Shown: piece by piece, positions 1 to 52,903 of the stretch
Layout: the number at the start of each line of letters is the position of its first letter
Numbering within the stretch: the stretch's first letter is position 1
NCBI GenBank assembly: GCA_014382665.1
Contig: JACNJH010000126.1
Location: forward strand, 1-52,903
Length of the DNA: 52,903 nucleotides
Direction: 5' to 3'
Source of the DNA: Candidatus Desulfatibia profunda
Lineage (GTDB): Bacteria; Desulfobacterota; Desulfobacteria; Desulfobacterales; UBA11574
The notes under the pieces: model-generated
Databases searched by the model: none
Told to the model about the DNA's origin: nothing
What the model saw: the letters and a program-made list of their open reading frames with translations, nothing else
Position numbers and translations under genes: made by a program

Positions 1-52
1 ATTGTTTTAACAGGTTGTCATCTATTGTAATTGCAATTTTCGATGCTGCCAT
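1..52 (-). CDS. Ribbon-helix-helix type protein, N-terminus only (partial)
   Basis: Only the first 17 codons lie in the window and the gene runs off its left edge. The start (ATG at 52-50) is set by a strong GGAGG ribosome binding site at 61-65. The peptide begins MAASKIAITIDDNLLKQ. The pattern KIAITIDDxLL is typical of the beta-strand of ribbon-helix-helix (CopG/antitoxin-like) DNA-binding proteins. A perfect inverted repeat directly upstream (66-86) would fit autoregulation. With 17 residues seen the family call is tentative; an antitoxin role is inference only. Confidence 0.45.
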   Translation of the reverse strand, partial: MAASKIAITIDDNLLKQ

Positions 53-65
53 TTTGATCACCTCC

Positions 66-86
66 GGTATGATGTTATATCATACC
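66..86. promoter_or_regulatory. Perfect inverted repeat, candidate operator
   Basis: GGTATGAT, 5 nt spacer, ATCATACC: eight-base perfect arms lying immediately upstream of the ribosome binding site of the RHH-type gene. Position and symmetry fit an autorepressor operator of the kind used by RHH antitoxins. Confidence 0.45.
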
Positions 87-112
87 ATTGCCGTTTTCAA
101 GCATAATTTTTT

Positions 113-350
113 GGTTAACGCTCCGCATAGCCTGATGGCAAAGGAGCGCAGCGGATTTACCACTTCGAGTTGAGCAGGGAGCGGTGTCAGCTCCATTGAG
201 TTGATAGCTGGCGCTGCGCGCCGGGTATCTTACTCAATGGCTCATCTCGCGGTCCGATAGCGCGGCGCTACGCGCCGCGCTATCGGGCTGCATAAGCGGT
301 TGCAATGAAGCGTAGCGAAATTGCAATCCGACTTAATGCAGTTGTTATCT
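113..350 (-). other. Composite attC-like site containing three stacked hairpins
   Basis: Reading the minus strand, AGATAAC (350-344) is the complement of GTTATCT at 1168-1162, the start of the methyltransferase segment; this is the relation expected between the R'' box of an attC site and the start of its cassette. The other end is GTTAACC (119-113). Between them are three strong hairpins: 288-341 (CTGCATAAG/CTTAATGCAG with inner GGTTGCAAT arm), 254-286 (15-bp perfect stem, 3-nt loop) and 193-240 (CCATTGAGT/ACTCAATGG with inner GGCGC/GCGCC). At ~240 bp it is longer than usual for attC, so it may be an attC with inserted palindromic repeats. Confidence 0.4.
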
Positions 351-397
351 TTTTTTATAGCGTGATTAACACCTCACGCTTTCAAACAGGCAATTTA

Positions 398-1114
398 CTA
401 TTTAATGCCCCCAAATAATGAAAAATTTCCATATTTAAAATAGCAATCAACTTCTTTAAATCCAATTTCTTCTAGAGCTTCCAACTGCGATTTCAATGTA
501 TCAGGTGTGTTATCTGGGTTTTCTTTGTATTGTTCAGGAATGTTTAGCAACGCTTTACTTGCTCCTTTATCTGGATGCTCTTCGATCCATTGTCTCCAGA
601 GTGACAAATACCACTTTTCTATTTCCCTCGATGGAGGAACAACAACATCATAATGGACGAAGCATCCACCTGGAGATAGGAGTTTATGAATGTAGGTATA
701 TAAATGTTTCTTTTCTTTAAATGGCAGATGATGAATAGCAAGTGAAGAATATATAAAATCAAAACTCTCGTTCAGCACCCCCCCTGAAAGTAAGTCTTGA
801 AAACTTGCCTTAATGAAATTGAGATTTGCATTGTTCCCCAAACGTTTTTTTGCTGCTTCCAACATTTCTGCCGAGCCGTCTACAAGTGTTACACTTGCCG
901 GAGAGAATGATTTCAATAATTTTTGTATAAATAGACCATCCCCACAGCCGAGGTCTAGGATTCTCACTTCAATATCTGCATTAATGAAATGCGCATAGAG
1001 TGATTTTGTGACTTCAATAAATTGGTGACGGAATGGCAGATAAATATCAGCCTCATCTCTGTAGTTTTGGGAAAATTCACTATCTGCCCATCGTGATTCT
1101 TCAAATTTTGACAT
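398..1114 (-). CDS. Class I SAM-dependent methyltransferase
   Basis: 238 aa. The SAM-binding motif I is VRILDLGCGDGLF at about residues 50-62, followed by an acidic motif II region (VTLVDGS, ~76-82) and the motif IV-like block FDFIYSSLAIHHLP (~117-130), all in the order of a Rossmann-fold class I methyltransferase. The C-terminal part (IPEQYKENPDNT) resembles small-molecule methyltransferases, but the substrate cannot be told. It stands alone between attC-like structures (113-350 downstream; cassette-start-like GTTATCT at 1168-1162 upstream), so it is probably a cassette gene. It has no clear ribosome binding site; the window of AT-rich DNA before the ATG is short, as is common for cassette genes. 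Confidence 0.8.
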   Translation of the reverse strand: MSKFEESRWADSEFSQNYRDEADIYLPFRHQFIEVTKSLYAHFINADIEVRILDLGCGDGLFIQKLLKSFSPASVTLVDGSAEMLEAAKKRLGNNANLNFIKASFQDLLSGGVLNESFDFIYSSLAIHHLPFKEKKHLYTYIHKLLSPGGCFVHYDVVVPPSREIEKWYLSLWRQWIEEHPDKGASKALLNIPEQYKENPDNTPDTLKSQLEALEEIGFKEVDCYFKYGNFSLFGGIK

Positions 1115-1712
1115 TTACATTTATTCCCTTAGTTGAATTATCAGTTACTTCATCTTTAGAAAGATAACCCACAAACCCCGCAGTTAGCACAGTTTGCCTT
1201 TTATTGACGGGCATTTCATGATGAAGCGTGATGACTAAACCACGGAGCGGCCATCATGCTTCAGCAGTATTGCCGCTAGTTTTTGGCATACTGCCGGAGC
1301 CGATGATCTGCTACAGCTGCGGCGGAAGTCTGGTGTTCCGGGCTTCACTGTTGCCGTTCAAAATAGTATTGGCGGATTCAGGGTAGCTGAGAACCTGTAA
1401 ATACTATTTCTACCTAAATTGAACAGGCTGCCGATCTCTGATCGAAGCGGCACAGGACAGCTGCGCCTTGACTCGGCTTTTGGCTCCGACTACCGGCAAC
1501 TTTTTCTAAAAAATTATGTCTTTTTATCGATAGAAAGTCTCTGCTCATCTCCGGCCCCCCGGAATTTTATCGATTCCGGGGAGCCTCTCTCACTCAGATC
1601 ATCGAAGCAACACCCTTATACAAAAATCTCAACCAAACCGGGCTTCTTGAACAATGGATTGAAAACGACCTTTCAGGTCGTGTCAATCCTTAAAGGTTAT
1701 GACTTCCTTTTC
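1115..1712. other. Gene-free stretch with inverted repeats
   Basis: I see no convincing gene here; the longest open frame (plus strand, 106 codons) has no recognisable domain or ribosome site. The stretch has several inverted repeats: CCCCGGAAT/ATTCCGGGG at about 1556-1580, AGTATTGCC/GGCATACT at about 1266-1292, and CGACCT/AGGTCG at about 1668-1682. GTTATGAC (1696-1703) and AGATAAC (1162-1168) match cassette-boundary boxes described elsewhere in the region. It may be decayed cassette DNA. Confidence 0.35.
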
Positions 1713-1952
1713 CTAATGATAATGACTTGTTTTAATTAAAGAATTAAAACTCTCAACTAATTCTAATATGCTGACTTGAATGCCAGCAATTTTTTGAATA
1801 ATCCAAGCTTGAAAAATCTCGTCTTTTCTATCTTTATCTTCAGGCCTCAGCTTAATATACTCTTCGTAATGAGAATGAAATTCCATGATTAATTCATTTG
1901 TCTTTTCATCAACCTTATCTGTACCATTTTTGATCTCATCCGAAACATTCAT
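1713..1952 (-). CDS. Small hypothetical protein
   Basis: 79 aa, acidic and mostly predicted helical (MNVSDEIKNGTDKVDEK at the N-terminus). A weak AAAGGAATTTT stretch precedes the ATG. I recognise no domain. It sits between attC-like sites in the same orientation as its neighbours, which supports it as a cassette gene rather than a chance frame. The length and AT-rich composition match neighbouring cassette genes. Confidence 0.45.
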   Translation of the reverse strand: MNVSDEIKNGTDKVDEKTNELIMEFHSHYEEYIKLRPEDKDRKDEIFQAWIIQKIAGIQVSILELVESFNSLIKTSHYH

Positions 1953-1986
1953 ATTTAAAATTCCTTTTTCTTGTTTTTATTATTGC

Positions 1987-2112
1987 TGTCATAAAAAGAG
2001 AGTGCGGCGGGTAATCGCCCTAACTGCTTTAACAGGGTGAATCGTTCGAGAGTACCGGATAATTCTAAAGCCGCCCGATATTAGCCGTCCCTCTCAACTG
2101 CCTCGTTATGAG
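1987..2112 (-). other. Candidate attC site (second)
   Basis: Minus-strand reading: R''-like TCATAAC (2112-2106) is complementary to GTTATGA (2862-2856), the start of this same cassette. It is followed by an arm GAGAG..CGGC that pairs with GCCG..CTCTC near the far end, which ends in TTTATGA (R'-like, first G replaced by T). Length ~126 bp, similar to Vibrio-type attC repeats. The R'' box overlaps the last codons of the upstream gene. Degenerate, so less certain than the site at 2856-2921. Confidence 0.4.
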
Positions 2113-2845
2113 CTATTATTGAAATAAACAATTCCGAAAATGTATTCAAATTTTTGAAGATTTTGTCAGCCCACTGATTAAAATCAGCTGTACCCACAGA
2201 TGGCTTTCTAATTCCAGTTAGTTCTAATTTTGAATTTTTGGGCTCGATTTCAAGCTGGAACATCACCTGTATTAGTCCCTTCTCAGGATGTACCAATGAA
2301 TCACGCGCATTTACCGCATCATCAATCCATTTGCCCTTTTGTTCTAATATCAATTTAAACAAAGAGTCCGCCAATTTTTTATTAGTGGCCTTGTTTTTTA
2401 GTGTGTGCAGCAGCTCTCCACCTGGATCTTTTCTCTTTTTATGAAAGCCATGAATCTTTTTGTAGACAATTTTTTCAGTTGATATAAGCTGAACGATTAG
2501 ATCAAGAAAAGTTTTAATCGAATTTAGGAAAACTTGAATAAATAAATGAACTTCTGGAACCTCTGCTAAATATTCGCACTTTCCAATTGGCCATCTGGAA
2601 GTTATCCATTGATTTTTCAATTCATTAATTTTGGGTAAGCATATTTTCTCAGCGTTTCCAAAAAGTTCATGCAGCTTTTTAACAGAATAATTAAGAAGAC
2701 CATGTTGAGCAGCACAAGATGTCACTATGGCCTTACTCAATCCAGACCATTGATTTGGATTAAATATATGAAATGCCGACACGCTTGCTGGATCGAGCAG
2801 TATGACAGGTGTTTTGCGAGTATTTGAAGGTTCTTCTTTCATCAT
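2081..2845 (-). CDS. Hypothetical protein with HEPN-like Rx4H motif
   Basis: 254 aa, largely helical by composition. Near residue 183 it carries ARDSLVHPE, i.e. an R-x4-H motif like the catalytic motif of HEPN ribonucleases, placed after a helical region of the expected kind. I do not recognise the full-length family. It is a single gene between two attC-like sites; HEPN proteins are common in cassette arrays and defence islands, but no toxin/antitoxin pair is visible here. The function is therefore open; HEPN is a suggestion based on one short motif. The start ATGATGAAAGAAG has no strong ribosome binding site. Confidence 0.5.
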   Translation of the reverse strand: MMKEEPSNTRKTPVILLDPASVSAFHIFNPNQWSGLSKAIVTSCAAQHGLLNYSVKKLHELFGNAEKICLPKINELKNQWITSRWPIGKCEYLAEVPEVHLFIQVFLNSIKTFLDLIVQLISTEKIVYKKIHGFHKKRKDPGGELLHTLKNKATNKKLADSLFKLILEQKGKWIDDAVNARDSLVHPEKGLIQVMFQLEIEPKNSKLELTGIRKPSVGTADFNQWADKIFKNLNTFSELFISIIAHNEAVERDG

Positions 2846-2855
2846 AAATTAAGGC

Positions 2856-2921
2856 TCATAACCGGGCTGACAGGTGTGCGGGCGCTTTTTCCGCGCACCC
2901 TCGTCCAGCCCGATGTTAGAC
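2856..2921 (-). other. attC recombination site (integron cassette)
   Basis: A 66-bp imperfect palindrome. Minus-strand order: R'' GTCTAAC (2921-2915), L'' CGGGCTG, an inner stem (GGTGCGCG/TGCGCACACC region), L' CAGCCCG, R' GTTATGA (2862-2856). The arms CGGGCTG (2863-2869) and CAGCCCG (2906-2912) are exact complements. R'' is the exact complement of GTTAGAC at 4122-4116, which lies just upstream of the PIN gene, exactly as expected for a cassette spanning 4121 to 2862. This is the best defined attC in the window. Confidence 0.7.
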
Positions 2922-2964
2922 GATAGATATATTTACGATAAGAGTATTTTTAACAAGAAATACC

Positions 2965-4086
2965 TCAGTCTTTCGATATGAGTATGCGGGATCTGGCCCA
3001 ATGCTCTCCCTTGATTCCGTCAATCTCAGCTGAAACAACATCATAGTTTTGTGGTTCAAGAACTAAAGAAAATTCTATTACAAAGGAAGTTCTTTTTCGC
3101 ATGAATGGCGAGTTTACCTCATTTGCATGACTATCCCAAAACTCACGAATATCATTGTTAACACGATATACTTCCCAGTCCGAGGACAGCGAGAAATCTC
3201 CGTTTGCCCTAGTTTCAGCTGTTAAGACAATATTACCTGAAGATAGCGACCTGACGGATTTAATTCGTGGGCTTGCGAATTCTAAATTACTTTCGATTAA
3301 GAACTTAAATTCTTCAGAGTCGACGCCAAACGCTCCGTACATCAAATCTTCATCAGACAGAACTCCCATTATCTCTGACTTCACCCAATCATGAAGCTGT
3401 AACTCAGGAACTTTGCCCTCTTGAATCTGTACTTTTAAACTATATAGTGACTCCAAATTTGGAATAATGTATTTCGAATTAAATGTATCAATAGATTCCA
3501 TTATTGAGATTAAAGAAGAATCAATTTGCCTTGATTCAAGGTCTGCATATAAATCAGGGTGCAGAAGTGATCCATTTCCAAAATCTCGGGTATTTGCTGA
3601 TATGAATAGGATTTCAGGTCCAGACTGAAGTGCGAGATCTAAGATGCAAGACCATATCAAGAAGTCCCTGTATCCTATACCACTATCTCTGAACGGCTTT
3701 CGGCTTGAGAGTTTACGAATGACTACCTCCTCGTGAGATACATCGGGATAGGGCAATATTTTTGAATTAACTCCTTGTAGTTTTCCAATCAGTGTTCGCC
3801 GATATCGTTTGCACTCCTCATCAATTTGTTTGTCATTGATAATTGGAAAAATTGGTCTTTTAAACAATTTTGCGATGTTTCGTTCGGATGCCTTTATTCT
3901 GCCAGCGTTTTTGACAACCTTCTCACGAAAATGGTTTACAACTTCATCAATCACAATTCCAGGGACAAAAAGCCCAAGATCTGTATTTTTTACGCCATCG
4001 AAAAAGATACGAAAAGAATGCCCTTCAAGATGAAGGTCCGAACACAGTACGCTTGAATCTAACACTACACGTAATCTTCTCACCAT
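2965..4086 (-). CDS. PIN-domain protein (DUF4935-like nuclease)
   Basis: 373 aa. The N-terminal ~190 residues form a PIN-type nuclease: VVLDSSVL (first catalytic Asp, residue 9), a conserved IVIDEVVNHF block (~44-53), GYRDFLIW (~138-145, acidic) and LFISANTRDFG (~160-170, last acidic). This order matches DUF4935-type PIN domains. The C-terminal ~180 residues are unassigned beta-rich sequence. PIN proteins cleave single-stranded RNA and often act as toxins or defence effectors; no antitoxin partner is visible. The gene is one integron cassette, bounded by GTTAGAC at 4122-4116 and the attC at 2856-2921. Confidence 0.7.
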   Translation of the reverse strand: MVRRLRVVLDSSVLCSDLHLEGHSFRIFFDGVKNTDLGLFVPGIVIDEVVNHFREKVVKNAGRIKASERNIAKLFKRPIFPIINDKQIDEECKRYRRTLIGKLQGVNSKILPYPDVSHEEVVIRKLSSRKPFRDSGIGYRDFLIWSCILDLALQSGPEILFISANTRDFGNGSLLHPDLYADLESRQIDSSLISIMESIDTFNSKYIIPNLESLYSLKVQIQEGKVPELQLHDWVKSEIMGVLSDEDLMYGAFGVDSEEFKFLIESNLEFASPRIKSVRSLSSGNIVLTAETRANGDFSLSSDWEVYRVNNDIREFWDSHANEVNSPFMRKRTSFVIEFSLVLEPQNYDVVSAEIDGIKGEHWARSRILISKD

Positions 4087-4115
4087 TCTTCTGCCAACTT
4101 ATAATTAAGTAAAGA

Positions 4116-4122
4116 GTCTAAC
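4116..4122 (-). other. Integron cassette boundary (GTTAGAC)
   Basis: Minus strand GTTAGAC, the GTTRRRY crossover consensus, 30 bp upstream of the PIN gene start and exactly complementary to the R'' box of its attC at 2915-2921. Upstream of it (4123-4249) is AT-rich DNA without a gene; it could be an attI or the 3' end of a lost attC, but I cannot tell. Confidence 0.55.
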
Positions 4123-4249
4123 ATTTATATTATACGGCTGAAGATTTTTTCCAGATTATCATAATTTGAGACAATTTTGCATAAAGTATTAAAAAATGAT
4201 AAGAAAGTCAATATCTTTAGTAATATTAACTTGATATATTGACATAGGT

Positions 4250-4315
4250 CATCCCATCATCTTGAGTTCCTTTTTTTACACGACCTTTTTGCCCCGTTTT
4301 ACCGATTGGCTGGCC
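4250..4315 (+). repeat. Direct repeat, left copy (flanks typA)
   Basis: About 65 bp beginning CATCCCATCATCTTGAGTTC and ending CCGATTGGCTGGCC. It recurs with a few differences at 6568-6631 in the same orientation, so the two copies bracket typA. Origin unknown; possibly the trace of an insertion element or a recombination duplication. Confidence 0.75.
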
Positions 4316-4645
4316 GCGGTCCCTTCTCATGGAGGCTCTTGGGCGGATCATCGCTACGATCAAAGGCACCCCATCAAAGTAAAAACGCCGGACCCGGATG
4401 ACCCGAGTTTTTTTCATCTTGCCTGGGCGTCGTTAGCCGTTTCATCCAACACGGTAAACAGGCCCATCCATTTCACGACCCCTTGTAATCGGAGCGAAAA
4501 GCCTTATCTTCAGGACAAAAGGAATCAGACGAATCAACCCGAATATTTCATGATTATTTTTCAGAATCATAAAAATATAACTAAATAACAAGTTAGTAAA
4601 TTCAGAGGCGTGAAATATCCGGATTAACCTATCGTCATCATTTTA

Positions 4646-4667
4646 CCCTAATTGAACTCAATTAGGG
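4646..4667. promoter_or_regulatory. Perfect palindrome in the typA promoter region
   Basis: CCCTAATTGA-AC-TCAATTAGGG, ten-base perfect arms with a 2-nt centre, followed 3 nt later by a TATAAT box (4671-4676). It lies ~60 bp before the typA start. It could be an operator overlapping the -35 region, or a hairpin in a leader if transcription starts further upstream. Confidence 0.5.
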
Positions 4668-4728
4668 TTTTATAATGGTCTCTCAACAGGATGCAAAATT
4701 TGCCTGTTCACGGCCAAGGAAATAACAT

Positions 4729-6564
4729 ATGCCAGCAACATCTCAACAAAACAAGCAGTTGAGAAATATTGCCATTATTGCCCATGTCGATCATGGCAAA
4801 ACAACGCTTGTGGACGCCATGTTTCGTCAAAGCGGCCTTTTCAGAGACAGCCAGGTTCTGGACGACAGACTCATGGATACCATGGATCTCGAGCGCGAAC
4901 GCGGCATCACGATCGCGGCCAAAAACTGTTCGGTCATGTGGAAGGGTGTACGCATCAACATCATCGACACTCCCGGTCATGTCGATTTCGGCGGTGAGGT
5001 TGAACGTGCCCTTTCCATGGCGGACGGCGCCATTCTGCTGGTCGACGCGTCGGAAGGGCCCCTGCCGCAGACCCGGTTCGTCCTCAAGAAAGCCCTGGCG
5101 GCAAGGCTGAAGATCGTGGTTGTCATCAACAAGATCGATCGCCAGGATGCCCGCGCAAATGAGGTTCTCGACGAGATCTACGATCTCCTCATCGATCTGG
5201 ACGCCACGGATGAACAGATCGACTTCCCGCTCGTTTATGCCATTGGCCGTGAGGGCATCGCAGTCAAACAGCCGGATGAGGAAGGTCGGAATCTGGACCT
5301 TTTGTTTGACACCATTATCAAGGAAATACCCGGTCCCGCTTACGACCCCGGAGCACCGTTTCAAATGCGCGTCTCCGATCTCAGTTATTCTGATTACCTG
5401 GGGAGGCTCGCAGTGGGCAAAATATTCAATGGAAGCGCGCACGCACGCGACAGCCTGGTATGTATCGGGGAGAATGGGCAGAATATCCCGTTAAAGGTCT
5501 CCAAGCTCCAGATCTTTAAAGGAATGGCACTGATTGATGTGGATGAAGTCCAACCCGGCGATATTGTCGTCATCGCCGGCATCGAACATGTCAAAATCGG
5601 TGACACCATCTGCCATCACCAGCACCCCAAAGCACTACCCAGGATCCGGGTCGATGAGCCGACGGTTTCCATGAAGTTTGCGGTCAACACTTCGCCATTT
5701 GGCGGCCAGGAAGGCAAATATGTCCAGTCAAGCCGTCTGCGTGAACGGCTGGTAAAGGAAACGCTTCTCAACGTGGCGATCCAGATGGCTGAAACCGGTG
5801 ACCGTGACAGCTTTCTGGTCAAAGGGAGGGGGGAGTTTCAGCTTGCGATTTTGATTGAAACCATGCGGCGCGAAGGCTTTGAATTCTGCGTGGGACAGCC
5901 GGAGGTCATCTTCCGGTATGAGAATGGAAAACAGCTGGAGCCCATGGAAAAACTGTTCGTGGATTGCGGAGAATCGTTCCTCGGCATCGTGTTGGAAAAG
6001 CTCTCCTTGCGCAAAGGCAAAATGATCAACCTGGTAAATAACGGCAGCGGTCGAGTACGCATTCAATTTTCGGCCCCATCGAGGGCCTTGATCGGCTACC
6101 GGGATGAGTTTCTCACCGATACCCGTGGCACAGGTATCCTGAACGCTCTTTTTGACGGATACGGCGAATACAGGGGAGACTGCTCCAGCCGTTTCACCGG
6201 GTCCATTGTTGCTGACCGAACCGGGACGGCGGTACCCTATGCCCTGTTCAATCTCGAGCCCCGGGGGCGACTCTTCATCGCACCGGGAGACCCGACCTAC
6301 GAGGGGATGATCATCGGTGAGCACAACCGCAGTCAGGACATCAACGTCAACCCCTGCAAGGAAAAAAAGCTTAGCAACATGCGTGCCGCCAACAAGGATG
6401 AAAACGTTATCTTTTCCCCCATCAAGCCGGTCACACTCGAATTTGCCATCAGCTTCATTCGTGCAGACGAACTGGTAGAAGTGACCCCCCGCTCGTTGCG
6501 TATGCGCAAAGCCGTTCTTTCAGCCTCAAAGCGTCATACCTCGAACTCGGCCAGAAACAAGTGA
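4729..6564 (+). CDS. typA: Ribosome-associated translational GTPase TypA/BipA
   Basis: 611 aa, the normal length for TypA/BipA. Translation-factor GTPase motifs are all present: G1 AHVDHGKTTL (~17-26), G2 RGITI (~58-62), G3 DTPGHVDFGGEVERA (~79-93), G4 NKIDRQDAR (~133-141). The rest matches EF-G-like domains II, III and V plus the TypA-specific C-terminal domain (SNMRAANKDENV..). TypA binds the 70S ribosome and assists 50S assembly and growth under stress or cold. The start is supported by AAGGA at 4720. It stands alone, flanked by direct repeats and preceded by a palindrome; its codon use (GC-rich) contrasts with the AT-rich cassette DNA to its left. Confidence 0.97.
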   Translation: MPATSQQNKQLRNIAIIAHVDHGKTTLVDAMFRQSGLFRDSQVLDDRLMDTMDLERERGITIAAKNCSVMWKGVRINIIDTPGHVDFGGEVERALSMADGAILLVDASEGPLPQTRFVLKKALAARLKIVVVINKIDRQDARANEVLDEIYDLLIDLDATDEQIDFPLVYAIGREGIAVKQPDEEGRNLDLLFDTIIKEIPGPAYDPGAPFQMRVSDLSYSDYLGRLAVGKIFNGSAHARDSLVCIGENGQNIPLKVSKLQIFKGMALIDVDEVQPGDIVVIAGIEHVKIGDTICHHQHPKALPRIRVDEPTVSMKFAVNTSPFGGQEGKYVQSSRLRERLVKETLLNVAIQMAETGDRDSFLVKGRGEFQLAILIETMRREGFEFCVGQPEVIFRYENGKQLEPMEKLFVDCGESFLGIVLEKLSLRKGKMINLVNNGSGRVRIQFSAPSRALIGYRDEFLTDTRGTGILNALFDGYGEYRGDCSSRFTGSIVADRTGTAVPYALFNLEPRGRLFIAPGDPTYEGMIIGEHNRSQDINVNPCKEKKLSNMRAANKDENVIFSPIKPVTLEFAISFIRADELVEVTPRSLRMRKAVLSASKRHTSNSARNK

Positions 6565-6567
6565 GGG

Positions 6568-6631
6568 CATCCCATCATCTTAAGTTCTTTTTTACACGAC
6601 CTTTTTGTCCCGTTTTACCGATTGGCTGGCC
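6568..6631 (+). repeat. Direct repeat, right copy (flanks typA)
   Basis: Begins 4 bp after the typA stop codon and matches 4250-4315 over its whole length apart from a few substitutions and one or two deleted T residues. Confidence 0.75.
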
Positions 6632-6656
6632 AAGGTTTGGTAGTTATTTGCGCCAA

Positions 6657-6697
6657 AACACGAACCCCCGGCCTGTTAAAGGCCGGGGGTTCGTGTT
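6657..6697. terminator. Strong hairpin between convergent typA and metF
   Basis: 17-bp perfect stem (AACACGAACCCCCGGCC and its complement) with a 7-nt loop TGTTAAA, centred between the convergent ends of typA (+) and metF (-). There is no long U tract on either strand, only TTTT on the minus side, so termination may lean on the very stable stem. Confidence 0.7.
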
Positions 6698-6818
6698 CGT
6701 AAAATCAGGGCATTGCTATTTTAAATAGGAATTTTAGCCTTTCGCCAAAATGATCCCGTAGTTTTGACTGCGGGCGTTTCACTAATCCGCCGCAGGCGGA
6801 TAAAATCGTGATGCGATT

Positions 6819-7763
6819 TTATTTCATCACGGGGCGCGGCAAAACCTTGGCGCGCTCGGCGATCTCGGGAACCATGTGTTCCCACTCGATGGCCATCATG
6901 TGCACCCCGTGGACGCCCTTCATTTCCTTGAATTCCTCGATCTGCTCACAGGCGATCTTGATGCCCTCATTGGCCACGTTTTTCTTGTCAACCCCCTTCA
7001 GACGGTCGATAAGTTCTTCCGGAACCTCGATCCCCGGCACCTTCTTCTGCATGTACCGGGCCATGCCTATGTTCTTCATGGGGGTCACGCCGGCTAAAAT
7101 AAAAACCTTCTCGGTCAAACCCATGTCATTGGCCTGCTGGATAAACTTCCTAAATTTGTCCATGTTGTAGATACACTGGGTCTGGATAAAATCGACGCCG
7201 GCCTCGATCTTTTTGGCCAGTCGATGTACCCGCCAGTCAAACGGGTCCGCAAACGGATTGACGGCCGCACCGATAAAGATTTTAGGCGGATGATGAACGT
7301 CCGCACCGCCCTGGAACTTGCCTTCATCCCGCATGGTCTTGACCATGTTGATCAGCTGTATGGAATCGATATCGAAAACGCCCATGGCGTCCGGATGGTC
7401 GCCAAACATACAGTGGTCTCCTGAAAGACACAGCATGTTCCTCACACCGTGACAATAGACCCCCAAAATATCGGCCTGCATGGCCAGACGGTTGCGGTCC
7501 CGGCACACCATCTGAAAATTGGGCTCCAGACCCTCCTGGATCAATATCAGACAGGCAGCCCAGCTTGCCAAACGGACAACGGCGGTCTGGTTATCGGTGA
7601 TATTGACCGCGTCCACATTCCCCTTCAAGAATTTGGTCTTTTCACGCACCTCTTCGCCGTCGGTGCCCCGCGGGGGCCCCAGCTCACCGGTAAAGGCAAA
7701 ATGACCTGCCCGCAAAACCTTCTCCAAATTGCTTCCTGACTTCATATCATTATCTGTAGTCAT
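6819..7763 (-). CDS. metF: Methylene-tetrahydrofolate reductase catalytic subunit (cluster A)
   Basis: 314 aa from the ATG at 7763, chosen because AGGATGGGA lies at good spacing; an in-frame ATG 12 nt upstream (7775) has poor spacing. It has the MetF TIM-barrel signature: FTGELGPPRGTD (~21-32), NITDNQTAVVRL (~55-66), QMVCRDRNR (~85-93), LCLSGDHCMFGDH (~111-123), FIGAAVNPFADP (~163-174) and FIQTQCIYNMDKF. MetF reduces methylene-THF to methyl-THF (or the reverse) with bound FAD. It is the last gene of a seven-gene operon with metV, hdrBC, mvhD and hdrA, as in the MetFV-Hdr-MvhD complex of Moorella. A close paralog lies at 32349-33281. Confidence 0.9.
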   Translation of the reverse strand: MTTDNDMKSGSNLEKVLRAGHFAFTGELGPPRGTDGEEVREKTKFLKGNVDAVNITDNQTAVVRLASWAACLILIQEGLEPNFQMVCRDRNRLAMQADILGVYCHGVRNMLCLSGDHCMFGDHPDAMGVFDIDSIQLINMVKTMRDEGKFQGGADVHHPPKIFIGAAVNPFADPFDWRVHRLAKKIEAGVDFIQTQCIYNMDKFRKFIQQANDMGLTEKVFILAGVTPMKNIGMARYMQKKVPGIEVPEELIDRLKGVDKKNVANEGIKIACEQIEEFKEMKGVHGVHMMAIEWEHMVPEIAERAKVLPRPVMK

Positions 7764-7885
7764 GACAAATCCCATCCTATCGTTCGATAAATCGGTTATT
7801 CGTTAAATGGTTTAGTGGTAAATTATAAAACATGATCATACAAGTTAAACGATTTGACCACTCAACCACTCAACTGCATTCACCC

Positions 7886-8560
7886 TTACTCGGCCTTTTC
7901 CGGCTTCTTGTAGCCCGGCTGCAGCAAAGACCGCGGCTTCTGGTTCTTCCACGGCACTATCGGCTTGTATTCTTTGATCAAATCCAAACGGTCCTGCAGG
8001 ACCAGACGCTCGAAAATCATGAACCAGGCGCAGGGCTGCTCCTGGCTGATCTCACATTTGCCTTTGTCGGTCCCGCCGCAGGGCCCGTTATAAAGTCCCT
8101 TGGCACACATCGTCACCGGACAGATGCCGCCGGTCCAGCCCAGCACGCAACTGCTGCACGAACGGCAACGCTCCTCGTACCAGCCCACATCCTGGTTGAC
8201 GCCGATAAAGGTCGTGTCCACCGCCGGCAACACCACCTTGGCCGGGTAGCGCTCCGCCAAAAACTGAATCCCGGCGCCGCAGGCCATCGACAAAAGGGCG
8301 TCATACTCCCCCACCATGTCATCCAGCACTTCCATATACTCGCGGTCGCACTGTCGCTCCACCGTGTATGCTCCCAACTCGATGGGATCATTCTCCAGCT
8401 TGCGGGCCATGTCCAGCTCGGCGTTCAATACCGCGACCTCCTTCTCACCGCCGGTCAGACAAACCGCCACGCAGGTCCCGCAACCCACGTTCAACACCTT
8501 CTTGTAACCCTTGAGCATCGCTTTGATTTCCTCAAAGGGCTTTCGCTCGGCAACTATCAT
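7886..8560 (-). CDS. metV: MetV, zinc/iron-binding partner of MetF (cluster A)
   Basis: 224 aa from ATG 8560, fixed by AGGAGGG upstream; the longer frame to 8710 has no ribosome site and no match in the paralog at 33278. Motifs: VLNVGCGTCVAVCLTGGEKEV (~20-40), MACGAGIQFL (~89-98), then a cysteine-rich C-terminal domain CRSCSSCVLGWTGGICPVTMCAKGL followed by NGPCGG. These are marks of the methylene-THF reductase C-terminal (MetV) family. MetV binds MetF and links it to electron carriers. It lies between hdrBC and metF. Confidence 0.88.
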   Translation of the reverse strand: MIVAERKPFEEIKAMLKGYKKVLNVGCGTCVAVCLTGGEKEVAVLNAELDMARKLENDPIELGAYTVERQCDREYMEVLDDMVGEYDALLSMACGAGIQFLAERYPAKVVLPAVDTTFIGVNQDVGWYEERCRSCSSCVLGWTGGICPVTMCAKGLYNGPCGGTDKGKCEISQEQPCAWFMIFERLVLQDRLDLIKEYKPIVPWKNQKPRSLLQPGYKKPEKAE

Positions 8561-8647
8561 ATTCCCTCCTGTTGCGCCAAACTGCTGCTTAACAAAATCA
8601 GTTCCACACCCCAAACCGGATGAACCGGAAACAACCTGGGTTGAGCC

Positions 8648-8683
8648 GGTCGGCCCGTTAGCCCGTAACGGCGGTAGCCGACC
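8648..8683. other. Two-tier hairpin between hdrBC and metV
   Basis: GGTCGGC (8648-8654) pairs with GCCGACC (8677-8683) and inside it CCGTTA (8655-8660) pairs exactly with TAACGG (8666-8671). It sits in the 233-bp hdrBC-metV gap, which also holds several CCGG-rich repeats. It may be an RNA processing or attenuation structure. Confidence 0.5.
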
Positions 8684-8793
8684 CAAACCGGCTAACCGGC
8701 AAACGGACAAACTTTAGCCATTTGAAGTGTGGCCCTTCGGCTAAAAAGACTTTTTGCCACAAAATCGCAAAATTTACAATTAAGATCCTAAGG

Positions 8794-10113
8794 CTACATC
8801 GCCGTCTCAGCATGAAAGACCAGAACGTCTTTAAGATCATCCCCCAGGTATTCACGCTCGTTAGGCCCGAGAATTCCCAGGGAAAGGCATATTAAAGTCC
8901 ACAGGTGAACCGTCTGCCAGGCGTGATTGTTTATGTCGCTAAGATCATGAATCTGGGCATGGCAGTTGTGGCACGGAGCAATACAATAATCGGCCTTTGT
9001 TTCCAGGATCTGGTTTGCTTTTAGTTTGCCGTACTCCCGGCGCTGTTCGACATATCCTGACTGGAGAAAACCGCCGCCGCCGCCGCAGCAGTAATTGTTC
9101 GACCGGTTGGGGTACATCTCGACAAAATTTTCTTCACCCACGACCGACTTGACTATAAACCTCAGATCTTCTGCAATCGGATCTCCAAAACTTTTGCGCA
9201 CGATCTGGCACGGATCCTGAACCGTAAACTTTATCTTCAAATCTTTGTTCCAGTCGGAATTGACCTTCAGTTTTCCTTCCCGAATCCATTTTGCATAATA
9301 TTCGTAGATGTTCTTCACCTCAAACTTATGCTCAATGTTGAATTTTTTCAGTCCGGCCCGGACTGAGAAAGTTACGTGCCCTCACTCGGTATGGAGATAG
9401 GTTTTACATCCAAGGTCGTCGGCCTGTTTGGCCGTGGTTCGGGTAATATGTTCCCAGGCGTCGTTGTCGGCCAGGAACATGCAGTAATTTTCTCCGCCCC
9501 AACCTTTGCTCCCGTAAGTCCAGTCCGCCCCGGCCAGGTACAGAATCTTCCACAGCGGCACCATCTCATCCGGCTCGGTCACCGGTTCGCGGGAATTCTG
9601 GTTTAAAAAGAATTCAGCCCCCTGTTTGTCGATGGGTGCCTCCATCTCCGCAAACTCCGGCTGCGCTTCCCGGTATTCCTCGAGCACGTCCTCGACAACA
9701 AATACAAAATCTTCTTCAGATGTCCCCATGGCGCTGCAACTGTCATTTCTCAAGGCCATGTCACATGATCCGAGGATACCCTTGGGCCGCTCTGCCCGGG
9801 GCCAGCTTGCCCGGGCATTATAGACCAGCTGGGGAATGTCGATCTTCATGGGACAGACATAAATGCAGCGCTGACACATGGTGCACATCCACACCCAGGG
9901 CGTACTGGTGATCTCTTCGTCCATACCCAGGGCTGCCATCCGCAGAAACTTTCTGGGATCCATATTTTCCAGACCCGTGGCAGGACAACCCGATGAGCAC
10001 GCTCCGCAGGTTAAACAAAGGTTCAGATTCCCGCCATCCGGAAGGAGTTCCTTTACCTTGTCCAGAAAAATGCTTTTCTTTTTGCCTCCAAGTTTGATTG
10101 CTTCTTCAGCCAT
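8794..10113 (-). CDS. HdrBC/HdrD-like iron-sulfur selenoprotein (cluster A)
   Basis: 439 aa when the in-frame TGA at 9384-9382 is read as selenocysteine (Sec244). The two halves are in the same frame (588 nt from TGA to the stop). N-terminal HdrC-like part: CLTCGACSSGCP (~34-45) and CTMCQRCIYVCP (~79-90), two 4Fe-4S clusters. C-terminal CCG (HdrB-type) part: EUGHVTF, where the DsrK/HmeD family has ECGH; then QDPCQIV, NYCCGGGGGF and APCHNCHAQ. It would pass electrons between HdrA and a thiol/disulfide or MetFV partner. The ATG at 10113 has a good site (GAGGATATATT). A paralog of identical length is at 30431-31750 with Sec in the same place. Without Sec insertion the product would be cut after the HdrC half. 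Confidence 0.9.
9348..9384 (-). promoter_or_regulatory. SECIS element of hdrBC (cluster A)
   Basis: UGA, 15 nt, then TCAGTCC-GGGCC-GGACTGA: a 7-bp perfect stem with a GGG-bearing 5-nt loop starting 22 nt after the UGA, as in bacterial SECIS hairpins. Confidence 0.8.
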
Positions 10114-10129
10114 AATATATCCTCCGTTC

Positions 10130-10552
10130 TTAGGCCTTTGCCAATTTATTTAGAGGGTTTGGTCCAAGAGACCTGATATGATCGGTCATTTCCCTTGCAA
10201 ACGCTGCAAAGGTGGGGCCCTCGCCTGAAGATAGATTATACATCCTTACCCTGTCGCCTTCAATACCTACTTCCTCGAGCAGTCTGCGAACATGTTCTAC
10301 ACGCTCGCGGGCTCTGAAATTGCCTTCATTGTAGTGACAGGTCCCTTCCAGGCAGCCGACAACATATGCGCCGTCGGCACCCTTCTGGATCGACCTCAAA
10401 AGATGCATCACATCCACCTTTCCGGTGCAGGGAACCCGTATGATTTTAATGTTTGCTGGGTAATCGATTCGCATGGAACCTGCCAGGTCCGCGGCTGAAT
10501 ACCCTCAATAATCACAGCAAAACGCGATAATCGTCGGTTCAAAATCGGCCAT
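10130..10552 (-). CDS. mvhD: MvhD-like [2Fe-2S] electron-transfer selenoprotein (cluster A, first)
   Basis: 140 aa with TGA at 10507-10505 read as Sec16. The start at 10552 overlaps the hdrA stop (TGATG). N-terminus [25 protein letters not shown]: the family has CCxxC here, so Sec replaces the third cysteine. Other conserved cysteines remain: PCTGKVD (~42-48) and GCLEGTCHY (~66-74). MvhD (VhuD in methanococci, a known selenoprotein) carries a [2Fe-2S] cluster that passes electrons to HdrA. It is translationally coupled to the HdrA gene at 10552-13572. Reading from the internal ATG at 10474, as a gene finder would, loses the first ligand set. Confidence 0.9.
10475..10507 (-). promoter_or_regulatory. 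SECIS element of mvhD (cluster A, first)
   Basis: UGA, 14 nt, then GGACCT-GGC-AGGTTCC: 6-bp stem with a single bulged U and a GGC loop 20 nt after the UGA. The same hairpin is kept in the cluster B paralog. Confidence 0.72.
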
Positions 10553-13500
10553 CACATACCCTCCGCAAGCAACGCATCTATTTTGCTCAATATTTGATCG
10601 TCTTCATAATAACTTAACTGAATGGTCTGCCTGGGACAGACACAGGCGCATACGCCGCATCCATGGCAAATCGCCTCATTGATTTCTATGACTTTTTCCT
10701 TTTCATTAAAGACCGGCACATCAAAGGGGCACATGCGCACACAGGTCAAACACCTGACACAATGATCGGTATCCACCTTGGCCGTAATGGCCGAAAGCTT
10801 GATCTCCGACTTGGCCAGCAATGTCATGGCTCTGGACGCCGCTGCCTGGGCCTGGGAAATCGCCTCTGAAATCAGCTTGGGCCCGTGGGCGGAACCGCAC
10901 AGAAAAATACCTTCTCCCGGCATATCCACCGGTCGAAGTTTAACATGCGCTTCGATGAAGTAGCCGTCCGGGTTGCGATTCAGCTTCATGATATAGCTCA
11001 GTTCCTCGGTATCTTCAGCCACCATACCTGCGCTCAGCGCTAAAAGATCGGCCCGTATCTCCACGTCCTGCTGGAGGATATGATCTTTGACCGTAACCAG
11101 AAGATCGCCACCGGATGAGGTTTTGACGTCCGGCGGTGCTTCCCGATCAAATCGAATGAAAATTACCCCTTTGTTTCTGGCCTCGGTATAAAAATCCTCG
11201 AGCAGACCGTATGTCCGGATGTCCCTGTACAGCACATACACCTGGGCATCCGGATTGAGTCTCTTGATATGCAGCGCATTTTTTACGGCGCTCTGGCAGC
11301 ATATGCGCGAACATTCAACATTCTCGTCATTGCGGGAGCCGACACACTGGATCATGACGACACTGTCAAGATCAGCCGTGCCTTTTTCTTCCAATAGATC
11401 GCTCAGTTCCACCTGGGTAACCACCCGGTCGTTGTCCGGATAGAGATATTCCGTGGGCGAGTATTCCTTTGCGCCGGTGGCGACAATAATAATGCCGTGT
11501 TTTACGGTCTGCTTATTTTTTTCAGGACCGACTTCAACCTCTGTTGCAAAGTTGCCCTTGAAACCTTCGAACCCGACAATCCGGGCTTCTTTGAGAACCT
11601 TGATCTTTGCGTTGTTCGTCACTTCTTCGATCAGTTTTTCAAGATACGCCCGAACATCTTCTCCCTCAATGGTATGGTGCAGCTTGCGCGAAAAACCGCC
11701 AAGCTGGGCTTCCTTTTCGAGCAGAACGACCTCGAATCCCTGTTCGGCAAGACTCAAAGACGCATTCATACCGGCAACACCGCCGCCGATCACCAGCGCC
11801 TGCTTGATAATCGGAACAATTTTTTCTCTAAGCGTTCTTAACCTGGCGGCCCTGGCCACAGACATCCGTACAAGGTCTTTGGCTTTTTGGGTAGCCGCTT
11901 CGGGAGTCTTGGAATGTATCCACGAATTCTGGTTGCGAATGTTGGCCATTTCAAACAGGTACTTGTTGATACCGCAGGCCTCAAGGGTTTCCATGAACAT
12001 CTGCTCATGGGTCTTGGGGCTGCAGGAGGCGACCACCACGCGGTTGAGTTTGTGCTCTACGATCTTCTCCTTTATCTGTTCCTGGGTATCCTGGCTGCAG
12101 GTAAAAAGATTCTGGTCGCTAAATACGACATGGGGCAGTGTTGCCGCATAGTTCTGAACCGCGGTGACATCCACAATCCCGCCGATATTGATACCGCAGT
12201 TACAGACAAAGACACCGATACGCGGCTCCTGCTGGGTAACATCGATCTCTGCGGGGATTTCAACGGTGGTGATATCTTTGCCCCGGGCTTCTGCAACATG
12301 CGAACCGGCCATGCAGGCAGCAGCGCTGGCTTCCGTGACCGAGCCCGGAATATCCTTGGGACCTTGAAATACACCGCAGGTATAGATCCCCGGACGCGAT
12401 GTGGCCACCGGTGCAAAGGGACTGGTTTCCACAAAGTTGTATCGGTTGAGTTCTACGCCCAGACGTTTGGCAAGATCGGCCGATGAATCCGGAATCTGAA
12501 GGCCGACCGACAGCACGACCATACTGAAAATTTCTTCCTGCATGGCACCGGCTTCATCGGTATATTTTAAAATCAGATCGCCGGTTTCAGGAATTTCAGT
12601 GATGGTATGGACCCTGGCCTTGACAAAACGAATCCCTTCATTATCTCTGGCACGCAGGAAATATTTTTCATAATCCTTGCCGGCCGTCCGCATATCCATG
12701 TTAAAGATGGCGCAATCCAGCTCGCCGTGTATATGCTCCTTGGCAATCATGGCCTCTTTTACGGCGTACATGCAGCATACCGAAGAGCAGTAGCCGTTAC
12801 CGCAGCGGTTGGTATCCCGCGATCCGATGCACTGGAGCCACGCGATGCTTTTGGGCTCTTCCCGGTCCAGCGGCCGCATGACGTGGCCGAAATAGGGGCC
12901 TCCGGCCGACAGAATCCTCTCAAAGCCTTCACTGGTAACCACGTTGGGATATTTTCCGTATCCCAGATAATCCAGACCGGACGGATCATACCCCTGGCTT
13001 CCGGCAGCCAGAACGACAGAGCCCACCTTGATTTTGGTTTCACGTTTGGTGTCATCATATTTTATGGCCTTGGCAATACACATGTTCTCGCACAGGCCGC
13101 AACCGATACATGCCTCAGCATCGATAGCATAGGCCAGCGGAACCGCCTGGGGGTATTCAATGTAAGCGGCCCTTCTATCATCAAAGCCCTTGTTAATCGC
13201 ATTCACCGCGGCCACCGGGCAATGCCTGGCACATTCGCCGCAACCGGTACATTTTACCGGATCAACGTAACGTGGATAATTGGCCAGCGTTACTTCAAAG
13301 TTTCCGGGTTCACCCTCAACACTCTCGACTTCACTGTTGGTGATCAAGTCAATGTTCGTATGCCGGCCGACCTCGACCAGTTTGGGTGAGATGATTCACA
13401 TGGTGCAATCATTGGTCGGAAAGGTTTTGTCGAGCCGAGCCATCATTCCGCCGATGGTCGGTGATTTGTCAACCAGATAAACCTTGTAATCTGAATTGGC

Positions 13501-13572
13501 CAGATCCAGCGAGGCCTGCATACCTGCAATTCCGGCACCCACAATCATAACCGATCCGCTTTTATCCGTCAT
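10552..13572 (-). CDS. hdrA: HdrA-type FAD/iron-sulfur selenoprotein, tandem HdrA modules (cluster A)
   Basis: 1006 aa with the TGA at 13398-13396 read as Sec59; TGA and the rest are in one frame. Start ATG 13572 is backed by GGGGAGGAG. Order: FAD motif VGAGIAGMQ (~11-19), NDCTMU (Sec where HdrA has Cys), ferredoxin-type clusters [12 protein letters not shown] and [30 protein letters not shown], then a second HdrA module starting [11 protein letters not shown] with its own [17 protein letters not shown], and two C-terminal 4Fe-4S motifs [12 protein letters not shown] and [12 protein letters not shown]. HdrA is the flavin electron-bifurcating subunit of heterodisulfide-reductase-like complexes. 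Unlike the HdrA at 14517 and 34698 it has no GltD-like insertion. It is coupled to mvhD by a TGATG overlap. Confidence 0.92.
13363..13398 (-). promoter_or_regulatory. SECIS element of hdrA (cluster A, downstream copy)
   Basis: UGA, 15 nt, then CUGGUC-GAGGUC-GGCCGG: a 6-bp stem with G-U pairs and a loop containing GG. The 36-nt block is nearly identical in all three hdrA genes, although much of that is also constrained by the protein sequence ([12 protein letters not shown]). Confidence 0.7.
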
Positions 13573-13638
13573 TTCTCCTCCCCTATTCATTGAAGATTTT
13601 CGATCGTCGATTGCGATTGAATCTTCAACCTTCAATTC

Positions 13639-14388
13639 TTATAGTGCTGCAAAAACAGGCTTGCGATCTTCCATGCACTTAAATTCAACCCTATTGGTCT
13701 TCTCCAGATCGGCAAGAAGGTAGGAAACCTTTTTGAGTTCCAGCCCGAGCCTTTGGCAGATATCTCTGACAGATGTACAACCTTCTTTTATCGCCTGGTA
13801 AATTAGATTTTTGTGATACTCTCTTTCAAGTATGGCGTCAATAACAGATTCATATTGTTCAATATCCCAGGTGCGGCCATAGACGTCACCCACGGTCGTA
13901 AGCTTGACTTCCTTGCCGACCAGCCAGCGGAGGGTTTCACTCCCCAGGGTCATCTCGGCGGCAGAAAGCGCTGATGCGAAAGCTTGGGGATCAAATTTCC
14001 CCAGATTTTTTACGGCCGTGGTTGTAACGGTGGTGATTTCCGCAAACCGCTGGGCCTCGGCCGACGACACCCAGGCCAGATGGAGCCTGTCTTTTCCGAT
14101 ACCGGCAACATCGAGTAATTTTTGGGTTAGGCGAATCTTCTTTTCTGCCTGAACATTACCTTCCAGGTAATGGCAATCACCGAAATGTCACCCGGCCACC
14201 AGAACGCCGTCACATCCCTGTTTGAAAGCCTTTATGATAAATAAAGGATCAACCCTGCCGGAACACATCACGCGGATGGGTCTGATATTTGATGGATACT
14301 GCAACCGCGAAACCCCGGCCAGATCGGCTCCGGCATAGGCGCACCAGTTGCACAGAAACGCTACGATTTTCGGTTCAAAATCCGCCAT
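13639..14388 (-). CDS. mvhD: MvhD-like selenoprotein with C-terminal helical extension (cluster A, second)
   Basis: 249 aa with TGA 14190-14188 read as Sec67. Start ATG 14388 follows AGGTGGG. N-terminus has an all-cysteine [22 protein letters not shown] (~41-47) follows; Sec is in [13 protein letters not shown], where the family has GCH. After the [2Fe-2S] domain (~140 aa) comes a ~100-aa extension with a winged-helix-like tail ([30 protein letters not shown]), as in longer MvhD/FrhD proteins. It lies between two hdrA genes. The Sec position differs from the mvhD genes at 10130 and 34162, which have Sec16. Confidence 0.9.
14154..14190 (-). promoter_or_regulatory. SECIS element of mvhD (cluster A, second)
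   Basis: UGA, 15 nt, then CAUUACC-UGGAA-GGUAAUG: 7-bp perfect stem, 5-nt loop with GG, 22 nt after the UGA. Confidence 0.8.
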
Positions 14389-14403
14389 TTTCCCACCTTT
14401 AAT

Positions 14404-14516
14404 CATTTGGTTAAATCGTTGAGTCGTTAATTAGTTAAGTAGAATTAAACTACTTTCTTTTTTCCGATTTGACCATTCGACTATTTGACTATTCGACCAA
14501 TCAACCATTTGTCAAA
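14404..14516. repeat. Degenerate short tandem repeats in the hdrA-mvhD gap
   Basis: A string of units resembling GACTATTCGACCA / GACTATTTGACTA at about 14466-14512, preceded by GTTAAATCGTTGAGTCGTTAATTAGTTAAG. Similar wording appears at 7790-7870 and 42000-42050. No gene; looks like slipped-strand low-complexity DNA. Confidence 0.5.
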
Positions 14517-17500
14517 TTACATTGCCGCACAAACAGATGCCACGATCTGCTGATGTCGGAAATGAAGCATATCAATTGCCTGCTGCGGGCAGGAGGCCGC
14601 GCAAATGCCGCATCCTTTACACGAAGCGGAGATGTTTTTGGCCCGATATCCTTTTCCTTCGGGATCCTCAAGTACGATAGCGTTAAAAGCGCAAACCTCG
14701 GCACAAAGACCACACCCGATGCATTGCTCAACATTTATCTGGGAAACAAGCGGAGAAATCTGGATGGAATCCTTTGCAAGTACCGTAGTGGCGCGGCTTG
14801 CCGCCGCCATGGCCTGGGCGATACTCTCATCAATCCCCTTAGGATAATGGGCCATCCCACACAAAAAGATTCCATCGTTTGCAAATTCCACCGGCCGCAA
14901 CTTGGCATGGGCTTCCATAAAAAATTTCTCGGCGTTTATCGGGATTTTATAAGACTTTGAGATCTTATCGTTTTGGGCCGGTTCGATCGCCGTTGCCAGA
15001 TTCACAAGGTCGGCACTTATCTTAAGATTCTTTTGCAGAATCGGATCAAACACACCCACCTCAAGGCCGTCGTCCGATTCAGTAACAATCGGCTTGTTAT
15101 CGAGGGAATAACGGATAAAGATCACGCCTTTTTCCCGGGCTTTCTTGTACAACGTCTCTCGTTCTCCGAAGGTTCTCATGTCCCGGTATAAAATAAAAAC
15201 ATCCGTGTCCGGGTTCTTTTCCTTGATGGCAAGCGCCTGGGATACGGATGTCGTGCAGCAGATCCTGGAGCAGTACGGACGATTTTCATCCCTTGACCCG
15301 ACACACTGGATAAATACAACACTTTCGGCGGCGTCTAATTTCTCCGGATTTTGTTCAAGCTCATGCCATTTGGTCACATTGGGATGTTTACCATAAAGAT
15401 ATTCATCGGTATCGACGGCCTTGCCGCCGGTTGCGACAATCGTAACACCGTGTTCAACCGTTTGGGTCGTATCTTTTGAAGCAACTTCTGTTTCAAAGTT
15501 ACCCACAAATCCGGAAGCACCAACGACTTCGGCATTCAGCAACACCTTTATATCCGCATGCTGCTCAACTTTCCCCACCAGCTCGTAAAGGTATGCCTGA
15601 ATGTCCTGGCCCTTCCAAGTCTTGGAAAGTTCCCTGGCCGCCCCGCCGAGAACCGATGATTTTTCAACCAGCGTTGCCGGAAAGCCCTGATCGGCCAGGC
15701 TGAGTGCCGCGGTCATGCCGGCAACACCACCACCGATAACCAAAGCGGATTGCTTAACATCCACCGACATAGCGGGAATCGTTTCCAGCAAAGAAGCCCT
15801 GGCAACAGCCATTTTTACAAGATCTTTGGATTTTTCCGTGGCGCTTTTTTTGTCTGCTGAGTGAACCCAGGTGCACTGGTTCCTTATGTTGGCCATGTCA
15901 AACAGATAGGCATTAAGCCCGGAATTGCGCAGGGTCTCCTGAAACAACGGCTCATGGGTTCTGGGTGTACACGCCGCCACAACAATGCGGTTTAAGTTTT
16001 GTTCCTGGATCACTTCTACCATTTTATCCTGGGTGTCCTGGCTGCAGGTAAACAGGTTTTCCTCCACATAAACCACATTGGGCAGGCTCTTTGCATATTC
16101 AGCGATTGCAGGCACATCGGCAATGCCGCCGATATTGATGCCGCAATTACATACAAAGACCCCGATGCGCGGCGCTTCGCCGGTCACATCCTTTTCCTTG
16201 GGAAATTCTTTTTCTTTTACCAAAGAACCCCGTGAAGGGGCCAAATTAATACCGGCGCAGCAGGCTGCGGCGCTGGCTTCCATGACAGACTCGGGGATGT
16301 CCTTGGGCCCCTGAAAAGCACCGCAGACAAATATGCCGTCTTTTGATGTTGCATAGGGCTGAAAACTCGTGGTTTCGCAGAACTTTCCTTCGGTCAGTTC
16401 AATCCCGAGATTGTTGGCAAAATCGACCATTGCCGGCGCTGTCTCCATCCCCACCGACAGCACAATCATATCAAAAATTTCGGTTTCTATCTCTCCGCTT
16501 TCGGTCACATACCGGACCATAAGGTCATCGGTTCCGGGAACCGGGTTTACGGTATGAACCCGGCTCCTGATAAAGCGCACACCATGCTTGTCCCGGGCAC
16601 CGTTGTAATACTTTTCAAAATCTTTGCCCGGAGTCCGCATATCCATGAAAAAGATGGCGCAATCCAGATCATCATCTGCATGCTCTTTGGCGATCACAGC
16701 CTCCTTGACGGCGTACATGCAGCAGACCGAAGAGCAGTAAGAATTGTCGCAGCGGTTCAAATCCCTGGACCCGATGCATTGAAACCATGCAATCTTCTTC
16801 GGCTCTTTATGATCTGACATCCGGACCAGATGCCCATCGGTGGGGCCGGTTGCCGAGAGAATCCGCTCGAACTCAATGGAAGTGACCACATTGGGCTGAT
16901 GGGCATAACTATAATTTTCGAATTTTAAGGGGTTAAACGGCTGAAAACCCGGAGCCAGGATAACAGAACCGACATTGATCGTTGTTGTCTCTGCCTGGCG
17001 GGCGTGCGTCTCAAGGGTTACGGCTTTGGCCTTGCAGGCTGTCACACACTGGTAGCATTCACAGCATCCCCCGCAGTCCAGGCACCGTTGGGCCTCGTGT
17101 TTGGCTGAATCTTCATCCATGCAAAGGTTGACTTCTTCAAATCCTGAAAGCCTTTTTTCCAGCGGCAAGGTCGGAATTTCCATCCGTTCTCTGGTCGGCT
17201 CGTCCTTGGGAAGCTCTGCCCAGTCGGTTCCCATGGGCGGCTCTTCTTGCCATTCTGTGGGCAGTTCTTTTCCCTGCAAATATTCGGCCATGTATTTGGC
17301 GGCCCGCTGCCCGGCCTCAACCGCCTCAATAACCGTAGCAGGGCCGCTGATCACATCCCCGCCTGCAAAGATATAGGGCACATTGGTTTGGAGTGTTTCA
17401 GGATTGACCTCCATAAGGTTCCACCTGGACACCTTGAGGTCCTGTTCTTGAACAAGGTTTCCGAAATCCGGCTCCTGCCCGATGGCCGGGATGATATGAT

Positions 17501-18947
17501 TGGCCTCGATGAAAAATTCCGAACCTTCAATGGGAATCGGCCTTCGCCTGCCGGTTGTGTCTTTTTCCGTCAAACGGGTCCGGATGCATTCAATGCCGGT
17601 GACTTGATCATTTTCAGTGGAAATAGATTTGGGGGCCACCAGAAAATGGATCTTTACCCCTTCTTTTTCGGCTTCCTCGACTTCTTCGGGTTCAGCGAGC
17701 ATTTCCGCACGCGACCGGCGATAGATGATATGCACCTCATTCGCACCGAGTCTCAGGGCCACCCGCGCGGCATCCAGTGCTGAATGACCGCCTCCGATAA
17801 CCACAACCTTTCCGTCTACCTTTTTTAAGTTCCCCAGATGAACCTCTCGTAAAAAGGAGGTGACATCAGAAACGCCCTGGGCGGTTTCCTCTCCGGGAAT
17901 TCTGAGTTTGAGACCTTTCCAGGCGCCAATGGCCAGAAAGATTGCGCCAGCGCCGTGTTCGCGGAGTTCTTCGATGGTCAGATCTCTACCGATAACCGTA
18001 TTGGTATGAATCTCAATCCCGTATCGTTTGAGATTGTCGATCTCTGCGTCCAGTAACTTTCGCGGCAAACGGTGGGCTGGAATGCCGTATCGCATCATTC
18101 CGCCGGCTTCGGGCATGGATTCGTAAACACTTACCCGATACCCGTCCAGCGCCAGAAAATATGCAGCCGTAAGCCCGGCAGGACCTGAGCCGATAATGGC
18201 CACCTTTTCATCCCCGAGCGCAATTTCCGGTACCGGGATATCCTTCAAATCCACCTGATCCGCGGCGAATCTTTTGAGTTCCCGTATAGAAATTGCCGCG
18301 TCCAATTCAAGGCGGCGGCAGCTTTTTTCACAACGATGCGGACAGATACGGCCGAGTATACCGGGGAAGGGTAGATCCTGCATGATGATTTCTACGGCTT
18401 CCCGGTACTTTCCCATCTTGACCATGGCCACATATCCCTGAACGTTTAAATTTGCCGGGCAGGCCATCCTACAGGGAGCCGTATCGAACTTCTCTATGGC
18501 AAAGCTGCCGGGGATTGCTTGAGCGTAAAGCATGTAAGTGGCTTTACGATTCGCCAGCGCCATATCATACTCGTCGGGTCTTGTTACAGGACAGACTTCA
18601 ACGCAATCACCGCAGGCGGTACATATATCGGAATCAATATAGCGGGGGGTTTTGAGGAGAGTTACCTGAAAGTTTCCATTCTCTCCGTTAATGCTTTCAA
18701 TATTTGAACAGGTGTGAAGCTCAATGTTGATATGCCGGCCGACCTCGACCAGTTTGGGAGAGATAATTCACATGGAACAGTCATTGGTAGGAAAAGTCTT
18801 ATCCAACTGTGCCATTACACCACCAATGCCCGGCGACTTTTCAACCAGATGAACATAATAGCCGGAATCAGCCAAATCAAGGGCGGCTTGCATGCCTGCA
18901 ATCCCGCCACCCATAACGAGTACCGCTCCGTTTACATTTTTAGGCAT
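14517..18947 (-). CDS. hdrA: HdrA-GltD-HdrA fusion selenoprotein (cluster A, upstream copy)
   Basis: 1476 aa with TGA 18770-18768 read as Sec60 (NDCSMU). Start ATG 18947 ([11 protein letters not shown]). Order: HdrA N-terminal FAD motif GGGIAGMQ, one ferredoxin cluster [12 protein letters not shown], then a GltD/NfnB-like insertion with TAPCRMACP and ICPHRC (iron-sulfur), [17 protein letters not shown] (FAD, ~253) and [21 protein letters not shown] (NAD(P), ~385); then HdrA continues with [14 protein letters not shown] and [13 protein letters not shown]; then a second HdrA module ([30 protein letters not shown]) and C-terminal [11 protein letters not shown] and [11 protein letters not shown]. 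The insertion suggests electron exchange with NAD(P)H. First gene of cluster A, after a terminator. Confidence 0.92.
18735..18770 (-). promoter_or_regulatory. SECIS element of hdrA (cluster A, upstream copy)
   Basis: UGA, 15 nt, then CUGGUC-GAGGUC-GGCCGG, the same stem and loop as at 13363-13398. Confidence 0.7.
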
Positions 18948-19125
18948 CGTTTATATTCTCCTTATTAAAAACTCAAAAATATGAATCGTTACCCAAAGTA
19001 AAAAAACACGAGCATACCATTGATTTAAAGAATTACATAAAACATCCTGTATCTTATATGTTTAACCTTACCAACAAAAGCTCCTGCTTTCCATACTTTT
19101 GGTGTAGAAAAAAACAAGGTATTCT

Positions 19126-19152
19126 TTTATATGGGAGGTATGTGTTTGTCAA
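19126..19152 (-). promoter_or_regulatory. Candidate sigma-70 promoter for cluster A
   Basis: Minus strand TTGACA (19152-19147) and TATAAA (19131-19126), 15 bp apart, directly after the terminator of the upstream gene and ~180 bp before hdrA. Spacing is short of the ideal 17, so this is only a candidate. Confidence 0.3.
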
Positions 19153-19153
19153 T

Positions 19154-19193
19154 AAAAAAACCTCCCGCGCTTTCGCGACAGGAGGTTTTTTTT
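19154..19193 (-). terminator. Rho-independent terminator after the GcvH-like gene
   Basis: AACCTCC/GGAGGTT stem with an inner CGCG-CTTT-CGCG hairpin, flanked by A7 on one side and T8 on the other, so it can work on either strand. It separates the GcvH-like gene from cluster A. Confidence 0.88.
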
Positions 19194-19239
19194 AAATTAG
19201 GAATCCAAAGTATGGATCCGGCCTCGTGATTATGGACGA

Positions 19240-20169
19240 TCAGGTTTTAAGAAAGGTTTTTACAAACTTGGCCCAGTTTTGCCCTTCAAGTTCTTGGGAA
19301 ATGTCATCAACTGAACCGCCGCCGTCTGCGGCCAGCCTTAAATCCTCATGGGCCATGGCAAAGAGCTTTTCCTTTTCTTCATTAATAAAATTGCGGGCTT
19401 CTTGGCCGTAATAGAGTCCCTTTAAGTTTTTGCGCAGCTTGGTCGGCTCAATGGTAAATAACCATCCACTTTCATAGGGAGATTCGTTGGCCAGTTCGGG
19501 CTGATCCCGAAGTTTATCGTTCACGTGTGCCACAATGCCGTCCATTGGGGAAAGGATCTTTGCAATTTCTCCATTGCGTCTGATCTGGAATCCCACCTCA
19601 CCCTGCTTTACTTCCTGGCCGATATTCGGTAATTCAACCCTTCCGAGTTTGCCGATCAGTTTTTGGGCAAAATCATCCAGCCCCACTCGGACGCGTCCGC
19701 CGTATTCCGGTTTCGCCCAGGTGTGACCCTCATGGTAATAGAAGTCTTCGGCCAGTTCAAAACCGCTTTCCTGACTTCGGGCATGCACGGGAAGAGGCTC
19801 TGCCTGAAGGCGCTCCTGCATCATCTGGTCAAAAGAGCAGGTACCGCACTCATAAGCACTGGGGCATATCTTGCGGCCCACTTCCCCGGTGATCATATAA
19901 CGACATTTGCGCCGATTTGCAGGAAGCTGCATCATCTTTTCCACCCACGTTTCGGTAAACTTATCCGCCGTTGCCGCAACCGGTTTCAATACCGTGTCTT
20001 CCTTATGCCGGGTAACCTTATCCTGCATGGCATGATCATATGAGCAGGTGGAGCAATCAAAGTTGTGATCGCACAATTTGTAGGAAACAACCCCGGCCTC
20101 CATCCATACACATTTCTTTTTCCCCGGCGGAACAATTTTCATGAATTCTCTTTTTTCGCTGGCTTTCAT
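19240..20169 (-). CDS. GcvH-like protein with two N-terminal Cys modules and no lipoyl lysine
   Basis: 309 aa; start set by AAAGGAGG. Two copies of C-x12-C-x5-C-x2-C at residues 20/33/39/42 and 89/102/108/111, each followed by a (Y/F)DxxMQ block, likely metal-binding. Residues ~140-240 match glycine cleavage H protein (biotinyl/lipoyl fold): HEGHTWAKPEYGGRVRVGLDDFAQ, PNIGQEVKQGE, SPMDGIVAHVN. At the place of the lipoylated lysine (ESVKxxSD in GcvH) the sequence reads QIRRNGEIAKI, so the lysine appears to be missing. No other glycine cleavage gene is near. It is a monocistron with a sigma-54 promoter (20244-20259). A shortened paralog is at 25432-25977. Role unknown; an electron-transfer or regulatory partner of the Hdr complexes is possible. 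Confidence 0.8.
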   Translation of the reverse strand: MKASEKREFMKIVPPGKKKCVWMEAGVVSYKLCDHNFDCSTCSYDHAMQDKVTRHKEDTVLKPVAATADKFTETWVEKMMQLPANRRKCRYMITGEVGRKICPSAYECGTCSFDQMMQERLQAEPLPVHARSQESGFELAEDFYYHEGHTWAKPEYGGRVRVGLDDFAQKLIGKLGRVELPNIGQEVKQGEVGFQIRRNGEIAKILSPMDGIVAHVNDKLRDQPELANESPYESGWLFTIEPTKLRKNLKGLYYGQEARNFINEEKEKLFAMAHEDLRLAADGGGSVDDISQELEGQNWAKFVKTFLKT

Positions 20170-20243
20170 TTTATTACCTCCTTTTAATATAAATCGTTTA
20201 TAAATCGTTAAATGTGTTTTTTTTTACTTTTAGCTGATAATCA

Positions 20244-20259
20244 TGCAAGGGCTGTGCCA
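20244..20259 (-). promoter_or_regulatory. Sigma-54 promoter of the GcvH-like gene
   Basis: Minus strand TGGCACAGCCCTTGCA, an exact match to TGGCACRNNNNTTGCW with correct -24 GG / -12 GC spacing. Transcription would start near 20233, 64 nt before the ATG. Confidence 0.88.
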
Positions 20260-20360
20260 GTGCACCTTGAAACATCAGGAAAACAATATAACCATATGAA
20301 TTCTAACGAAATATAATTTTTTAGCATATTGGATAGAAATTCCAGATCCTAACGCCATTT

Positions 20361-20377
20361 TGCTGAAATATTCGGCA
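20361..20377. promoter_or_regulatory. Candidate upstream activator site 1
   Basis: TGCTGAAATATTCGGCA, an inverted repeat with 7-bp arms and one mismatch, ~105 bp upstream of the sigma-54 promoter. It matches the site at 20460-20476 at 13 of 17 positions. Confidence 0.55.
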
Positions 20378-20459
20378 GTGCGCATTTAGATAAAAACCAA
20401 AACGCCGACAACCTATTGTTTATTCATAGATTTTTTATTTGTCGAAAAATAAGACAGGG

Positions 20460-20476
20460 TGCCGAAAATTTAGGCA
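20460..20476. promoter_or_regulatory. Candidate upstream activator site 2
   Basis: TGCCGAAAATTTAGGCA, related to 20361-20377, ~200 bp upstream of the sigma-54 promoter. Two similar palindromes at these distances are typical of NtrC-family enhancers; the sigma-54 regulator gene next door (21045-22397) is the likely binder. Confidence 0.5.
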
Positions 20477-20492
20477 TCCGCAGCAGAACCTA

Positions 20493-21038
20493 TCAAAGGA
20501 ATTTCTCAAGATACCATTTAAAAAGTTCAAAACAGGTGGGACAAAAGTCGGGTTGCTTATAATCCGTATCATCGATCCGGATTGAGGAAAACATTACACA
20601 TCGCCGATCTCGGCAGTGGGTGATGCCGAATGTGTGTCCCAACTCATGGAGAACGGTCTTTTCCATTCTAGCCAACAGAAGGCCCGGGTTTGACGGCTGG
20701 TTATAGAAGCGGGGGCAAAGTCGGTGTACGGAAATAACAGCGCACCGGCCTTCAATCTGTGCCAGCCCAAAAACAAACTTCAAGATGGGCACATACAGGT
20801 CCACAGGCGTAACACCGATAAACCTCAAAGCGTTATGTGGGCATTGTTGAACAAGATGCTTTAATATCAGCTTTGAATTATATTGGCACCGGGTATCATT
20901 ATAGGCATACCTGGGGTTTTCCATTCCGGAAAAGATTCTGCATTCGAGACCGCATCGGCTCGAGATACATTCCGCAATGTGTCCGAGAATTCCTTCCTCC
21001 ACCCGGCCGACGGCGCAAATTGCAACGCATCTTGACAA
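20493..21038 (-). CDS. amzA: Archaemetzincin family zinc metalloprotease
   Basis: 181 aa. The archaemetzincin signature is complete: HELGHTFGITHC (zinc ligands, ~131-142) followed by RDRRCVMFSSI (C-x4-C-x-M) and a later PDFCPTCFELF (CxxC), giving the extra four-cysteine zinc site of this family. No signal peptide, so probably cytoplasmic. It starts 6 bp after the stop of the sigma-54 regulator gene and is likely co-transcribed with the kinase/regulator pair. Substrate unknown. An archaemetzincin inside a two-component operon is an unusual neighbourhood. Confidence 0.88.
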   Translation of the reverse strand: MSRCVAICAVGRVEEGILGHIAECISSRCGLECRIFSGMENPRYAYNDTRCQYNSKLILKHLVQQCPHNALRFIGVTPVDLYVPILKFVFGLAQIEGRCAVISVHRLCPRFYNQPSNPGLLLARMEKTVLHELGHTFGITHCRDRRCVMFSSIRIDDTDYKQPDFCPTCFELFKWYLEKFL

Positions 21039-21044
21039 TGTAAT

Positions 21045-22397
21045 TTATGATTCCTTTTCAATCTTGTATTTTTCGATCTTATTGTAGAGCGTCTGCCGGT
21101 CAATTTCCAATAAACGCGCTGTTTCGCTGATGTTCCAACCCGTTTCTTCCAGAATTTTTTTGATATGCACTTTCTCCATCAACTTTAATGATTTCGGTAA
21201 TGCGGCCGTTCCCGTTTCTTCGCGTGAAAAGGGAAGATCGTCCGGCACAATTTCCCGGCCGCGTCCGATTACCAACGCCCTTTCGATGACATTCTCCAAT
21301 TCCCGCACATTTCCGGGCCAGTTGTAATCGGTTAACAATTTCAAGGCAGAAGGCGAAATTCTCACCAGCTCTTTATTCATTTCCATACAGTACCTGCGGA
21401 TGAATGCCTTTACCAGCAGCGGGATATCCTCTTTTCGTTCCCTCAACGGTGGAACATGGATAGAGATGACGTTCAAACGATAGAAAAGATCTTCACGAAA
21501 TTTATTTTCGGAAATCGTCTCTTTCAGATTTCGATTGGTGGCCGCCAGGATACGTACGTCCACGCTTATCTCTTCCTGGCCCCCGAGGCGTCTGAACTCT
21601 TGTCGCTGCAAAACCCTTAAAAGATCCACTTGAGTCTTTAAACTGATATCACCGATTTCATCTAAAAATAGTGTTCCTTGATCGGCCAACTCAAAGCGCC
21701 CCTTTTTGGTATTCTCCGCACCGGTAAATGCACCCTTTTCATATCCGAACAGTTCACTTTCCAACAGAGAATCGGGCAATGCCCCGCAACTTACCGCAAT
21801 AAAAGGCTTGTAACAGCGCTGACTGTTTCCGTGAATCGCCCGGGCGATCAGTTCTTTACCGGTACCGCTTTCACCCGTGATGAGTACGGTGGAATCGGTT
21901 GGCGCCACCCGGGAAATCATATCGTAAATCTTTTGCATGGGATCGCTTTTGCCAATGATCTCATCATATTCTGATCTTTCTTCCAGTTTTTGGCGCAGTA
22001 AAATGTTTTCCAGGACCAGTTCTCGATGCGTAACGATTTTTCTGATCTGCATTTCAATTTCTTCCGGATCAAAAGGCTTGACCAGATAATCGAACGCACC
22101 TTCCTTCATGGCCTGAACCGCCGTATCTACCGAGGCATAAGCGGTCATCATGAGTATCTCAGCATCTGTATCCACTTCTTTTCCTTTCAGCCGCCTCAGG
22201 GTCTCAACTCCGTCCATACCCGGCATTTTCAGATCCAGCAAAATCACATCCCAGCTTTTTTCCACGGCCATCGCAATGGCATCTTTGCCGCTTTCTGCCA
22301 GACCGACCTCATAACCATCCTCCATTAGCCAGTCTTTAAGCGCTTCTCGCATCGCAGCTTCATCGTCAACGACAAGAATACGGGCCCTTTTGGTCAT
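21045..22397 (-). CDS. NtrC-family sigma-54 response regulator
   Basis: 450 aa. Receiver domain (~1-120): ILVVDDEAAMRE with acidic pocket, VILLDLKMPGMDG (phosphorylated Asp ~55), and K in YLVKPFDPEE. AAA+ domain (~140-375): Walker A GESGTGKELIARAIH, sigma-54 contact loop ELFGYEKGAFTGAE, Walker B GTLFLDEIGDIS, and sensor/arginine finger region. Fis-type HTH at the end (WNISETARLLEIDRQTLYNKIEKY). It lies downstream of its probable kinase (22659-24731, 261 bp gap) and upstream of amzA. The sigma-54 promoters at 20244 and possibly 26031 are candidate targets. Confidence 0.95.
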   Translation of the reverse strand: MTKRARILVVDDEAAMREALKDWLMEDGYEVGLAESGKDAIAMAVEKSWDVILLDLKMPGMDGVETLRRLKGKEVDTDAEILMMTAYASVDTAVQAMKEGAFDYLVKPFDPEEIEMQIRKIVTHRELVLENILLRQKLEERSEYDEIIGKSDPMQKIYDMISRVAPTDSTVLITGESGTGKELIARAIHGNSQRCYKPFIAVSCGALPDSLLESELFGYEKGAFTGAENTKKGRFELADQGTLFLDEIGDISLKTQVDLLRVLQRQEFRRLGGQEEISVDVRILAATNRNLKETISENKFREDLFYRLNVISIHVPPLRERKEDIPLLVKAFIRRYCMEMNKELVRISPSALKLLTDYNWPGNVRELENVIERALVIGRGREIVPDDLPFSREETGTAALPKSLKLMEKVHIKKILEETGWNISETARLLEIDRQTLYNKIEKYKIEKES

Positions 22398-22658
22398 TGT
22401 CCGTTCCTTCCATGTATTTTGATCTTAAAGTATGACTTGATTATCCTTTTCGCTCATATGGCCACTCGTTTTAGGTGGTCGGGTGTCGGACCGCTTGCCG
22501 GGCAACTGTCTGAGACCCTTGGCCCGGAAATTTCAAGGATACAAATTGTAATATGGCAATTGCACACTAAATTAGTAACTTCTCTATAACCTCTGGGAAA
22601 AATTAACTCTGCTGATAAATTTTCATAGAAATATTCGGGATAGCGCTTCGATTGCGCA
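22398..22658. other. Kinase-regulator intergenic gap
   Basis: 261 bp without a gene. A hairpin GGCCAC/GTGGTC lies at about 22459-22480. I see no clear promoter, so read-through from the kinase gene or an internal promoter are both possible. Confidence 0.3.
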
Positions 22659-24731
22659 TTACAATACGGCGAACGGCAGACTAACCTTGAAAGTGCTCCC
22701 CTTTCCGGGCTCGCTTTTCACTTCTATGATACCTTTGTGCCGGGTGACGATGCCGTAAACTACGGATAGGCCGAGGCCGACCCCTTTTCCCTCTTCTTTG
22801 GTGGTAAAAAAAGGATCAAAAATTTTTTCCTTATCTTTTTCCGTAATGCCGCAGCCCGTATCGGAAATCATGACATCTAAAAACCTCTCAGTCCCGGCTC
22901 TCCGACGAACGATCACCTTCAGAGTGCCGCCGCCTTGCATGGCGTCTGAGGCATTGTTTATAAGGTTCAAAAGGGCCTGCTGGATCTGTTTAAAATCGCA
23001 TTGAACGTGGGGCAGATTCGGCTCAATGATTTTTTCAAGTTGAATTCCTTTGATTTCAAGATCATGGGCAATCAGAAGCAGGGTCCTGTCAATAATACCC
23101 GTAATGCTGTGGCTCGCAATGCTGATTTTAGATTGACGGGAAAATGCCAGAAGATTTTTTACGATTTCCCCGCACTTGGATGTCTCGGAGTCCATAGTGG
23201 CCAAATATCGGGAAATATCCTCAAGTCTTTCCGAGGAAAAGCTATTTCGCTCGATAAGTTTTATCATCAGACGGATATAGGTCAGAACCGCGGCAAGGGG
23301 ATTGTTGATCTCATGGGCGATAGTCGCAGCTAATTTGCCCAGAGAGGCCAGTTTTTCTGTCTGAACGATCTGTTCCTGAGCCTCCTTGAGTTCCTGATAG
23401 GCCCTTTTGATATTTTCATACAGATTTGCATTATCGACCGCAACACCGATCTGGTTTCCAATGGCACTCAAGAATTCAATATGTTCGGATGAAAACGTAA
23501 TCGGGGTATGTCTGGACACACACATGACCCCGATCGGTTTCCCCTTGGTAACCAGCGGTACATAGGTGGTTGAATGCAGGCCTTCTGCGATAATCGAATC
23601 GACATAGGGGTCTTTGACTCGCTGAAGGTTGTCCAAAATCCGTGTTTTACCGTCCAGTATGGTCTGACCTAAAAACCCTTCTCCCGGTTTACGATATTTC
23701 ATAAAGGGTTTGGTCGTTACTTTATTTGAAAGCCCTCTGTGCGCCACCAGTTTGAGAATATTTTGTTTGTCGTCCAATAGATACATCCTGACACTGTTAT
23801 TGCCAAGAACCTCGAGGATTTTATCGATCGTGCCGCTTAATACCTCGTCGAGATTCAGACTGCTGCTGACGGTTTTGGAGATGGCATTTAAGGCGTCCAG
23901 CCGGATATTGTGACGATTGATCGCCTCTTGCGAGAGCTTCCTCCTGGTAATGTCCCTTATGATCAACACATAACCGACAATCTGTCCGGTTACATCGAGC
24001 GTCACGTTTGATGTGATCAACGCATAAAACCGCCGGTCATTCTTTCCCATAAGGCGGGTTTCAAATTCTACGACAAAGCCCTCCCGGGAAATCTTTTTAT
24101 GAAATTCAAAATATTCTTTGTTTTCAAAGATCTCGGCAACGGATCCACGTGCCAAAACCTCTTCCTGTGTTTTATACTCCAGGATATCAACCCCGGCCTG
24201 GTTGATCTCCGTAATCCTTCCGTCGACGTCGGTTAGAATGATGGCATCACGAGACCGCTCAAATATGGTTCGATATTTTTCTTCGGATTTTTGCAGATCT
24301 TCCAGGCGATAGGCCAACATCTTTTCCAGATTGCCTTCCACTTTTTCGAGATCAGCCTGAAGATGCAGCCTTCCCGTGATGTCGGTGGCGGTTTCCAGAA
24401 CATAAACGATCTCGCCCTGTTCGTCCTTGACCGGCATCGATTTAACAAGCATTTGCGCAACTCTGCCGTCCTTCATGATAACATTTTCTATATTCCAGTG
24501 TCCCCAGCCGTCCTTAAAGGTTTGTTCCACCAGACACTTTTCACATTTTTCATTTCTGTTTTTCCATAACTTGTAACAAAAATTATTCGGTTGCATGCCG
24601 AATTCTTTTTTGAAAAGTTCGTTGGCCATAATGACATGATAGTTCCGGTTGATAGCGATTACATAATCGGTTAAGCTTCTAAGAAGCACTTGATAAAATT
24701 TATGTTCCTGAAAATAGTCTTCGGTTTTCAT
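22659..24731 (-). CDS. PAS-PAS-GAF sensor histidine kinase
   Basis: 690 aa, no membrane segment seen, so a soluble sensor. Residues ~10-125: PAS-like domain with a CEKC pair (63-66). ~150-265: second PAS domain (FERSRDAIILTDVDGRITEIN). ~285-440: GAF domain. ~455-530: HisKA with LGKLAATIAHEINNPLAAV, phospho-His at ~473. ~575-688: HATPase with NLINNASDAM (N box), DTGCGITEKDKEKIFDPFFTTKEEGKGVGLGLSVVYG spread over G1/F/G2 boxes. The CxxC in the first PAS could hold a redox or metal sensor; the kinase at 26483 has a similar SSPCENC. It likely phosphorylates the regulator at 21045-22397. Confidence 0.95.
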   Translation of the reverse strand: MKTEDYFQEHKFYQVLLRSLTDYVIAINRNYHVIMANELFKKEFGMQPNNFCYKLWKNRNEKCEKCLVEQTFKDGWGHWNIENVIMKDGRVAQMLVKSMPVKDEQGEIVYVLETATDITGRLHLQADLEKVEGNLEKMLAYRLEDLQKSEEKYRTIFERSRDAIILTDVDGRITEINQAGVDILEYKTQEEVLARGSVAEIFENKEYFEFHKKISREGFVVEFETRLMGKNDRRFYALITSNVTLDVTGQIVGYVLIIRDITRRKLSQEAINRHNIRLDALNAISKTVSSSLNLDEVLSGTIDKILEVLGNNSVRMYLLDDKQNILKLVAHRGLSNKVTTKPFMKYRKPGEGFLGQTILDGKTRILDNLQRVKDPYVDSIIAEGLHSTTYVPLVTKGKPIGVMCVSRHTPITFSSEHIEFLSAIGNQIGVAVDNANLYENIKRAYQELKEAQEQIVQTEKLASLGKLAATIAHEINNPLAAVLTYIRLMIKLIERNSFSSERLEDISRYLATMDSETSKCGEIVKNLLAFSRQSKISIASHSITGIIDRTLLLIAHDLEIKGIQLEKIIEPNLPHVQCDFKQIQQALLNLINNASDAMQGGGTLKVIVRRRAGTERFLDVMISDTGCGITEKDKEKIFDPFFTTKEEGKGVGLGLSVVYGIVTRHKGIIEVKSEPGKGSTFKVSLPFAVL

Positions 24732-25122
24732 ACAGATTTGATTATCATTTTTTTAATTTTTTTTCCATCCTGTAAAACATGTACATGAAAGTTTATCAAT
24801 AATCCATTTGAATTCTGCATCCATACGCCCGATGGCAACCTTTCCTGACGGGTCGCTTATATCTTATTCTTTTTGGGATATAAATAGATATTCTTTTTAG
24901 AATAAAGAAAAAAAGTGTGCTAAACTTACAGACAAACCAAATCTTTTTTATGGATTCTGATTTTCTACTTTCTAGAAGATTTGATTGGAATTGAAAAACA
25001 TGTCATAAGTCATGATTAATACTCTAAATTAGGCATGGCACGTGTTGATTTTTAAATGCTCATCACAGGTTCTAAATTTGTACTCGGCAAAATAGACCTT
25101 AATTTTATTCCCTTAAAAACCA
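24732..25122. other. AT-rich intergenic region
   Basis: 391 bp without a gene between the kinase start and the decarboxylase remnant. It has a repeated ATATTCTTTTT (about 24889 and near 24865 as TTATTCTTTTT) with an AGAATAA/TTATTCT inverted repeat at about 24863-24905, a possible regulator site. TGGCACG at 25036-25042 resembles half of a sigma-54 promoter but lacks the -12 GC. Confidence 0.3.
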
Positions 25123-25580
25123 ATGAAAAAAAACGACACTTCCCCTTCCCAAAAAGCGCTTGTTGCCGACTGGCAAACGCTGACAAGAACATTCATCAGG
25201 CCTGAAAATGACGCTGCCAGGTCCACTTTGATTAAATACATGGAACAAATCCTTTTCGGTCTGCATGATTTTCTTAAAACACATGTCGGCTTCACCAAAG
25301 AGGTCAGCCTCAGAGACCTCTCTGAGAGATTTACCGACACGCTGATCAGTTAGAAAAAATCCTGAAAAAAACTGGCGGATGTTATCACCGATCTGATCGA
25401 AGAAATTGCACCCCATGCCGTCAATGTAGCTTCACCATATTTTGTAGGCCACATGACCTCGGCCATACCTTTCTTTATGGTCCATCTTAAAACAATCGTA
25501 GCCGCCTTGAACCAAAACGTCGTCAAAATCGAAACTTCCAAGGTCGTTTCGGTTGTAGAGCGACAGGTCCTGGCCAAAAT
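25123..25580 (+). pseudogene. 5' fragment of a PanP-like decarboxylase gene
   Basis: Codons match the start of the intact gene at 42058-43707 (KALVADWQ.LTRTFIRPENDAAR; then IAPHAVNVASPYFVGHMTSAIP). The frame is broken by TAG (25351-25353) and TGA shortly after, in a short A-rich stretch with one codon more than the intact gene. Homology runs to about 25580 (LAKI), equivalent to 42511, and stops exactly where the antisense GcvH-like sequence begins. Only ~28% of the gene remains, without the PLP lysine. A duplicate that was truncated by rearrangement. Confidence 0.85.
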
Positions 25581-25977
25581 CGCAGTTGGAACAGTTATAG
25601 TCGTAAGCACACACCCTTTTGCCGATTCGCTGGGTCAGGGTATGCCGGCACACTCTGTCCATGGCAGGTCTGCGCCTCACGACATCCTGCCAACTGATCC
25701 GCTTGCCTTTTTGCACCTGCTTTTGCATGCCAAGATCGTATTTGCAGGAGGTGCATTCATAGTAATTGTTACAGGTTTTAAAATCGACCACGCCGGCCTG
25801 CATCCAGATGCAGGGGTTTGCCATTTGGGCGTCCTTGTCCGGTTTCACCATCCAGACCTGCCCCCCCAATACGGCATCAATTTCACCTTCTCTACCGAGA
25901 TCCTCTTTGCCGCCCTTGCGGTAAGATGATCCGAAACCCAGACGACTTCTTCTGTCTTTTCTGATTTCTTCCGCCAT
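25432..25977 (-). CDS. Truncated paralog of the GcvH-like protein (Cys modules only)
   Basis: 181 aa. Two C-x12-C-x5-C-x2-C modules matching those of the protein at 19240-20169 (PCIWMQAGVVDFKTC..; RVCRHTLTQRIGKRVC..CSNCDF). The homology ends right after the last Cys module at about 25580. The final ~45 codons are the antisense strand of the decarboxylase fragment, so the whole GcvH-like domain is lost. N-terminal ~50 residues are longer and basic. It keeps a sigma-54 promoter (26031-26046) and a GGAGAAAAAA ribosome site, so a short Cys-rich protein could still be made. Either a decayed gene or a free-standing metal-binding protein. Confidence 0.65.
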   Translation of the reverse strand: MAEEIRKDRRSRLGFGSSYRKGGKEDLGREGEIDAVLGGQVWMVKPDKDAQMANPCIWMQAGVVDFKTCNNYYECTSCKYDLGMQKQVQKGKRISWQDVVRRRPAMDRVCRHTLTQRIGKRVCAYDYNCSNCDFGQDLSLYNRNDLGSFDFDDVLVQGGYDCFKMDHKERYGRGHVAYKIW

Positions 25978-26030
25978 TTTTTTCTCCTTTGCTAAACGTT
26001 GTTTTTTATTTTCTGTTGCAGATTAAATAC

Positions 26031-26046
26031 AGCAAACAATATGCCA
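26031..26046 (-). promoter_or_regulatory. Sigma-54 promoter of the truncated GcvH-like gene
   Basis: Minus strand TGGCATATTGTTTGCT: -24 GG (26045-26044) and -12 GC (26033-26032) at exact spacing. Start near 26020, ~43 nt before the ATG. A half site TGCCGAAAA (26372-26380), identical to the left half of the element at 20460, lies ~330 bp upstream. Confidence 0.8.
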
Positions 26047-26482
26047 TTTTTTAATAATTCCATTAAAAACATTATATCTATTTAATATTACTTTATTTTT
26101 AAATATTAGCCCTGTATTTGGGTGTTTTTGATTCCTTATATGCATGTGTGGTTAAATCCTACATCCGGCTTGGTTCAAAGATAGTTGTGTTGTAATAATA
26201 TTTATTTTTTTATATTAAATCTAATGAGTTGGTTGTTTGTTGGATTTTCCTACATGGCGTTTATTTTTCCTACAATGCCTGTGCCCCCCTTTATAAATTA
26301 TCCCTTCCAGAGGCTATATCAAAGTCCAGCCTATGGGCCAGGTTTTTGCCGTGTTGCAATGAATGTGAGTCTGCCGAAAATGATAAGATTTGAAATAGTT
26401 AATTTAAAAATAGCCAGTTGACTTCCCCTAACGGTTATGGTTGACTGTTTGTTAATTTATTGCGTCAAAACAGGGGAGCGGC
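26047..26482. other. Divergent intergenic region
   Basis: 436 bp, AT-rich, between the truncated GcvH-like gene (-) and the kinase gene (+). Apart from the sigma-54 promoter at its left edge and the half site at 26372 I see no gene and no clear promoter for the plus-strand genes. Confidence 0.35.
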
Positions 26483-27970
26483 ATGCGCACGGTCAAAGAA
26501 AAAGAATTGTTGATCAAAGCGGTGGATTCGTTCATCCGGAAGTTTATTGTTGTATCTCCTGAATTCAAGATCCTGGCCGCCAGCTGTCAGCAAAATGAAA
26601 TACCACCGTCTGAAATCGTAGGAAAATACTGTTACGAAGTCCTGGCTAACCGATCCTCTCCGTGTGAAAATTGTGCCGTAATAGAGACGTTAGAGAACGG
26701 CAAGCACTCCTTAAAGCTGAAGATCGTTGATGATTTAGACCTGAACGTGATGCCGTGCTACTATTCATATCCCATCTATTCCGGGAAAGATGTCGAAGCC
26801 TATGTCAGTATGGATTTTGATATCCCCACCAGAGGAGGTCTCGAACAAAAGCTGGAGCGGTCCAAAGCCTTTTTGCATAATCTGATTCTCAGTACGGTAG
26901 ACGGGGTTATTGCGGCGGATAAAAGCGGTAAAATCCTTCTTTACAATGCAGCCGCAGCCGATATTTTCGGCTACACCCGGGATGAAGCGCTGACCCGTCT
27001 GAACGTTCGTGATATTTATCCTGACAATAATGCCTATGAAGTTATGCGAATGCTGCGCAGCGAGGAACACGGCGGTAAGGAAAAGCTCAAATCCTACCAG
27101 GTAGATGTCATCAGCAAACACGGTGAAATCATTCCCATCAACCTGAATGCAACCATCATTTATGAGCACGAACGAGAGTTGGCCACCATCGGTTTTTTTC
27201 ATGATCTGCGCGAGGAGCTTCGCATAAAAGAGGAACTGAGTAAGACCCAGATCCAGCTTTTGCAAGCAGAAAAGATGTCTTCCCTCGGCAAACTGGCTGC
27301 CGGCGTGGCGCATCAATTAAATAATCCGCTGGGAGGAATTATCCTGTTTACCAAGCTTATCCTCGAAGAATACGATCTGCCGGACGGCGCCAGACAAGAC
27401 TTAAACAGAGTTGTAAAAGACGCGGAAAGATGCCGGGATACTGTAAAAGAACTGCTTGAATTTACTCGTCAAACTCGCCATTTATTGCAACCTCACGATA
27501 TTAATCAAGCGATTTCCCGGACCCTGTTTCTGCTTAAAAACCAGGCCCTGTTCCAGAATATAAAAATAGAAAATGATCTGGATGCTACGCTCCCATTGGT
27601 TCCATCTGATATCCAGCAACTGAATCATTTGTTTATGAACATCATTCTTAATGCGGCCCAGGCCATGGAAGGCCATGGAAAACTGACGATTAAGAACTAC
27701 CTGTTACCGGAAGGCAATAAGATCGGCATCGAAATCGCAGACACCGGTCCGGGAATACCCGAAGATATCCTGCCCCATATCTTCGAGCCCTTCTACACCA
27801 CCAAGAATGAAGGGGAAGGAACCGGGTTGGGCCTCAGTCTGGTATACAGTATCGTCGAAAATCATGGTGGTCATATCAAGGTCACAAGTAAGCCCGGAGA
27901 GGGAACCACTTTCATCATTGAGATGCCCCTTGAACACAAGAGAAATGGAGGAGATAACATTGAAAAATAG
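26483..27970 (+). CDS. PAS sensor histidine kinase
   Basis: 495 aa; start after GGGGAGCGGC. N-terminal ~115 residues form a PAS-like domain with SSPCENC (58-64). A canonical PAS domain is at ~128-245 (LSTVDGVIAADKSGKILLYN). HisKA: LGKLAAGVAHQLNNPLGG, phospho-His at 277. HATPase: NIILNAAQAM, DTGPGIPEDILPHIFEPFYTT, GTGLGLSLVY. No transmembrane helix. It overlaps the next gene by 11 bp, so it is translationally coupled to a receiver-containing kinase. The CxxC-type PAS is shared with the kinase at 22659. Confidence 0.94.
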   Translation: MRTVKEKELLIKAVDSFIRKFIVVSPEFKILAASCQQNEIPPSEIVGKYCYEVLANRSSPCENCAVIETLENGKHSLKLKIVDDLDLNVMPCYYSYPIYSGKDVEAYVSMDFDIPTRGGLEQKLERSKAFLHNLILSTVDGVIAADKSGKILLYNAAAADIFGYTRDEALTRLNVRDIYPDNNAYEVMRMLRSEEHGGKEKLKSYQVDVISKHGEIIPINLNATIIYEHERELATIGFFHDLREELRIKEELSKTQIQLLQAEKMSSLGKLAAGVAHQLNNPLGGIILFTKLILEEYDLPDGARQDLNRVVKDAERCRDTVKELLEFTRQTRHLLQPHDINQAISRTLFLLKNQALFQNIKIENDLDATLPLVPSDIQQLNHLFMNIILNAAQAMEGHGKLTIKNYLLPEGNKIGIEIADTGPGIPEDILPHIFEPFYTTKNEGEGTGLGLSLVYSIVENHGGHIKVTSKPGEGTTFIIEMPLEHKRNGGDNIEK

Positions 27971-29450
27971 GCCCGACAACATTCGCGTATTGGTTGTGGA
28001 TGATGAACAGGATGTCCGGGATGGATCCGAACGGATTCTGACTCGAATCGGTTTTGAGGTCCTGAAAGCTTCTCGGGGCGATAAAGCCCTGGAAGTGTTT
28101 GCAGAGACCGAGGTCTCCATTGTGCTGCTCGACCTGAAGATGCCGGGGATGGATGGGATGGAGGTCCTCAAACGCATCAGAAATCTGGATGAATCGATTC
28201 TGGTGATCGTGATCACTGGATATGCCACCGTAGAAACGGCCATTGAAGCCATGAAGCAGGGCGCCTACGATTTTATCCCCAAACCCTTTGACCCGGATCA
28301 ATTGCGCATCGTGGTGAATCGTGCCGCCGAAAGAATTCGCTTAACGCGCGAGGCCGAAAGACTGGAGCAGGAAAGAAAAAGGACCCTGTCTGATCTGGAT
28401 ACGGAAAAGAGCCGCATCCATACCATTATCGAGCATCTTCCCAACGGTGTGATGGTTACCAACTCCCGCGGCCAGGTGGTTTTGATGAACCCCGCCGCCA
28501 AACAGCTTTTAGATCTCGCTCCCGGTCTGACGGTTGGAAATCAGATAAGAGACTATCTGCCCAACGATGGACTTTGTGATCTTGTACTGGAGATTTCTCA
28601 GGGAAAATATGTGGATTTTGACGACCTTCCCGACTATGAATTTGCCATTGCCGGCAAAAAATATCTTCTGGCAAAGGGGCAGCCGGTTCTTGGCGAAAAA
28701 AAAGAGTGCCTGGGAGCGGTTGTGAATATTGTGGATATTACAGCCATGAAAGTTATGGATCAGCTTAAATCCGAATTTGTGGCCAAGGTATCTCATGAAC
28801 TGCGATCACCGCTTTCAACTATCCATGAGCAGCTTGCTTTGGTAATCAGAGATATGTTGGGGAATGCATCCGAGTATGACCAGCATATACTTACCCGTGC
28901 CAGGGAAAAGACTCGGGGTCTGATTTCCCTTATCGGCGACCTGCTGGACCTCTCTCGTATCGAGGAAGGGCTTATCGGTCAGGAGCCGAAACCGGTCCGC
29001 TTGGAAGAACTTTTGGAAAATATTTTAGATTTTCTCAAGACCCGGGCAGAGGGCAAAGGACTGTCCCTTACCCTGCAACTTCCCGATGATCCGCTTCCTG
29101 AACTCACTGCCGATCCCCTTGCTTTGGAAAGCATTTTCGGAAACCTGATCACCAATGCCATCAACTACACCCAGGACGGCGGAAAAATCAAAGTAGAAGT
29201 CGACATGGCCGGAATCAATGTGCGCGTAAAAGTTATTGATAACGGATTCGGGATAGCAGATAAATATCTGGAGAAGATTTTTGAGAGATTCTATAGGGTT
29301 AAGGACGAAAAGACAAGATATATCACCGGTACGGGGCTGGGGTTGCCCATCGTAAAAGGGTTGGTGGATTCTATGAACGGTTTCATAAATGTAGAGAGCA
29401 CGCCCGGCAAGGGCTCAACCTTTACGGTTCTTTTGCCGGTTAAACCCTAA
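27960..29450 (+). CDS. Hybrid receiver-PAS-histidine kinase
   Basis: 496 aa from TTG 27960, chosen because GGAGGAG lies 6 nt before it; the in-frame ATG at 27945 has no good site. Receiver domain first (~5-125): VLVVDDEQDV, phospho-Asp in VLLDLKMPGMDG (~55), FIPKPFDPDQ. PAS (~155-255), then HisKA with FVAKVSHELRSPLSTI (His ~275) and HATPase (NLITNAINYTQDG, DNGFGIADKYLEKIFERFYRV, GTGLGLPIVKG). A receiver at the N-terminus of a kinase suggests a phosphorelay step after the upstream kinase. No DNA-binding domain. Confidence 0.93.
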   Translation: MKNRPDNIRVLVVDDEQDVRDGSERILTRIGFEVLKASRGDKALEVFAETEVSIVLLDLKMPGMDGMEVLKRIRNLDESILVIVITGYATVETAIEAMKQGAYDFIPKPFDPDQLRIVVNRAAERIRLTREAERLEQERKRTLSDLDTEKSRIHTIIEHLPNGVMVTNSRGQVVLMNPAAKQLLDLAPGLTVGNQIRDYLPNDGLCDLVLEISQGKYVDFDDLPDYEFAIAGKKYLLAKGQPVLGEKKECLGAVVNIVDITAMKVMDQLKSEFVAKVSHELRSPLSTIHEQLALVIRDMLGNASEYDQHILTRAREKTRGLISLIGDLLDLSRIEEGLIGQEPKPVRLEELLENILDFLKTRAEGKGLSLTLQLPDDPLPELTADPLALESIFGNLITNAINYTQDGGKIKVEVDMAGINVRVKVIDNGFGIADKYLEKIFERFYRVKDEKTRYITGTGLGLPIVKGLVDSMNGFINVESTPGKGSTFTVLLPVKP

Positions 29451-29482
29451 CTCACAAACAACGGGGTAGGGGTAACGCCTGA

Positions 29483-30301
29483 TTACAAATTTTCGTTAAT
29501 CACCTTTAAAAATTCCTCTTGAGGGACTTGAATACCGGTCCAAAGGAAAAAGGTTCGCTTGACCTGATTTGCAAGTGTTAAGAGACCATCCATAAAGCGG
29601 ATATCATTGCGCAGAGCCATTTCCTGCCAAAAATTTTGACTGCGCCCATAATTAAGGTCAAGCACCAATTCGCAATCCTGCACTTCTAGCCGTTCAATGA
29701 TGGCGGCCAATTCCGGCGACTCATCAGGGCTGGAAACAGAGGTGGCGTTAACCACGATGTTCACCGCTAAAGGTCGGTCCGACAACGTGTTAATCGGCGT
29801 TGATTCTCCGCTAAAACGATTGACAATTTGCTGTGTTTTTTCTGCGTTACGGCCGGCAACAATAATAGATTTTGTTCGCAGCCAGTTTAAAATAAACACA
29901 ACTGCCTTGGCTGCCCCACCTGTCCCCAAAACAAGAGCCGACTTGCCATCAGCATCAAACCCCACGTCATGCAAGGAATCCATGAAACCGATGGCATTGG
30001 TATTATAGCCTTTAAGTTCATTGCCTTTGCAGATGATGGTGTTGATTGCACCGATAATATTGGCCCCCTCTGATAAGATATCCAAATGCGGTATGGCCGC
30101 TTCCTTATAGGGGACGGTGACATTGGCACCGGCAATGTTAAGAACTTTAATGCTATGCAACGCCTGGCCGATTTGATCCGGCGCAACTTTAAACGGTACG
30201 CATACCCCCTTTATCCCCAGCCGCTTCAGTAATGCCGAAAATATAGCCGGTGATTTTGCATGCGAGACCCGTTCGTCGCCTATGATACAGTAAACTTGCA
30301 T
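29483..30301 (-). CDS. Shikimate dehydrogenase-family protein with altered active site
   Basis: 272 aa, full AroE length. Fold motifs: GANVTVPYKE (~58-67, catalytic Lys kept), NADP motif VLGTGGAAKAV (~123-133), C-terminal QVKRTFFLWTGIQVP. Two hallmark positions differ: the SxSP substrate loop reads SHAKSP (first Ser is Ala) and the catalytic Asp of NTDxxG is Asn (GYNTNAIGF). It may therefore act on another substrate or be a poor enzyme. It follows hdrBC of cluster B on the same strand but a terminator lies between (30356-30392). Initiation is unclear; ATG 30301 lies next to the terminator. Confidence 0.82.
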   Translation of the reverse strand: MQVYCIIGDERVSHAKSPAIFSALLKRLGIKGVCVPFKVAPDQIGQALHSIKVLNIAGANVTVPYKEAAIPHLDILSEGANIIGAINTIICKGNELKGYNTNAIGFMDSLHDVGFDADGKSALVLGTGGAAKAVVFILNWLRTKSIIVAGRNAEKTQQIVNRFSGESTPINTLSDRPLAVNIVVNATSVSSPDESPELAAIIERLEVQDCELVLDLNYGRSQNFWQEMALRNDIRFMDGLLTLANQVKRTFFLWTGIQVPQEEFLKVINENL

Positions 30302-30355
30302 TTGAAAGTATCGTCCCGGGTTACAGAAATTGAGCGTCCATCTTCATTGGCCGGC

Positions 30356-30392
30356 AAAAAAAAACCCGCTCCAATTAACCTGGGCAGGTTTT
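30356..30392 (-). terminator. Rho-independent terminator after hdrBC (cluster B)
   Basis: Minus strand AAAACCTGC/GCGGGTTTT stem with a CCA..TGG inner pair and a run of nine T. It ends the cluster B operon just before the AroE-like gene. Confidence 0.75.
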
Positions 30393-30430
30393 GCTGCAAT
30401 AATGCCGAGCCCGAATATCTCACAAGTCCA

Positions 30431-31750
30431 TTACATCGCCGACTCAGGGTGAAAAACCAGAACCTTCTTGAGATCATCACCCAGATATTCACGCTCGTTG
30501 GGACCCAAAATCCCCAGTGCCAGGCAGATGAGGGTCCACAAATGCACCGTATGGTACTTTCCTTGGTAGTGTTCGCCGATATCATGTACCTGGGCATGAC
30601 AGTTGTGGCACGGCGTGATACAATAGTCCGCGCCGGTCTTGGCAATCTGATCAAACTTGAATTTGCCGTAACCCCGGCGTGCTTCCGGCAGTCCCGACTG
30701 CAGGAAACCGCCGCCGCCGCCGCAACAGTAGTTGTTGGACTTGTTGGGATGCATCTCAACAAAATTTTCCTCGCCCACGACGGTCTTGGTCACAAAGCGA
30801 AGATCTTCGGCCACCGGATCGCCGAAACTTTTGCGCACCAACTGGCACGGATCCTGAACAGTAAACTTGACCTTCAGATCCTTGTTCCAGTCGGAATTGA
30901 CTTTCAGCTTGCCGTCACGGAGCCATTCGGCATAACACTGAATGATGCTCTTGATCTCAAACTTGTGCTCGATGTTGAACTTCGTCAGTCCGACCCGGAC
31001 TGCAAACAGTTCGTGCCCTCACTCGGTATTGAGCCAGTACTTGCATCCTAAATCATCTACGGCTTTGGCCTTGACTCTAATGATGTGCTCCCAGTTCTCC
31101 AGGTCGGCGCAGAACATACAGTAGTTTTCGGCCGCCCAGCCTTTGGTGCCGTATGTCCAGTCGGCGCCTGCCAAATGCATGATCTTCCACAGTGGCACCA
31201 TTTCGTCCGGCTCGGTGACCGGCTCGCGCGAATTCTGGTTCAAAAAATACATGGCACCTTCTTTGTTGATGGGTGCCTGCATATCCTTGAACTCCGGCTG
31301 GGATTCCCGGTACTCCTCCAGCACGTCTTCTACAACGAATTTAAAGTCTTCTTCGGAGGTCCCCATGGCGCTGCAGGTGTCATGCATCAAGGCCGCATCA
31401 CACGAACCCCGGATGCCCTTGGGCTGTTTTTCCTTGGGCCATCTGTTGCGAACATTGAAGACCAGTTGGGGAATATCGATCTTCATGGGACACAAATAAA
31501 TACAGCGCTGGCACATGGTGCACATCCAGGCCCATTCGGAGTTCAGGATCTCTTCGTCCATCCCCAGCGAAGCCATTCGTAAAAACTTCCGCGGATCCAT
31601 ATCCTCCAGACCGGTCGCCGGACAACCCGAAGAACACGCTCCGCACGTCAGGCAAAGGTTTAGATTCCCTCCATCCGGGAGAATCTCCATCACACTGTCT
31701 TTAAAGGTGCTGGGTTTGTCCCCTTTAAACTTAATAATTTCGGATGACAT
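30431..31750 (-). CDS. HdrBC/HdrD-like iron-sulfur selenoprotein (cluster B)
   Basis: 439 aa with TGA 31021-31019 read as Sec244, exactly the length and Sec position of the paralog at 8794-10113. CLTCGACSSGCP and CTMCQRCIYLCP (two 4Fe-4S); NTEUGHELF (Sec in place of the Cys of ECGH); QDPCQLV, NYCCGGGGGF and TPCHNCHAQ (CCG domain). Start after AAAGGAG. It is separated from metF by a single-domain receiver gene, whereas in cluster A it lies directly before metV. One of the terminal electron-transfer modules of the MetFV-Hdr complex. Confidence 0.9.
30986..31021 (-). promoter_or_regulatory. SECIS element of hdrBC (cluster B)
   Basis: UGA, 16 nt, then CAGUCC-GGGUC-GGACUG: 6-bp perfect stem, GGG-bearing loop 22 nt after the UGA. 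Compared with cluster A the loop changes C to U while the stem is kept. Confidence 0.8.
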
Positions 31751-31857
31751 TATGTTCTCCTTTAAATTGAAAATTGACTGTTGAAGATTGAATCGGCAGC
31801 GCCGTCGATCTCCAACTGAGAATCATCAATTACAGGTATAGGGCAATTTTCGATGAA

Positions 31858-32247
31858 TTACTCGCCGAGAAGTCTTTTGATACTTTCAGTAATCTCCTCG
31901 GCCGAGGCCGGTTTGGGGATATAGTCGTCCGCCTCGGTGCTCATCCCATCGCGGTGGGAATAGCGCGTAGACGTCACATGCGAAGCAACGGCCGTCAGCA
32001 GAATAACCGGAATGTCAGCATATTTCTCATCGGCTTTCAACTTCTTGCATACCTGGTATCCGTCCATTTCAGGCATCATGATATCCAGTACAATCGCGTC
32101 CGGCGGGTTTGCATGGACCTTTTCCAGACCTTCAGCGCCACTGTAGGCAAGCTCAACCTCGAAGCCTTCCTTCTCCAGATTTACCTGAACAATGGAGCAG
32201 AAATCAGGTTCGTCATCGATAACTAGAATCCTCTTTTTTGAGTTCAT
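31858..32247 (-). CDS. Single-domain response regulator
   Basis: 129 aa, receiver domain only: ILVIDDEPDFC, phospho-Asp in IVLDIMMPEMDG (~55), T/S in ILLTAVASH, K in YIPKPASAEE. The loop between beta4 and beta5 (SHVTSTRYSHRDG) is a few residues longer than usual. No output domain. Start follows AAGGAGGATC. It sits inside the cluster B operon between metF and hdrBC, so it may deliver a phosphorylation signal to the complex or to a kinase encoded elsewhere. No equivalent exists in cluster A. Confidence 0.92.
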   Translation of the reverse strand: MNSKKRILVIDDEPDFCSIVQVNLEKEGFEVELAYSGAEGLEKVHANPPDAIVLDIMMPEMDGYQVCKKLKADEKYADIPVILLTAVASHVTSTRYSHRDGMSTEADDYIPKPASAEEITESIKRLLGE

Positions 32248-32348
32248 GATGATCCTCCTTATATTGATATCGTGGTAAAAAAATTTTTGTCATATTATTT
32301 TTTTCTGTAATAGTTTGTACCCTGTATTCTACGGATGTTCATCCGCAA

Positions 32349-33281
32349 TCAATCCACACTCGGCCGGGGATACAGACCCGATTTTTCCACAATCTCCGGC
32401 ACCATTTCCTCCCATTCAATGGCCATGACGTGAAAGCCATGAACCCCTTCCACTTCTTTGAGGTGCTGAATCTGCTCAATGCAGATTTTGATCCCTTCCT
32501 CCGGCTGTTTTTCTTTGGGCGTACCTGCCATTCTTTTCACCAACTCATCCGGCACTTCTATCCCGGGAACCCGGTTCTTCATGTATTTGGCCATGCCGGC
32601 TGATTTAAACGGCGTCACGCCTGCCAGAATATAGACTTTTTCAAGTAATCCACGGTCACCGGCCATCTTCAACCAGAGCTCGAATTTTTCCATGTTGTAT
32701 ATACACTGGGTCTGGATAAACTCGACCCCGGCGGCAATTTTTTTAGCCAGACGGGGAACACGAATTTCAAACGGGTCGGCAAAGGGATTGGCCGCGGCCC
32801 CCACAAACATCTTCGGGGGACGACCAATATCCCCGCCACCCAGAAACTTGCCTTCATCGCGCATAAGCCTGACGGTTTGAGCCAATTGCATTGAGTCAAT
32901 ATCATGAACATTTTGACCCTGGGCGCAGTCTCCAAAGCTCTGGTGGTCTCCGGAAAGACAGAGAATATTATGGATGTCAAACGCAGCCGCCCCTAAAATA
33001 TCACTCTGCAAGGCAATGCGGTTGCGATCACGGGTCACCATCTGAAGTACCGGCTCAAGCCCCATGAGTTTCAGACGGATACAGGCAGCCAGGCTGCACA
33101 TCCGGGTAACCGATGTCTGGTTGTCGGTAATATTGATGGCATCCACATGATTTTTGATCATTTCGGCTTTTTCGGTAATGACCTGCATATCGCTGCCGCG
33201 CGGAGGGCCGCACTCGGACGTAACGGCATGATGACCGGCGGCAAGTATCTTTTCCAGTTTGCTTGGTGTCTTTACTTTCAT
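32349..33281 (-). CDS. metF: Methylene-tetrahydrofolate reductase catalytic subunit (cluster B)
   Basis: 310 aa from ATG 33281, which overlaps the metV stop (ATGA); the frame continues upstream but only into metV. Motifs: SECGPPRGSDM, NITDNQTSVTRM, QMVTRDRNR, LCLSGDHQSFGD, FVGAAANPFADP, FIQTQCIYNMEKF. A close paralog of 6819-7763. MetF and MetV are translationally coupled here, which supports a fixed MetFV complex. Confidence 0.9.
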   Translation of the reverse strand: MKVKTPSKLEKILAAGHHAVTSECGPPRGSDMQVITEKAEMIKNHVDAINITDNQTSVTRMCSLAACIRLKLMGLEPVLQMVTRDRNRIALQSDILGAAAFDIHNILCLSGDHQSFGDCAQGQNVHDIDSMQLAQTVRLMRDEGKFLGGGDIGRPPKMFVGAAANPFADPFEIRVPRLAKKIAAGVEFIQTQCIYNMEKFELWLKMAGDRGLLEKVYILAGVTPFKSAGMAKYMKNRVPGIEVPDELVKRMAGTPKEKQPEEGIKICIEQIQHLKEVEGVHGFHVMAIEWEEMVPEIVEKSGLYPRPSVD

Positions 33282-33946
33282 TCCTTCAAATCCTCCCTGA
33301 CAACTTTTCGGGGTCCCCCGGCCCTGTCTCTGGACCAATCTTTCAAGGAACTCAGTTTTTCATAGTCATCGAGTCTGTCCAGTGCCTTGAGGCGCTCGAT
33401 GATCAATTGCCAGGCACAGACGATATCCTTGTGAATCTCACAGCTGCCTTTGGTCGAGCCACCGCACGGACCGTTCAGGACTCGCTTTGCACACCTGGAG
33501 ATCGGGCAGATCCCACCGGTACGAGCCAGAATACACTCCCCACAACCCTGGCACCTTTCCGTCCAGAGCCCCCGTTCTTCGGTAACCCCCATAAAAGAGG
33601 TGTTCACTCCGGGATAGACAGGGGTGGCGTGGTATTTTTCGGCCGTGAACTGAACGCCGACGCCACAGGCAAGGGACACGACAGCGTCATACTGATCGAT
33701 GATGTCCCGAATCTCTTCAAGGTATTCATGATCACATTGCCGCTGCAACGTATGCTCATCGATCTGAACCGTTTGTCCCTGATTGAGAAAATGCATTCTT
33801 AAGGTCGAAGCCAGAACCGCGACTTCCTTCCTTCCGCCGGCCTCGCAAACCGTAACGCATTCGTTGCAACCTAGAATGAGGATCTTTTTATGATCTTTGA
33901 CTTCCCGGATAATTTCCTCAACCGGTTTTCTGTCTACAACAATCAT
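33278..33946 (-). CDS. metV: MetV, iron-sulfur partner of MetF (cluster B)
   Basis: 222 aa. MIVVDRKPVEEI matches the start of the cluster A MetV and confirms that gene's start at 8560. ILILGCNECVTVCEAGGRKEV, LACGVGVQFTAEKY, then CQGCGECILARTGGICPISRCAKRV and NGPCGG. ATG follows AGAGAGGTC. Overlaps metF by 4 bp. Confidence 0.88.
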   Translation of the reverse strand: MIVVDRKPVEEIIREVKDHKKILILGCNECVTVCEAGGRKEVAVLASTLRMHFLNQGQTVQIDEHTLQRQCDHEYLEEIRDIIDQYDAVVSLACGVGVQFTAEKYHATPVYPGVNTSFMGVTEERGLWTERCQGCGECILARTGGICPISRCAKRVLNGPCGGSTKGSCEIHKDIVCAWQLIIERLKALDRLDDYEKLSSLKDWSRDRAGGPRKVVREDLKE

Positions 33947-33970
33947 ATGACCTCTCTTTCATTTTTAATT

Positions 33971-34124
33971 AATGTCCGTTGATAGTTGCCAGTTGTCCGT
34001 CGTAAAGGATGAAAAAATCAATTTATTCAGCATCGTCGGAGCCATATCACACCCGATGTTATGTCTATTCTAAGGGTTTGAAAATATTCATACAACTGAC
34101 CATTAACAACGAACTGCGGACATT
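33971..34124. repeat. Long-range inverted repeat between mvhD and metV
   Basis: AATGTCCGTTGATAGTTG (33971-33988) is largely complementary to CAACGAACTGCGGACATT (34107-34124), with the outer 8 bp perfect. It fills most of the 215-bp mvhD-metV gap. Could be an RNA cleavage structure or a genome-wide interspersed repeat; no gene seen. Confidence 0.45.
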
Positions 34125-34161
34125 ACCCATTTTATAAGTTTATCAATAATCGCCCTATTTT

Positions 34162-34590
34162 TTACGCAGCTTTATTTTTAGCCAGCTTAATCGGATTGGG
34201 GCCCAATTTGAGGATCCTTTCGTTCATTTCCATCGCGAATTGGGCAAAACGCAATCCTTCACTCGATGAAAGGTTGTACATCTGTACCCTTTCTCCACCG
34301 ATATCAATGGTGTCAAGAATCTTCTGGACCTGCTCCACCCGTTTACGGGCCCTGAAATTACCGCTGTTAAAATGGCAGTCGCCTTCCATGCATCCCACCA
34401 CATAAACACCGTCGGCGCCCTTTTCAAAGGCGTGGAGCATATGCACGACATCGACTTTGCCGGAACATGGAACGAGAATGATTTTAATATTGGACGGGTA
34501 TTGCAAACGCATCGAACCTGCCAGGTCCGCGGCCGTGTAGCCTCAGTACTTGCAGCAAAATGCTATAATCGTCGGGTCGAAATCTCCCAT
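34162..34590 (-). CDS. mvhD: MvhD-like [2Fe-2S] electron-transfer selenoprotein (cluster B)
   Basis: 142 aa with TGA 34545-34543 read as Sec16. N-terminus MGDFDPTIIAFCCKYUGYTAADLAG; PCSGKVD and GCMEGDCHF keep cysteines. Sec is in the same place as in 10130-10552 and differs from 13639-14388. Start ATG 34590 has GGAGTATGTC upstream. It follows hdrA by 107 bp and precedes metV by 215 bp. Confidence 0.9.
34513..34545 (-). promoter_or_regulatory. SECIS element of mvhD (cluster B)
   Basis: UGA, 14 nt, then GGACCT-GGC-AGGT(T)C, the same bulged hairpin as at 10475-10507. Confidence 0.7.
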
Positions 34591-34697
34591 GACATACTCC
34601 TCTCCGGCAAGGATTTAACCTTGCCATTTCGACGCAAATTCCGAATTTATATAACCTAACCCGGACAAACCGGAAAAGTTACAAGTGAACTAAAGAA

Positions 34698-37600
34698 CTA
34701 ATTAAATAAAGCGTCAATTTTACACATTATCTGATCGTCCTCATACCAACTCAGCTCGATTGCCTTGGCCGGACATTCGGCCGCACAGATGCCGCAACCA
34801 TGACACAAGGCCTCATCGATCTGGCTCACACCGTCTGCATTAATCCTCGGCACCCCGTACGGACACGCGCGGACACAGATAAGGCAGGCGGCACAGATCT
34901 CCGTTTCAACCTTGGCGGTCACAGCAGATAACGTCAGCTGGGGCCGGGACAATAACGTGCTGGCTCTTGAGGCCGCGGCCAACGCCTGTGAGATCGACTC
35001 GGACAGAAGTTTGGGACTGTGGGCTGTTCCACAAACAAAGATACCTTCCGTTGCCATATCGACCGGCCTTAATTTAACGTGGGCCTCCATAAAATGGCCC
35101 TCCGCTGTCCGGGCCAGTTTGACAATAGAGGCGAGTTCTTCCGTGTCTTCGGCCACCATTCCGGCACTCAGCGCCAAGATGTCTGCATGGACCTGGATGC
35201 GACGGCCCAGAACATGGTCTTTAAATGTTACCACGACACCGTCTTCGGTCGCTTCGGCCACAGGAGGATCATCCTGTTCGAACCTTGAGAAGATAACCCC
35301 CATTTTTCTGGCCTCGGTATAGTACTCTTCCAGAAATCCGTAAGTCCGGATATCCCGGTAAAGGATGAAGACCTGGGCATGCGGATTAAGCTTTTTAATG
35401 TGAATGGCATTTTTAATGGCGGCCTGACAGCAAATCCTGGAGCAATTGGGATTTTCCTCGTTTCGCGATCCCACACACTGTATCATGACTACCTGTTTCA
35501 GATCGTCGGCACCCTGTTTTTTTAGATGATCCGCAAACTCGACCTGGGTCATTACCCTTTGGTCCCGGCCGTAGAGAAATTCTTTGGGACGATATTCAAC
35601 GGCCCCGGTTGCCAGAATGACAACACCGTGGTCGATCTTTCTTTCGTACATACCCGGCCCGACAAGGACCTCGGTGGTGAAGTTCCCCTTGAAGCCGGTA
35701 AATCCAACGATAAGCGATCGGGTTAGAATCTGGATTTTGGGGTGCGAATTCACCTTTGCAATCAGCTCTTTCAGATACCTGCCCACATCCAACCCATCGA
35801 TGGTAGCGGTCAGACGATTGGCCATTCCTCCCAATTTTTCCTCTTTTTCGACCAGAACCACCTCGAAATCCTGATTTGCAAGCCCCAAGGCTGCGTTCAT
35901 GCCGGCCACTCCTCCGCCGACAATCAACGCCCGTTGAATGACCGGAATCGTCTTTTCATGCAGCGGATGGAGTGTCGCAGCACGCGCTACGGCCATTTGA
36001 ATCAGCGTTTTGGCTTTTTCCAAAGCTTTTTCGGGGTTGTCCGAATGGACCCAGGAGTCCTGATTGCGGATGTTGGCCATTTCGATTAAGTACTTGTTCA
36101 GGCCACAGCCCACAAGGGTATCCATAAAGATCCCCTCGTGCGTCTTCGGAGTGCAGGCAGCAACAACAATTCTGTTGAGGTTGTTTTCCTCAAGGGTCTT
36201 TTTCATCTGTTCCAGAGAGTCCTGACTGCACGTAAACAGATTCTGACCGGTATAGGCGACATAGGGAAGCGTCTTGGCATACTCCTCGAGAACATTGACG
36301 TCCACAATACCCGCAATGTTGACGCCGCAGTGGCAGACAAAAACACCGATCCGCGGTTCCTGATCGGTCACATCGATTTCAGCGGGAATTTGAACGCTTT
36401 TGGTCCGGGTGTTTCTGACCGCGTTCAGAAGTCCACCGGCCAGGCATGCCGCCGCACTCGCCTCGGTAACGGAACTCGGAATATCTTTGGGTTCCTGAAG
36501 CACCCCGGACACGTATATACCGGGGCGAGAGGTTTCCACCGGCGCATGGGGCCGGGTAACTGCAAAATTGTATTTATCCAGTTCGATCCCCAAACGCTCC
36601 GCCAGTTTTTTGGTTGTGCCCGGCACCTGAAGCCCTACCGACAGCACCACCATGTTAAAGGTCTCTTCCTGACGTCTGCCAGCCTCATCCACATACTGTA
36701 ACTGCAAATCGCCGGTCTCGGGAATCTCTTTGATCGTGTGAATTCTCGACTTAACAAAACGAACCCCGGCTTTTTCTTTGGCCCGCAGATAATACTTTTC
36801 GTATTCTTTGCCAAAGGTTCGAATATCCATGTTGAAAATGACGCAATCCAGTTCTTCGTGGGCGTGTTCCTTGGCAATCATGGCGTCCTTTATGGCGTAC
36901 ATGCAGCACACCGACGAACAATACCCATTGCCGCAGCGGTTGGTATCCCGCGAACCCACACACTGCAGCCACGCAACCTTCTTCGGCTCGGTTTCATCCG
37001 ACGGCCGCACCAGGTGACCCATGGTCGGTCCCGAGGCGCTTAATATCCGCTCGAATTCCAGACTCGTTACGACATTTGGATTCTTTTTATAATGATAAAA
37101 CTCCTCAAACACGGTCGGATCATACGGCTCGGATCCCGTGCTTATGATAACCGAACCGACGGCGAGTTCCCGGTCTTCGGGCCGCTGGTCGTGAATGACC
37201 GCCTCGGCCAGACAGGCCGATACGCACTGCATGCACTCCGAACAATACCCGCAGTTCAGACAACGCGCTGCCTCGGCTTGACCTGCGGCCTCATCGTAGC
37301 CCAGTTCCACCTCCTCAAAGTTGCCGTGGCGCCTTTCAACCGGCAGCTCCGGCATTTTTGCCCTGGCAATTTTAGGTTCATTATCGGCAATCGGTCGATA
37401 CACCGGGTTTTCATTGGTTTCAGACTTCCGTCCTTTGGTCATATCCTGTCCGTCAAGATACCTGACTATGGACTCGGCTGCTGCACGACCAGCAGCAATG
37501 GCCTCAATCGCTGTTGCAGGACCGGTCTGCAAATCACCACCCGCAAAAACACCTTCGTGATCCGTGGCATAGGTAACGGAATCGACTTCGGTTGTCCCCC

Positions 37601-39167
37601 ACCTAGAGAATTTCAGGCCAGCCACATTCTCGATCGACGAAAGATCCGGTCGCTGGCCAATGGCCGGAATAAGCTGATCGATTTCTATGTCATAATCGCT
37701 GTCCGGTATACTCACCGGCCGTCTTCGGCCTGATGCGTCCGGCTCGCCCAATTCCATCCGCATACACCGTAGCCCGACAACGCTGCCGTTACGGGTCAGC
37801 ACCTCCTTGGGTGCCGCAAGATATGTGATCTTAACGCCCTCCGACTCTGCGGCTTGAATTTCTTCCTCCCAGGCAGGCATTTCGGCACGCGTGCGCCGGT
37901 AAATGATACGGACCTCTTTTGCACCCAGCCGAACCGCAGATCTGGACACGTCAATGGCCACATTTCCGCCGCCGATAATGGCCACTTTTTCGCCGACATG
38001 GGCCTTTCCCGTTAGATTTACTTCTCTTAGAAAATCGACACCCTGACGAACCGCGTCAGCCTTTTCGCCGCTGATCCCGAGTTCGATTCCCTTGTGAGCG
38101 CCAAGGGCAAGATACACCGCTTTATATCCGTTGTTTAAAAGATCATCGACACTCAAGTCCGGCCCTAAGGGGGTGTTGGTTTTAATTTCCACACCCAGAT
38201 TAGTAATTAACTCGATTTCCCGATCCAAAATATCTCTGGGAAGACGATGGGCGGGAATACCGACGCGCAGCATCCCGCCGGCTGCGGGCAGGGCTTCAAA
38301 AATGCTGGATAACACGCCGTTGCGGGCCAGATGATAGGCAGCGGAAAGACCCGCAGGACCCGATCCGATGATGGCCACCTTCTCTTTTTTCGGAGGCGGA
38401 CACTCGATTTCAATTTCCCGCGGATCAAATCGATCTGCGGCCAATCGCTTAAGATCCCGGATGGCTACCGCTTCGTCGACTTCACGCCGGCGGCAGACAT
38501 CTTCACACTCGTGGGGGCAAATCCGTCCCAGCACGCCGGGAAGCGGAAGATCCTCCATAATAATTTCCAGGGCCTCTTTGTACTTGCCGGCCTTAACCAT
38601 CTGAACGTATCCTTGTACGTTTAAACCGGCCGGACACGTCAGTCGACACGGCGCTGTATCGGTTTTCTCAATCGCAAAAGCCCCTGGAATCGCCTGAGCG
38701 TATTTCTTATAGGCGGCTTTTCTTTTGGAAAGGCCTTCGTCGTACTCGTTGGGAAGCTCAACGGGGCAAACCTTGACACATTCACCGCAGCTGGTGCACT
38801 TGGAAAGATCTATAAAGCGGGGGGTCTGGCGCACCCTTGCGGTAAAGCGTCCGGGATCACCCTCAAGGCTTAAGAGTTCGGTGTTTGTTAAAAGCTCTAT
38901 GTTTAAATGCCGGCCGACCTCGACCAGTTTGGGCGAGATAATTCACATGGAACAGTCATTGGTGGGAAAGGTCTTGTCCAGCTGCGCCATCATACCACCA
39001 ATGGCCGAAGATTTCTCAACGAGGTATACATAATATCCTGAGTTGGCAAGATCCAGGGCGGACTGCATTCCTGCGATTCCGCCCCCGAGCACCATGACCG
39101 AACCGACACTGTCTTTTCCAGGCTTTGCAGGGGGCATTTCTTTTATTTGGCTGTTCTTTTTTTCCAT
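34698..39167 (-). CDS. hdrA: HdrA-GltD-HdrA fusion selenoprotein (cluster B)
   Basis: 1489 aa with TGA 38945-38943 read as Sec75 (NDCSMU). Start ATG 39167, AAGGA before it; the N-terminus has a ~20-residue basic/proline tail before GGGIAGMQ. Order: [12 protein letters not shown]; GltD-like insertion with [31 protein letters not shown] (FAD) and [21 protein letters not shown] (NAD(P)); [27 protein letters not shown]; second module [30 protein letters not shown]-terminal [12 protein letters not shown] and [12 protein letters not shown]. Same plan as 14517-18947. It follows metF3 by 10 bp in a sigma-54 operon. Predicted bifurcating core that links NAD(P)H, ferredoxin and MetFV. Confidence 0.92.
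38910..38945 (-). promoter_or_regulatory. SECIS element of hdrA (cluster B)
   Basis: UGA, 15 nt, then CUGGUC-GAGGUC-GGCCGG, identical to the hairpins at 13363 and 18735. Confidence 0.7.
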
Positions 39168-39177
39168 TTTTTTGTCC

Positions 39178-40047
39178 TTACATTCTATCTATGATCTCAG
39201 GAAGTTTGTGTTCCCATCCGATGGTTGCAAGTAAGACACCGCCGAAGCCTTCCTGCTGTAATGTTTTGGCTATTTCAGATGCGATTCGGATACACTCGCG
39301 CACCTTTTCAGGCGATTTCTGAATCCTTGCAATCAAAGCATCGGGAATATATACATGATCAACATTACGCTGTATGTACCGGGCCATACCTAGTGATTTG
39401 AGCAACAAAACCGTTGGAATTATTTTTATCTTCTGAAGATCCACCCGTTTGACAAAAGGCTCGATGGCAGAAAGATCGAACAAAGGAGGGGTAATGAAAA
39501 ATTCAGCGCCGGCGTCAACCTTCTGGTTCATCTCTTCGAGTACCAATTCAGGAGATTTACCCTTGGCACCGGCATCGACTGTCGAGCCGACAAGGAAACG
39601 GGGAGATCCTTCAAGTTCAATGCCGGCCATGTCCCTTCCTTCCTGAAGCGACTTTACAGCCCTCAATAGTTCTAGCAGGTCGATGTCATAAACCGACCTT
39701 GCCTGATGGTGGTCTCCATAGCTGGGATCTTCTCCGGTGACCGCCATAACACTGGTAATGCCGCAGCCGTAAGCTGCAAGGAGATCTGCCTGGAGCGCAA
39801 TTCGGTTCCTGTCTCTGCAATTAAGCTGCATCACCGTCTCCATCCCCTCTTTCTGCAGAATCATGGCGCCGCCGAGAGAACTCATCCGCATGACGGCGTT
39901 GCTCATTTCCGGCACAACAAAGGCATCCACATTGCCTTTAACCCGTCTGGCATTCGTCACCATCGTGGAGACATCGACGCCCTTGGGCGGATCCAGTTCC
40001 GCAAGTATAGCAAATTCCCCTGTGTCGAATTTGCGCTTCAAATGCAT
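39178..40047 (-). CDS. Divergent MetF-family protein at the head of cluster B
   Basis: 289 aa; start after GGAGGT. MetF-like motifs are weaker than in the other two copies: [58 protein letters not shown] (where others have FIQTQCIYN). The NITDNQ block is replaced by [12 protein letters not shown], so it may use another folate step or be a non-catalytic homolog. First gene of the sigma-54-dependent operon, 10 bp before hdrA. No counterpart in cluster A. Confidence 0.78.
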
Positions 40048-40130
40048 GTGTTACCTCCAGGTTTTCAGAAAAAGTTCTTATTTAAGAATTGGAATTAACT
40101 TATCGACTCAATCGGGTCTAATTGTGCTAA

Positions 40131-40147
40131 AGCAATAATTGTGCCGG
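40131..40147 (-). promoter_or_regulatory. Sigma-54 promoter of the cluster B operon
   Basis: Minus strand CGGCACAATTATTGCT (40146-40131): -24 GG and -12 GC at exact spacing and all core bases GGCAC..TTGC present. Start near 40120, about 73 nt before metF3. Confidence 0.82.
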
Positions 40148-40254
40148 AAGAAAATAATAAAAAAGAATGTTGATAAGGTGCATAATATCAAATAGTTGGG
40201 ATGGAGATGTTCTGATGGAAAAATATTTTAAGGTTTGAATGCAACTGGCTATTG

Positions 40255-40267
40255 TGCCAATTTGGCA
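40255..40267. promoter_or_regulatory. Candidate activator site (perfect palindrome)
   Basis: TGCCAATTTGGCA, perfect palindrome ~110 bp upstream of the sigma-54 promoter. The repeated words TTGTGCC and TGTGCTAAA lie around it. Confidence 0.55.
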
Positions 40268-40315
40268 TATGTGCTAAAATAAATAATATTAAATCCATGA
40301 GGTTATCATAAGTTG

Positions 40316-40328
40316 TGCCATTTTGGGA
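40316..40328. promoter_or_regulatory. Candidate activator site 2
   Basis: TGCCATTTTGGGA, near-palindrome preceded by the same TTGTGCCA word as the site at 40255. ~170 bp upstream of the sigma-54 promoter and just before the activator gene, which may also autoregulate. Confidence 0.45.
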
Positions 40329-40360
40329 TGGTCCTTTTTGGAACATCAGGAGAGATATCA

Positions 40361-41731
40361 ATGAATAACAGCATAATCCTGGTTGATGATGACCTTGATT
40401 TTCTTGAAACTCTAAAAAAGCGGCTGATAAACTCGGGTTTTAAGAAAATTCACGGCGAAGATGATTCGCTAAAAGCAGCATCTCTTTTTGAAAAAGGAGA
40501 GGTATTTGATATCGCCTTGATTGATATGACAATGCCGGGCCTGGACGGAATCGAACTGCTTGAAATAATTAAGACAATAAGTCCGAGAACTGAATGCATT
40601 ATGCTGACGGCTGTGAATGACGCCCGAAATGCGGTGGAATGCCTTAAAAAGGGGGCTTATGACTATCTTTTAAAACCGGTCACCCAGGAGGATCTTGTTT
40701 TTTCAATGAAAAGGACCCTGGAAAAAAAGCGGCTGCTCGATATTCTGGACATTGAAAAAAGCAAAACCCTGCCGCGGTTGAAAAACTCAGCGCCATTTAA
40801 ACCGATCATTACACAGTCTCATAAAGTTTTAAGGATTTTAAAGGAAGCGGAGTTGCATGCCGGCAGTGATGTGCCGGTTTTGATTACAGGAGAAAGCGGG
40901 ACCGGAAAGGAACTTGTTGCAAAGGCGATCCATGCGGCCAGCCCCAGGTCGAACTTTCCGTTTACGCCGGTAAACATGGCCTCTCTTAGCGGCAGCCTAT
41001 TTGAAGCGGAATTTTTCGGCCACACCAAAGGCGCTTTTACCGGCGCGGAAAACAGCCGTGCCGGCTACCTCGAACACACGAATCAGGGAACCATGTTTTT
41101 GGATGAAATCGGGAACCTGACATATGAGCTTCAGGGCAAACTGTTGAGAGTTTTACAGGATGGAGAATATCTCAAGCTGGGAACCAGCAGCCGTCAGAAG
41201 GTTGATGTGCGCTTTATTGCCGCCACCAACGAAGACATGGACAAACTGATTGCAAAGAAGATGTTTCGCAAAGATTTGTTTTACCGAATCAGGGGCGGAT
41301 GGCTCCACCTTCCCCCCTTAAGGGACAGACAGGCTGATATTCCCCTGCTGGCAAACAGATTTCTAAAGGATTTTTGCGGTCGTTTAAATCATTGCTTCAT
41401 CGAAGAAGAAACCATGTGCTTGCTGATGGAATATAACTATCCCGGCAATATTCGAGAACTCAGATCAATCATACAGTCAGCCGTTAACCTGGCCCAGGGA
41501 AGGTCGATTTCCCCAAATTTTCTTCCTAAACATTTACGCAAAGGAAAATCAATATTAACATGTAAGGATGCTTCCGGATCCGAATCCATCCTCTCCATGG
41601 AGCAGGTTGAAAAGACCCATATTCTCAGGGCTTATAACCATACGGGCCAAAACAAGTCCCAGACCGCGAAGCTTTTGGGTATCAGCCTCAACACCCTCAG
41701 AAGAAAGCTCAACGCATACGGGGTAACATAA
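40361..41731 (+). CDS. NtrC-family sigma-54 response regulator, probable activator of cluster B
   Basis: 456 aa from ATG 40361 (AGGAGA upstream); the longer frame to 40313 lacks a site. Receiver (~1-120): IILVDDDLDFL, phospho-Asp in IALIDMTMPGLDG (~55), YLLKPVTQED. AAA+ (~150-385): GESGTGKELVAKAIH, EFFGHTKGAFTGAEN, GTMFLDEIGNLT. HTH at the end: GQNKSQTAKLLGISLNTLRRKLNAYG. Divergent from cluster B with a sigma-54 promoter and two palindromes between them, so the target is very likely cluster B. No paired kinase is adjacent. Confidence 0.95.
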   Translation: MNNSIILVDDDLDFLETLKKRLINSGFKKIHGEDDSLKAASLFEKGEVFDIALIDMTMPGLDGIELLEIIKTISPRTECIMLTAVNDARNAVECLKKGAYDYLLKPVTQEDLVFSMKRTLEKKRLLDILDIEKSKTLPRLKNSAPFKPIITQSHKVLRILKEAELHAGSDVPVLITGESGTGKELVAKAIHAASPRSNFPFTPVNMASLSGSLFEAEFFGHTKGAFTGAENSRAGYLEHTNQGTMFLDEIGNLTYELQGKLLRVLQDGEYLKLGTSSRQKVDVRFIAATNEDMDKLIAKKMFRKDLFYRIRGGWLHLPPLRDRQADIPLLANRFLKDFCGRLNHCFIEEETMCLLMEYNYPGNIRELRSIIQSAVNLAQGRSISPNFLPKHLRKGKSILTCKDASGSESILSMEQVEKTHILRAYNHTGQNKSQTAKLLGISLNTLRRKLNAYGVT

Positions 41732-42057
41732 GAGCTTCCTGCAACTTCTCAATACGTTCCGGGAAGTAAAGCCCCCCGCCCTAAAGGGCGGGGCTTTCCG
41801 GTAGGGGAAAACCAATACCTGACTACAAGCTCCTGATTTTCAGATATAGCCTCTTTGGTTCCCCGCTTCAGTTCCAATGAAGACGGGATCTTTGTTTCGC
41901 TGCGACCGGCATCGATTCCCCCCGGAAACGAATACAAAAGATTTCCTTGGAATTGATTCTATGCCATGATACGAAGGTCCTAATCGAGTGAAAACTCGAT
42001 TCGGCGTTATTCGTTAACTGGCTTATTGCTTAACCGGTCGAATGGTTTAAAAGATCC
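41732..42057. other. Intergenic region with a GC-rich hairpin, possible TnpB tail
   Basis: 326 bp. Hairpin 41768-41797 (AAAGCCCC-C-CGCCC / GGGCGGGGCTTT, one bulged C) lies shortly after the regulator stop and can act as its terminator. Read on the minus strand, 41937-41760 encodes GGIDAGRSETKIPSSLELKRG..., and a GC-rich hairpin follows; this looks like the 3' tail of an IS200/IS605 tnpB with its right-end hairpin. Without the rest of the gene this is only a possibility. Confidence 0.4.
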
Positions 42058-43707
42058 ATGAATAAAATCGACTCCTCCCCCGTGAAAAAAGCCCTGGTCG
42101 CCGACTGGCAGGCGTTAATGCGAACATTTATCCGGCCTGAAAACGACGCTGCCAGGGCCACGTTGATTAAATACATGGAGCAGATTCTTTTCGGGCTTCA
42201 TGATTTTCTCAAAAAACATGTCGGTTTCACCGAAGAAATCAGCCTGAAAGATCTGGCCGAGAAGTTCACGGACACCCTGATCAGTACAAATCCTGAAAAA
42301 AAACTTGCGGATGTCATTACCGACCTGATCGAAGATATCGCACCCCATGCCGTCAACGTGGCCTCACCGTATTTTGTGGGACACATGACCTCGGCCATTC
42401 CATTTTTTATGGTCCATCTCAAAACCATCGTGGCGGCCCTGAATCAGAACGTCGTAAAAATCGAAACCTCAAAGGTGGTTTCTGTTGTGGAAAAACAGGT
42501 GCTGGCCAAAATCCACCGGCTGATCTTTCATAAAAGCGATGCCTTTTACAAAGAGCAGACTCAGAATGTCCAGACAACTCTCGGCTGCTTTTTAGAAAAC
42601 GGCACGCTGTCAAATATTACGGCGCTTTGGGTTGCCAGAAACACCCTGCTTGCGCCTAAAAAGAATTTCAAAGGTGTGGAAAAGGAAGGAATCCAGGCAG
42701 GATACCGCGTCTACGGAATCGAACGGTGTGTCGTTTTAGTATCAAAACGCGGTCATTATTCTTTGAATAAAGCCGGTGGCCTCCTGGGTATCGGCAATCA
42801 AAACATCGTCGCCGTTGATGTGGATAAAAACCACAGAATCGATCTGGATTGTCTCCGGAAAACGATCAAACAAATAAAACGAGACCAAGGTAAAACCGCA
42901 ATCATGGCTATTGTCGGTATCGCCGGGACCACCGAAACCGGGTCTGTCGATCCCCTTGACAAACTCGGCCAAATTTGTGCTGAAAACAAGATCCACTTTC
43001 ATGTTGACGCCGCCTGGGGCGGACCCACCCTGATGTCGGAAAAATACTGCGGCCTGCTCGCCGGCATCGAACTGGCCGATTCGGTCACCATTGACGGGCA
43101 TAAACAATTTTACATGCCCATGACCTGCGGTATGGTTTATTTTAAAGATCCGACGATCATGGATGCCGTCAGATATCATGCCAATTATGTTAACCGTCCC
43201 GGATCGGTCGACCTCGGCATAAAGTCGATTTCAGGATCAAGGGAAGCCAACTCCCTGATTCTCGACAGCGCCCTTAAAATTATGGGAAGCCGGGGGTATG
43301 CCCTGCTGATCGAACACGGCATCGAAACCGCCAGCAGGTTCGCTGCCGAAATTGAAAACAGAAAAAACTTTCAGCTCGTTACACGTCCCGAACTAAACAT
43401 TTTAACGTACAGGTTATGCCCTTCTCATTTGAAAAGAGAATTTCTTGAAGGTAACATCGAGCAAACCGCAATGAACGCAAGGTTAAATACCATCAACCGC
43501 ACGGTTCAACGGCTGCAAAGGGAAGCCGGCCACAGCTTTGTTTCGAGAACAACATTGCAAACGGAGGATCCTTTAAGACAGGATATTGTGGTTCTGCGCG
43601 CCGTCATCATGAACCCCATGACAAACATGGAAATTCTGCGGGATATTCTTGACGAACAGGAAGAAATATACAACCAGGCTTTTCCCGACATTAAACCGCA
43701 TCTTTGA
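42058..43707 (+). CDS. panP: Pyridoxal-5'-phosphate-dependent decarboxylase, PanP-like
   Basis: 549 aa. Group II decarboxylase fold: IAPHAVNVASPYFVGHMTSAIP (~95-116, substrate loop), HVDAAWGGPTL (~317-327, Asp binds the PLP ring nitrogen), SVTIDGHKQFYMPMTCG (~342-358, Schiff-base Lys in GHKQ). The long N-terminal ~60 residues (VADWQALMRTFIRPENDAAR) fit the putative pyridoxal-dependent aspartate 1-decarboxylase (PanP) group, which can replace PanD to make beta-alanine. Glutamate decarboxylase activity cannot be excluded. A broken copy of its first ~155 codons is at 25123-25580. Ends convergent with the glycosyltransferase gene. Confidence 0.85.
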   Translation: MNKIDSSPVKKALVADWQALMRTFIRPENDAARATLIKYMEQILFGLHDFLKKHVGFTEEISLKDLAEKFTDTLISTNPEKKLADVITDLIEDIAPHAVNVASPYFVGHMTSAIPFFMVHLKTIVAALNQNVVKIETSKVVSVVEKQVLAKIHRLIFHKSDAFYKEQTQNVQTTLGCFLENGTLSNITALWVARNTLLAPKKNFKGVEKEGIQAGYRVYGIERCVVLVSKRGHYSLNKAGGLLGIGNQNIVAVDVDKNHRIDLDCLRKTIKQIKRDQGKTAIMAIVGIAGTTETGSVDPLDKLGQICAENKIHFHVDAAWGGPTLMSEKYCGLLAGIELADSVTIDGHKQFYMPMTCGMVYFKDPTIMDAVRYHANYVNRPGSVDLGIKSISGSREANSLILDSALKIMGSRGYALLIEHGIETASRFAAEIENRKNFQLVTRPELNILTYRLCPSHLKREFLEGNIEQTAMNARLNTINRTVQRLQREAGHSFVSRTTLQTEDPLRQDIVVLRAVIMNPMTNMEILRDILDEQEEIYNQAFPDIKPHL

Positions 43708-43727
43708 TGAAATATTTCCCCAAGAGT

Positions 43728-45017
43728 TTATTTCCCGGGGCTGCAGCCAATGCAGTCCGATACAATATTCTTGAGTTTCTGGTGCAAAACTCTGTAAGAA
43801 AAAAAGCGCTGGGCAATTTCGTAGTTTTTATCGACCATTTTTTTACGAAAACCCGGATTTTCCAAAACCTTGCGGGCCAGGCGAACTGCATCCTCGGACA
43901 CAAACCCGTCGATTTCGATCACTGAAAATCCTTTGGGCTGGATATCAAACGAATAAATCGAATAATTGTTTACAACAATCGGTTTTCGGAAATACACAGC
44001 TTCGAGAAAGGCATTTCCGAACCCTTCAAAAGTGGATGGATAGGTTACGAGGTCGGCATGGGGATAAACATCCTCCAGAGTGTAAATCTTTTTCCCCTGT
44101 TTGGTCCGGCCTCGTTTTTCATTGATAATTTTCGACGCAAATATCGTGTCGACCTTCATAAGCTTGGAATATTCCTTAACCCTTTTCTCATAATCGTAGC
44201 CTTCGTCACCGGAAGCATGCGAAATAATTAACTTGGCCTTTTTACCCAGCCGGTGGACAATTTCGATGGCATGTTCAATCCCTTTGCGCTGTACCACCCG
44301 GGTCGGTTGCAGGATGAACAGTTCATCTTCCTCAAAGCCGAAGGTTTCTCGAACGTCGGAAGCATACGCATCAACAGGCGGCGGCGGATTTTCAAAATCC
44401 ATGACATTGGGAATAATGGTTGCCGAAATACCGGTTCTGAGGCTGAGTTGATTGTCGGCCGAAGAGTTGATGACCACATGACGCATAGATGACAGATGCG
44501 GCGGGAACGCCATATTCAGGTACTCCCAGACAGCATTCGTAAGAAAATGCTGGCGCTCCCAGAAAAAATCATGATGATGAGCGATTGTCGGTATGCCGGT
44601 TTCAGATATCACCTCGGTAATGGCAATCCCAAGGGGAATATTCAGCGGAATCGTCAGCGAATTCTCCGGAATCAAAAGTTCTATCTGAAATTGTTCGATG
44701 AATTTGTAGAGTTCATCCTTTAACTTTTCTTTAGCCGCATAAATCATTTGGGTAATTTGTCGCTCTCGTTTGACGACTCCAAAGCATTTTTTAAATATCT
44801 TTCGGATTTCCGGATGACGGAAATGAGCTTCTTTTACCAGATAGGAACGATCCTTGGGGCGGTCGAGTTCGCCGGCAAAGAAAAAGCAGTTACACCCTTG
44901 TTTTTCAAAAAAATCCGCCCATTTTGCCGTCTCCAGAGAAACGCCGTCCGTCCCTGCCAGGCGAGTGGCAACGAATCCGATATTGTGTTGCTGACCGCAG
45001 ACGTTACAGTGATTCAT
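43728..45017 (-). CDS. GT4-type glycosyltransferase
   Basis: 429 aa from ATG 45017 (AAGGGGTG upstream); a GTG 18 nt earlier is an alternative. N-terminal Rossmann-like domain starting IGFVATRLAGTDGVSLETAKWAD (~13-36, GxD/GV nucleotide-sugar loop), then HHHDFFWERQHF. C-terminal GT-B domain: LQPTRVVQRKGIEHAIEIVHRLG, VTYPSTFEGFGNAFLEAVYFRKPIVVN (GT1 signature E-x7-E). A short CNVCGQQ at the N-terminus. The acceptor is unknown. Mannosylglycerate/glucosylglycerate-type synthases look similar. Confidence 0.85.
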   Translation of the reverse strand: MNHCNVCGQQHNIGFVATRLAGTDGVSLETAKWADFFEKQGCNCFFFAGELDRPKDRSYLVKEAHFRHPEIRKIFKKCFGVVKRERQITQMIYAAKEKLKDELYKFIEQFQIELLIPENSLTIPLNIPLGIAITEVISETGIPTIAHHHDFFWERQHFLTNAVWEYLNMAFPPHLSSMRHVVINSSADNQLSLRTGISATIIPNVMDFENPPPPVDAYASDVRETFGFEEDELFILQPTRVVQRKGIEHAIEIVHRLGKKAKLIISHASGDEGYDYEKRVKEYSKLMKVDTIFASKIINEKRGRTKQGKKIYTLEDVYPHADLVTYPSTFEGFGNAFLEAVYFRKPIVVNNYSIYSFDIQPKGFSVIEIDGFVSEDAVRLARKVLENPGFRKKMVDKNYEIAQRFFSYRVLHQKLKNIVSDCIGCSPGK

Positions 45018-45342
45018 CTTGCACCCCTTGTTCACCTTCTAAACAAGATTCAGCGTTTATGTACCACAATGCCCCCCTTTTTAAAAGCAAGAACTTACCT
45101 GCAACCGGCTGATTGGAACATGAAAATATAATAGTTAAAGCCAGTTGCCACCACATGCCAAGAAGTTTGTTTTTTTATATCGGACGCCTTACAGGCTTAT
45201 CAGACGGCCTGCGTTAATCCATATACGCTTTATAATTGACACCCCAAACTTTTTTACCTATGATCACTAAATCAAAATAGACTATTATTCATCTTAAAAC
45301 AATGGCTTGTGAGGACACCCCCGAGGGATTGGAGACCTTATT
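45018..45342. other. Divergent intergenic region
   Basis: 325 bp without a gene, between the glycosyltransferase (-) and the kinase (+). AT-rich around 45119-45135 (ATGAAAATATAATAG) could hold a promoter. I see no strong palindrome. Confidence 0.3.
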
Positions 45343-46719
45343 TTGACGCCGAATGAAGCAAACGCTGAGCCTGCCAAAAAGCTGGGCATAACCAGTTGGT
45401 TGAAGCTTAAGCTCCTTGGTAAAGACAAGGAAACCAGCTTGGTTAATACTCAATTTCTCAACGAACTATCCAGCCATAAAACCATCGGCCGATACGACAT
45501 CATGGAAAAATTGGGCCAGGGCAGCATGGGCGTGGTATACCTGGGAATGGATCCTTACATCAAACGGAACGTTGCCATCAAAGTTTCGCGACCTTACGTA
45601 GACCATCAGGACACCGAGGCCAAAAATTATCGCACGCGATTTTTTACGGAAGCCCAGTCAGCCGGACGTCTCTCGCATCCCAATATCGTGGCCATTTACG
45701 ATGCCGGAATGCATCAGAATTTTTATTATCTTGCCATGGAGTATATCAACGGATCGACCCTTAAAAATTTCTGCGCCAAAGAAAACCTGCTGCCTGTCAG
45801 CAAGGTCGTTGAAATCATGTTCGCAGCCTGCCGGGCCATTGATTATGCCCACAGCCGAGGTGTCGTTCACAGGGATATCAAGCCGTCAAATATGATGTTA
45901 ACCGAATCCGGCGATACTAAAATCACTGATTTTGGAATCGCGCACGTTCATACGGACATCAGCTATACCAAAGGACTCATCGGATCTCCGTGTTATATGT
46001 CTCCGGAACAGATCCAGGAAAAAGCGGTTGACGATAAAAGCGATATTTTTTCTTTAGGCTGTGTGTTGTACGAATTGTTGATCGGGGAAAAAGCCTTTCC
46101 CGGCGACAATCACTTTGCCATTATGTATAAAATCAGCCATTCAGATCCTGTTCCCGTTTTAGAAATTCGCCCTAAAATTCCTCCTATTCTGGATAAAATT
46201 ATCCGCAAGGCCCTTGCCAAAGATACCAGTGTCCGCTACCAGACTTGTATGGACTTTGCATATGATTTGCGGGTTGCGTTAAGAGGTTTAACCGACACCG
46301 TCAAAAAATCCAAAGCCGAGGATATCGTGGATTATGTCCATCAAGTCTCCTTTTTTGACAATTTTACCAGAGACCAGGTCAAAAATATTCTCAAATCGAG
46401 CAATCTGATCAAGGTTCTCAAAGGAAAGGTGCTGGTGAGCGAAGGGGAAATCGACGATTCTTTCTATATTATCCTCAGCGGCAAAGCAGTCGTAAGGAAA
46501 AACGACAAAAACATCGCCGTCATCAGCAGGGGGGAATGTTTTGGTGAAATGGCATATTTAGCCGGCGATGCCCGCGCCGCCACGGTGTTGGCGGGAACCG
46601 ACTGTGTCTTGATGAAAATCAGCGCCACCTTGCTGGAAAGGTCTTCGGAATCCGTCCAACTGCTGTTTTTGAAGCGCTTTGCCATGACCTTGCTGTCCCG
46701 TCTGGCCCAAAAAAAATAA
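45343..46719 (+). CDS. Ser/Thr protein kinase with C-terminal cyclic-nucleotide-binding domain
   Basis: 458 aa from a TTG start with GGAG 8 nt upstream. Kinase domain (~50-315): GQGSMGVVYLG, VAIKVS (ATP Lys ~80), HRDIKPSNMM (catalytic loop), TDFGIAH, SPCYMSPEQI (activation segment). The last ~120 residues form a cNMP-binding beta-barrel: LKGKVLVSEGEIDDSFYIILSGKAVV, GECFGEMAYLAGDARAATVLA. The PBC motif GE(M/L)A..RAAT is complete enough for nucleotide binding. No transmembrane helix. It opens the signalling cluster 45343-52903. Confidence 0.93.
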   Translation: MTPNEANAEPAKKLGITSWLKLKLLGKDKETSLVNTQFLNELSSHKTIGRYDIMEKLGQGSMGVVYLGMDPYIKRNVAIKVSRPYVDHQDTEAKNYRTRFFTEAQSAGRLSHPNIVAIYDAGMHQNFYYLAMEYINGSTLKNFCAKENLLPVSKVVEIMFAACRAIDYAHSRGVVHRDIKPSNMMLTESGDTKITDFGIAHVHTDISYTKGLIGSPCYMSPEQIQEKAVDDKSDIFSLGCVLYELLIGEKAFPGDNHFAIMYKISHSDPVPVLEIRPKIPPILDKIIRKALAKDTSVRYQTCMDFAYDLRVALRGLTDTVKKSKAEDIVDYVHQVSFFDNFTRDQVKNILKSSNLIKVLKGKVLVSEGEIDDSFYIILSGKAVVRKNDKNIAVISRGECFGEMAYLAGDARAATVLAGTDCVLMKISATLLERSSESVQLLFLKRFAMTLLSRLAQKK

Positions 46720-46750
46720 AGCGCTCCTCACCCGGACAAGCTGAAAAAAA

Positions 46751-46830
46751 ATTGCCACCAAGGCACAAAGGCACAAAGGCACAAACGATAATATTTACTA
46801 TTTTTCGGGCCTTAGTGCCTTGGTGGCAAT
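46751..46830. terminator. Convergent hairpin with AAGGCAC tandem heptads
   Basis: ATTGCCACCAAGGCAC (46751-46766) is exactly complementary to GTGCCTTGGTGGCAAT (46815-46830). The left arm contains AAGGCAC three times (AAGGCACAAAGGCACAAAGGCAC). Lies between convergent kinase and FHA genes, so it can end both. It also looks like an interspersed genomic repeat. Confidence 0.65.
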
Positions 46831-46865
46831 GAAAATTAAAAACACTTTCAAGCCACTGTTCGGTT

Positions 46866-47576
46866 TTACTGCTTCTCGCTGACAAACTGCAATTTGAGCG
46901 AGCCGATCTCGATGACATCAAATTCTTTTAGATTGACCGACTCCTTTACGGTCTCGCCGTTGACCTTCGGTTTGGTCATCCCGCCCACATAACTTAAAGA
47001 ATAGCCTTGGGGACGCTTGCTGATGGTAGCGGCCGTCGCCCCCATCATAAGCCCGCCCACCACAATGTCCGATGCGGGGCTCTTTCCAATTTTGGTAAGC
47101 TTTTTGGTAAGCTTTATTTCACCTTCGCCTCCGGCCAGATAGGACAGGACACCGACCGCCTCTTTGGCCTCCGGGGCTGCTGCGGCTTTCGGCATGGCTT
47201 GGGCCAGCATATCCCGGTACTTGTCCGTATCCATGATCATGGTCTGTTCCATCTCGCCGACGTCTTCAGGCGGTCTTTCCTCACCTTCATCGTAGCTAAA
47301 GATCAGGGTATGTTTGCCGATAAGAATGTTGTCACCCTCTTTAAGCCAGTGAGATGAAACCAGCGCCTTGTTTACAAAGGAACCGTTTTTGCTTTGCAGG
47401 TCCGTCAGCAAAAACCCATCCCCCACAGAATCTATCTTGGCGTGGTGTCCGGAAACCGCGAGGTTCTCGATCGGTATGTCGTTGCTCTCCTTGCGGCCGA
47501 TCGTCAGAGATTGCCCCTTTTCAATGCGATACTTGGCAATTGTGTTATCTTTGAAAGAAAGTGTCAAAGTCGGCAT
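46866..47576 (-). CDS. Double-FHA-domain protein
   Basis: 236 aa. First FHA at ~20-80: GQSLTIGRKESNDIPIENLAVSGHHAKI, DLQSKNGSFVN, LKEGDNILIGKHTL. Second, weaker FHA-like domain at ~140-235: TKIGKSPASDIVVGGLMMGATAATISKRP, KPKVNGETVKESVNLKEFDVIEIGSLKL. FHA domains bind phosphothreonine, so it is a likely reader of the kinases here. The PP2C gene lies 15 bp upstream in the same direction and is probably co-transcribed. No membrane segment. Confidence 0.9.
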   Translation of the reverse strand: MPTLTLSFKDNTIAKYRIEKGQSLTIGRKESNDIPIENLAVSGHHAKIDSVGDGFLLTDLQSKNGSFVNKALVSSHWLKEGDNILIGKHTLIFSYDEGEERPPEDVGEMEQTMIMDTDKYRDMLAQAMPKAAAAPEAKEAVGVLSYLAGGEGEIKLTKKLTKIGKSPASDIVVGGLMMGATAATISKRPQGYSLSYVGGMTKPKVNGETVKESVNLKEFDVIEIGSLKLQFVSEKQ

Positions 47577-47591
47577 TGCATTACCCTCTTT

Positions 47592-48419
47592 TTAATTAAA
47601 TATTTTTTTAAAAGGAGACATAATTCGCGAGATCAGTCCCATGATCCCTCCTTTTTCATCCTCAGTCCTTATCTTTAACACAATCACGGTAATATTGTCA
47701 TCTCCGCCACGCTCATTGGCCAGATTCACGAGCGTTTGACAGGCCTTCTCAGGCCGTTCTCTTTTCACAACATCGAGGATTTCCTCGGGAGAAACTTTAT
47801 CACTCAGACCATCGGAGCTAATGGTCAGGACATCGCCGTCGAAGTATTGGATCTCGCAGACATCAGCCTGTACCGTTTCTTCAATTCCCATGGCCCGGGT
47901 CAGCATGTGTCTGAACCGATGGTCCAGTTTCTTGGCAGCCTCAGGATTAATCGCCATCTGCTCGGAGATCACATTGTGTGTCACCGACAACAGTTCGATG
48001 CCGCCGTCATGCACTAGATAGACGGGACTGTCGCCCACATTGGCTACAATGAGCGTATCGTCCGTGAAAAAGGCCGCCGATATGGTGGCACCCATTCCGC
48101 GATAGTTTTCATTGCTTTGGGCAACCTCGTGAACACCCTTGTTGGCCAGATTTATGCTGGAGAGCAGCCGGTTGGCCTCTTTGGAAAGGGTTTCGTCGGG
48201 GTCATCCATCTCTTCAACGTTCCCTTCCTTTTGGAAACGCTTCATGTAGTCCCTTATGGTATTTACCACAAGTCCGCTGGCCACCTCGCCGGCTAAGTGT
48301 CCCCCCATGCCGTCAGCCACCAGGTAAAGCTTCAGGTCATCATCAAGATACAGGGCATCTTCATTGCCCGTCCTCTTTTTACCAACGTCAGTAATTCCTG
48401 CCGATTCAATGACAACCAT
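47592..48419 (-). CDS. PP2C-family Ser/Thr phosphatase
   Basis: 275 aa. Motifs in order: GKKRTGNEDA (~13-22), VADGMGGHLAGEVAS (metal-binding Asp, ~34-48), VANVGDSPVYL (~123-133), ISSDGLSDKV, RGGDDNITVIVLK. No extra domain. It would reverse phosphorylation by the two kinases. It starts 310 bp from the CHASE2 kinase and precedes the FHA gene. Confidence 0.95.
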   Translation of the reverse strand: MVVIESAGITDVGKKRTGNEDALYLDDDLKLYLVADGMGGHLAGEVASGLVVNTIRDYMKRFQKEGNVEEMDDPDETLSKEANRLLSSINLANKGVHEVAQSNENYRGMGATISAAFFTDDTLIVANVGDSPVYLVHDGGIELLSVTHNVISEQMAINPEAAKKLDHRFRHMLTRAMGIEETVQADVCEIQYFDGDVLTISSDGLSDKVSPEEILDVVKRERPEKACQTLVNLANERGGDDNITVIVLKIRTEDEKGGIMGLISRIMSPFKKIFN

Positions 48420-48728
48420 TATTTTAGTAGACCCATATCTTCATCCGGATACAAGGCGAAACGTGCTTACCCCCGGCTCAAAAAATTCTCTGTTTCTCGT
48501 TGAACCGCAATAGCGAGCGCATTTCCCGTAGCGACGCGGCTGTCTTCGACCCGGGTCTTCGGCCTGAACTTGGTCGAATGCTCGGACCAAAGGGAACTCG
48601 CCGAAGTATGGATATTTATATAACAAAAATGCTGACAGGTCAAGCATTTCGTTGCCGCACAAGCATATCATCTTCGGGAGTGCTCGATACCGACAAAGCA
48701 AGCGATGACCGAACTCAAACAAGACAAA
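48420..48728. other. Intergenic region
   Basis: 309 bp without a gene. AAATGCT/AGCATTT hairpin at 48627-48649 lies just downstream of the CHASE2 kinase stop in its direction of transcription and could be its terminator, though without a long U tract. Confidence 0.35.
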
Positions 48729-51266
48729 TTATGCCGACTTCTTTGCCATGACGGCGTCGATTTTTTTCCCCAGTCCTCTTAAATGGTCGCGCAACTGTGA
48801 CGCTTTCTGGTAGCGCTTTTTGCGGTCTTTTCCCAAAGTTTTGTCGATGATGGTCACCAGGGGCTTGACAATTTTGGGGTTGAACTTCCTCGGGTCCGGA
48901 TGGGGAACATTCATGATCTGGTTCATCAGGGCCATGGGATTGTCGCCGCGAAAGGGGAGCTCGCCGGTTAGCATCTGAAACAGCATCACCCCGACTGAAA
49001 AAATATCCGACCTTCCATCAACCTTTTCTCCGGCAAACTGTTCGGGCGACATGTAATACGGAGTTCCCTTCACCACGCCGGTCTGAGTCTGAGAGGTTGC
49101 CGAAATTCTGGCAATGCCGAAATCCGTAATCTTTACAATACCGGATTTCAGCAGCATGATGTTGGCCGGTTTGATGTCGCGATGAACGATCCCTTTCTGG
49201 TGGGCATAATCCAAAGCATCGCTGATGTCGGCGATATAGTCGATAACTTTGCGCATCGGCAACAGACGGCCTTTTTTGGTAAGTTTATCCAGGTCTTCAC
49301 CTTCTAAAAATTCCATGGCGATGTAAGCCAGATCCTGCTCATCACCGGCATCGTAAATGGTAACGATGTTGGGGTGCGAGAGTGTCCCTGCACTTTCGGC
49401 CTCCCGGAAGAAGGCCGCTTTCATTTTCTCGGCCTCTTCGGGTTCGAAGTCATCGGTAAACCGCACGGTCTTGATGGCAGTGGTTCGGTTAATGCGCGGG
49501 TCCTGGCCCAGGTAGACAATACCCATGGCGCCTTTGCCCAATTGTTTGATCACCTCATATCTGCCCAGGGTTGGACGGGTGCCGGTGGTGCCGGACAAAA
49601 GGCTATCTCCGGCTGAAGCTCCGCCCAGAAAACCGTCCCCGAACACCATGGTCTCGCTGGTTTGAACCAGCTTCTTTTTGCGCTCGGCCACATCCTTGAA
49701 TTTGGCATCGTGGTCTTCAATATATTCAAAAACGGAAGCCGCCTTGTTATATTGCCGCTTGCGTTCGTAGTCCAGGGCCAGGTTGTAAAGGATGTCTTTC
49801 ATTTCATCGTTCACCGGCACCCGGCGAAACTTGTCAAAGGCCATATCCAGCATCCCCTGGCCCTGAAACGAAAGCCCCAGCATCCGGTTGGTTTCGGCCG
49901 ATTCGCCTTCTACTTTTTCCTTGCGGGTCTCGGTGACAAAATATTTGATGCTGACCACGCCGATGTAGCCCAATACAAGCTGCAGCAGAGGATAGGTAAT
50001 CCACACCCAAAGGCCTTGGGAAACAAAAAAGAAGACCGATCCGCCGGCAAGGACAATCAGTAAAGCCAAAAAAACAAAACTTGCGATCCCGGCCTTCAAT
50101 CTCGGCAAGACAAAGGCGATGACCAGCCCTAAAACAAGTATCATCAAAAGCTCGGCGGTCGAACCCCAGGAAGGCTGTTGAATAAATTTTTTATTCAGGA
50201 TGGACCAGATCGAATTCGCGGAGAGTTCCCCAACAGACATGGTGGGATCCGTGGGCGTGCTGAGCGGATTCATGATCCCCGAAGCAGATGCGCTTACCAG
50301 AACAAGCTTGTTTTTGAAGACGCTCGCAGGGACCTTGTCATTGATGACATCGAAAAAGGAATAGTTCTTAAAGGAGCCGCGGGGACCTTTGAAGCTGATC
50401 ATCATTTCGGTGCCCCAGGTGGTTGGAATCTCGATGCTGCCCAGATAAACGGCCGAACCTAAAACCGCCCGCATTTTGTTATGCGACAGGTTCAGATACT
50501 CGGCCGCCATTTTGATGGTGTATGAAGGGATGAAAAGCCCGCGATATTCATATAAAAGGCGTTCCCGCCGGGCGGTTCCGTCCATGTCATAGGCCAGGTT
50601 GATGTGGCCGATACCTTTGGATGCTTTGAAAAAGGCATCAATGGGCAGGGTCATATCATTGGCCTTGGGAACACCCAACCCTTCAGGATTACTAACGATC
50701 TTGATGGCCTGATCCACGAGGCGCCTATCGGTTTCGGCCGGACCTTCAATGGCCGCCTCCGATGCTTTGAAAAAGACCGGAAGAACAACGTTGCCGGCGG
50801 CATGCAGGGCTTCGGTCAGTTTTTTATCATTATCCAACTTTGCCTGGGCTTCGCTCATGGCTTTGAGAAAGATTAATCCCTTGTCGCCGGTTTGATCCAG
50901 GATGGTTTGGGAAAAAAGTCCCTCCAGATCCCTTAAGGCCTTCAAGCCGGAGCTCTCCTCGGGTTCGCTTAGAATAAAATTGAGCCCGATAACTCTGGGT
51001 TTGCCTGCACTAATTTTGTTTATGCCCTCGGCCAACAGGGAGCGGGGCCAGGGCCAACGCCCGAGCTTCTCAATGGAGTCGTCATCAATATCCACAACGA
51101 TGACATCACTGGGACTCCGGGCCTCCCCCCTTAAATTCATCATCAGATCGTAAAACTTCAGCTCCAATGTGTCCAGAAACCCCAGACGAAACACCCCGAG
51201 CACTAAAAAAATCACTGTTATTGCCAGTCCCAGAACAGCCGCAGGATGTCTTTTTAGAATCCCCAT
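48729..51266 (-). CDS. CHASE2-domain transmembrane Ser/Thr kinase
   Basis: 845 aa from ATG 51266, GGAG 8 nt upstream; a TTG at 51287 is less likely. One N-terminal transmembrane helix (AAVLGLAITVIFLVLGVF, ~9-26), extracytoplasmic CHASE2 domain to ~360 (DVIVVDIDDDSIEKLGRWPW near its start, FKGPRGSFKNYSFFDVI near its end), then three transmembrane helices (~370-460), a tetratricopeptide-like linker (~480-545) and a cytoplasmic kinase (~565-830): LGKGAMGIVYLG, HRDIKPANIM, TDFGIAR, GTPYYMSPEQF. A receptor kinase that senses an outside ligand. Its neighbours (VWA-FHA, PP2C, FHA) suggest one signalling unit. Confidence 0.93.
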   Translation of the reverse strand: MGILKRHPAAVLGLAITVIFLVLGVFRLGFLDTLELKFYDLMMNLRGEARSPSDVIVVDIDDDSIEKLGRWPWPRSLLAEGINKISAGKPRVIGLNFILSEPEESSGLKALRDLEGLFSQTILDQTGDKGLIFLKAMSEAQAKLDNDKKLTEALHAAGNVVLPVFFKASEAAIEGPAETDRRLVDQAIKIVSNPEGLGVPKANDMTLPIDAFFKASKGIGHINLAYDMDGTARRERLLYEYRGLFIPSYTIKMAAEYLNLSHNKMRAVLGSAVYLGSIEIPTTWGTEMMISFKGPRGSFKNYSFFDVINDKVPASVFKNKLVLVSASASGIMNPLSTPTDPTMSVGELSANSIWSILNKKFIQQPSWGSTAELLMILVLGLVIAFVLPRLKAGIASFVFLALLIVLAGGSVFFFVSQGLWVWITYPLLQLVLGYIGVVSIKYFVTETRKEKVEGESAETNRMLGLSFQGQGMLDMAFDKFRRVPVNDEMKDILYNLALDYERKRQYNKAASVFEYIEDHDAKFKDVAERKKKLVQTSETMVFGDGFLGGASAGDSLLSGTTGTRPTLGRYEVIKQLGKGAMGIVYLGQDPRINRTTAIKTVRFTDDFEPEEAEKMKAAFFREAESAGTLSHPNIVTIYDAGDEQDLAYIAMEFLEGEDLDKLTKKGRLLPMRKVIDYIADISDALDYAHQKGIVHRDIKPANIMLLKSGIVKITDFGIARISATSQTQTGVVKGTPYYMSPEQFAGEKVDGRSDIFSVGVMLFQMLTGELPFRGDNPMALMNQIMNVPHPDPRKFNPKIVKPLVTIIDKTLGKDRKKRYQKASQLRDHLRGLGKKIDAVMAKKSA

Positions 51267-51334
51267 ACCTAAATCTCCCTGCTTCAAGATCTTTGGATCA
51301 TTACAAAAAATATTGGGAAAAAAGCAAAAAAACC

Positions 51335-52903
51335 TTAATCCCCATATCTGCGGGTCTTATCATCAGGTTCGACTGCTTTCAAGGCAATGCTTTGAAATTC
51401 CAAAATTGTTTTAGGAGCAAGCTGTATTTTGGCCCCATTATGCAGGGTCAGGCCGTCGGCCAACACTCTTTTGCCGTCGACTTTGATACCGTTCCGGCTG
51501 CCCAGGTCACGGATATGAAACGCGCCGTCATCAAAAAAGATCTCGCCGTGCTTCCTGGATACCGACTTGTCCGGAATGCAAACGTCATTGCTGCTGTTGC
51601 GCCCCATCACCGTAATCCCGGAAACCTTAAAACTCTTTCCAGGCTCCAGGCACTCGCTTTGAACCACCTTGACCGACGCAGGTGGAATCGGCTGCGAAAC
51701 TGGATAATCCGCCATGAATACGGTTTCATCTTCTATGTCCTTTGAAGGCATTTCAGCAAGAGGCCTGGTTTCGTCCGGCTTGCACGCATCCACGGCCGCT
51801 TGTCTTTGTTTTTGGAAAAACCACCAGGCGAGCCCGCCGCCAAGGGCTATCAGTAAAATGAGCCCGGCCATCCAGATCAAAGCAGGTTTTGCCGGTTTGC
51901 CCTCACCGGCAGGGGCCGCCACGTTGACGGTCATTTCGGCCGCCCCGCTCCGGCCGTTTGGATCGACGGCTTCGACTCGCAAGATATGAAGCCCTCCGGG
52001 AAGCCCGGCCGTATCCCAGCTAAAGGCATCAAAGGGAGCGGCGGTAAACTCCTTTTTAAGGCCGGCATCGACATAATATCGCACTTTGGCCACCGTTTCT
52101 TCCGGTTTGATGCTTGTCTTTACCGTTACAATACCTTTGACGTGATCGGCTGTGCCCGGATAAATAAAATGAATGCTCAGCGGCTCGGAAACCGGCAGCA
52201 GCGGAGACCAGAAACGTTTTTCATCCTGCCCGCGGGCACCATCATGCTGAACCTTCAATACCAGCGTATGCTCTCCGCTGGGACTGCGCGTAATATAAGT
52301 AACAAGATACTGATTTTTTAACTGATTAGCGATGGTCTGATAAAGTCCCTGAAGGTCGGCCAGAGATGTCGCCAAAAGATTCCTTCCTCCGGTAAAGCTT
52401 GCTATGCGGGCAAGTTCGCGGGCATCAACTTTTGGACCCACGCCAATGGTAAATATCGGCACTCGAATCGACTTGGTTGTGGCGATATCGATCACGTCGT
52501 TTGAATTGTGCATACTGCAGCTTTGACCTGCTTTTTCATCCTTTCCGTCGGTAAGCAGAACGATCGCCCGCCGGCCTCTGGGAATTTCAGCTGCTTTTTT
52601 AACGGCTTCAACGGCCGTGTCATATAGGCAGGTGGCGGCATTCGGTTCGGCGGCCAGCGAGTTAACGGCGCTCTTTACGGCTTCGTGATCGTCTGAAAAA
52701 TCCATTTTAAGGATCGGTTTATTATCGAAACTAAAAAGCGCCACCCGATCTTCTTTTGTCAGCATGGAAATAAAATTGACGGCAGCCTTTTTGGCTGCAA
52801 TCATCGAGGTTTGACCGGAACTGTCCCGTGCCTGCATGCTGCCGCTGGTATCAATGACCAGTACAACAGCCATAGGATCCGTGGCGGGGGATACGTCATC
52901 AAT
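51335..52903 (-). CDS. VWA-FHA membrane protein (partial, 5' end beyond the window)
   Basis: At least 522 codons; the frame stays open to the window edge (IDDVSPATDP before the first ATG), so the true start lies outside. VWA domain with MIDAS motif VLVIDTSGSMQ, then TSMIAA and LLTDGKDEKAG. Next an Ig-like region, one transmembrane helix (PALIWMAGLILLIALGGGLAWWFF), and a C-terminal FHA domain (KVSGITVMGRNSSNDVCIPDKSVSRKHGEIFF, RDLGSRNGIKV). It would show its VWA domain outside and bind phosphothreonine inside. Ends 68 bp before the CHASE2 kinase gene, which is likely in the same operon. Confidence 0.88.
   Translation of the reverse strand: MDDVSPATDPMAVVLVIDTSGSMQARDSSGQTSMIAAKKAAVNFISMLTKEDRVALFSFDNKPILKMDFSDDHEAVKSAVNSLAAEPNAATCLYDTAVEAVKKAAEIPRGRRAIVLLTDGKDEKAGQSCSMHNSNDVIDIATTKSIRVPIFTIGVGPKVDARELARIASFTGGRNLLATSLADLQGLYQTIANQLKNQYLVTYITRSPSGEHTLVLKVQHDGARGQDEKRFWSPLLPVSEPLSIHFIYPGTADHVKGIVTVKTSIKPEETVAKVRYYVDAGLKKEFTAAPFDAFSWDTAGLPGGLHILRVEAVDPNGRSGAAEMTVNVAAPAGEGKPAKPALIWMAGLILLIALGGGLAWWFFQKQRQAAVDACKPDETRPLAEMPSKDIEDETVFMADYPVSQPIPPASVKVVQSECLEPGKSFKVSGITVMGRNSSNDVCIPDKSVSRKHGEIFFDDGAFHIRDLGSRNGIKVDGKRVLADGLTLHNGAKIQLAPKTILEFQSIALKAVEPDDKTRRYGD

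Follow-up and report, generated by a model that had tools for sequence, protein, structure and literature searches.

A GcvH-fold protein that has no lipoyl lysine and carries two four-cysteine (Cys4) modules, hereafter Cys-GcvH, appears to be the sigma-54-controlled output of a cassette that also encodes a histidine kinase, an NtrC-type regulator and an archaemetzincin-type (M54) metallopeptidase. The cassette was analysed in a window of 52,903 nucleotides from Candidatus Desulfatibia profunda (contig JACNJH010000126.1), and sequence comparison strongly supports its architecture. Its domains, the lysine loss, the Cys conservation, the gene cassette, the promoter, the palindromes and the fusions are documented below from the sequences; the biochemical role of Cys-GcvH, its metal and the target of the protease are what we infer.

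A complete GcvH fold without the lipoyl lysine

Cys-GcvH is encoded at 19240..20169 on the minus strand, an open reading frame with exactly these bounds (309 aa), and begins with two Cys modules (residues 20-42 and 89-111), followed by a lipoyl-less GcvH domain (approximately 137-245) and a conserved helical tail at the C-terminus (247-309). The Pfam model GCV_H (PF01597) aligns with residues 144-264 (E=1.1e-25, 90.4 bits against a cut-off of 22.2), the sequence matches solved H-proteins (best 1onl, 6.6e-18), and in the AF2 model, where the GcvH fold is complete, the GcvH part fits the T. thermophilus H-protein 1onl with a TMt of 0.91. Scores against TIGR00527 (GcvH; 83.3 bits) and NF045810 (GcvH_rel_desulf; 45.7 bits) lie under the curated cut-offs of 115.85 and 150, respectively. 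The latter, a GcvH-derived protein of Desulfo-bacteria and thus of similar organisms, is a different family from Cys-GcvH, and databases probably list proteins of the Cys-GcvH type under the wrong name of glycine cleavage H protein.

The first-pass annotation had read the lipoylated lysine as absent (QIRRNGE), and alignment to the true GcvH of the same genome (TVESVKAVC) agrees, placing Gly200 in the lysine column. In the AF2 model Gly200 is the apex of a hairpin, in the turn between strands 192-198 and 201-207, and alignment and model together ruled out a lipoyl lysine shifted out of register. Lysine occupies this column in 6 of 62 aligned rows, all six of them genuine lipoyl proteins; among close homologues it is restricted to true GcvH and Chloroflexi rows, and in distant family members it occurs in 5 of 84 GcvH domains, never in a lipoyl context such as ESVKA. 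The position is mostly Gly, Asp or Glu across the family. The true GcvH lies on a separate contig (C117) with gcvP/T neighbours, and the window holds no other glycine-cleavage gene, as had been noticed at first pass.

Two conserved Cys4 modules

All eight cysteines of the protein (residues 20, 33, 39, 42, 89, 102, 108 and 111) fall in two N-terminal C-x12-C-x5-C-x2-C modules outside the GcvH domain. They are invariant in a 43-sequence alignment of Cys-GcvH, and each is kept in 53-55 of the 54-55 homologue rows covering these positions, a near-invariance which argues that the pattern is not due to chance. The duplicated module described in the first-pass annotation therefore stands, with both copies and all eight cysteines conserved, but its spacing is not fixed, as paralogues may have C-x13-C in the second module.

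Neither the Cys module nor a two-module paralogue matched any family in Pfam or NCBIfam, the sole Pfam zinc-finger score being zf-CHY at 13.3 bits against a cut-off of 31.3, and no PDB relative of the module was found above chance. A known zinc finger or Fe-S family was ruled out on these grounds, including the known zinc ribbon that had been named as a possible refutation. AlphaFold modelling, also proposed at first pass, was informative for the GcvH part but not for the Cys modules, which have pLDDT values below 50 in the full-length model; a single module modelled alone reached a mean pLDDT of 84, and a Foldseek search with that model matched no PDB fold. The Cys4 domain appears new and, judged by the conservation of its cysteines, may bind a metal or Fe-S centre.

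Paralogues and fusions of the family

A 181 aa paralogue encoded at 25432..25977 (minus strand) lacks a GcvH domain but has both modules, confirming that these are shared as first suggested. In the source genome eight regions match, and a full-length GCV_H domain occurs in seven proteins. Three of the seven are free-standing Cys-GcvH, and the other four are the true GcvH, a GcvH-like protein without Cys modules, a NuoG-like fusion and an HdrA-like fusion. The NuoG-like fusion has [2Fe-2S] and [4Fe-4S] domains followed by one Cys module and a GcvH domain at its end, and the HdrA-like fusion (1105 aa) has a GcvH domain at its C-terminal end. The [4Fe-4S] dicluster domain of NuoG fusions has the Cys module immediately after it, an arrangement that speaks for a redox role without proving it, and the NuoG fusions of loci L166, L167 and L169 adjoin NuoE, NuoF and a large HdrA. 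In a GcvH-domain tree, built from few columns and too few for deep forks, HdrA fusions are nested among free-standing Cys-GcvH and apart from the NuoG-fusion group. A profile search for the Cys module across 296 genomes of the phylum, carried out as had been recommended, was positive in 63.

Family architectures range from zero to four Cys modules. At locus L165 four Cys modules and a GcvH domain are combined in a 442 aa protein (7705-9033, minus strand), which adjoins a 1134 aa HdrA-like protein with a C-terminal GcvH domain (3705-7109, minus strand). In an 822 aa open reading frame (L164:744-3212, plus strand), which is either real or an assembly artefact, one Cys module and GcvH are fused to an NAD-dependent epimerase-like domain, and a 596 aa homologue (L163) was rejected as a peptidase fusion, its N-terminus being a start-codon artefact. 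GcvH-like proteins without a Cys module adjoin kinase, regulator and M54 genes at L170, L192, L193 and L199; several of them have a hydrophobic, membrane-anchor-like N-terminus, and the genes at L170 and L199 lie beside apparent NrfD-type membrane and TAT-signal redox genes. These proteins are possibly a membrane version of the system.

A conserved cassette with an M54 peptidase

Three genes on the same strand form the cassette with Cys-GcvH. A soluble sensor histidine kinase (22659..24731, minus strand; PAS, PAS, GAF, HisKA, HATPase) is followed by an NtrC-type response regulator (21045..22397, minus strand; receiver, sigma-54 AAA+ with GAFTGA, Fis HTH), the predicted activator of the Cys-GcvH promoter, and by an M54 (archaemetzincin-type) metallopeptidase (20493..21038, minus strand; PF07998, E=1.7e-26) with an intact HELGHTFGITH...C4C...CxxC motif. 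Homologues of Cys-GcvH were taken from Desulfobacterales, Aminicenantes, Neomarinimicrobiota and Calditrichaceae, and most of the 53 homologue loci keep the order kinase, regulator, M54 and, last, Cys-GcvH; this order was seen in Desulfobacterales, Aminicenantes and Neomarinimicrobiota. Where the cassette is incomplete, a contig end has mostly cut the locus short, L012 and L033 being among the exceptions. Cultured sulfate reducers with the cassette include Desulfosudis oleivorans (in a MAG, locus L051) and strain NaphS2. Distant Desulfobacterota have the same gene set, sometimes divergent or convergent, with other neighbours and often without hdr.

The HExxHxxGxxH and Cys4 sites are intact in all 46 cassette M54 peptidases, and GAFTG[AS] is present in 43 of 47 regulator homologues, some of the rest being truncated. 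No transmembrane-like stretch was found in any cassette protein, and from their sequences all appear soluble. M54 was present in 59 of the 63 genomes with a Cys module, compared to 49 of the 233 without (Fisher p = 4e-27, 296 genomes), and within 6 kb of 58 of 83 Cys-module loci. Many M54 genes stand alone in genomes, and M54 in general was rejected as a marker for this reason, the cassette type alone being relevant. A C-x10-12-C-x2-C motif was observed in the N-terminal PAS-like region of the cassette kinase and of a second kinase in the window (26483-27970), and a similar Cys-rich PAS motif occurs in 23 of 36 cassette kinases; it is possibly a metal or redox sensor.

Sigma-54 promoters and upstream palindromes

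With the strict pattern TGGCNYN5TTGCW, only two sigma-54 (-24/-12) boxes were found in the window, each before one of the two Cys-module genes: TGGCACAGCCCTTGCA (20244..20259, minus strand), 75 bp upstream of the Cys-GcvH start, and TGGCATATTGTTTGCT (26031..26046, minus strand), 54 bp upstream of the two-module paralogue. Genome-wide the pattern gave 60 boxes, relative to 5 with a reversed control, indicating that the signal is real, and every one of the genome's four free-standing Cys-module genes, the other two Cys-GcvH included, carries a box. In the homologue loci a box lies upstream of 41 of 52 Cys-GcvH genes and of none of 34 kinases, 45 regulators, 45 M54 peptidases, 36 HdrA or 137 other genes; sigma-54 control of the kinase, regulator or peptidase genes, or of the adjacent HdrA, was rejected as they have no sites. 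Two relatives (L011:9497 and L017:12758) have a separate sigma-54 box 65-83 bp before a metF-hdrA operon, beside another NtrC gene, so Hdr-MetF operons can have sigma-54 control of their own.

Upstream of the Cys-GcvH promoter, regularly spaced palindromes with the consensus TGCCGA-N5-TCGGCA lie at approximately -118, -198 and -218: TGCCGAATATTTCAGCA (20361..20377), about 118 bp upstream of the sigma-54 box, TGTCTTATTTTTCGACA (20440..20456), an enhancer-like site with two mismatches at about -198, and TGCCTAAATTTTCGGCA (20460..20476), at about -217 to -218 (all unstranded). Sites matching at least 10/12 positions occur in 33 of 42 Cys-GcvH upstream regions, where 0.13 would be expected from first-order Markov-randomised sequences, and 40 of the 46 strong palindromes over all loci stand before Cys-GcvH. 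Their proximity and geometry suggest that they are the binding sites of the cassette activator.

The paralogue and the other two genome copies have different half-sites at roughly similar distances. Before the paralogue, enhancer-like palindromes TGTAGGATTTAACCACA (26147..26163; -117 from its sigma-54 box) and TGTAGGAAAATCCAACA (26238..26254; -208), again unstranded, were observed in the region 26031-26254 with a TGTAGGA half-site, unlike that of the main cassette. The copy on contig C116 has the half-site GGCTAC and a regulator HTH reading NRVTLHKM, and in Aminicenantes (L053 and L059) the palindrome is TGTTGA-N5-TCAACA, with the HTH of the L059 regulator reading DRATLYNK instead of DRQTLYNK. 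This small sample suggests that regulator and palindrome diverged together.

Hdr- and Nuo-type neighbours

An adjacent HdrA-like flavoprotein (14517..18563, minus strand; Fer4_20, Pyr_redox_2, HdrA-type, 4Fe-4S) lies outside the cassette proper and is the probable client complex of Cys-GcvH. HdrA- or NuoE/F/G-type genes were found within the flanks read at 31 of 53 homologue loci, and twenty-odd HdrA-type matches were counted in the 3.85 Mb of the source genome. The cassettes of L173, L174, L175 and L182 have no nearby hdr or nuo gene, so the client may differ there or be encoded elsewhere. The association with metF that had been proposed for a co-occurrence check is not general: metF adjoins Cys-GcvH at 3 of 53 loci, and it was rejected as a partner on that count. 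The first-pass view of a new, putatively metal- or redox-active scaffold protein associated with Hdr gene clusters is upheld in part, by the absent lipoyl lysine, the undescribed Cys module, the frequency of Hdr/Nuo neighbours and the fusions, but proximity to Hdr is not the defining context of Cys-GcvH, which is the kinase, sigma-54 activator and M54 cassette with its sigma-54 promoter, also where no hdr is near.

Proposed mechanism and alternatives

In the mechanism that we propose, the soluble PAS/GAF histidine kinase would phosphorylate the NtrC-type regulator, which would bind the TGCCGA-N5-TCGGCA palindromes approximately 110-220 bp upstream of one promoter and drive sigma-54 transcription of Cys-GcvH, the output gene of the cassette. 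The GcvH fold would have been kept as a docking domain while the lipoyl arm was lost, and Cys-GcvH would most likely attach to flavin/iron-sulfur electron-transfer complexes of the HdrA/NuoG type. There its pair of Cys4 modules, with a metal or Fe-S centre, may let it serve as an inducible subunit for electron transfer or regulation. Cys-GcvH or a partner is probably matured or removed by the M54 peptidase. Docking on HdrA/NuoG-type proteins is suggested by the fusions, by the hdr/nuo genes near more than half of the loci and by analogy with LbpA and Hdr (PMC6067878). Our reading of Cys-GcvH, to which we give an even chance, is that of a docking/redox subunit or a regulator serving Hdr/Nuo-type complexes, inducible through sigma-54, with the protease acting in its turnover or maturation. 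The broader proposal of an undescribed, widespread redox-control module, in which an inducible Cys4/GcvH adaptor joins and retunes flavin-based, electron-bifurcating Hdr/Nuo complexes and paralogous copies are insulated by diverged half-sites, is more tentative and in our judgement falls short of probable.

The main rival treats the Cys modules as zinc or thiol switches. In that view Cys-GcvH would be a signalling protein that responds to metal or redox stress by gating the kinase/regulator of its own cassette or M54, in a feedback loop or regulated-proteolysis circuit that has no enzyme client. The near-confinement of the strongest palindromes to the region upstream of Cys-GcvH implies a circuit directed mainly at itself, no other non-regulatory neighbour is as constant as M54, the Cys4 spacing suits zinc, the Cys-rich PAS motif recurs in the kinases, and CarG is an archaemetzincin homologue acting in transcription control (PMC3427221). 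However, the NuoG-like and HdrA-like fusions point to enzyme complexes, and the M54 catalytic motif is intact throughout, unlike that of CarG; we regard this explanation as unlikely, though a serious competitor. Considerably less probable is a carrier of acyl or one-carbon groups in which a cysteine or another residue takes the place of the lipoyl lysine. The full GcvH fold would suit such a role and the Hdr-associated LbpA does carry lipoate (PMC6067878), but the homologue alignments have no replacement lysine or cysteine in register with the Gly/Asp/Glu position, every cysteine belongs to the N-terminal Cys4 modules, and no lipoate-ligase or glycine-cleavage gene was recognised among the annotated window proteins. 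A degenerate GcvH paralogue that has lost its key catalytic lysine, has no specific function and owes its neighbours to chance is scarcely credible, being contradicted by cysteines that are near-invariant across phyla and by the conserved promoter, palindromes and gene order.

Comparison with known systems

The docking/redox reading can be set beside systems that share parts of it. Cys-GcvH shares the GcvH fold (TIGR00527, PF01597) over the whole length of GcvH, and differs in having no lipoyl lysine, in its two Cys modules and C-terminal tail, and in lying outside a gcv cluster. LbpA of the sHdr sulfur-oxidation system is an Hdr-associated GcvH homologue that carries lipoate on a strictly conserved lysine (PMC6067878), and is likewise a GcvH-fold protein tied to HdrA-type flavoproteins; whereas LbpA of sulfur oxidizers has kept the lysine, Cys-GcvH has not, and its partners are a sigma-54 cassette and an M54 peptidase. 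The kinase, AAA+ activator, -24/-12 promoter and palindromes are all shared with NtrC-type two-component systems that have a dedicated output gene, but the output here is Cys-GcvH and the cassette includes an archaemetzincin. The cassette peptidase resembles archaemetzincins in its M54 sequence, with HExxHxxGxxH and a Cys4 zinc site. CarG of Myxococcus xanthus is an inactive archaemetzincin homologue in a transcription complex and has lost the catalytic Glu (PMC3427221), which is kept in all of the cassette peptidases examined; it was the only precedent linking M54 to regulation in the open-licence literature searched. Those open-licence texts held no published description of the cassette, of the Cys module or of a sigma-54-controlled GcvH-like protein in these organisms. 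The parts of the cassette are of known kinds, and their combination appears new.

Anaerobes living on small energy margins have many Hdr/Nuo-type complexes, whose adjustment is poorly understood. Cys-GcvH defines an undescribed Cys4 domain and shows the GcvH fold reused without its cofactor, and the cassette offers a setting in which the little-understood biological role of bacterial archaemetzincins can be tested. If the proposed mechanism is true, this dedicated sensor-to-adaptor cassette, which occurs in several phyla and in up to several copies per genome, would amount to a general layer of control.

What the first reader, a model, noticed from the sequence alone, without database searches (positions are those of the whole stretch)
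39178..40360. Sigma-54 promoter, two palindromes and a divergent activator control cluster B
GGCAC-N5-TTGC with perfect spacing at 40131-40146, palindromes at 40255 and 40316, and an NtrC-type gene at 40361 make a complete enhancer-dependent switch for a central carbon module. Sigma-54 control of a MetFV-Hdr operon is not something I know to be described.
Basis: partly seen in the sequence, partly recalled or inferred. Interest (0 to 1): 0.55.

Follow-up and report, generated by a model that had tools for sequence, protein, structure and literature searches.

The report
Enhancer-driven switch for methyl-branch electron-bifurcating operon
In a bacterium related to known sulfate reducers, a gene switch of the sigma-54 type, with its own activator gene beside it, very probably turns on a set of enzymes that handle one-carbon units and electrons; the type of switch is known, but its use on these enzymes was not found described.

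Summary
A sigma-54 site (GGCAC-N5-TTGC) lies on the minus strand at 40132-40145, 84 bp before metF3, facing a divergent NtrC-type response regulator (40361-41731). The two palindromes are copies of one operator; a third copy (40331-40343) and an IHF-like site (40186-40198) had been missed. One such site could be chance, but comparison removes that doubt. A sigma-54 site is kept in 33 of 33 non-redundant regulator-linked regions (0.93 expected from shuffles; 3 of the 33 were added after their site had been seen). Operators number 83 against 9.8 expected, with rigid spacing (15 bp in 17 of 33, 59-61 bp in 24 of 33). IHF-like sites sit at one place (16 hits in 5 positions, 3 in 90 others). In 7 genomes that have metF3 but no regulator, 0 of 7 have a sigma-54 site within 300 bp, and none has a spaced operator pair. 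Best reading: a local enhancer-dependent switch of PspF/pspA type driving metF3-hdrL-mvhD-metV-metF-receiver-hdrC-hdrB. No second conserved target was found. Signal and kinase are unknown. The parts are of a known kind; the target was not found in the papers searched. Nearest precedent: DVU2394 on an adh-hdr operon in Desulfovibrio.

The parts
40132..40145 (-). sigma-54 promoter core, GGCAC-N5-TTGC (-24/-12); expected transcription start about 12 bp further, near 40120 (inference)
   Evidence: 8 or 9 of 9 core letters in 33 of 33 regulator-linked regions
40255..40267 (.). operator UAS2, TGCCAATTTGGCA
   Evidence: its core starts 120 bp before the -24 GG here, and 119-126 bp in 26 of 33 loci (which looked only at 112-134 bp)
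40316..40328 (.). operator UAS1b, TGCCATTTTGGGA, 61 bp from UAS2
   Evidence: a 59-61 bp spacing in 24 of 33 loci
   Evidence: a 15-bp pair in 17 of 33 loci
40186..40198 (+). IHF-like site TATCAAATAGTTG (consensus recalled)
   Evidence: exact match, starting 53 bp before the -24 GG; 16 hits at distances 52-56 against 3 at the 90 other positions over 33 loci
40361..41731 (+). divergent NtrC-type response regulator: receiver, sigma-54 AAA+ domain with GAFTGA, Fis-type HTH
   Evidence: in 14 aligned orthologues D10, D11, D55, K105 and GAFTGA are invariant
39178..40047 (-). metF3, methylenetetrahydrofolate reductase family, first gene behind the promoter; Shine-Dalgarno-like GGAGG at 40054-40058
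34698..39167 (-). hdrA of the HdrL type (HdrA fused to a glutamate-synthase-like NAD(P) domain), with in-frame TGA (presumed selenocysteine) at 38943-38945
   Evidence: HdrL naming from passages of PMC2702500
34162..34512 (-). mvhD
   Evidence: FlpD
33278..33946 (-). metV (DUF5981)
32349..33338 (-). second metF of the operon
31858..32247 (-). stand-alone receiver (CheY-like) inside the operon; in G033 the gene directly behind the promoter
31019..31750 (-). hdrC-like
30431..31018 (-). hdrB-like, short form; start codon not settled
26483..27970 (+). PAS histidine kinase (HK1), convergent with the end of the operon
27807..29450 (+). receiver-PAS-histidine kinase (HK2); candidate partner of the operon's receiver, also present without the regulator

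Best explanation
This is a local sigma-54 (RpoN) switch. The phosphorylated regulator at 40361 binds three CCAWWWTGG-like palindromes in the shared intergenic region. IHF bends the DNA between them and the promoter, and the regulator's AAA+ domain opens the RpoN polymerase at 40132-40145 to transcribe metF3-hdrL-mvhD-metV-metF-receiver-hdrC-hdrB. Shown by sequence: the DNA parts, the intact regulator, an RpoN gene, conservation and fixed spacing, and joint absence of regulator, operators and promoter. Inferred: binding, IHF use, phosphorylation, start site and co-transcription of the whole operon. Also inferred and weaker: the operators within 45 bp of the regulator's start codon repress its own transcription, as PspF does (recalled). 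The kinase and signal are unknown.
For: Sigma-54 site in 33 of 33 non-redundant regulator-linked regions, 24 of them 9 of 9, against 0.93 expected. Operators 83 against 9.8 expected, spaced 15 bp in 17 of 33 and 59-61 bp in 24 of 33, with UAS2 119-126 bp before the -24 in 26 of 33. IHF-like site at one position: 16 hits in 5 positions against 3 in 90. RpoN in the genome. Receiver, GAFTGA and HTH conserved. Controls: of the metF3 orthologues above 50% identity in the 60 genomes, 7 lie in genomes without a regulator match at E <= 1e-110; 0 of 7 have a sigma-54 site within 300 bp and none has a spaced operator pair (Fisher p 5e-8, related rows treated as independent). G008, where the regulator now lies about 7 kb away, keeps two operators and an exact promoter at metF3. 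In 14 paralogous regulator loci not linked to metF3 there is no 15-bp or 59-61-bp operator pair within 500 bp upstream, and a single loose match in 1 of 14.
Against: No expression or binding data. Exceptions: L010 keeps a weaker site (TGGTAC) 225 bp from its last operator; L012 and L027 lack a recognisable UAS2; in L121 the distance is 154 bp, in L031 and L044 113 bp; L128 has one operator; L018 is partly masked. No IHF-like site at the usual place in 17 of 33. Three of the 33 (L022, L037, L121) were added after their site had been seen; without them it is 30 of 30. Background is not nil: 7 of 27 methylmalonyl-CoA mutase upstream regions (up to 700 bp) hold a site of 8 or more of 9, 1 of 27 an exact one, and two of the seven controls have an exact site 451 or 593 bp upstream.
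Confidence: 0.9

Rival explanations
1. The sigma-54 promoter is real but works chiefly for a short transcript (metF3, or the embedded receiver in some genomes), while the rest of the operon has its own promoters.
For: In G033 the receiver gene lies directly behind the promoter without met or hdr genes detected there; in L049 metF3 is not followed by the hdr cluster; in L044 metF3 is missing and hdrA is first.
Against: Gene order metF3-hdrL-mvhD-metV-metF-receiver is kept in L038, L040, L045, L122, L124, L125, L128 and L129, and in the window only 10 bases separate the metF3 stop from the hdrL start.
Confidence: 0.15
2. The palindromes serve mainly to repress the regulator's own promoter; activation of metF3 is secondary or due to another activator.
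For: Two operators lie within 45 bp before the regulator's start codon; a weak sigma-70-like site at 40262-40289 overlaps UAS2; in G008 degenerate operator-like sequence remains beside the moved regulator (by eye).
Against: The sigma-70-like match is at chance level (2 overlapping matches found, 1.8 expected). UAS2 keeps a nearly fixed distance to the -24 element with an IHF-like site between in 16 of 33, which autorepression alone does not need. G008 keeps two operators at metF3 after the regulator moved.
Confidence: 0.05
3. The sigma-54 match is a chance hit in an AT-rich intergenic region and the operon is driven by sigma-70.
For: A 9-letter match alone is not rare (3 in the window).
Against: 33 of 33 against 0.93 expected, and 0 of 7 without the regulator. 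Sigma-70-like sites before metF3 do not exceed shuffles in the 29 regulated loci examined (p 0.16 to 1.0).
Confidence: 0.02

Closest known systems
PspF/pspA of E. coli (recalled, not tested)
   Same: Divergent sigma-54 activator, upstream operators in the shared region, IHF site between operators and promoter; autorepression, proposed here too.
   Different: PspF has no receiver domain and answers membrane stress; here the activator is a response regulator and the target is one-carbon and electron metabolism.
DVU2394 and the DVU2405-2397 adh-hdr operon of Desulfovibrio vulgaris (passages of PMC3333781; table passage of PMC4641369)
   Same: Response-regulator type sigma-54 activator of an operon with heterodisulfide reductase genes in a sulfate reducer.
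   Different: DVU2394 binds a direct repeat and its operon carries alcohol dehydrogenase; here the operators are palindromes and the operon is MetF/MetV-HdrL. Orthology was not tested.
DVU3142 and ohc operons of Desulfovibrio (passage of PMC4641369)
   Same: Divergent sigma-54 activator with promoter and operators found across several genomes.
   Different: One-component activator, different target.
MetFV-HdrABC-MvhD of Moorella and other acetogens (recalled; one search saw only a search listing)
   Same: metF, metV, mvhD and hdrABC together as one presumed complex.
   Different: Here an extra metF leads the operon, hdrA is the HdrL fusion with a TGA codon, a CheY-like receiver is embedded, and a sigma-54 promoter stands in front.
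hdr loci of Desulfobacterium autotrophicum HRM2 (passages of PMC2702500)
   Same: HdrL fusion, mvhD neighbour, selenocysteine, CheY-like regulator in an hdr locus.
   Different: sigma54 occurs 0 times in its main text; whether that locus is orthologous was not tested.

Membership tests
sigma-54-dependent promoter | -24 GG and -12 GC elements with fixed spacing | tested here: met
   GGCAC-N5-TTGC at 40132-40145 (-); such a site in 33 of 33 loci
sigma-54-dependent promoter | RpoN in the genome | tested here: met
   PF04552 hit of 208 bits in a 485-aa open frame, plus a second hit of 82 bits in a 206-aa frame
sigma-54-dependent promoter | transcription starts about 12 bp after the -12 element and needs RpoN | not testable with these tools
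   needs 5'-end mapping and an rpoN mutant
enhancer-dependent promoter with upstream operators and IHF | activator sites some 80-150 bp upstream at fixed spacing (range recalled) | tested here: met
   UAS2 119-126 bp before the -24 in 26 of 33; a 59-61 bp operator spacing in 24 of 33
enhancer-dependent promoter with upstream operators and IHF | IHF site between operators and promoter | tested here: inconclusive
   recalled consensus enriched at one position (16 hits against 3 elsewhere), absent there in 17 of 33 loci; binding untested
NtrC-type (response regulator) enhancer-binding protein | receiver, sigma-54 AAA+ domain, Fis-type HTH | tested here: met
   PF00072, PF00158, PF02954 above cut-off
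NtrC-type (response regulator) enhancer-binding protein | phosphoacceptor Asp and GAFTGA loop intact | tested here: met
   D55 and GAFTGA invariant in 14 of 14 aligned orthologues
NtrC or AtoC proper (equivalogs) | NCBIfam score above the curated cut-off | tested here: not met
   ntrC 333.5 against 558.6; AtoC 362.3 against 714
MetFV-HdrABC-MvhD type cluster | metF, metV, mvhD, hdrA, hdrB and hdrC genes adjacent | tested here: met
   hdrB is a short form
MetFV-HdrABC-MvhD type cluster | proteins form one complex with the MetF reaction | not testable with these tools
   biochemistry needed

The most novel reading that the evidence does not exclude
The methyl-branch MetFV-HdrL complex of these bacteria is run by a closed signalling loop: a kinase pair at one end, a receiver made from the operon itself and a divergent sigma-54 activator at the other end set the amount of the complex by redox or energy state. 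Lineages have gained or lost the activator together with operators and promoter as one cassette.
Probability: 0.2. Interest if true: 0.65.

Novelty: new member of a known kind. Interest (0 to 1): 0.42.

Why it matters
How bacteria that use the Wood-Ljungdahl methyl branch decide when to make this reductase complex was not found described in my searches. The locus gives a defined promoter, operators and regulator, seen in genomes of 12 families of one order, that can be tested in a culturable relative. The regulator-less versions of the same operon are a natural control for what sigma-54 control adds.

Tried and rejected
Wider regulon: the operator pattern in the own genome gave 19 sites against 11 for the reversed control; the 15-bp tandem pair gave this locus and one other, against 3 for the control; the pair with a 50-52-bp gap in 25 genomes recurred only at the metF3 locus, in 10 genomes, while 10 other places were scattered, against 25 control hits. 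One own-genome operator-like site with an exact sigma-54 match 174 bp away lies before methylmalonyl-CoA mutase. Of the other 26 upstream regions none has that arrangement; three (L237, L240, L241) have a loose operator match and an 8-of-9 site about 315 bp apart. Rejected as a second target.

Replacement sigma-70 promoters in regulator-less operons: best matches do not exceed shuffles (p 0.055 to 0.71, 7 loci); not claimed.

Cognate kinase: the kinase beside a paralogous regulator (L119) has as best-scoring hit in the own genome a 33% match over half its length. HK2 is present with the operon also where the regulator is absent, and in G004 it lies about 290 kb from the regulator, so it cannot be assigned to the regulator. 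metF3-linked regulators cluster in the tree but are not resolved as one clade (5 changes against 18.4 for shuffled labels; 0% of bootstrap trees with one). In that tree the group called B_HK held three rows (L046, L048, L127) for which no kinase directly upstream was seen.

Rows dropped, left out or added: L006 as near copy of L005. G008's regulator locus (L007/L116) is not among the 33 because a rearrangement removed metF3 from its side. Paralogues not linked to metF3 are not counted. L022 and L037 are counted although the contig ends before the divergent gene; L121 has the receiver and L044 hdrA as divergent gene. L022, L037 and L121 were added after their sites had been seen. MetF paralogues under 50% identity were not used as controls.

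Full report
What is in the sequence. metF3 (39178-40047, minus) and an NtrC-type response regulator (40361-41731, plus) diverge from a 313-bp region. On the minus strand 40132-40145 reads GGCAC-AATTA-TTGC, with 84 bp between it and the metF3 start codon. Exact matches to GGCAC-N5-TTGC number 3 in the window against 0.48 expected, so this one site alone would not be proof. TTGTGCCAATTTGGCAT at 40252-40268 and TTGTGCCATTTTGGGAT at 40313-40329 are two copies of one repeat, and a third core lies at 40333-40341.

Conservation. The regulator has matches at E <= 1e-110 in 31 of 60 genomes, own included. In 25 loci metF lies divergently beside it within the fetched flank, and all 25 hold a sigma-54-like site of 8 or 9 of 9 core letters on the metF strand. 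Nine loci were added from named genomes and other stretches, three of them (L022, L037, L121) after their site had been seen; one near copy was dropped, giving 33. 33 of 33 hold such a site, against 0.93 loci expected from dinucleotide shuffles; 24 are 9 of 9. The operator core CCNWWWNGG occurs 83 times against 9.8 expected. Spacing is rigid: a 15-bp pair in 17 of 33, a 59-61-bp pair in 24 of 33. The promoter-side operator lies 119-126 bp before the -24 GG in 26 of 33 and at 113 bp in two more (which searched 112-134 bp). Between them an IHF-like sequence (recalled consensus, one orientation, at most one mismatch) occurs 16 times at distances 52-56, in 16 loci, but only 3 times over the other 90 positions; in the window it is exact, at 40186-40198. 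The G-handle loci with the divergent gene in view come from 12 families: f1 and 11 others.

Controls. Seven genomes have a metF3 orthologue (51-70% identity) but no regulator match at E <= 1e-110: G009, G026, G028, G037, G049, G056, G057. None has a sigma-54 site of 8 or more within 300 bp of metF3; one (L203) has a single loose operator match there, and none a spaced pair. Two have 9-of-9 matches further away, 451 and 593 bp upstream. In two of the seven (L210, L211) the operon and both kinases are seen without the regulator, hdrC and hdrB being detected in L211 only. In G008 the regulator lies about 7 kb from metF3 after a rearrangement, and metF3 keeps two operators and an exact promoter. 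Of 14 paralogous regulator loci not linked to metF3, none has a 15-bp or 59-61-bp operator pair within 500 bp upstream; one has a single loose match, and one (L048) a loose 15-bp pair about 1.6 kb away. Several of these paralogues differ in the recognition helix, others do not. The tree clusters metF3-linked regulators but does not resolve them as one clade. Upstream regions of methylmalonyl-CoA mutase serve as background: 7 of 27 have a site of 8 or more of 9 in up to 700 bp, 1 of 27 an exact one.

Target operon. Behind the promoter lie metF3, an HdrA of the HdrL type (fused to a glutamate-synthase-like domain), mvhD, metV, metF, a stand-alone receiver, hdrC and a short hdrB, then aroE. The order is kept in L038, L040, L045, L122, L124, L125, L128 and L129, with hdrC or hdrB not detected in several. 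In L043 only metF3, receiver and aroE were detected, L044 lacks metF3, and in L121 only the receiver was detected behind the promoter. The receiver is thus kept in each of these variants; in L049 it was not detected. A PAS kinase and a receiver-PAS kinase converge on the end of the operon in L121, L124, L125 and L129 and, without the regulator, in L210 and L211; in L044, L045 and L128 the contig or stretch ends inside HK2; in G004 HK2 lies elsewhere.

Mechanism. Shown: DNA parts, their conservation, an intact regulator (D10, D11, D55, K105 and GAFTGA invariant in 14 of 14) and RpoN in the genome. Inferred: phosphorylation-dependent binding of the regulator to the palindromes, IHF bending, activation of RpoN polymerase at metF3, co-transcription through hdrB. 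Weaker: autorepression of the regulator; the sigma-70-like match there is at chance level. That the host is a sulfate reducer is inferred from the names of related records (Desulfobacteraceae, Desulfobacterales) and was not tested.

Literature. Searches of the open-access library and term look-ups in PMC4641369, PMC12316311, PMC6615313, PMC11887813, PMC3333781, PMC2702500, PMC4046663 and PMC12456013 showed no sigma-54 control of a MetFV-Hdr operon. I saw listings, passages or zero-hit counts, not whole texts; most subscription journals are not held. Nearest precedents: DVU2394 on an adh-hdr operon; a proposal that sigma-54 regulates autotrophic metabolism in acetogenic Clostridiales (passage of PMC6615313); and a general statement that regulators beside Desulfobacteraceae pathway genes are mostly single-component activators, for example sigma-54 dependent (passage of PMC11887813).

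Verdict. A real, conserved and probably local enhancer-dependent switch of known type on a target not found described.

Noticed in passing
window 19240-24731: A second exact sigma-54 site (TGGCACAGCCCTTGC, 20245-20259, minus) lies 75 bp before a GcvH-like gene (19240-20169), with an M54-peptidase-like gene, an NtrC-type regulator (21045-22397) and a PAS-GAF kinase (22659-24731) on the same strand: perhaps another sigma-54 unit.
   Followed up: partly
window 38943-38945: In-frame TGA at residue 75 of HdrL; most aligned relatives also have TGA there, some have Cys. Fits the selenocysteine-containing Hdr proteins in passages of PMC2702500.
   Followed up: partly
window 31858-32247 and L121:11837-12223: CheY-like receiver gene embedded in the met/hdr operon; in G033 it is the gene directly behind the sigma-54 promoter.
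   Followed up: partly
L011, L012, L014, L016, L017, L018, L023 intergenic regions: Seen by eye: a repeat-bounded insert (ends like CGCAGAGG and CTCTGCG) sits between the sigma-54 promoter and metF3, making leaders of several hundred bases.
   Followed up: no
G000:C76:32088-32120, 23342, 27009: Operator-like TTCCAAAATGGAA copies on the contig of another sigma-54 activator of the same genome.
   Followed up: no
L213 and L116 (G008:C169): Another kinase-regulator operon lies between the regulator and metF3, now about 7 kb apart; operator-like sequence remains on both sides, degenerate at the regulator.
   Followed up: partly
L059 (CP070739.1): A record titled Methanomassiliicoccales archaeon carries a 65% identical regulator with kinase-like genes upstream; perhaps a wrongly binned bacterial stretch.
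   Followed up: no
window 6819-7775 and 14517-18563: A further metF homologue and a second large HdrL-like gene lie in the same window, outside the operon studied.
   Followed up: no
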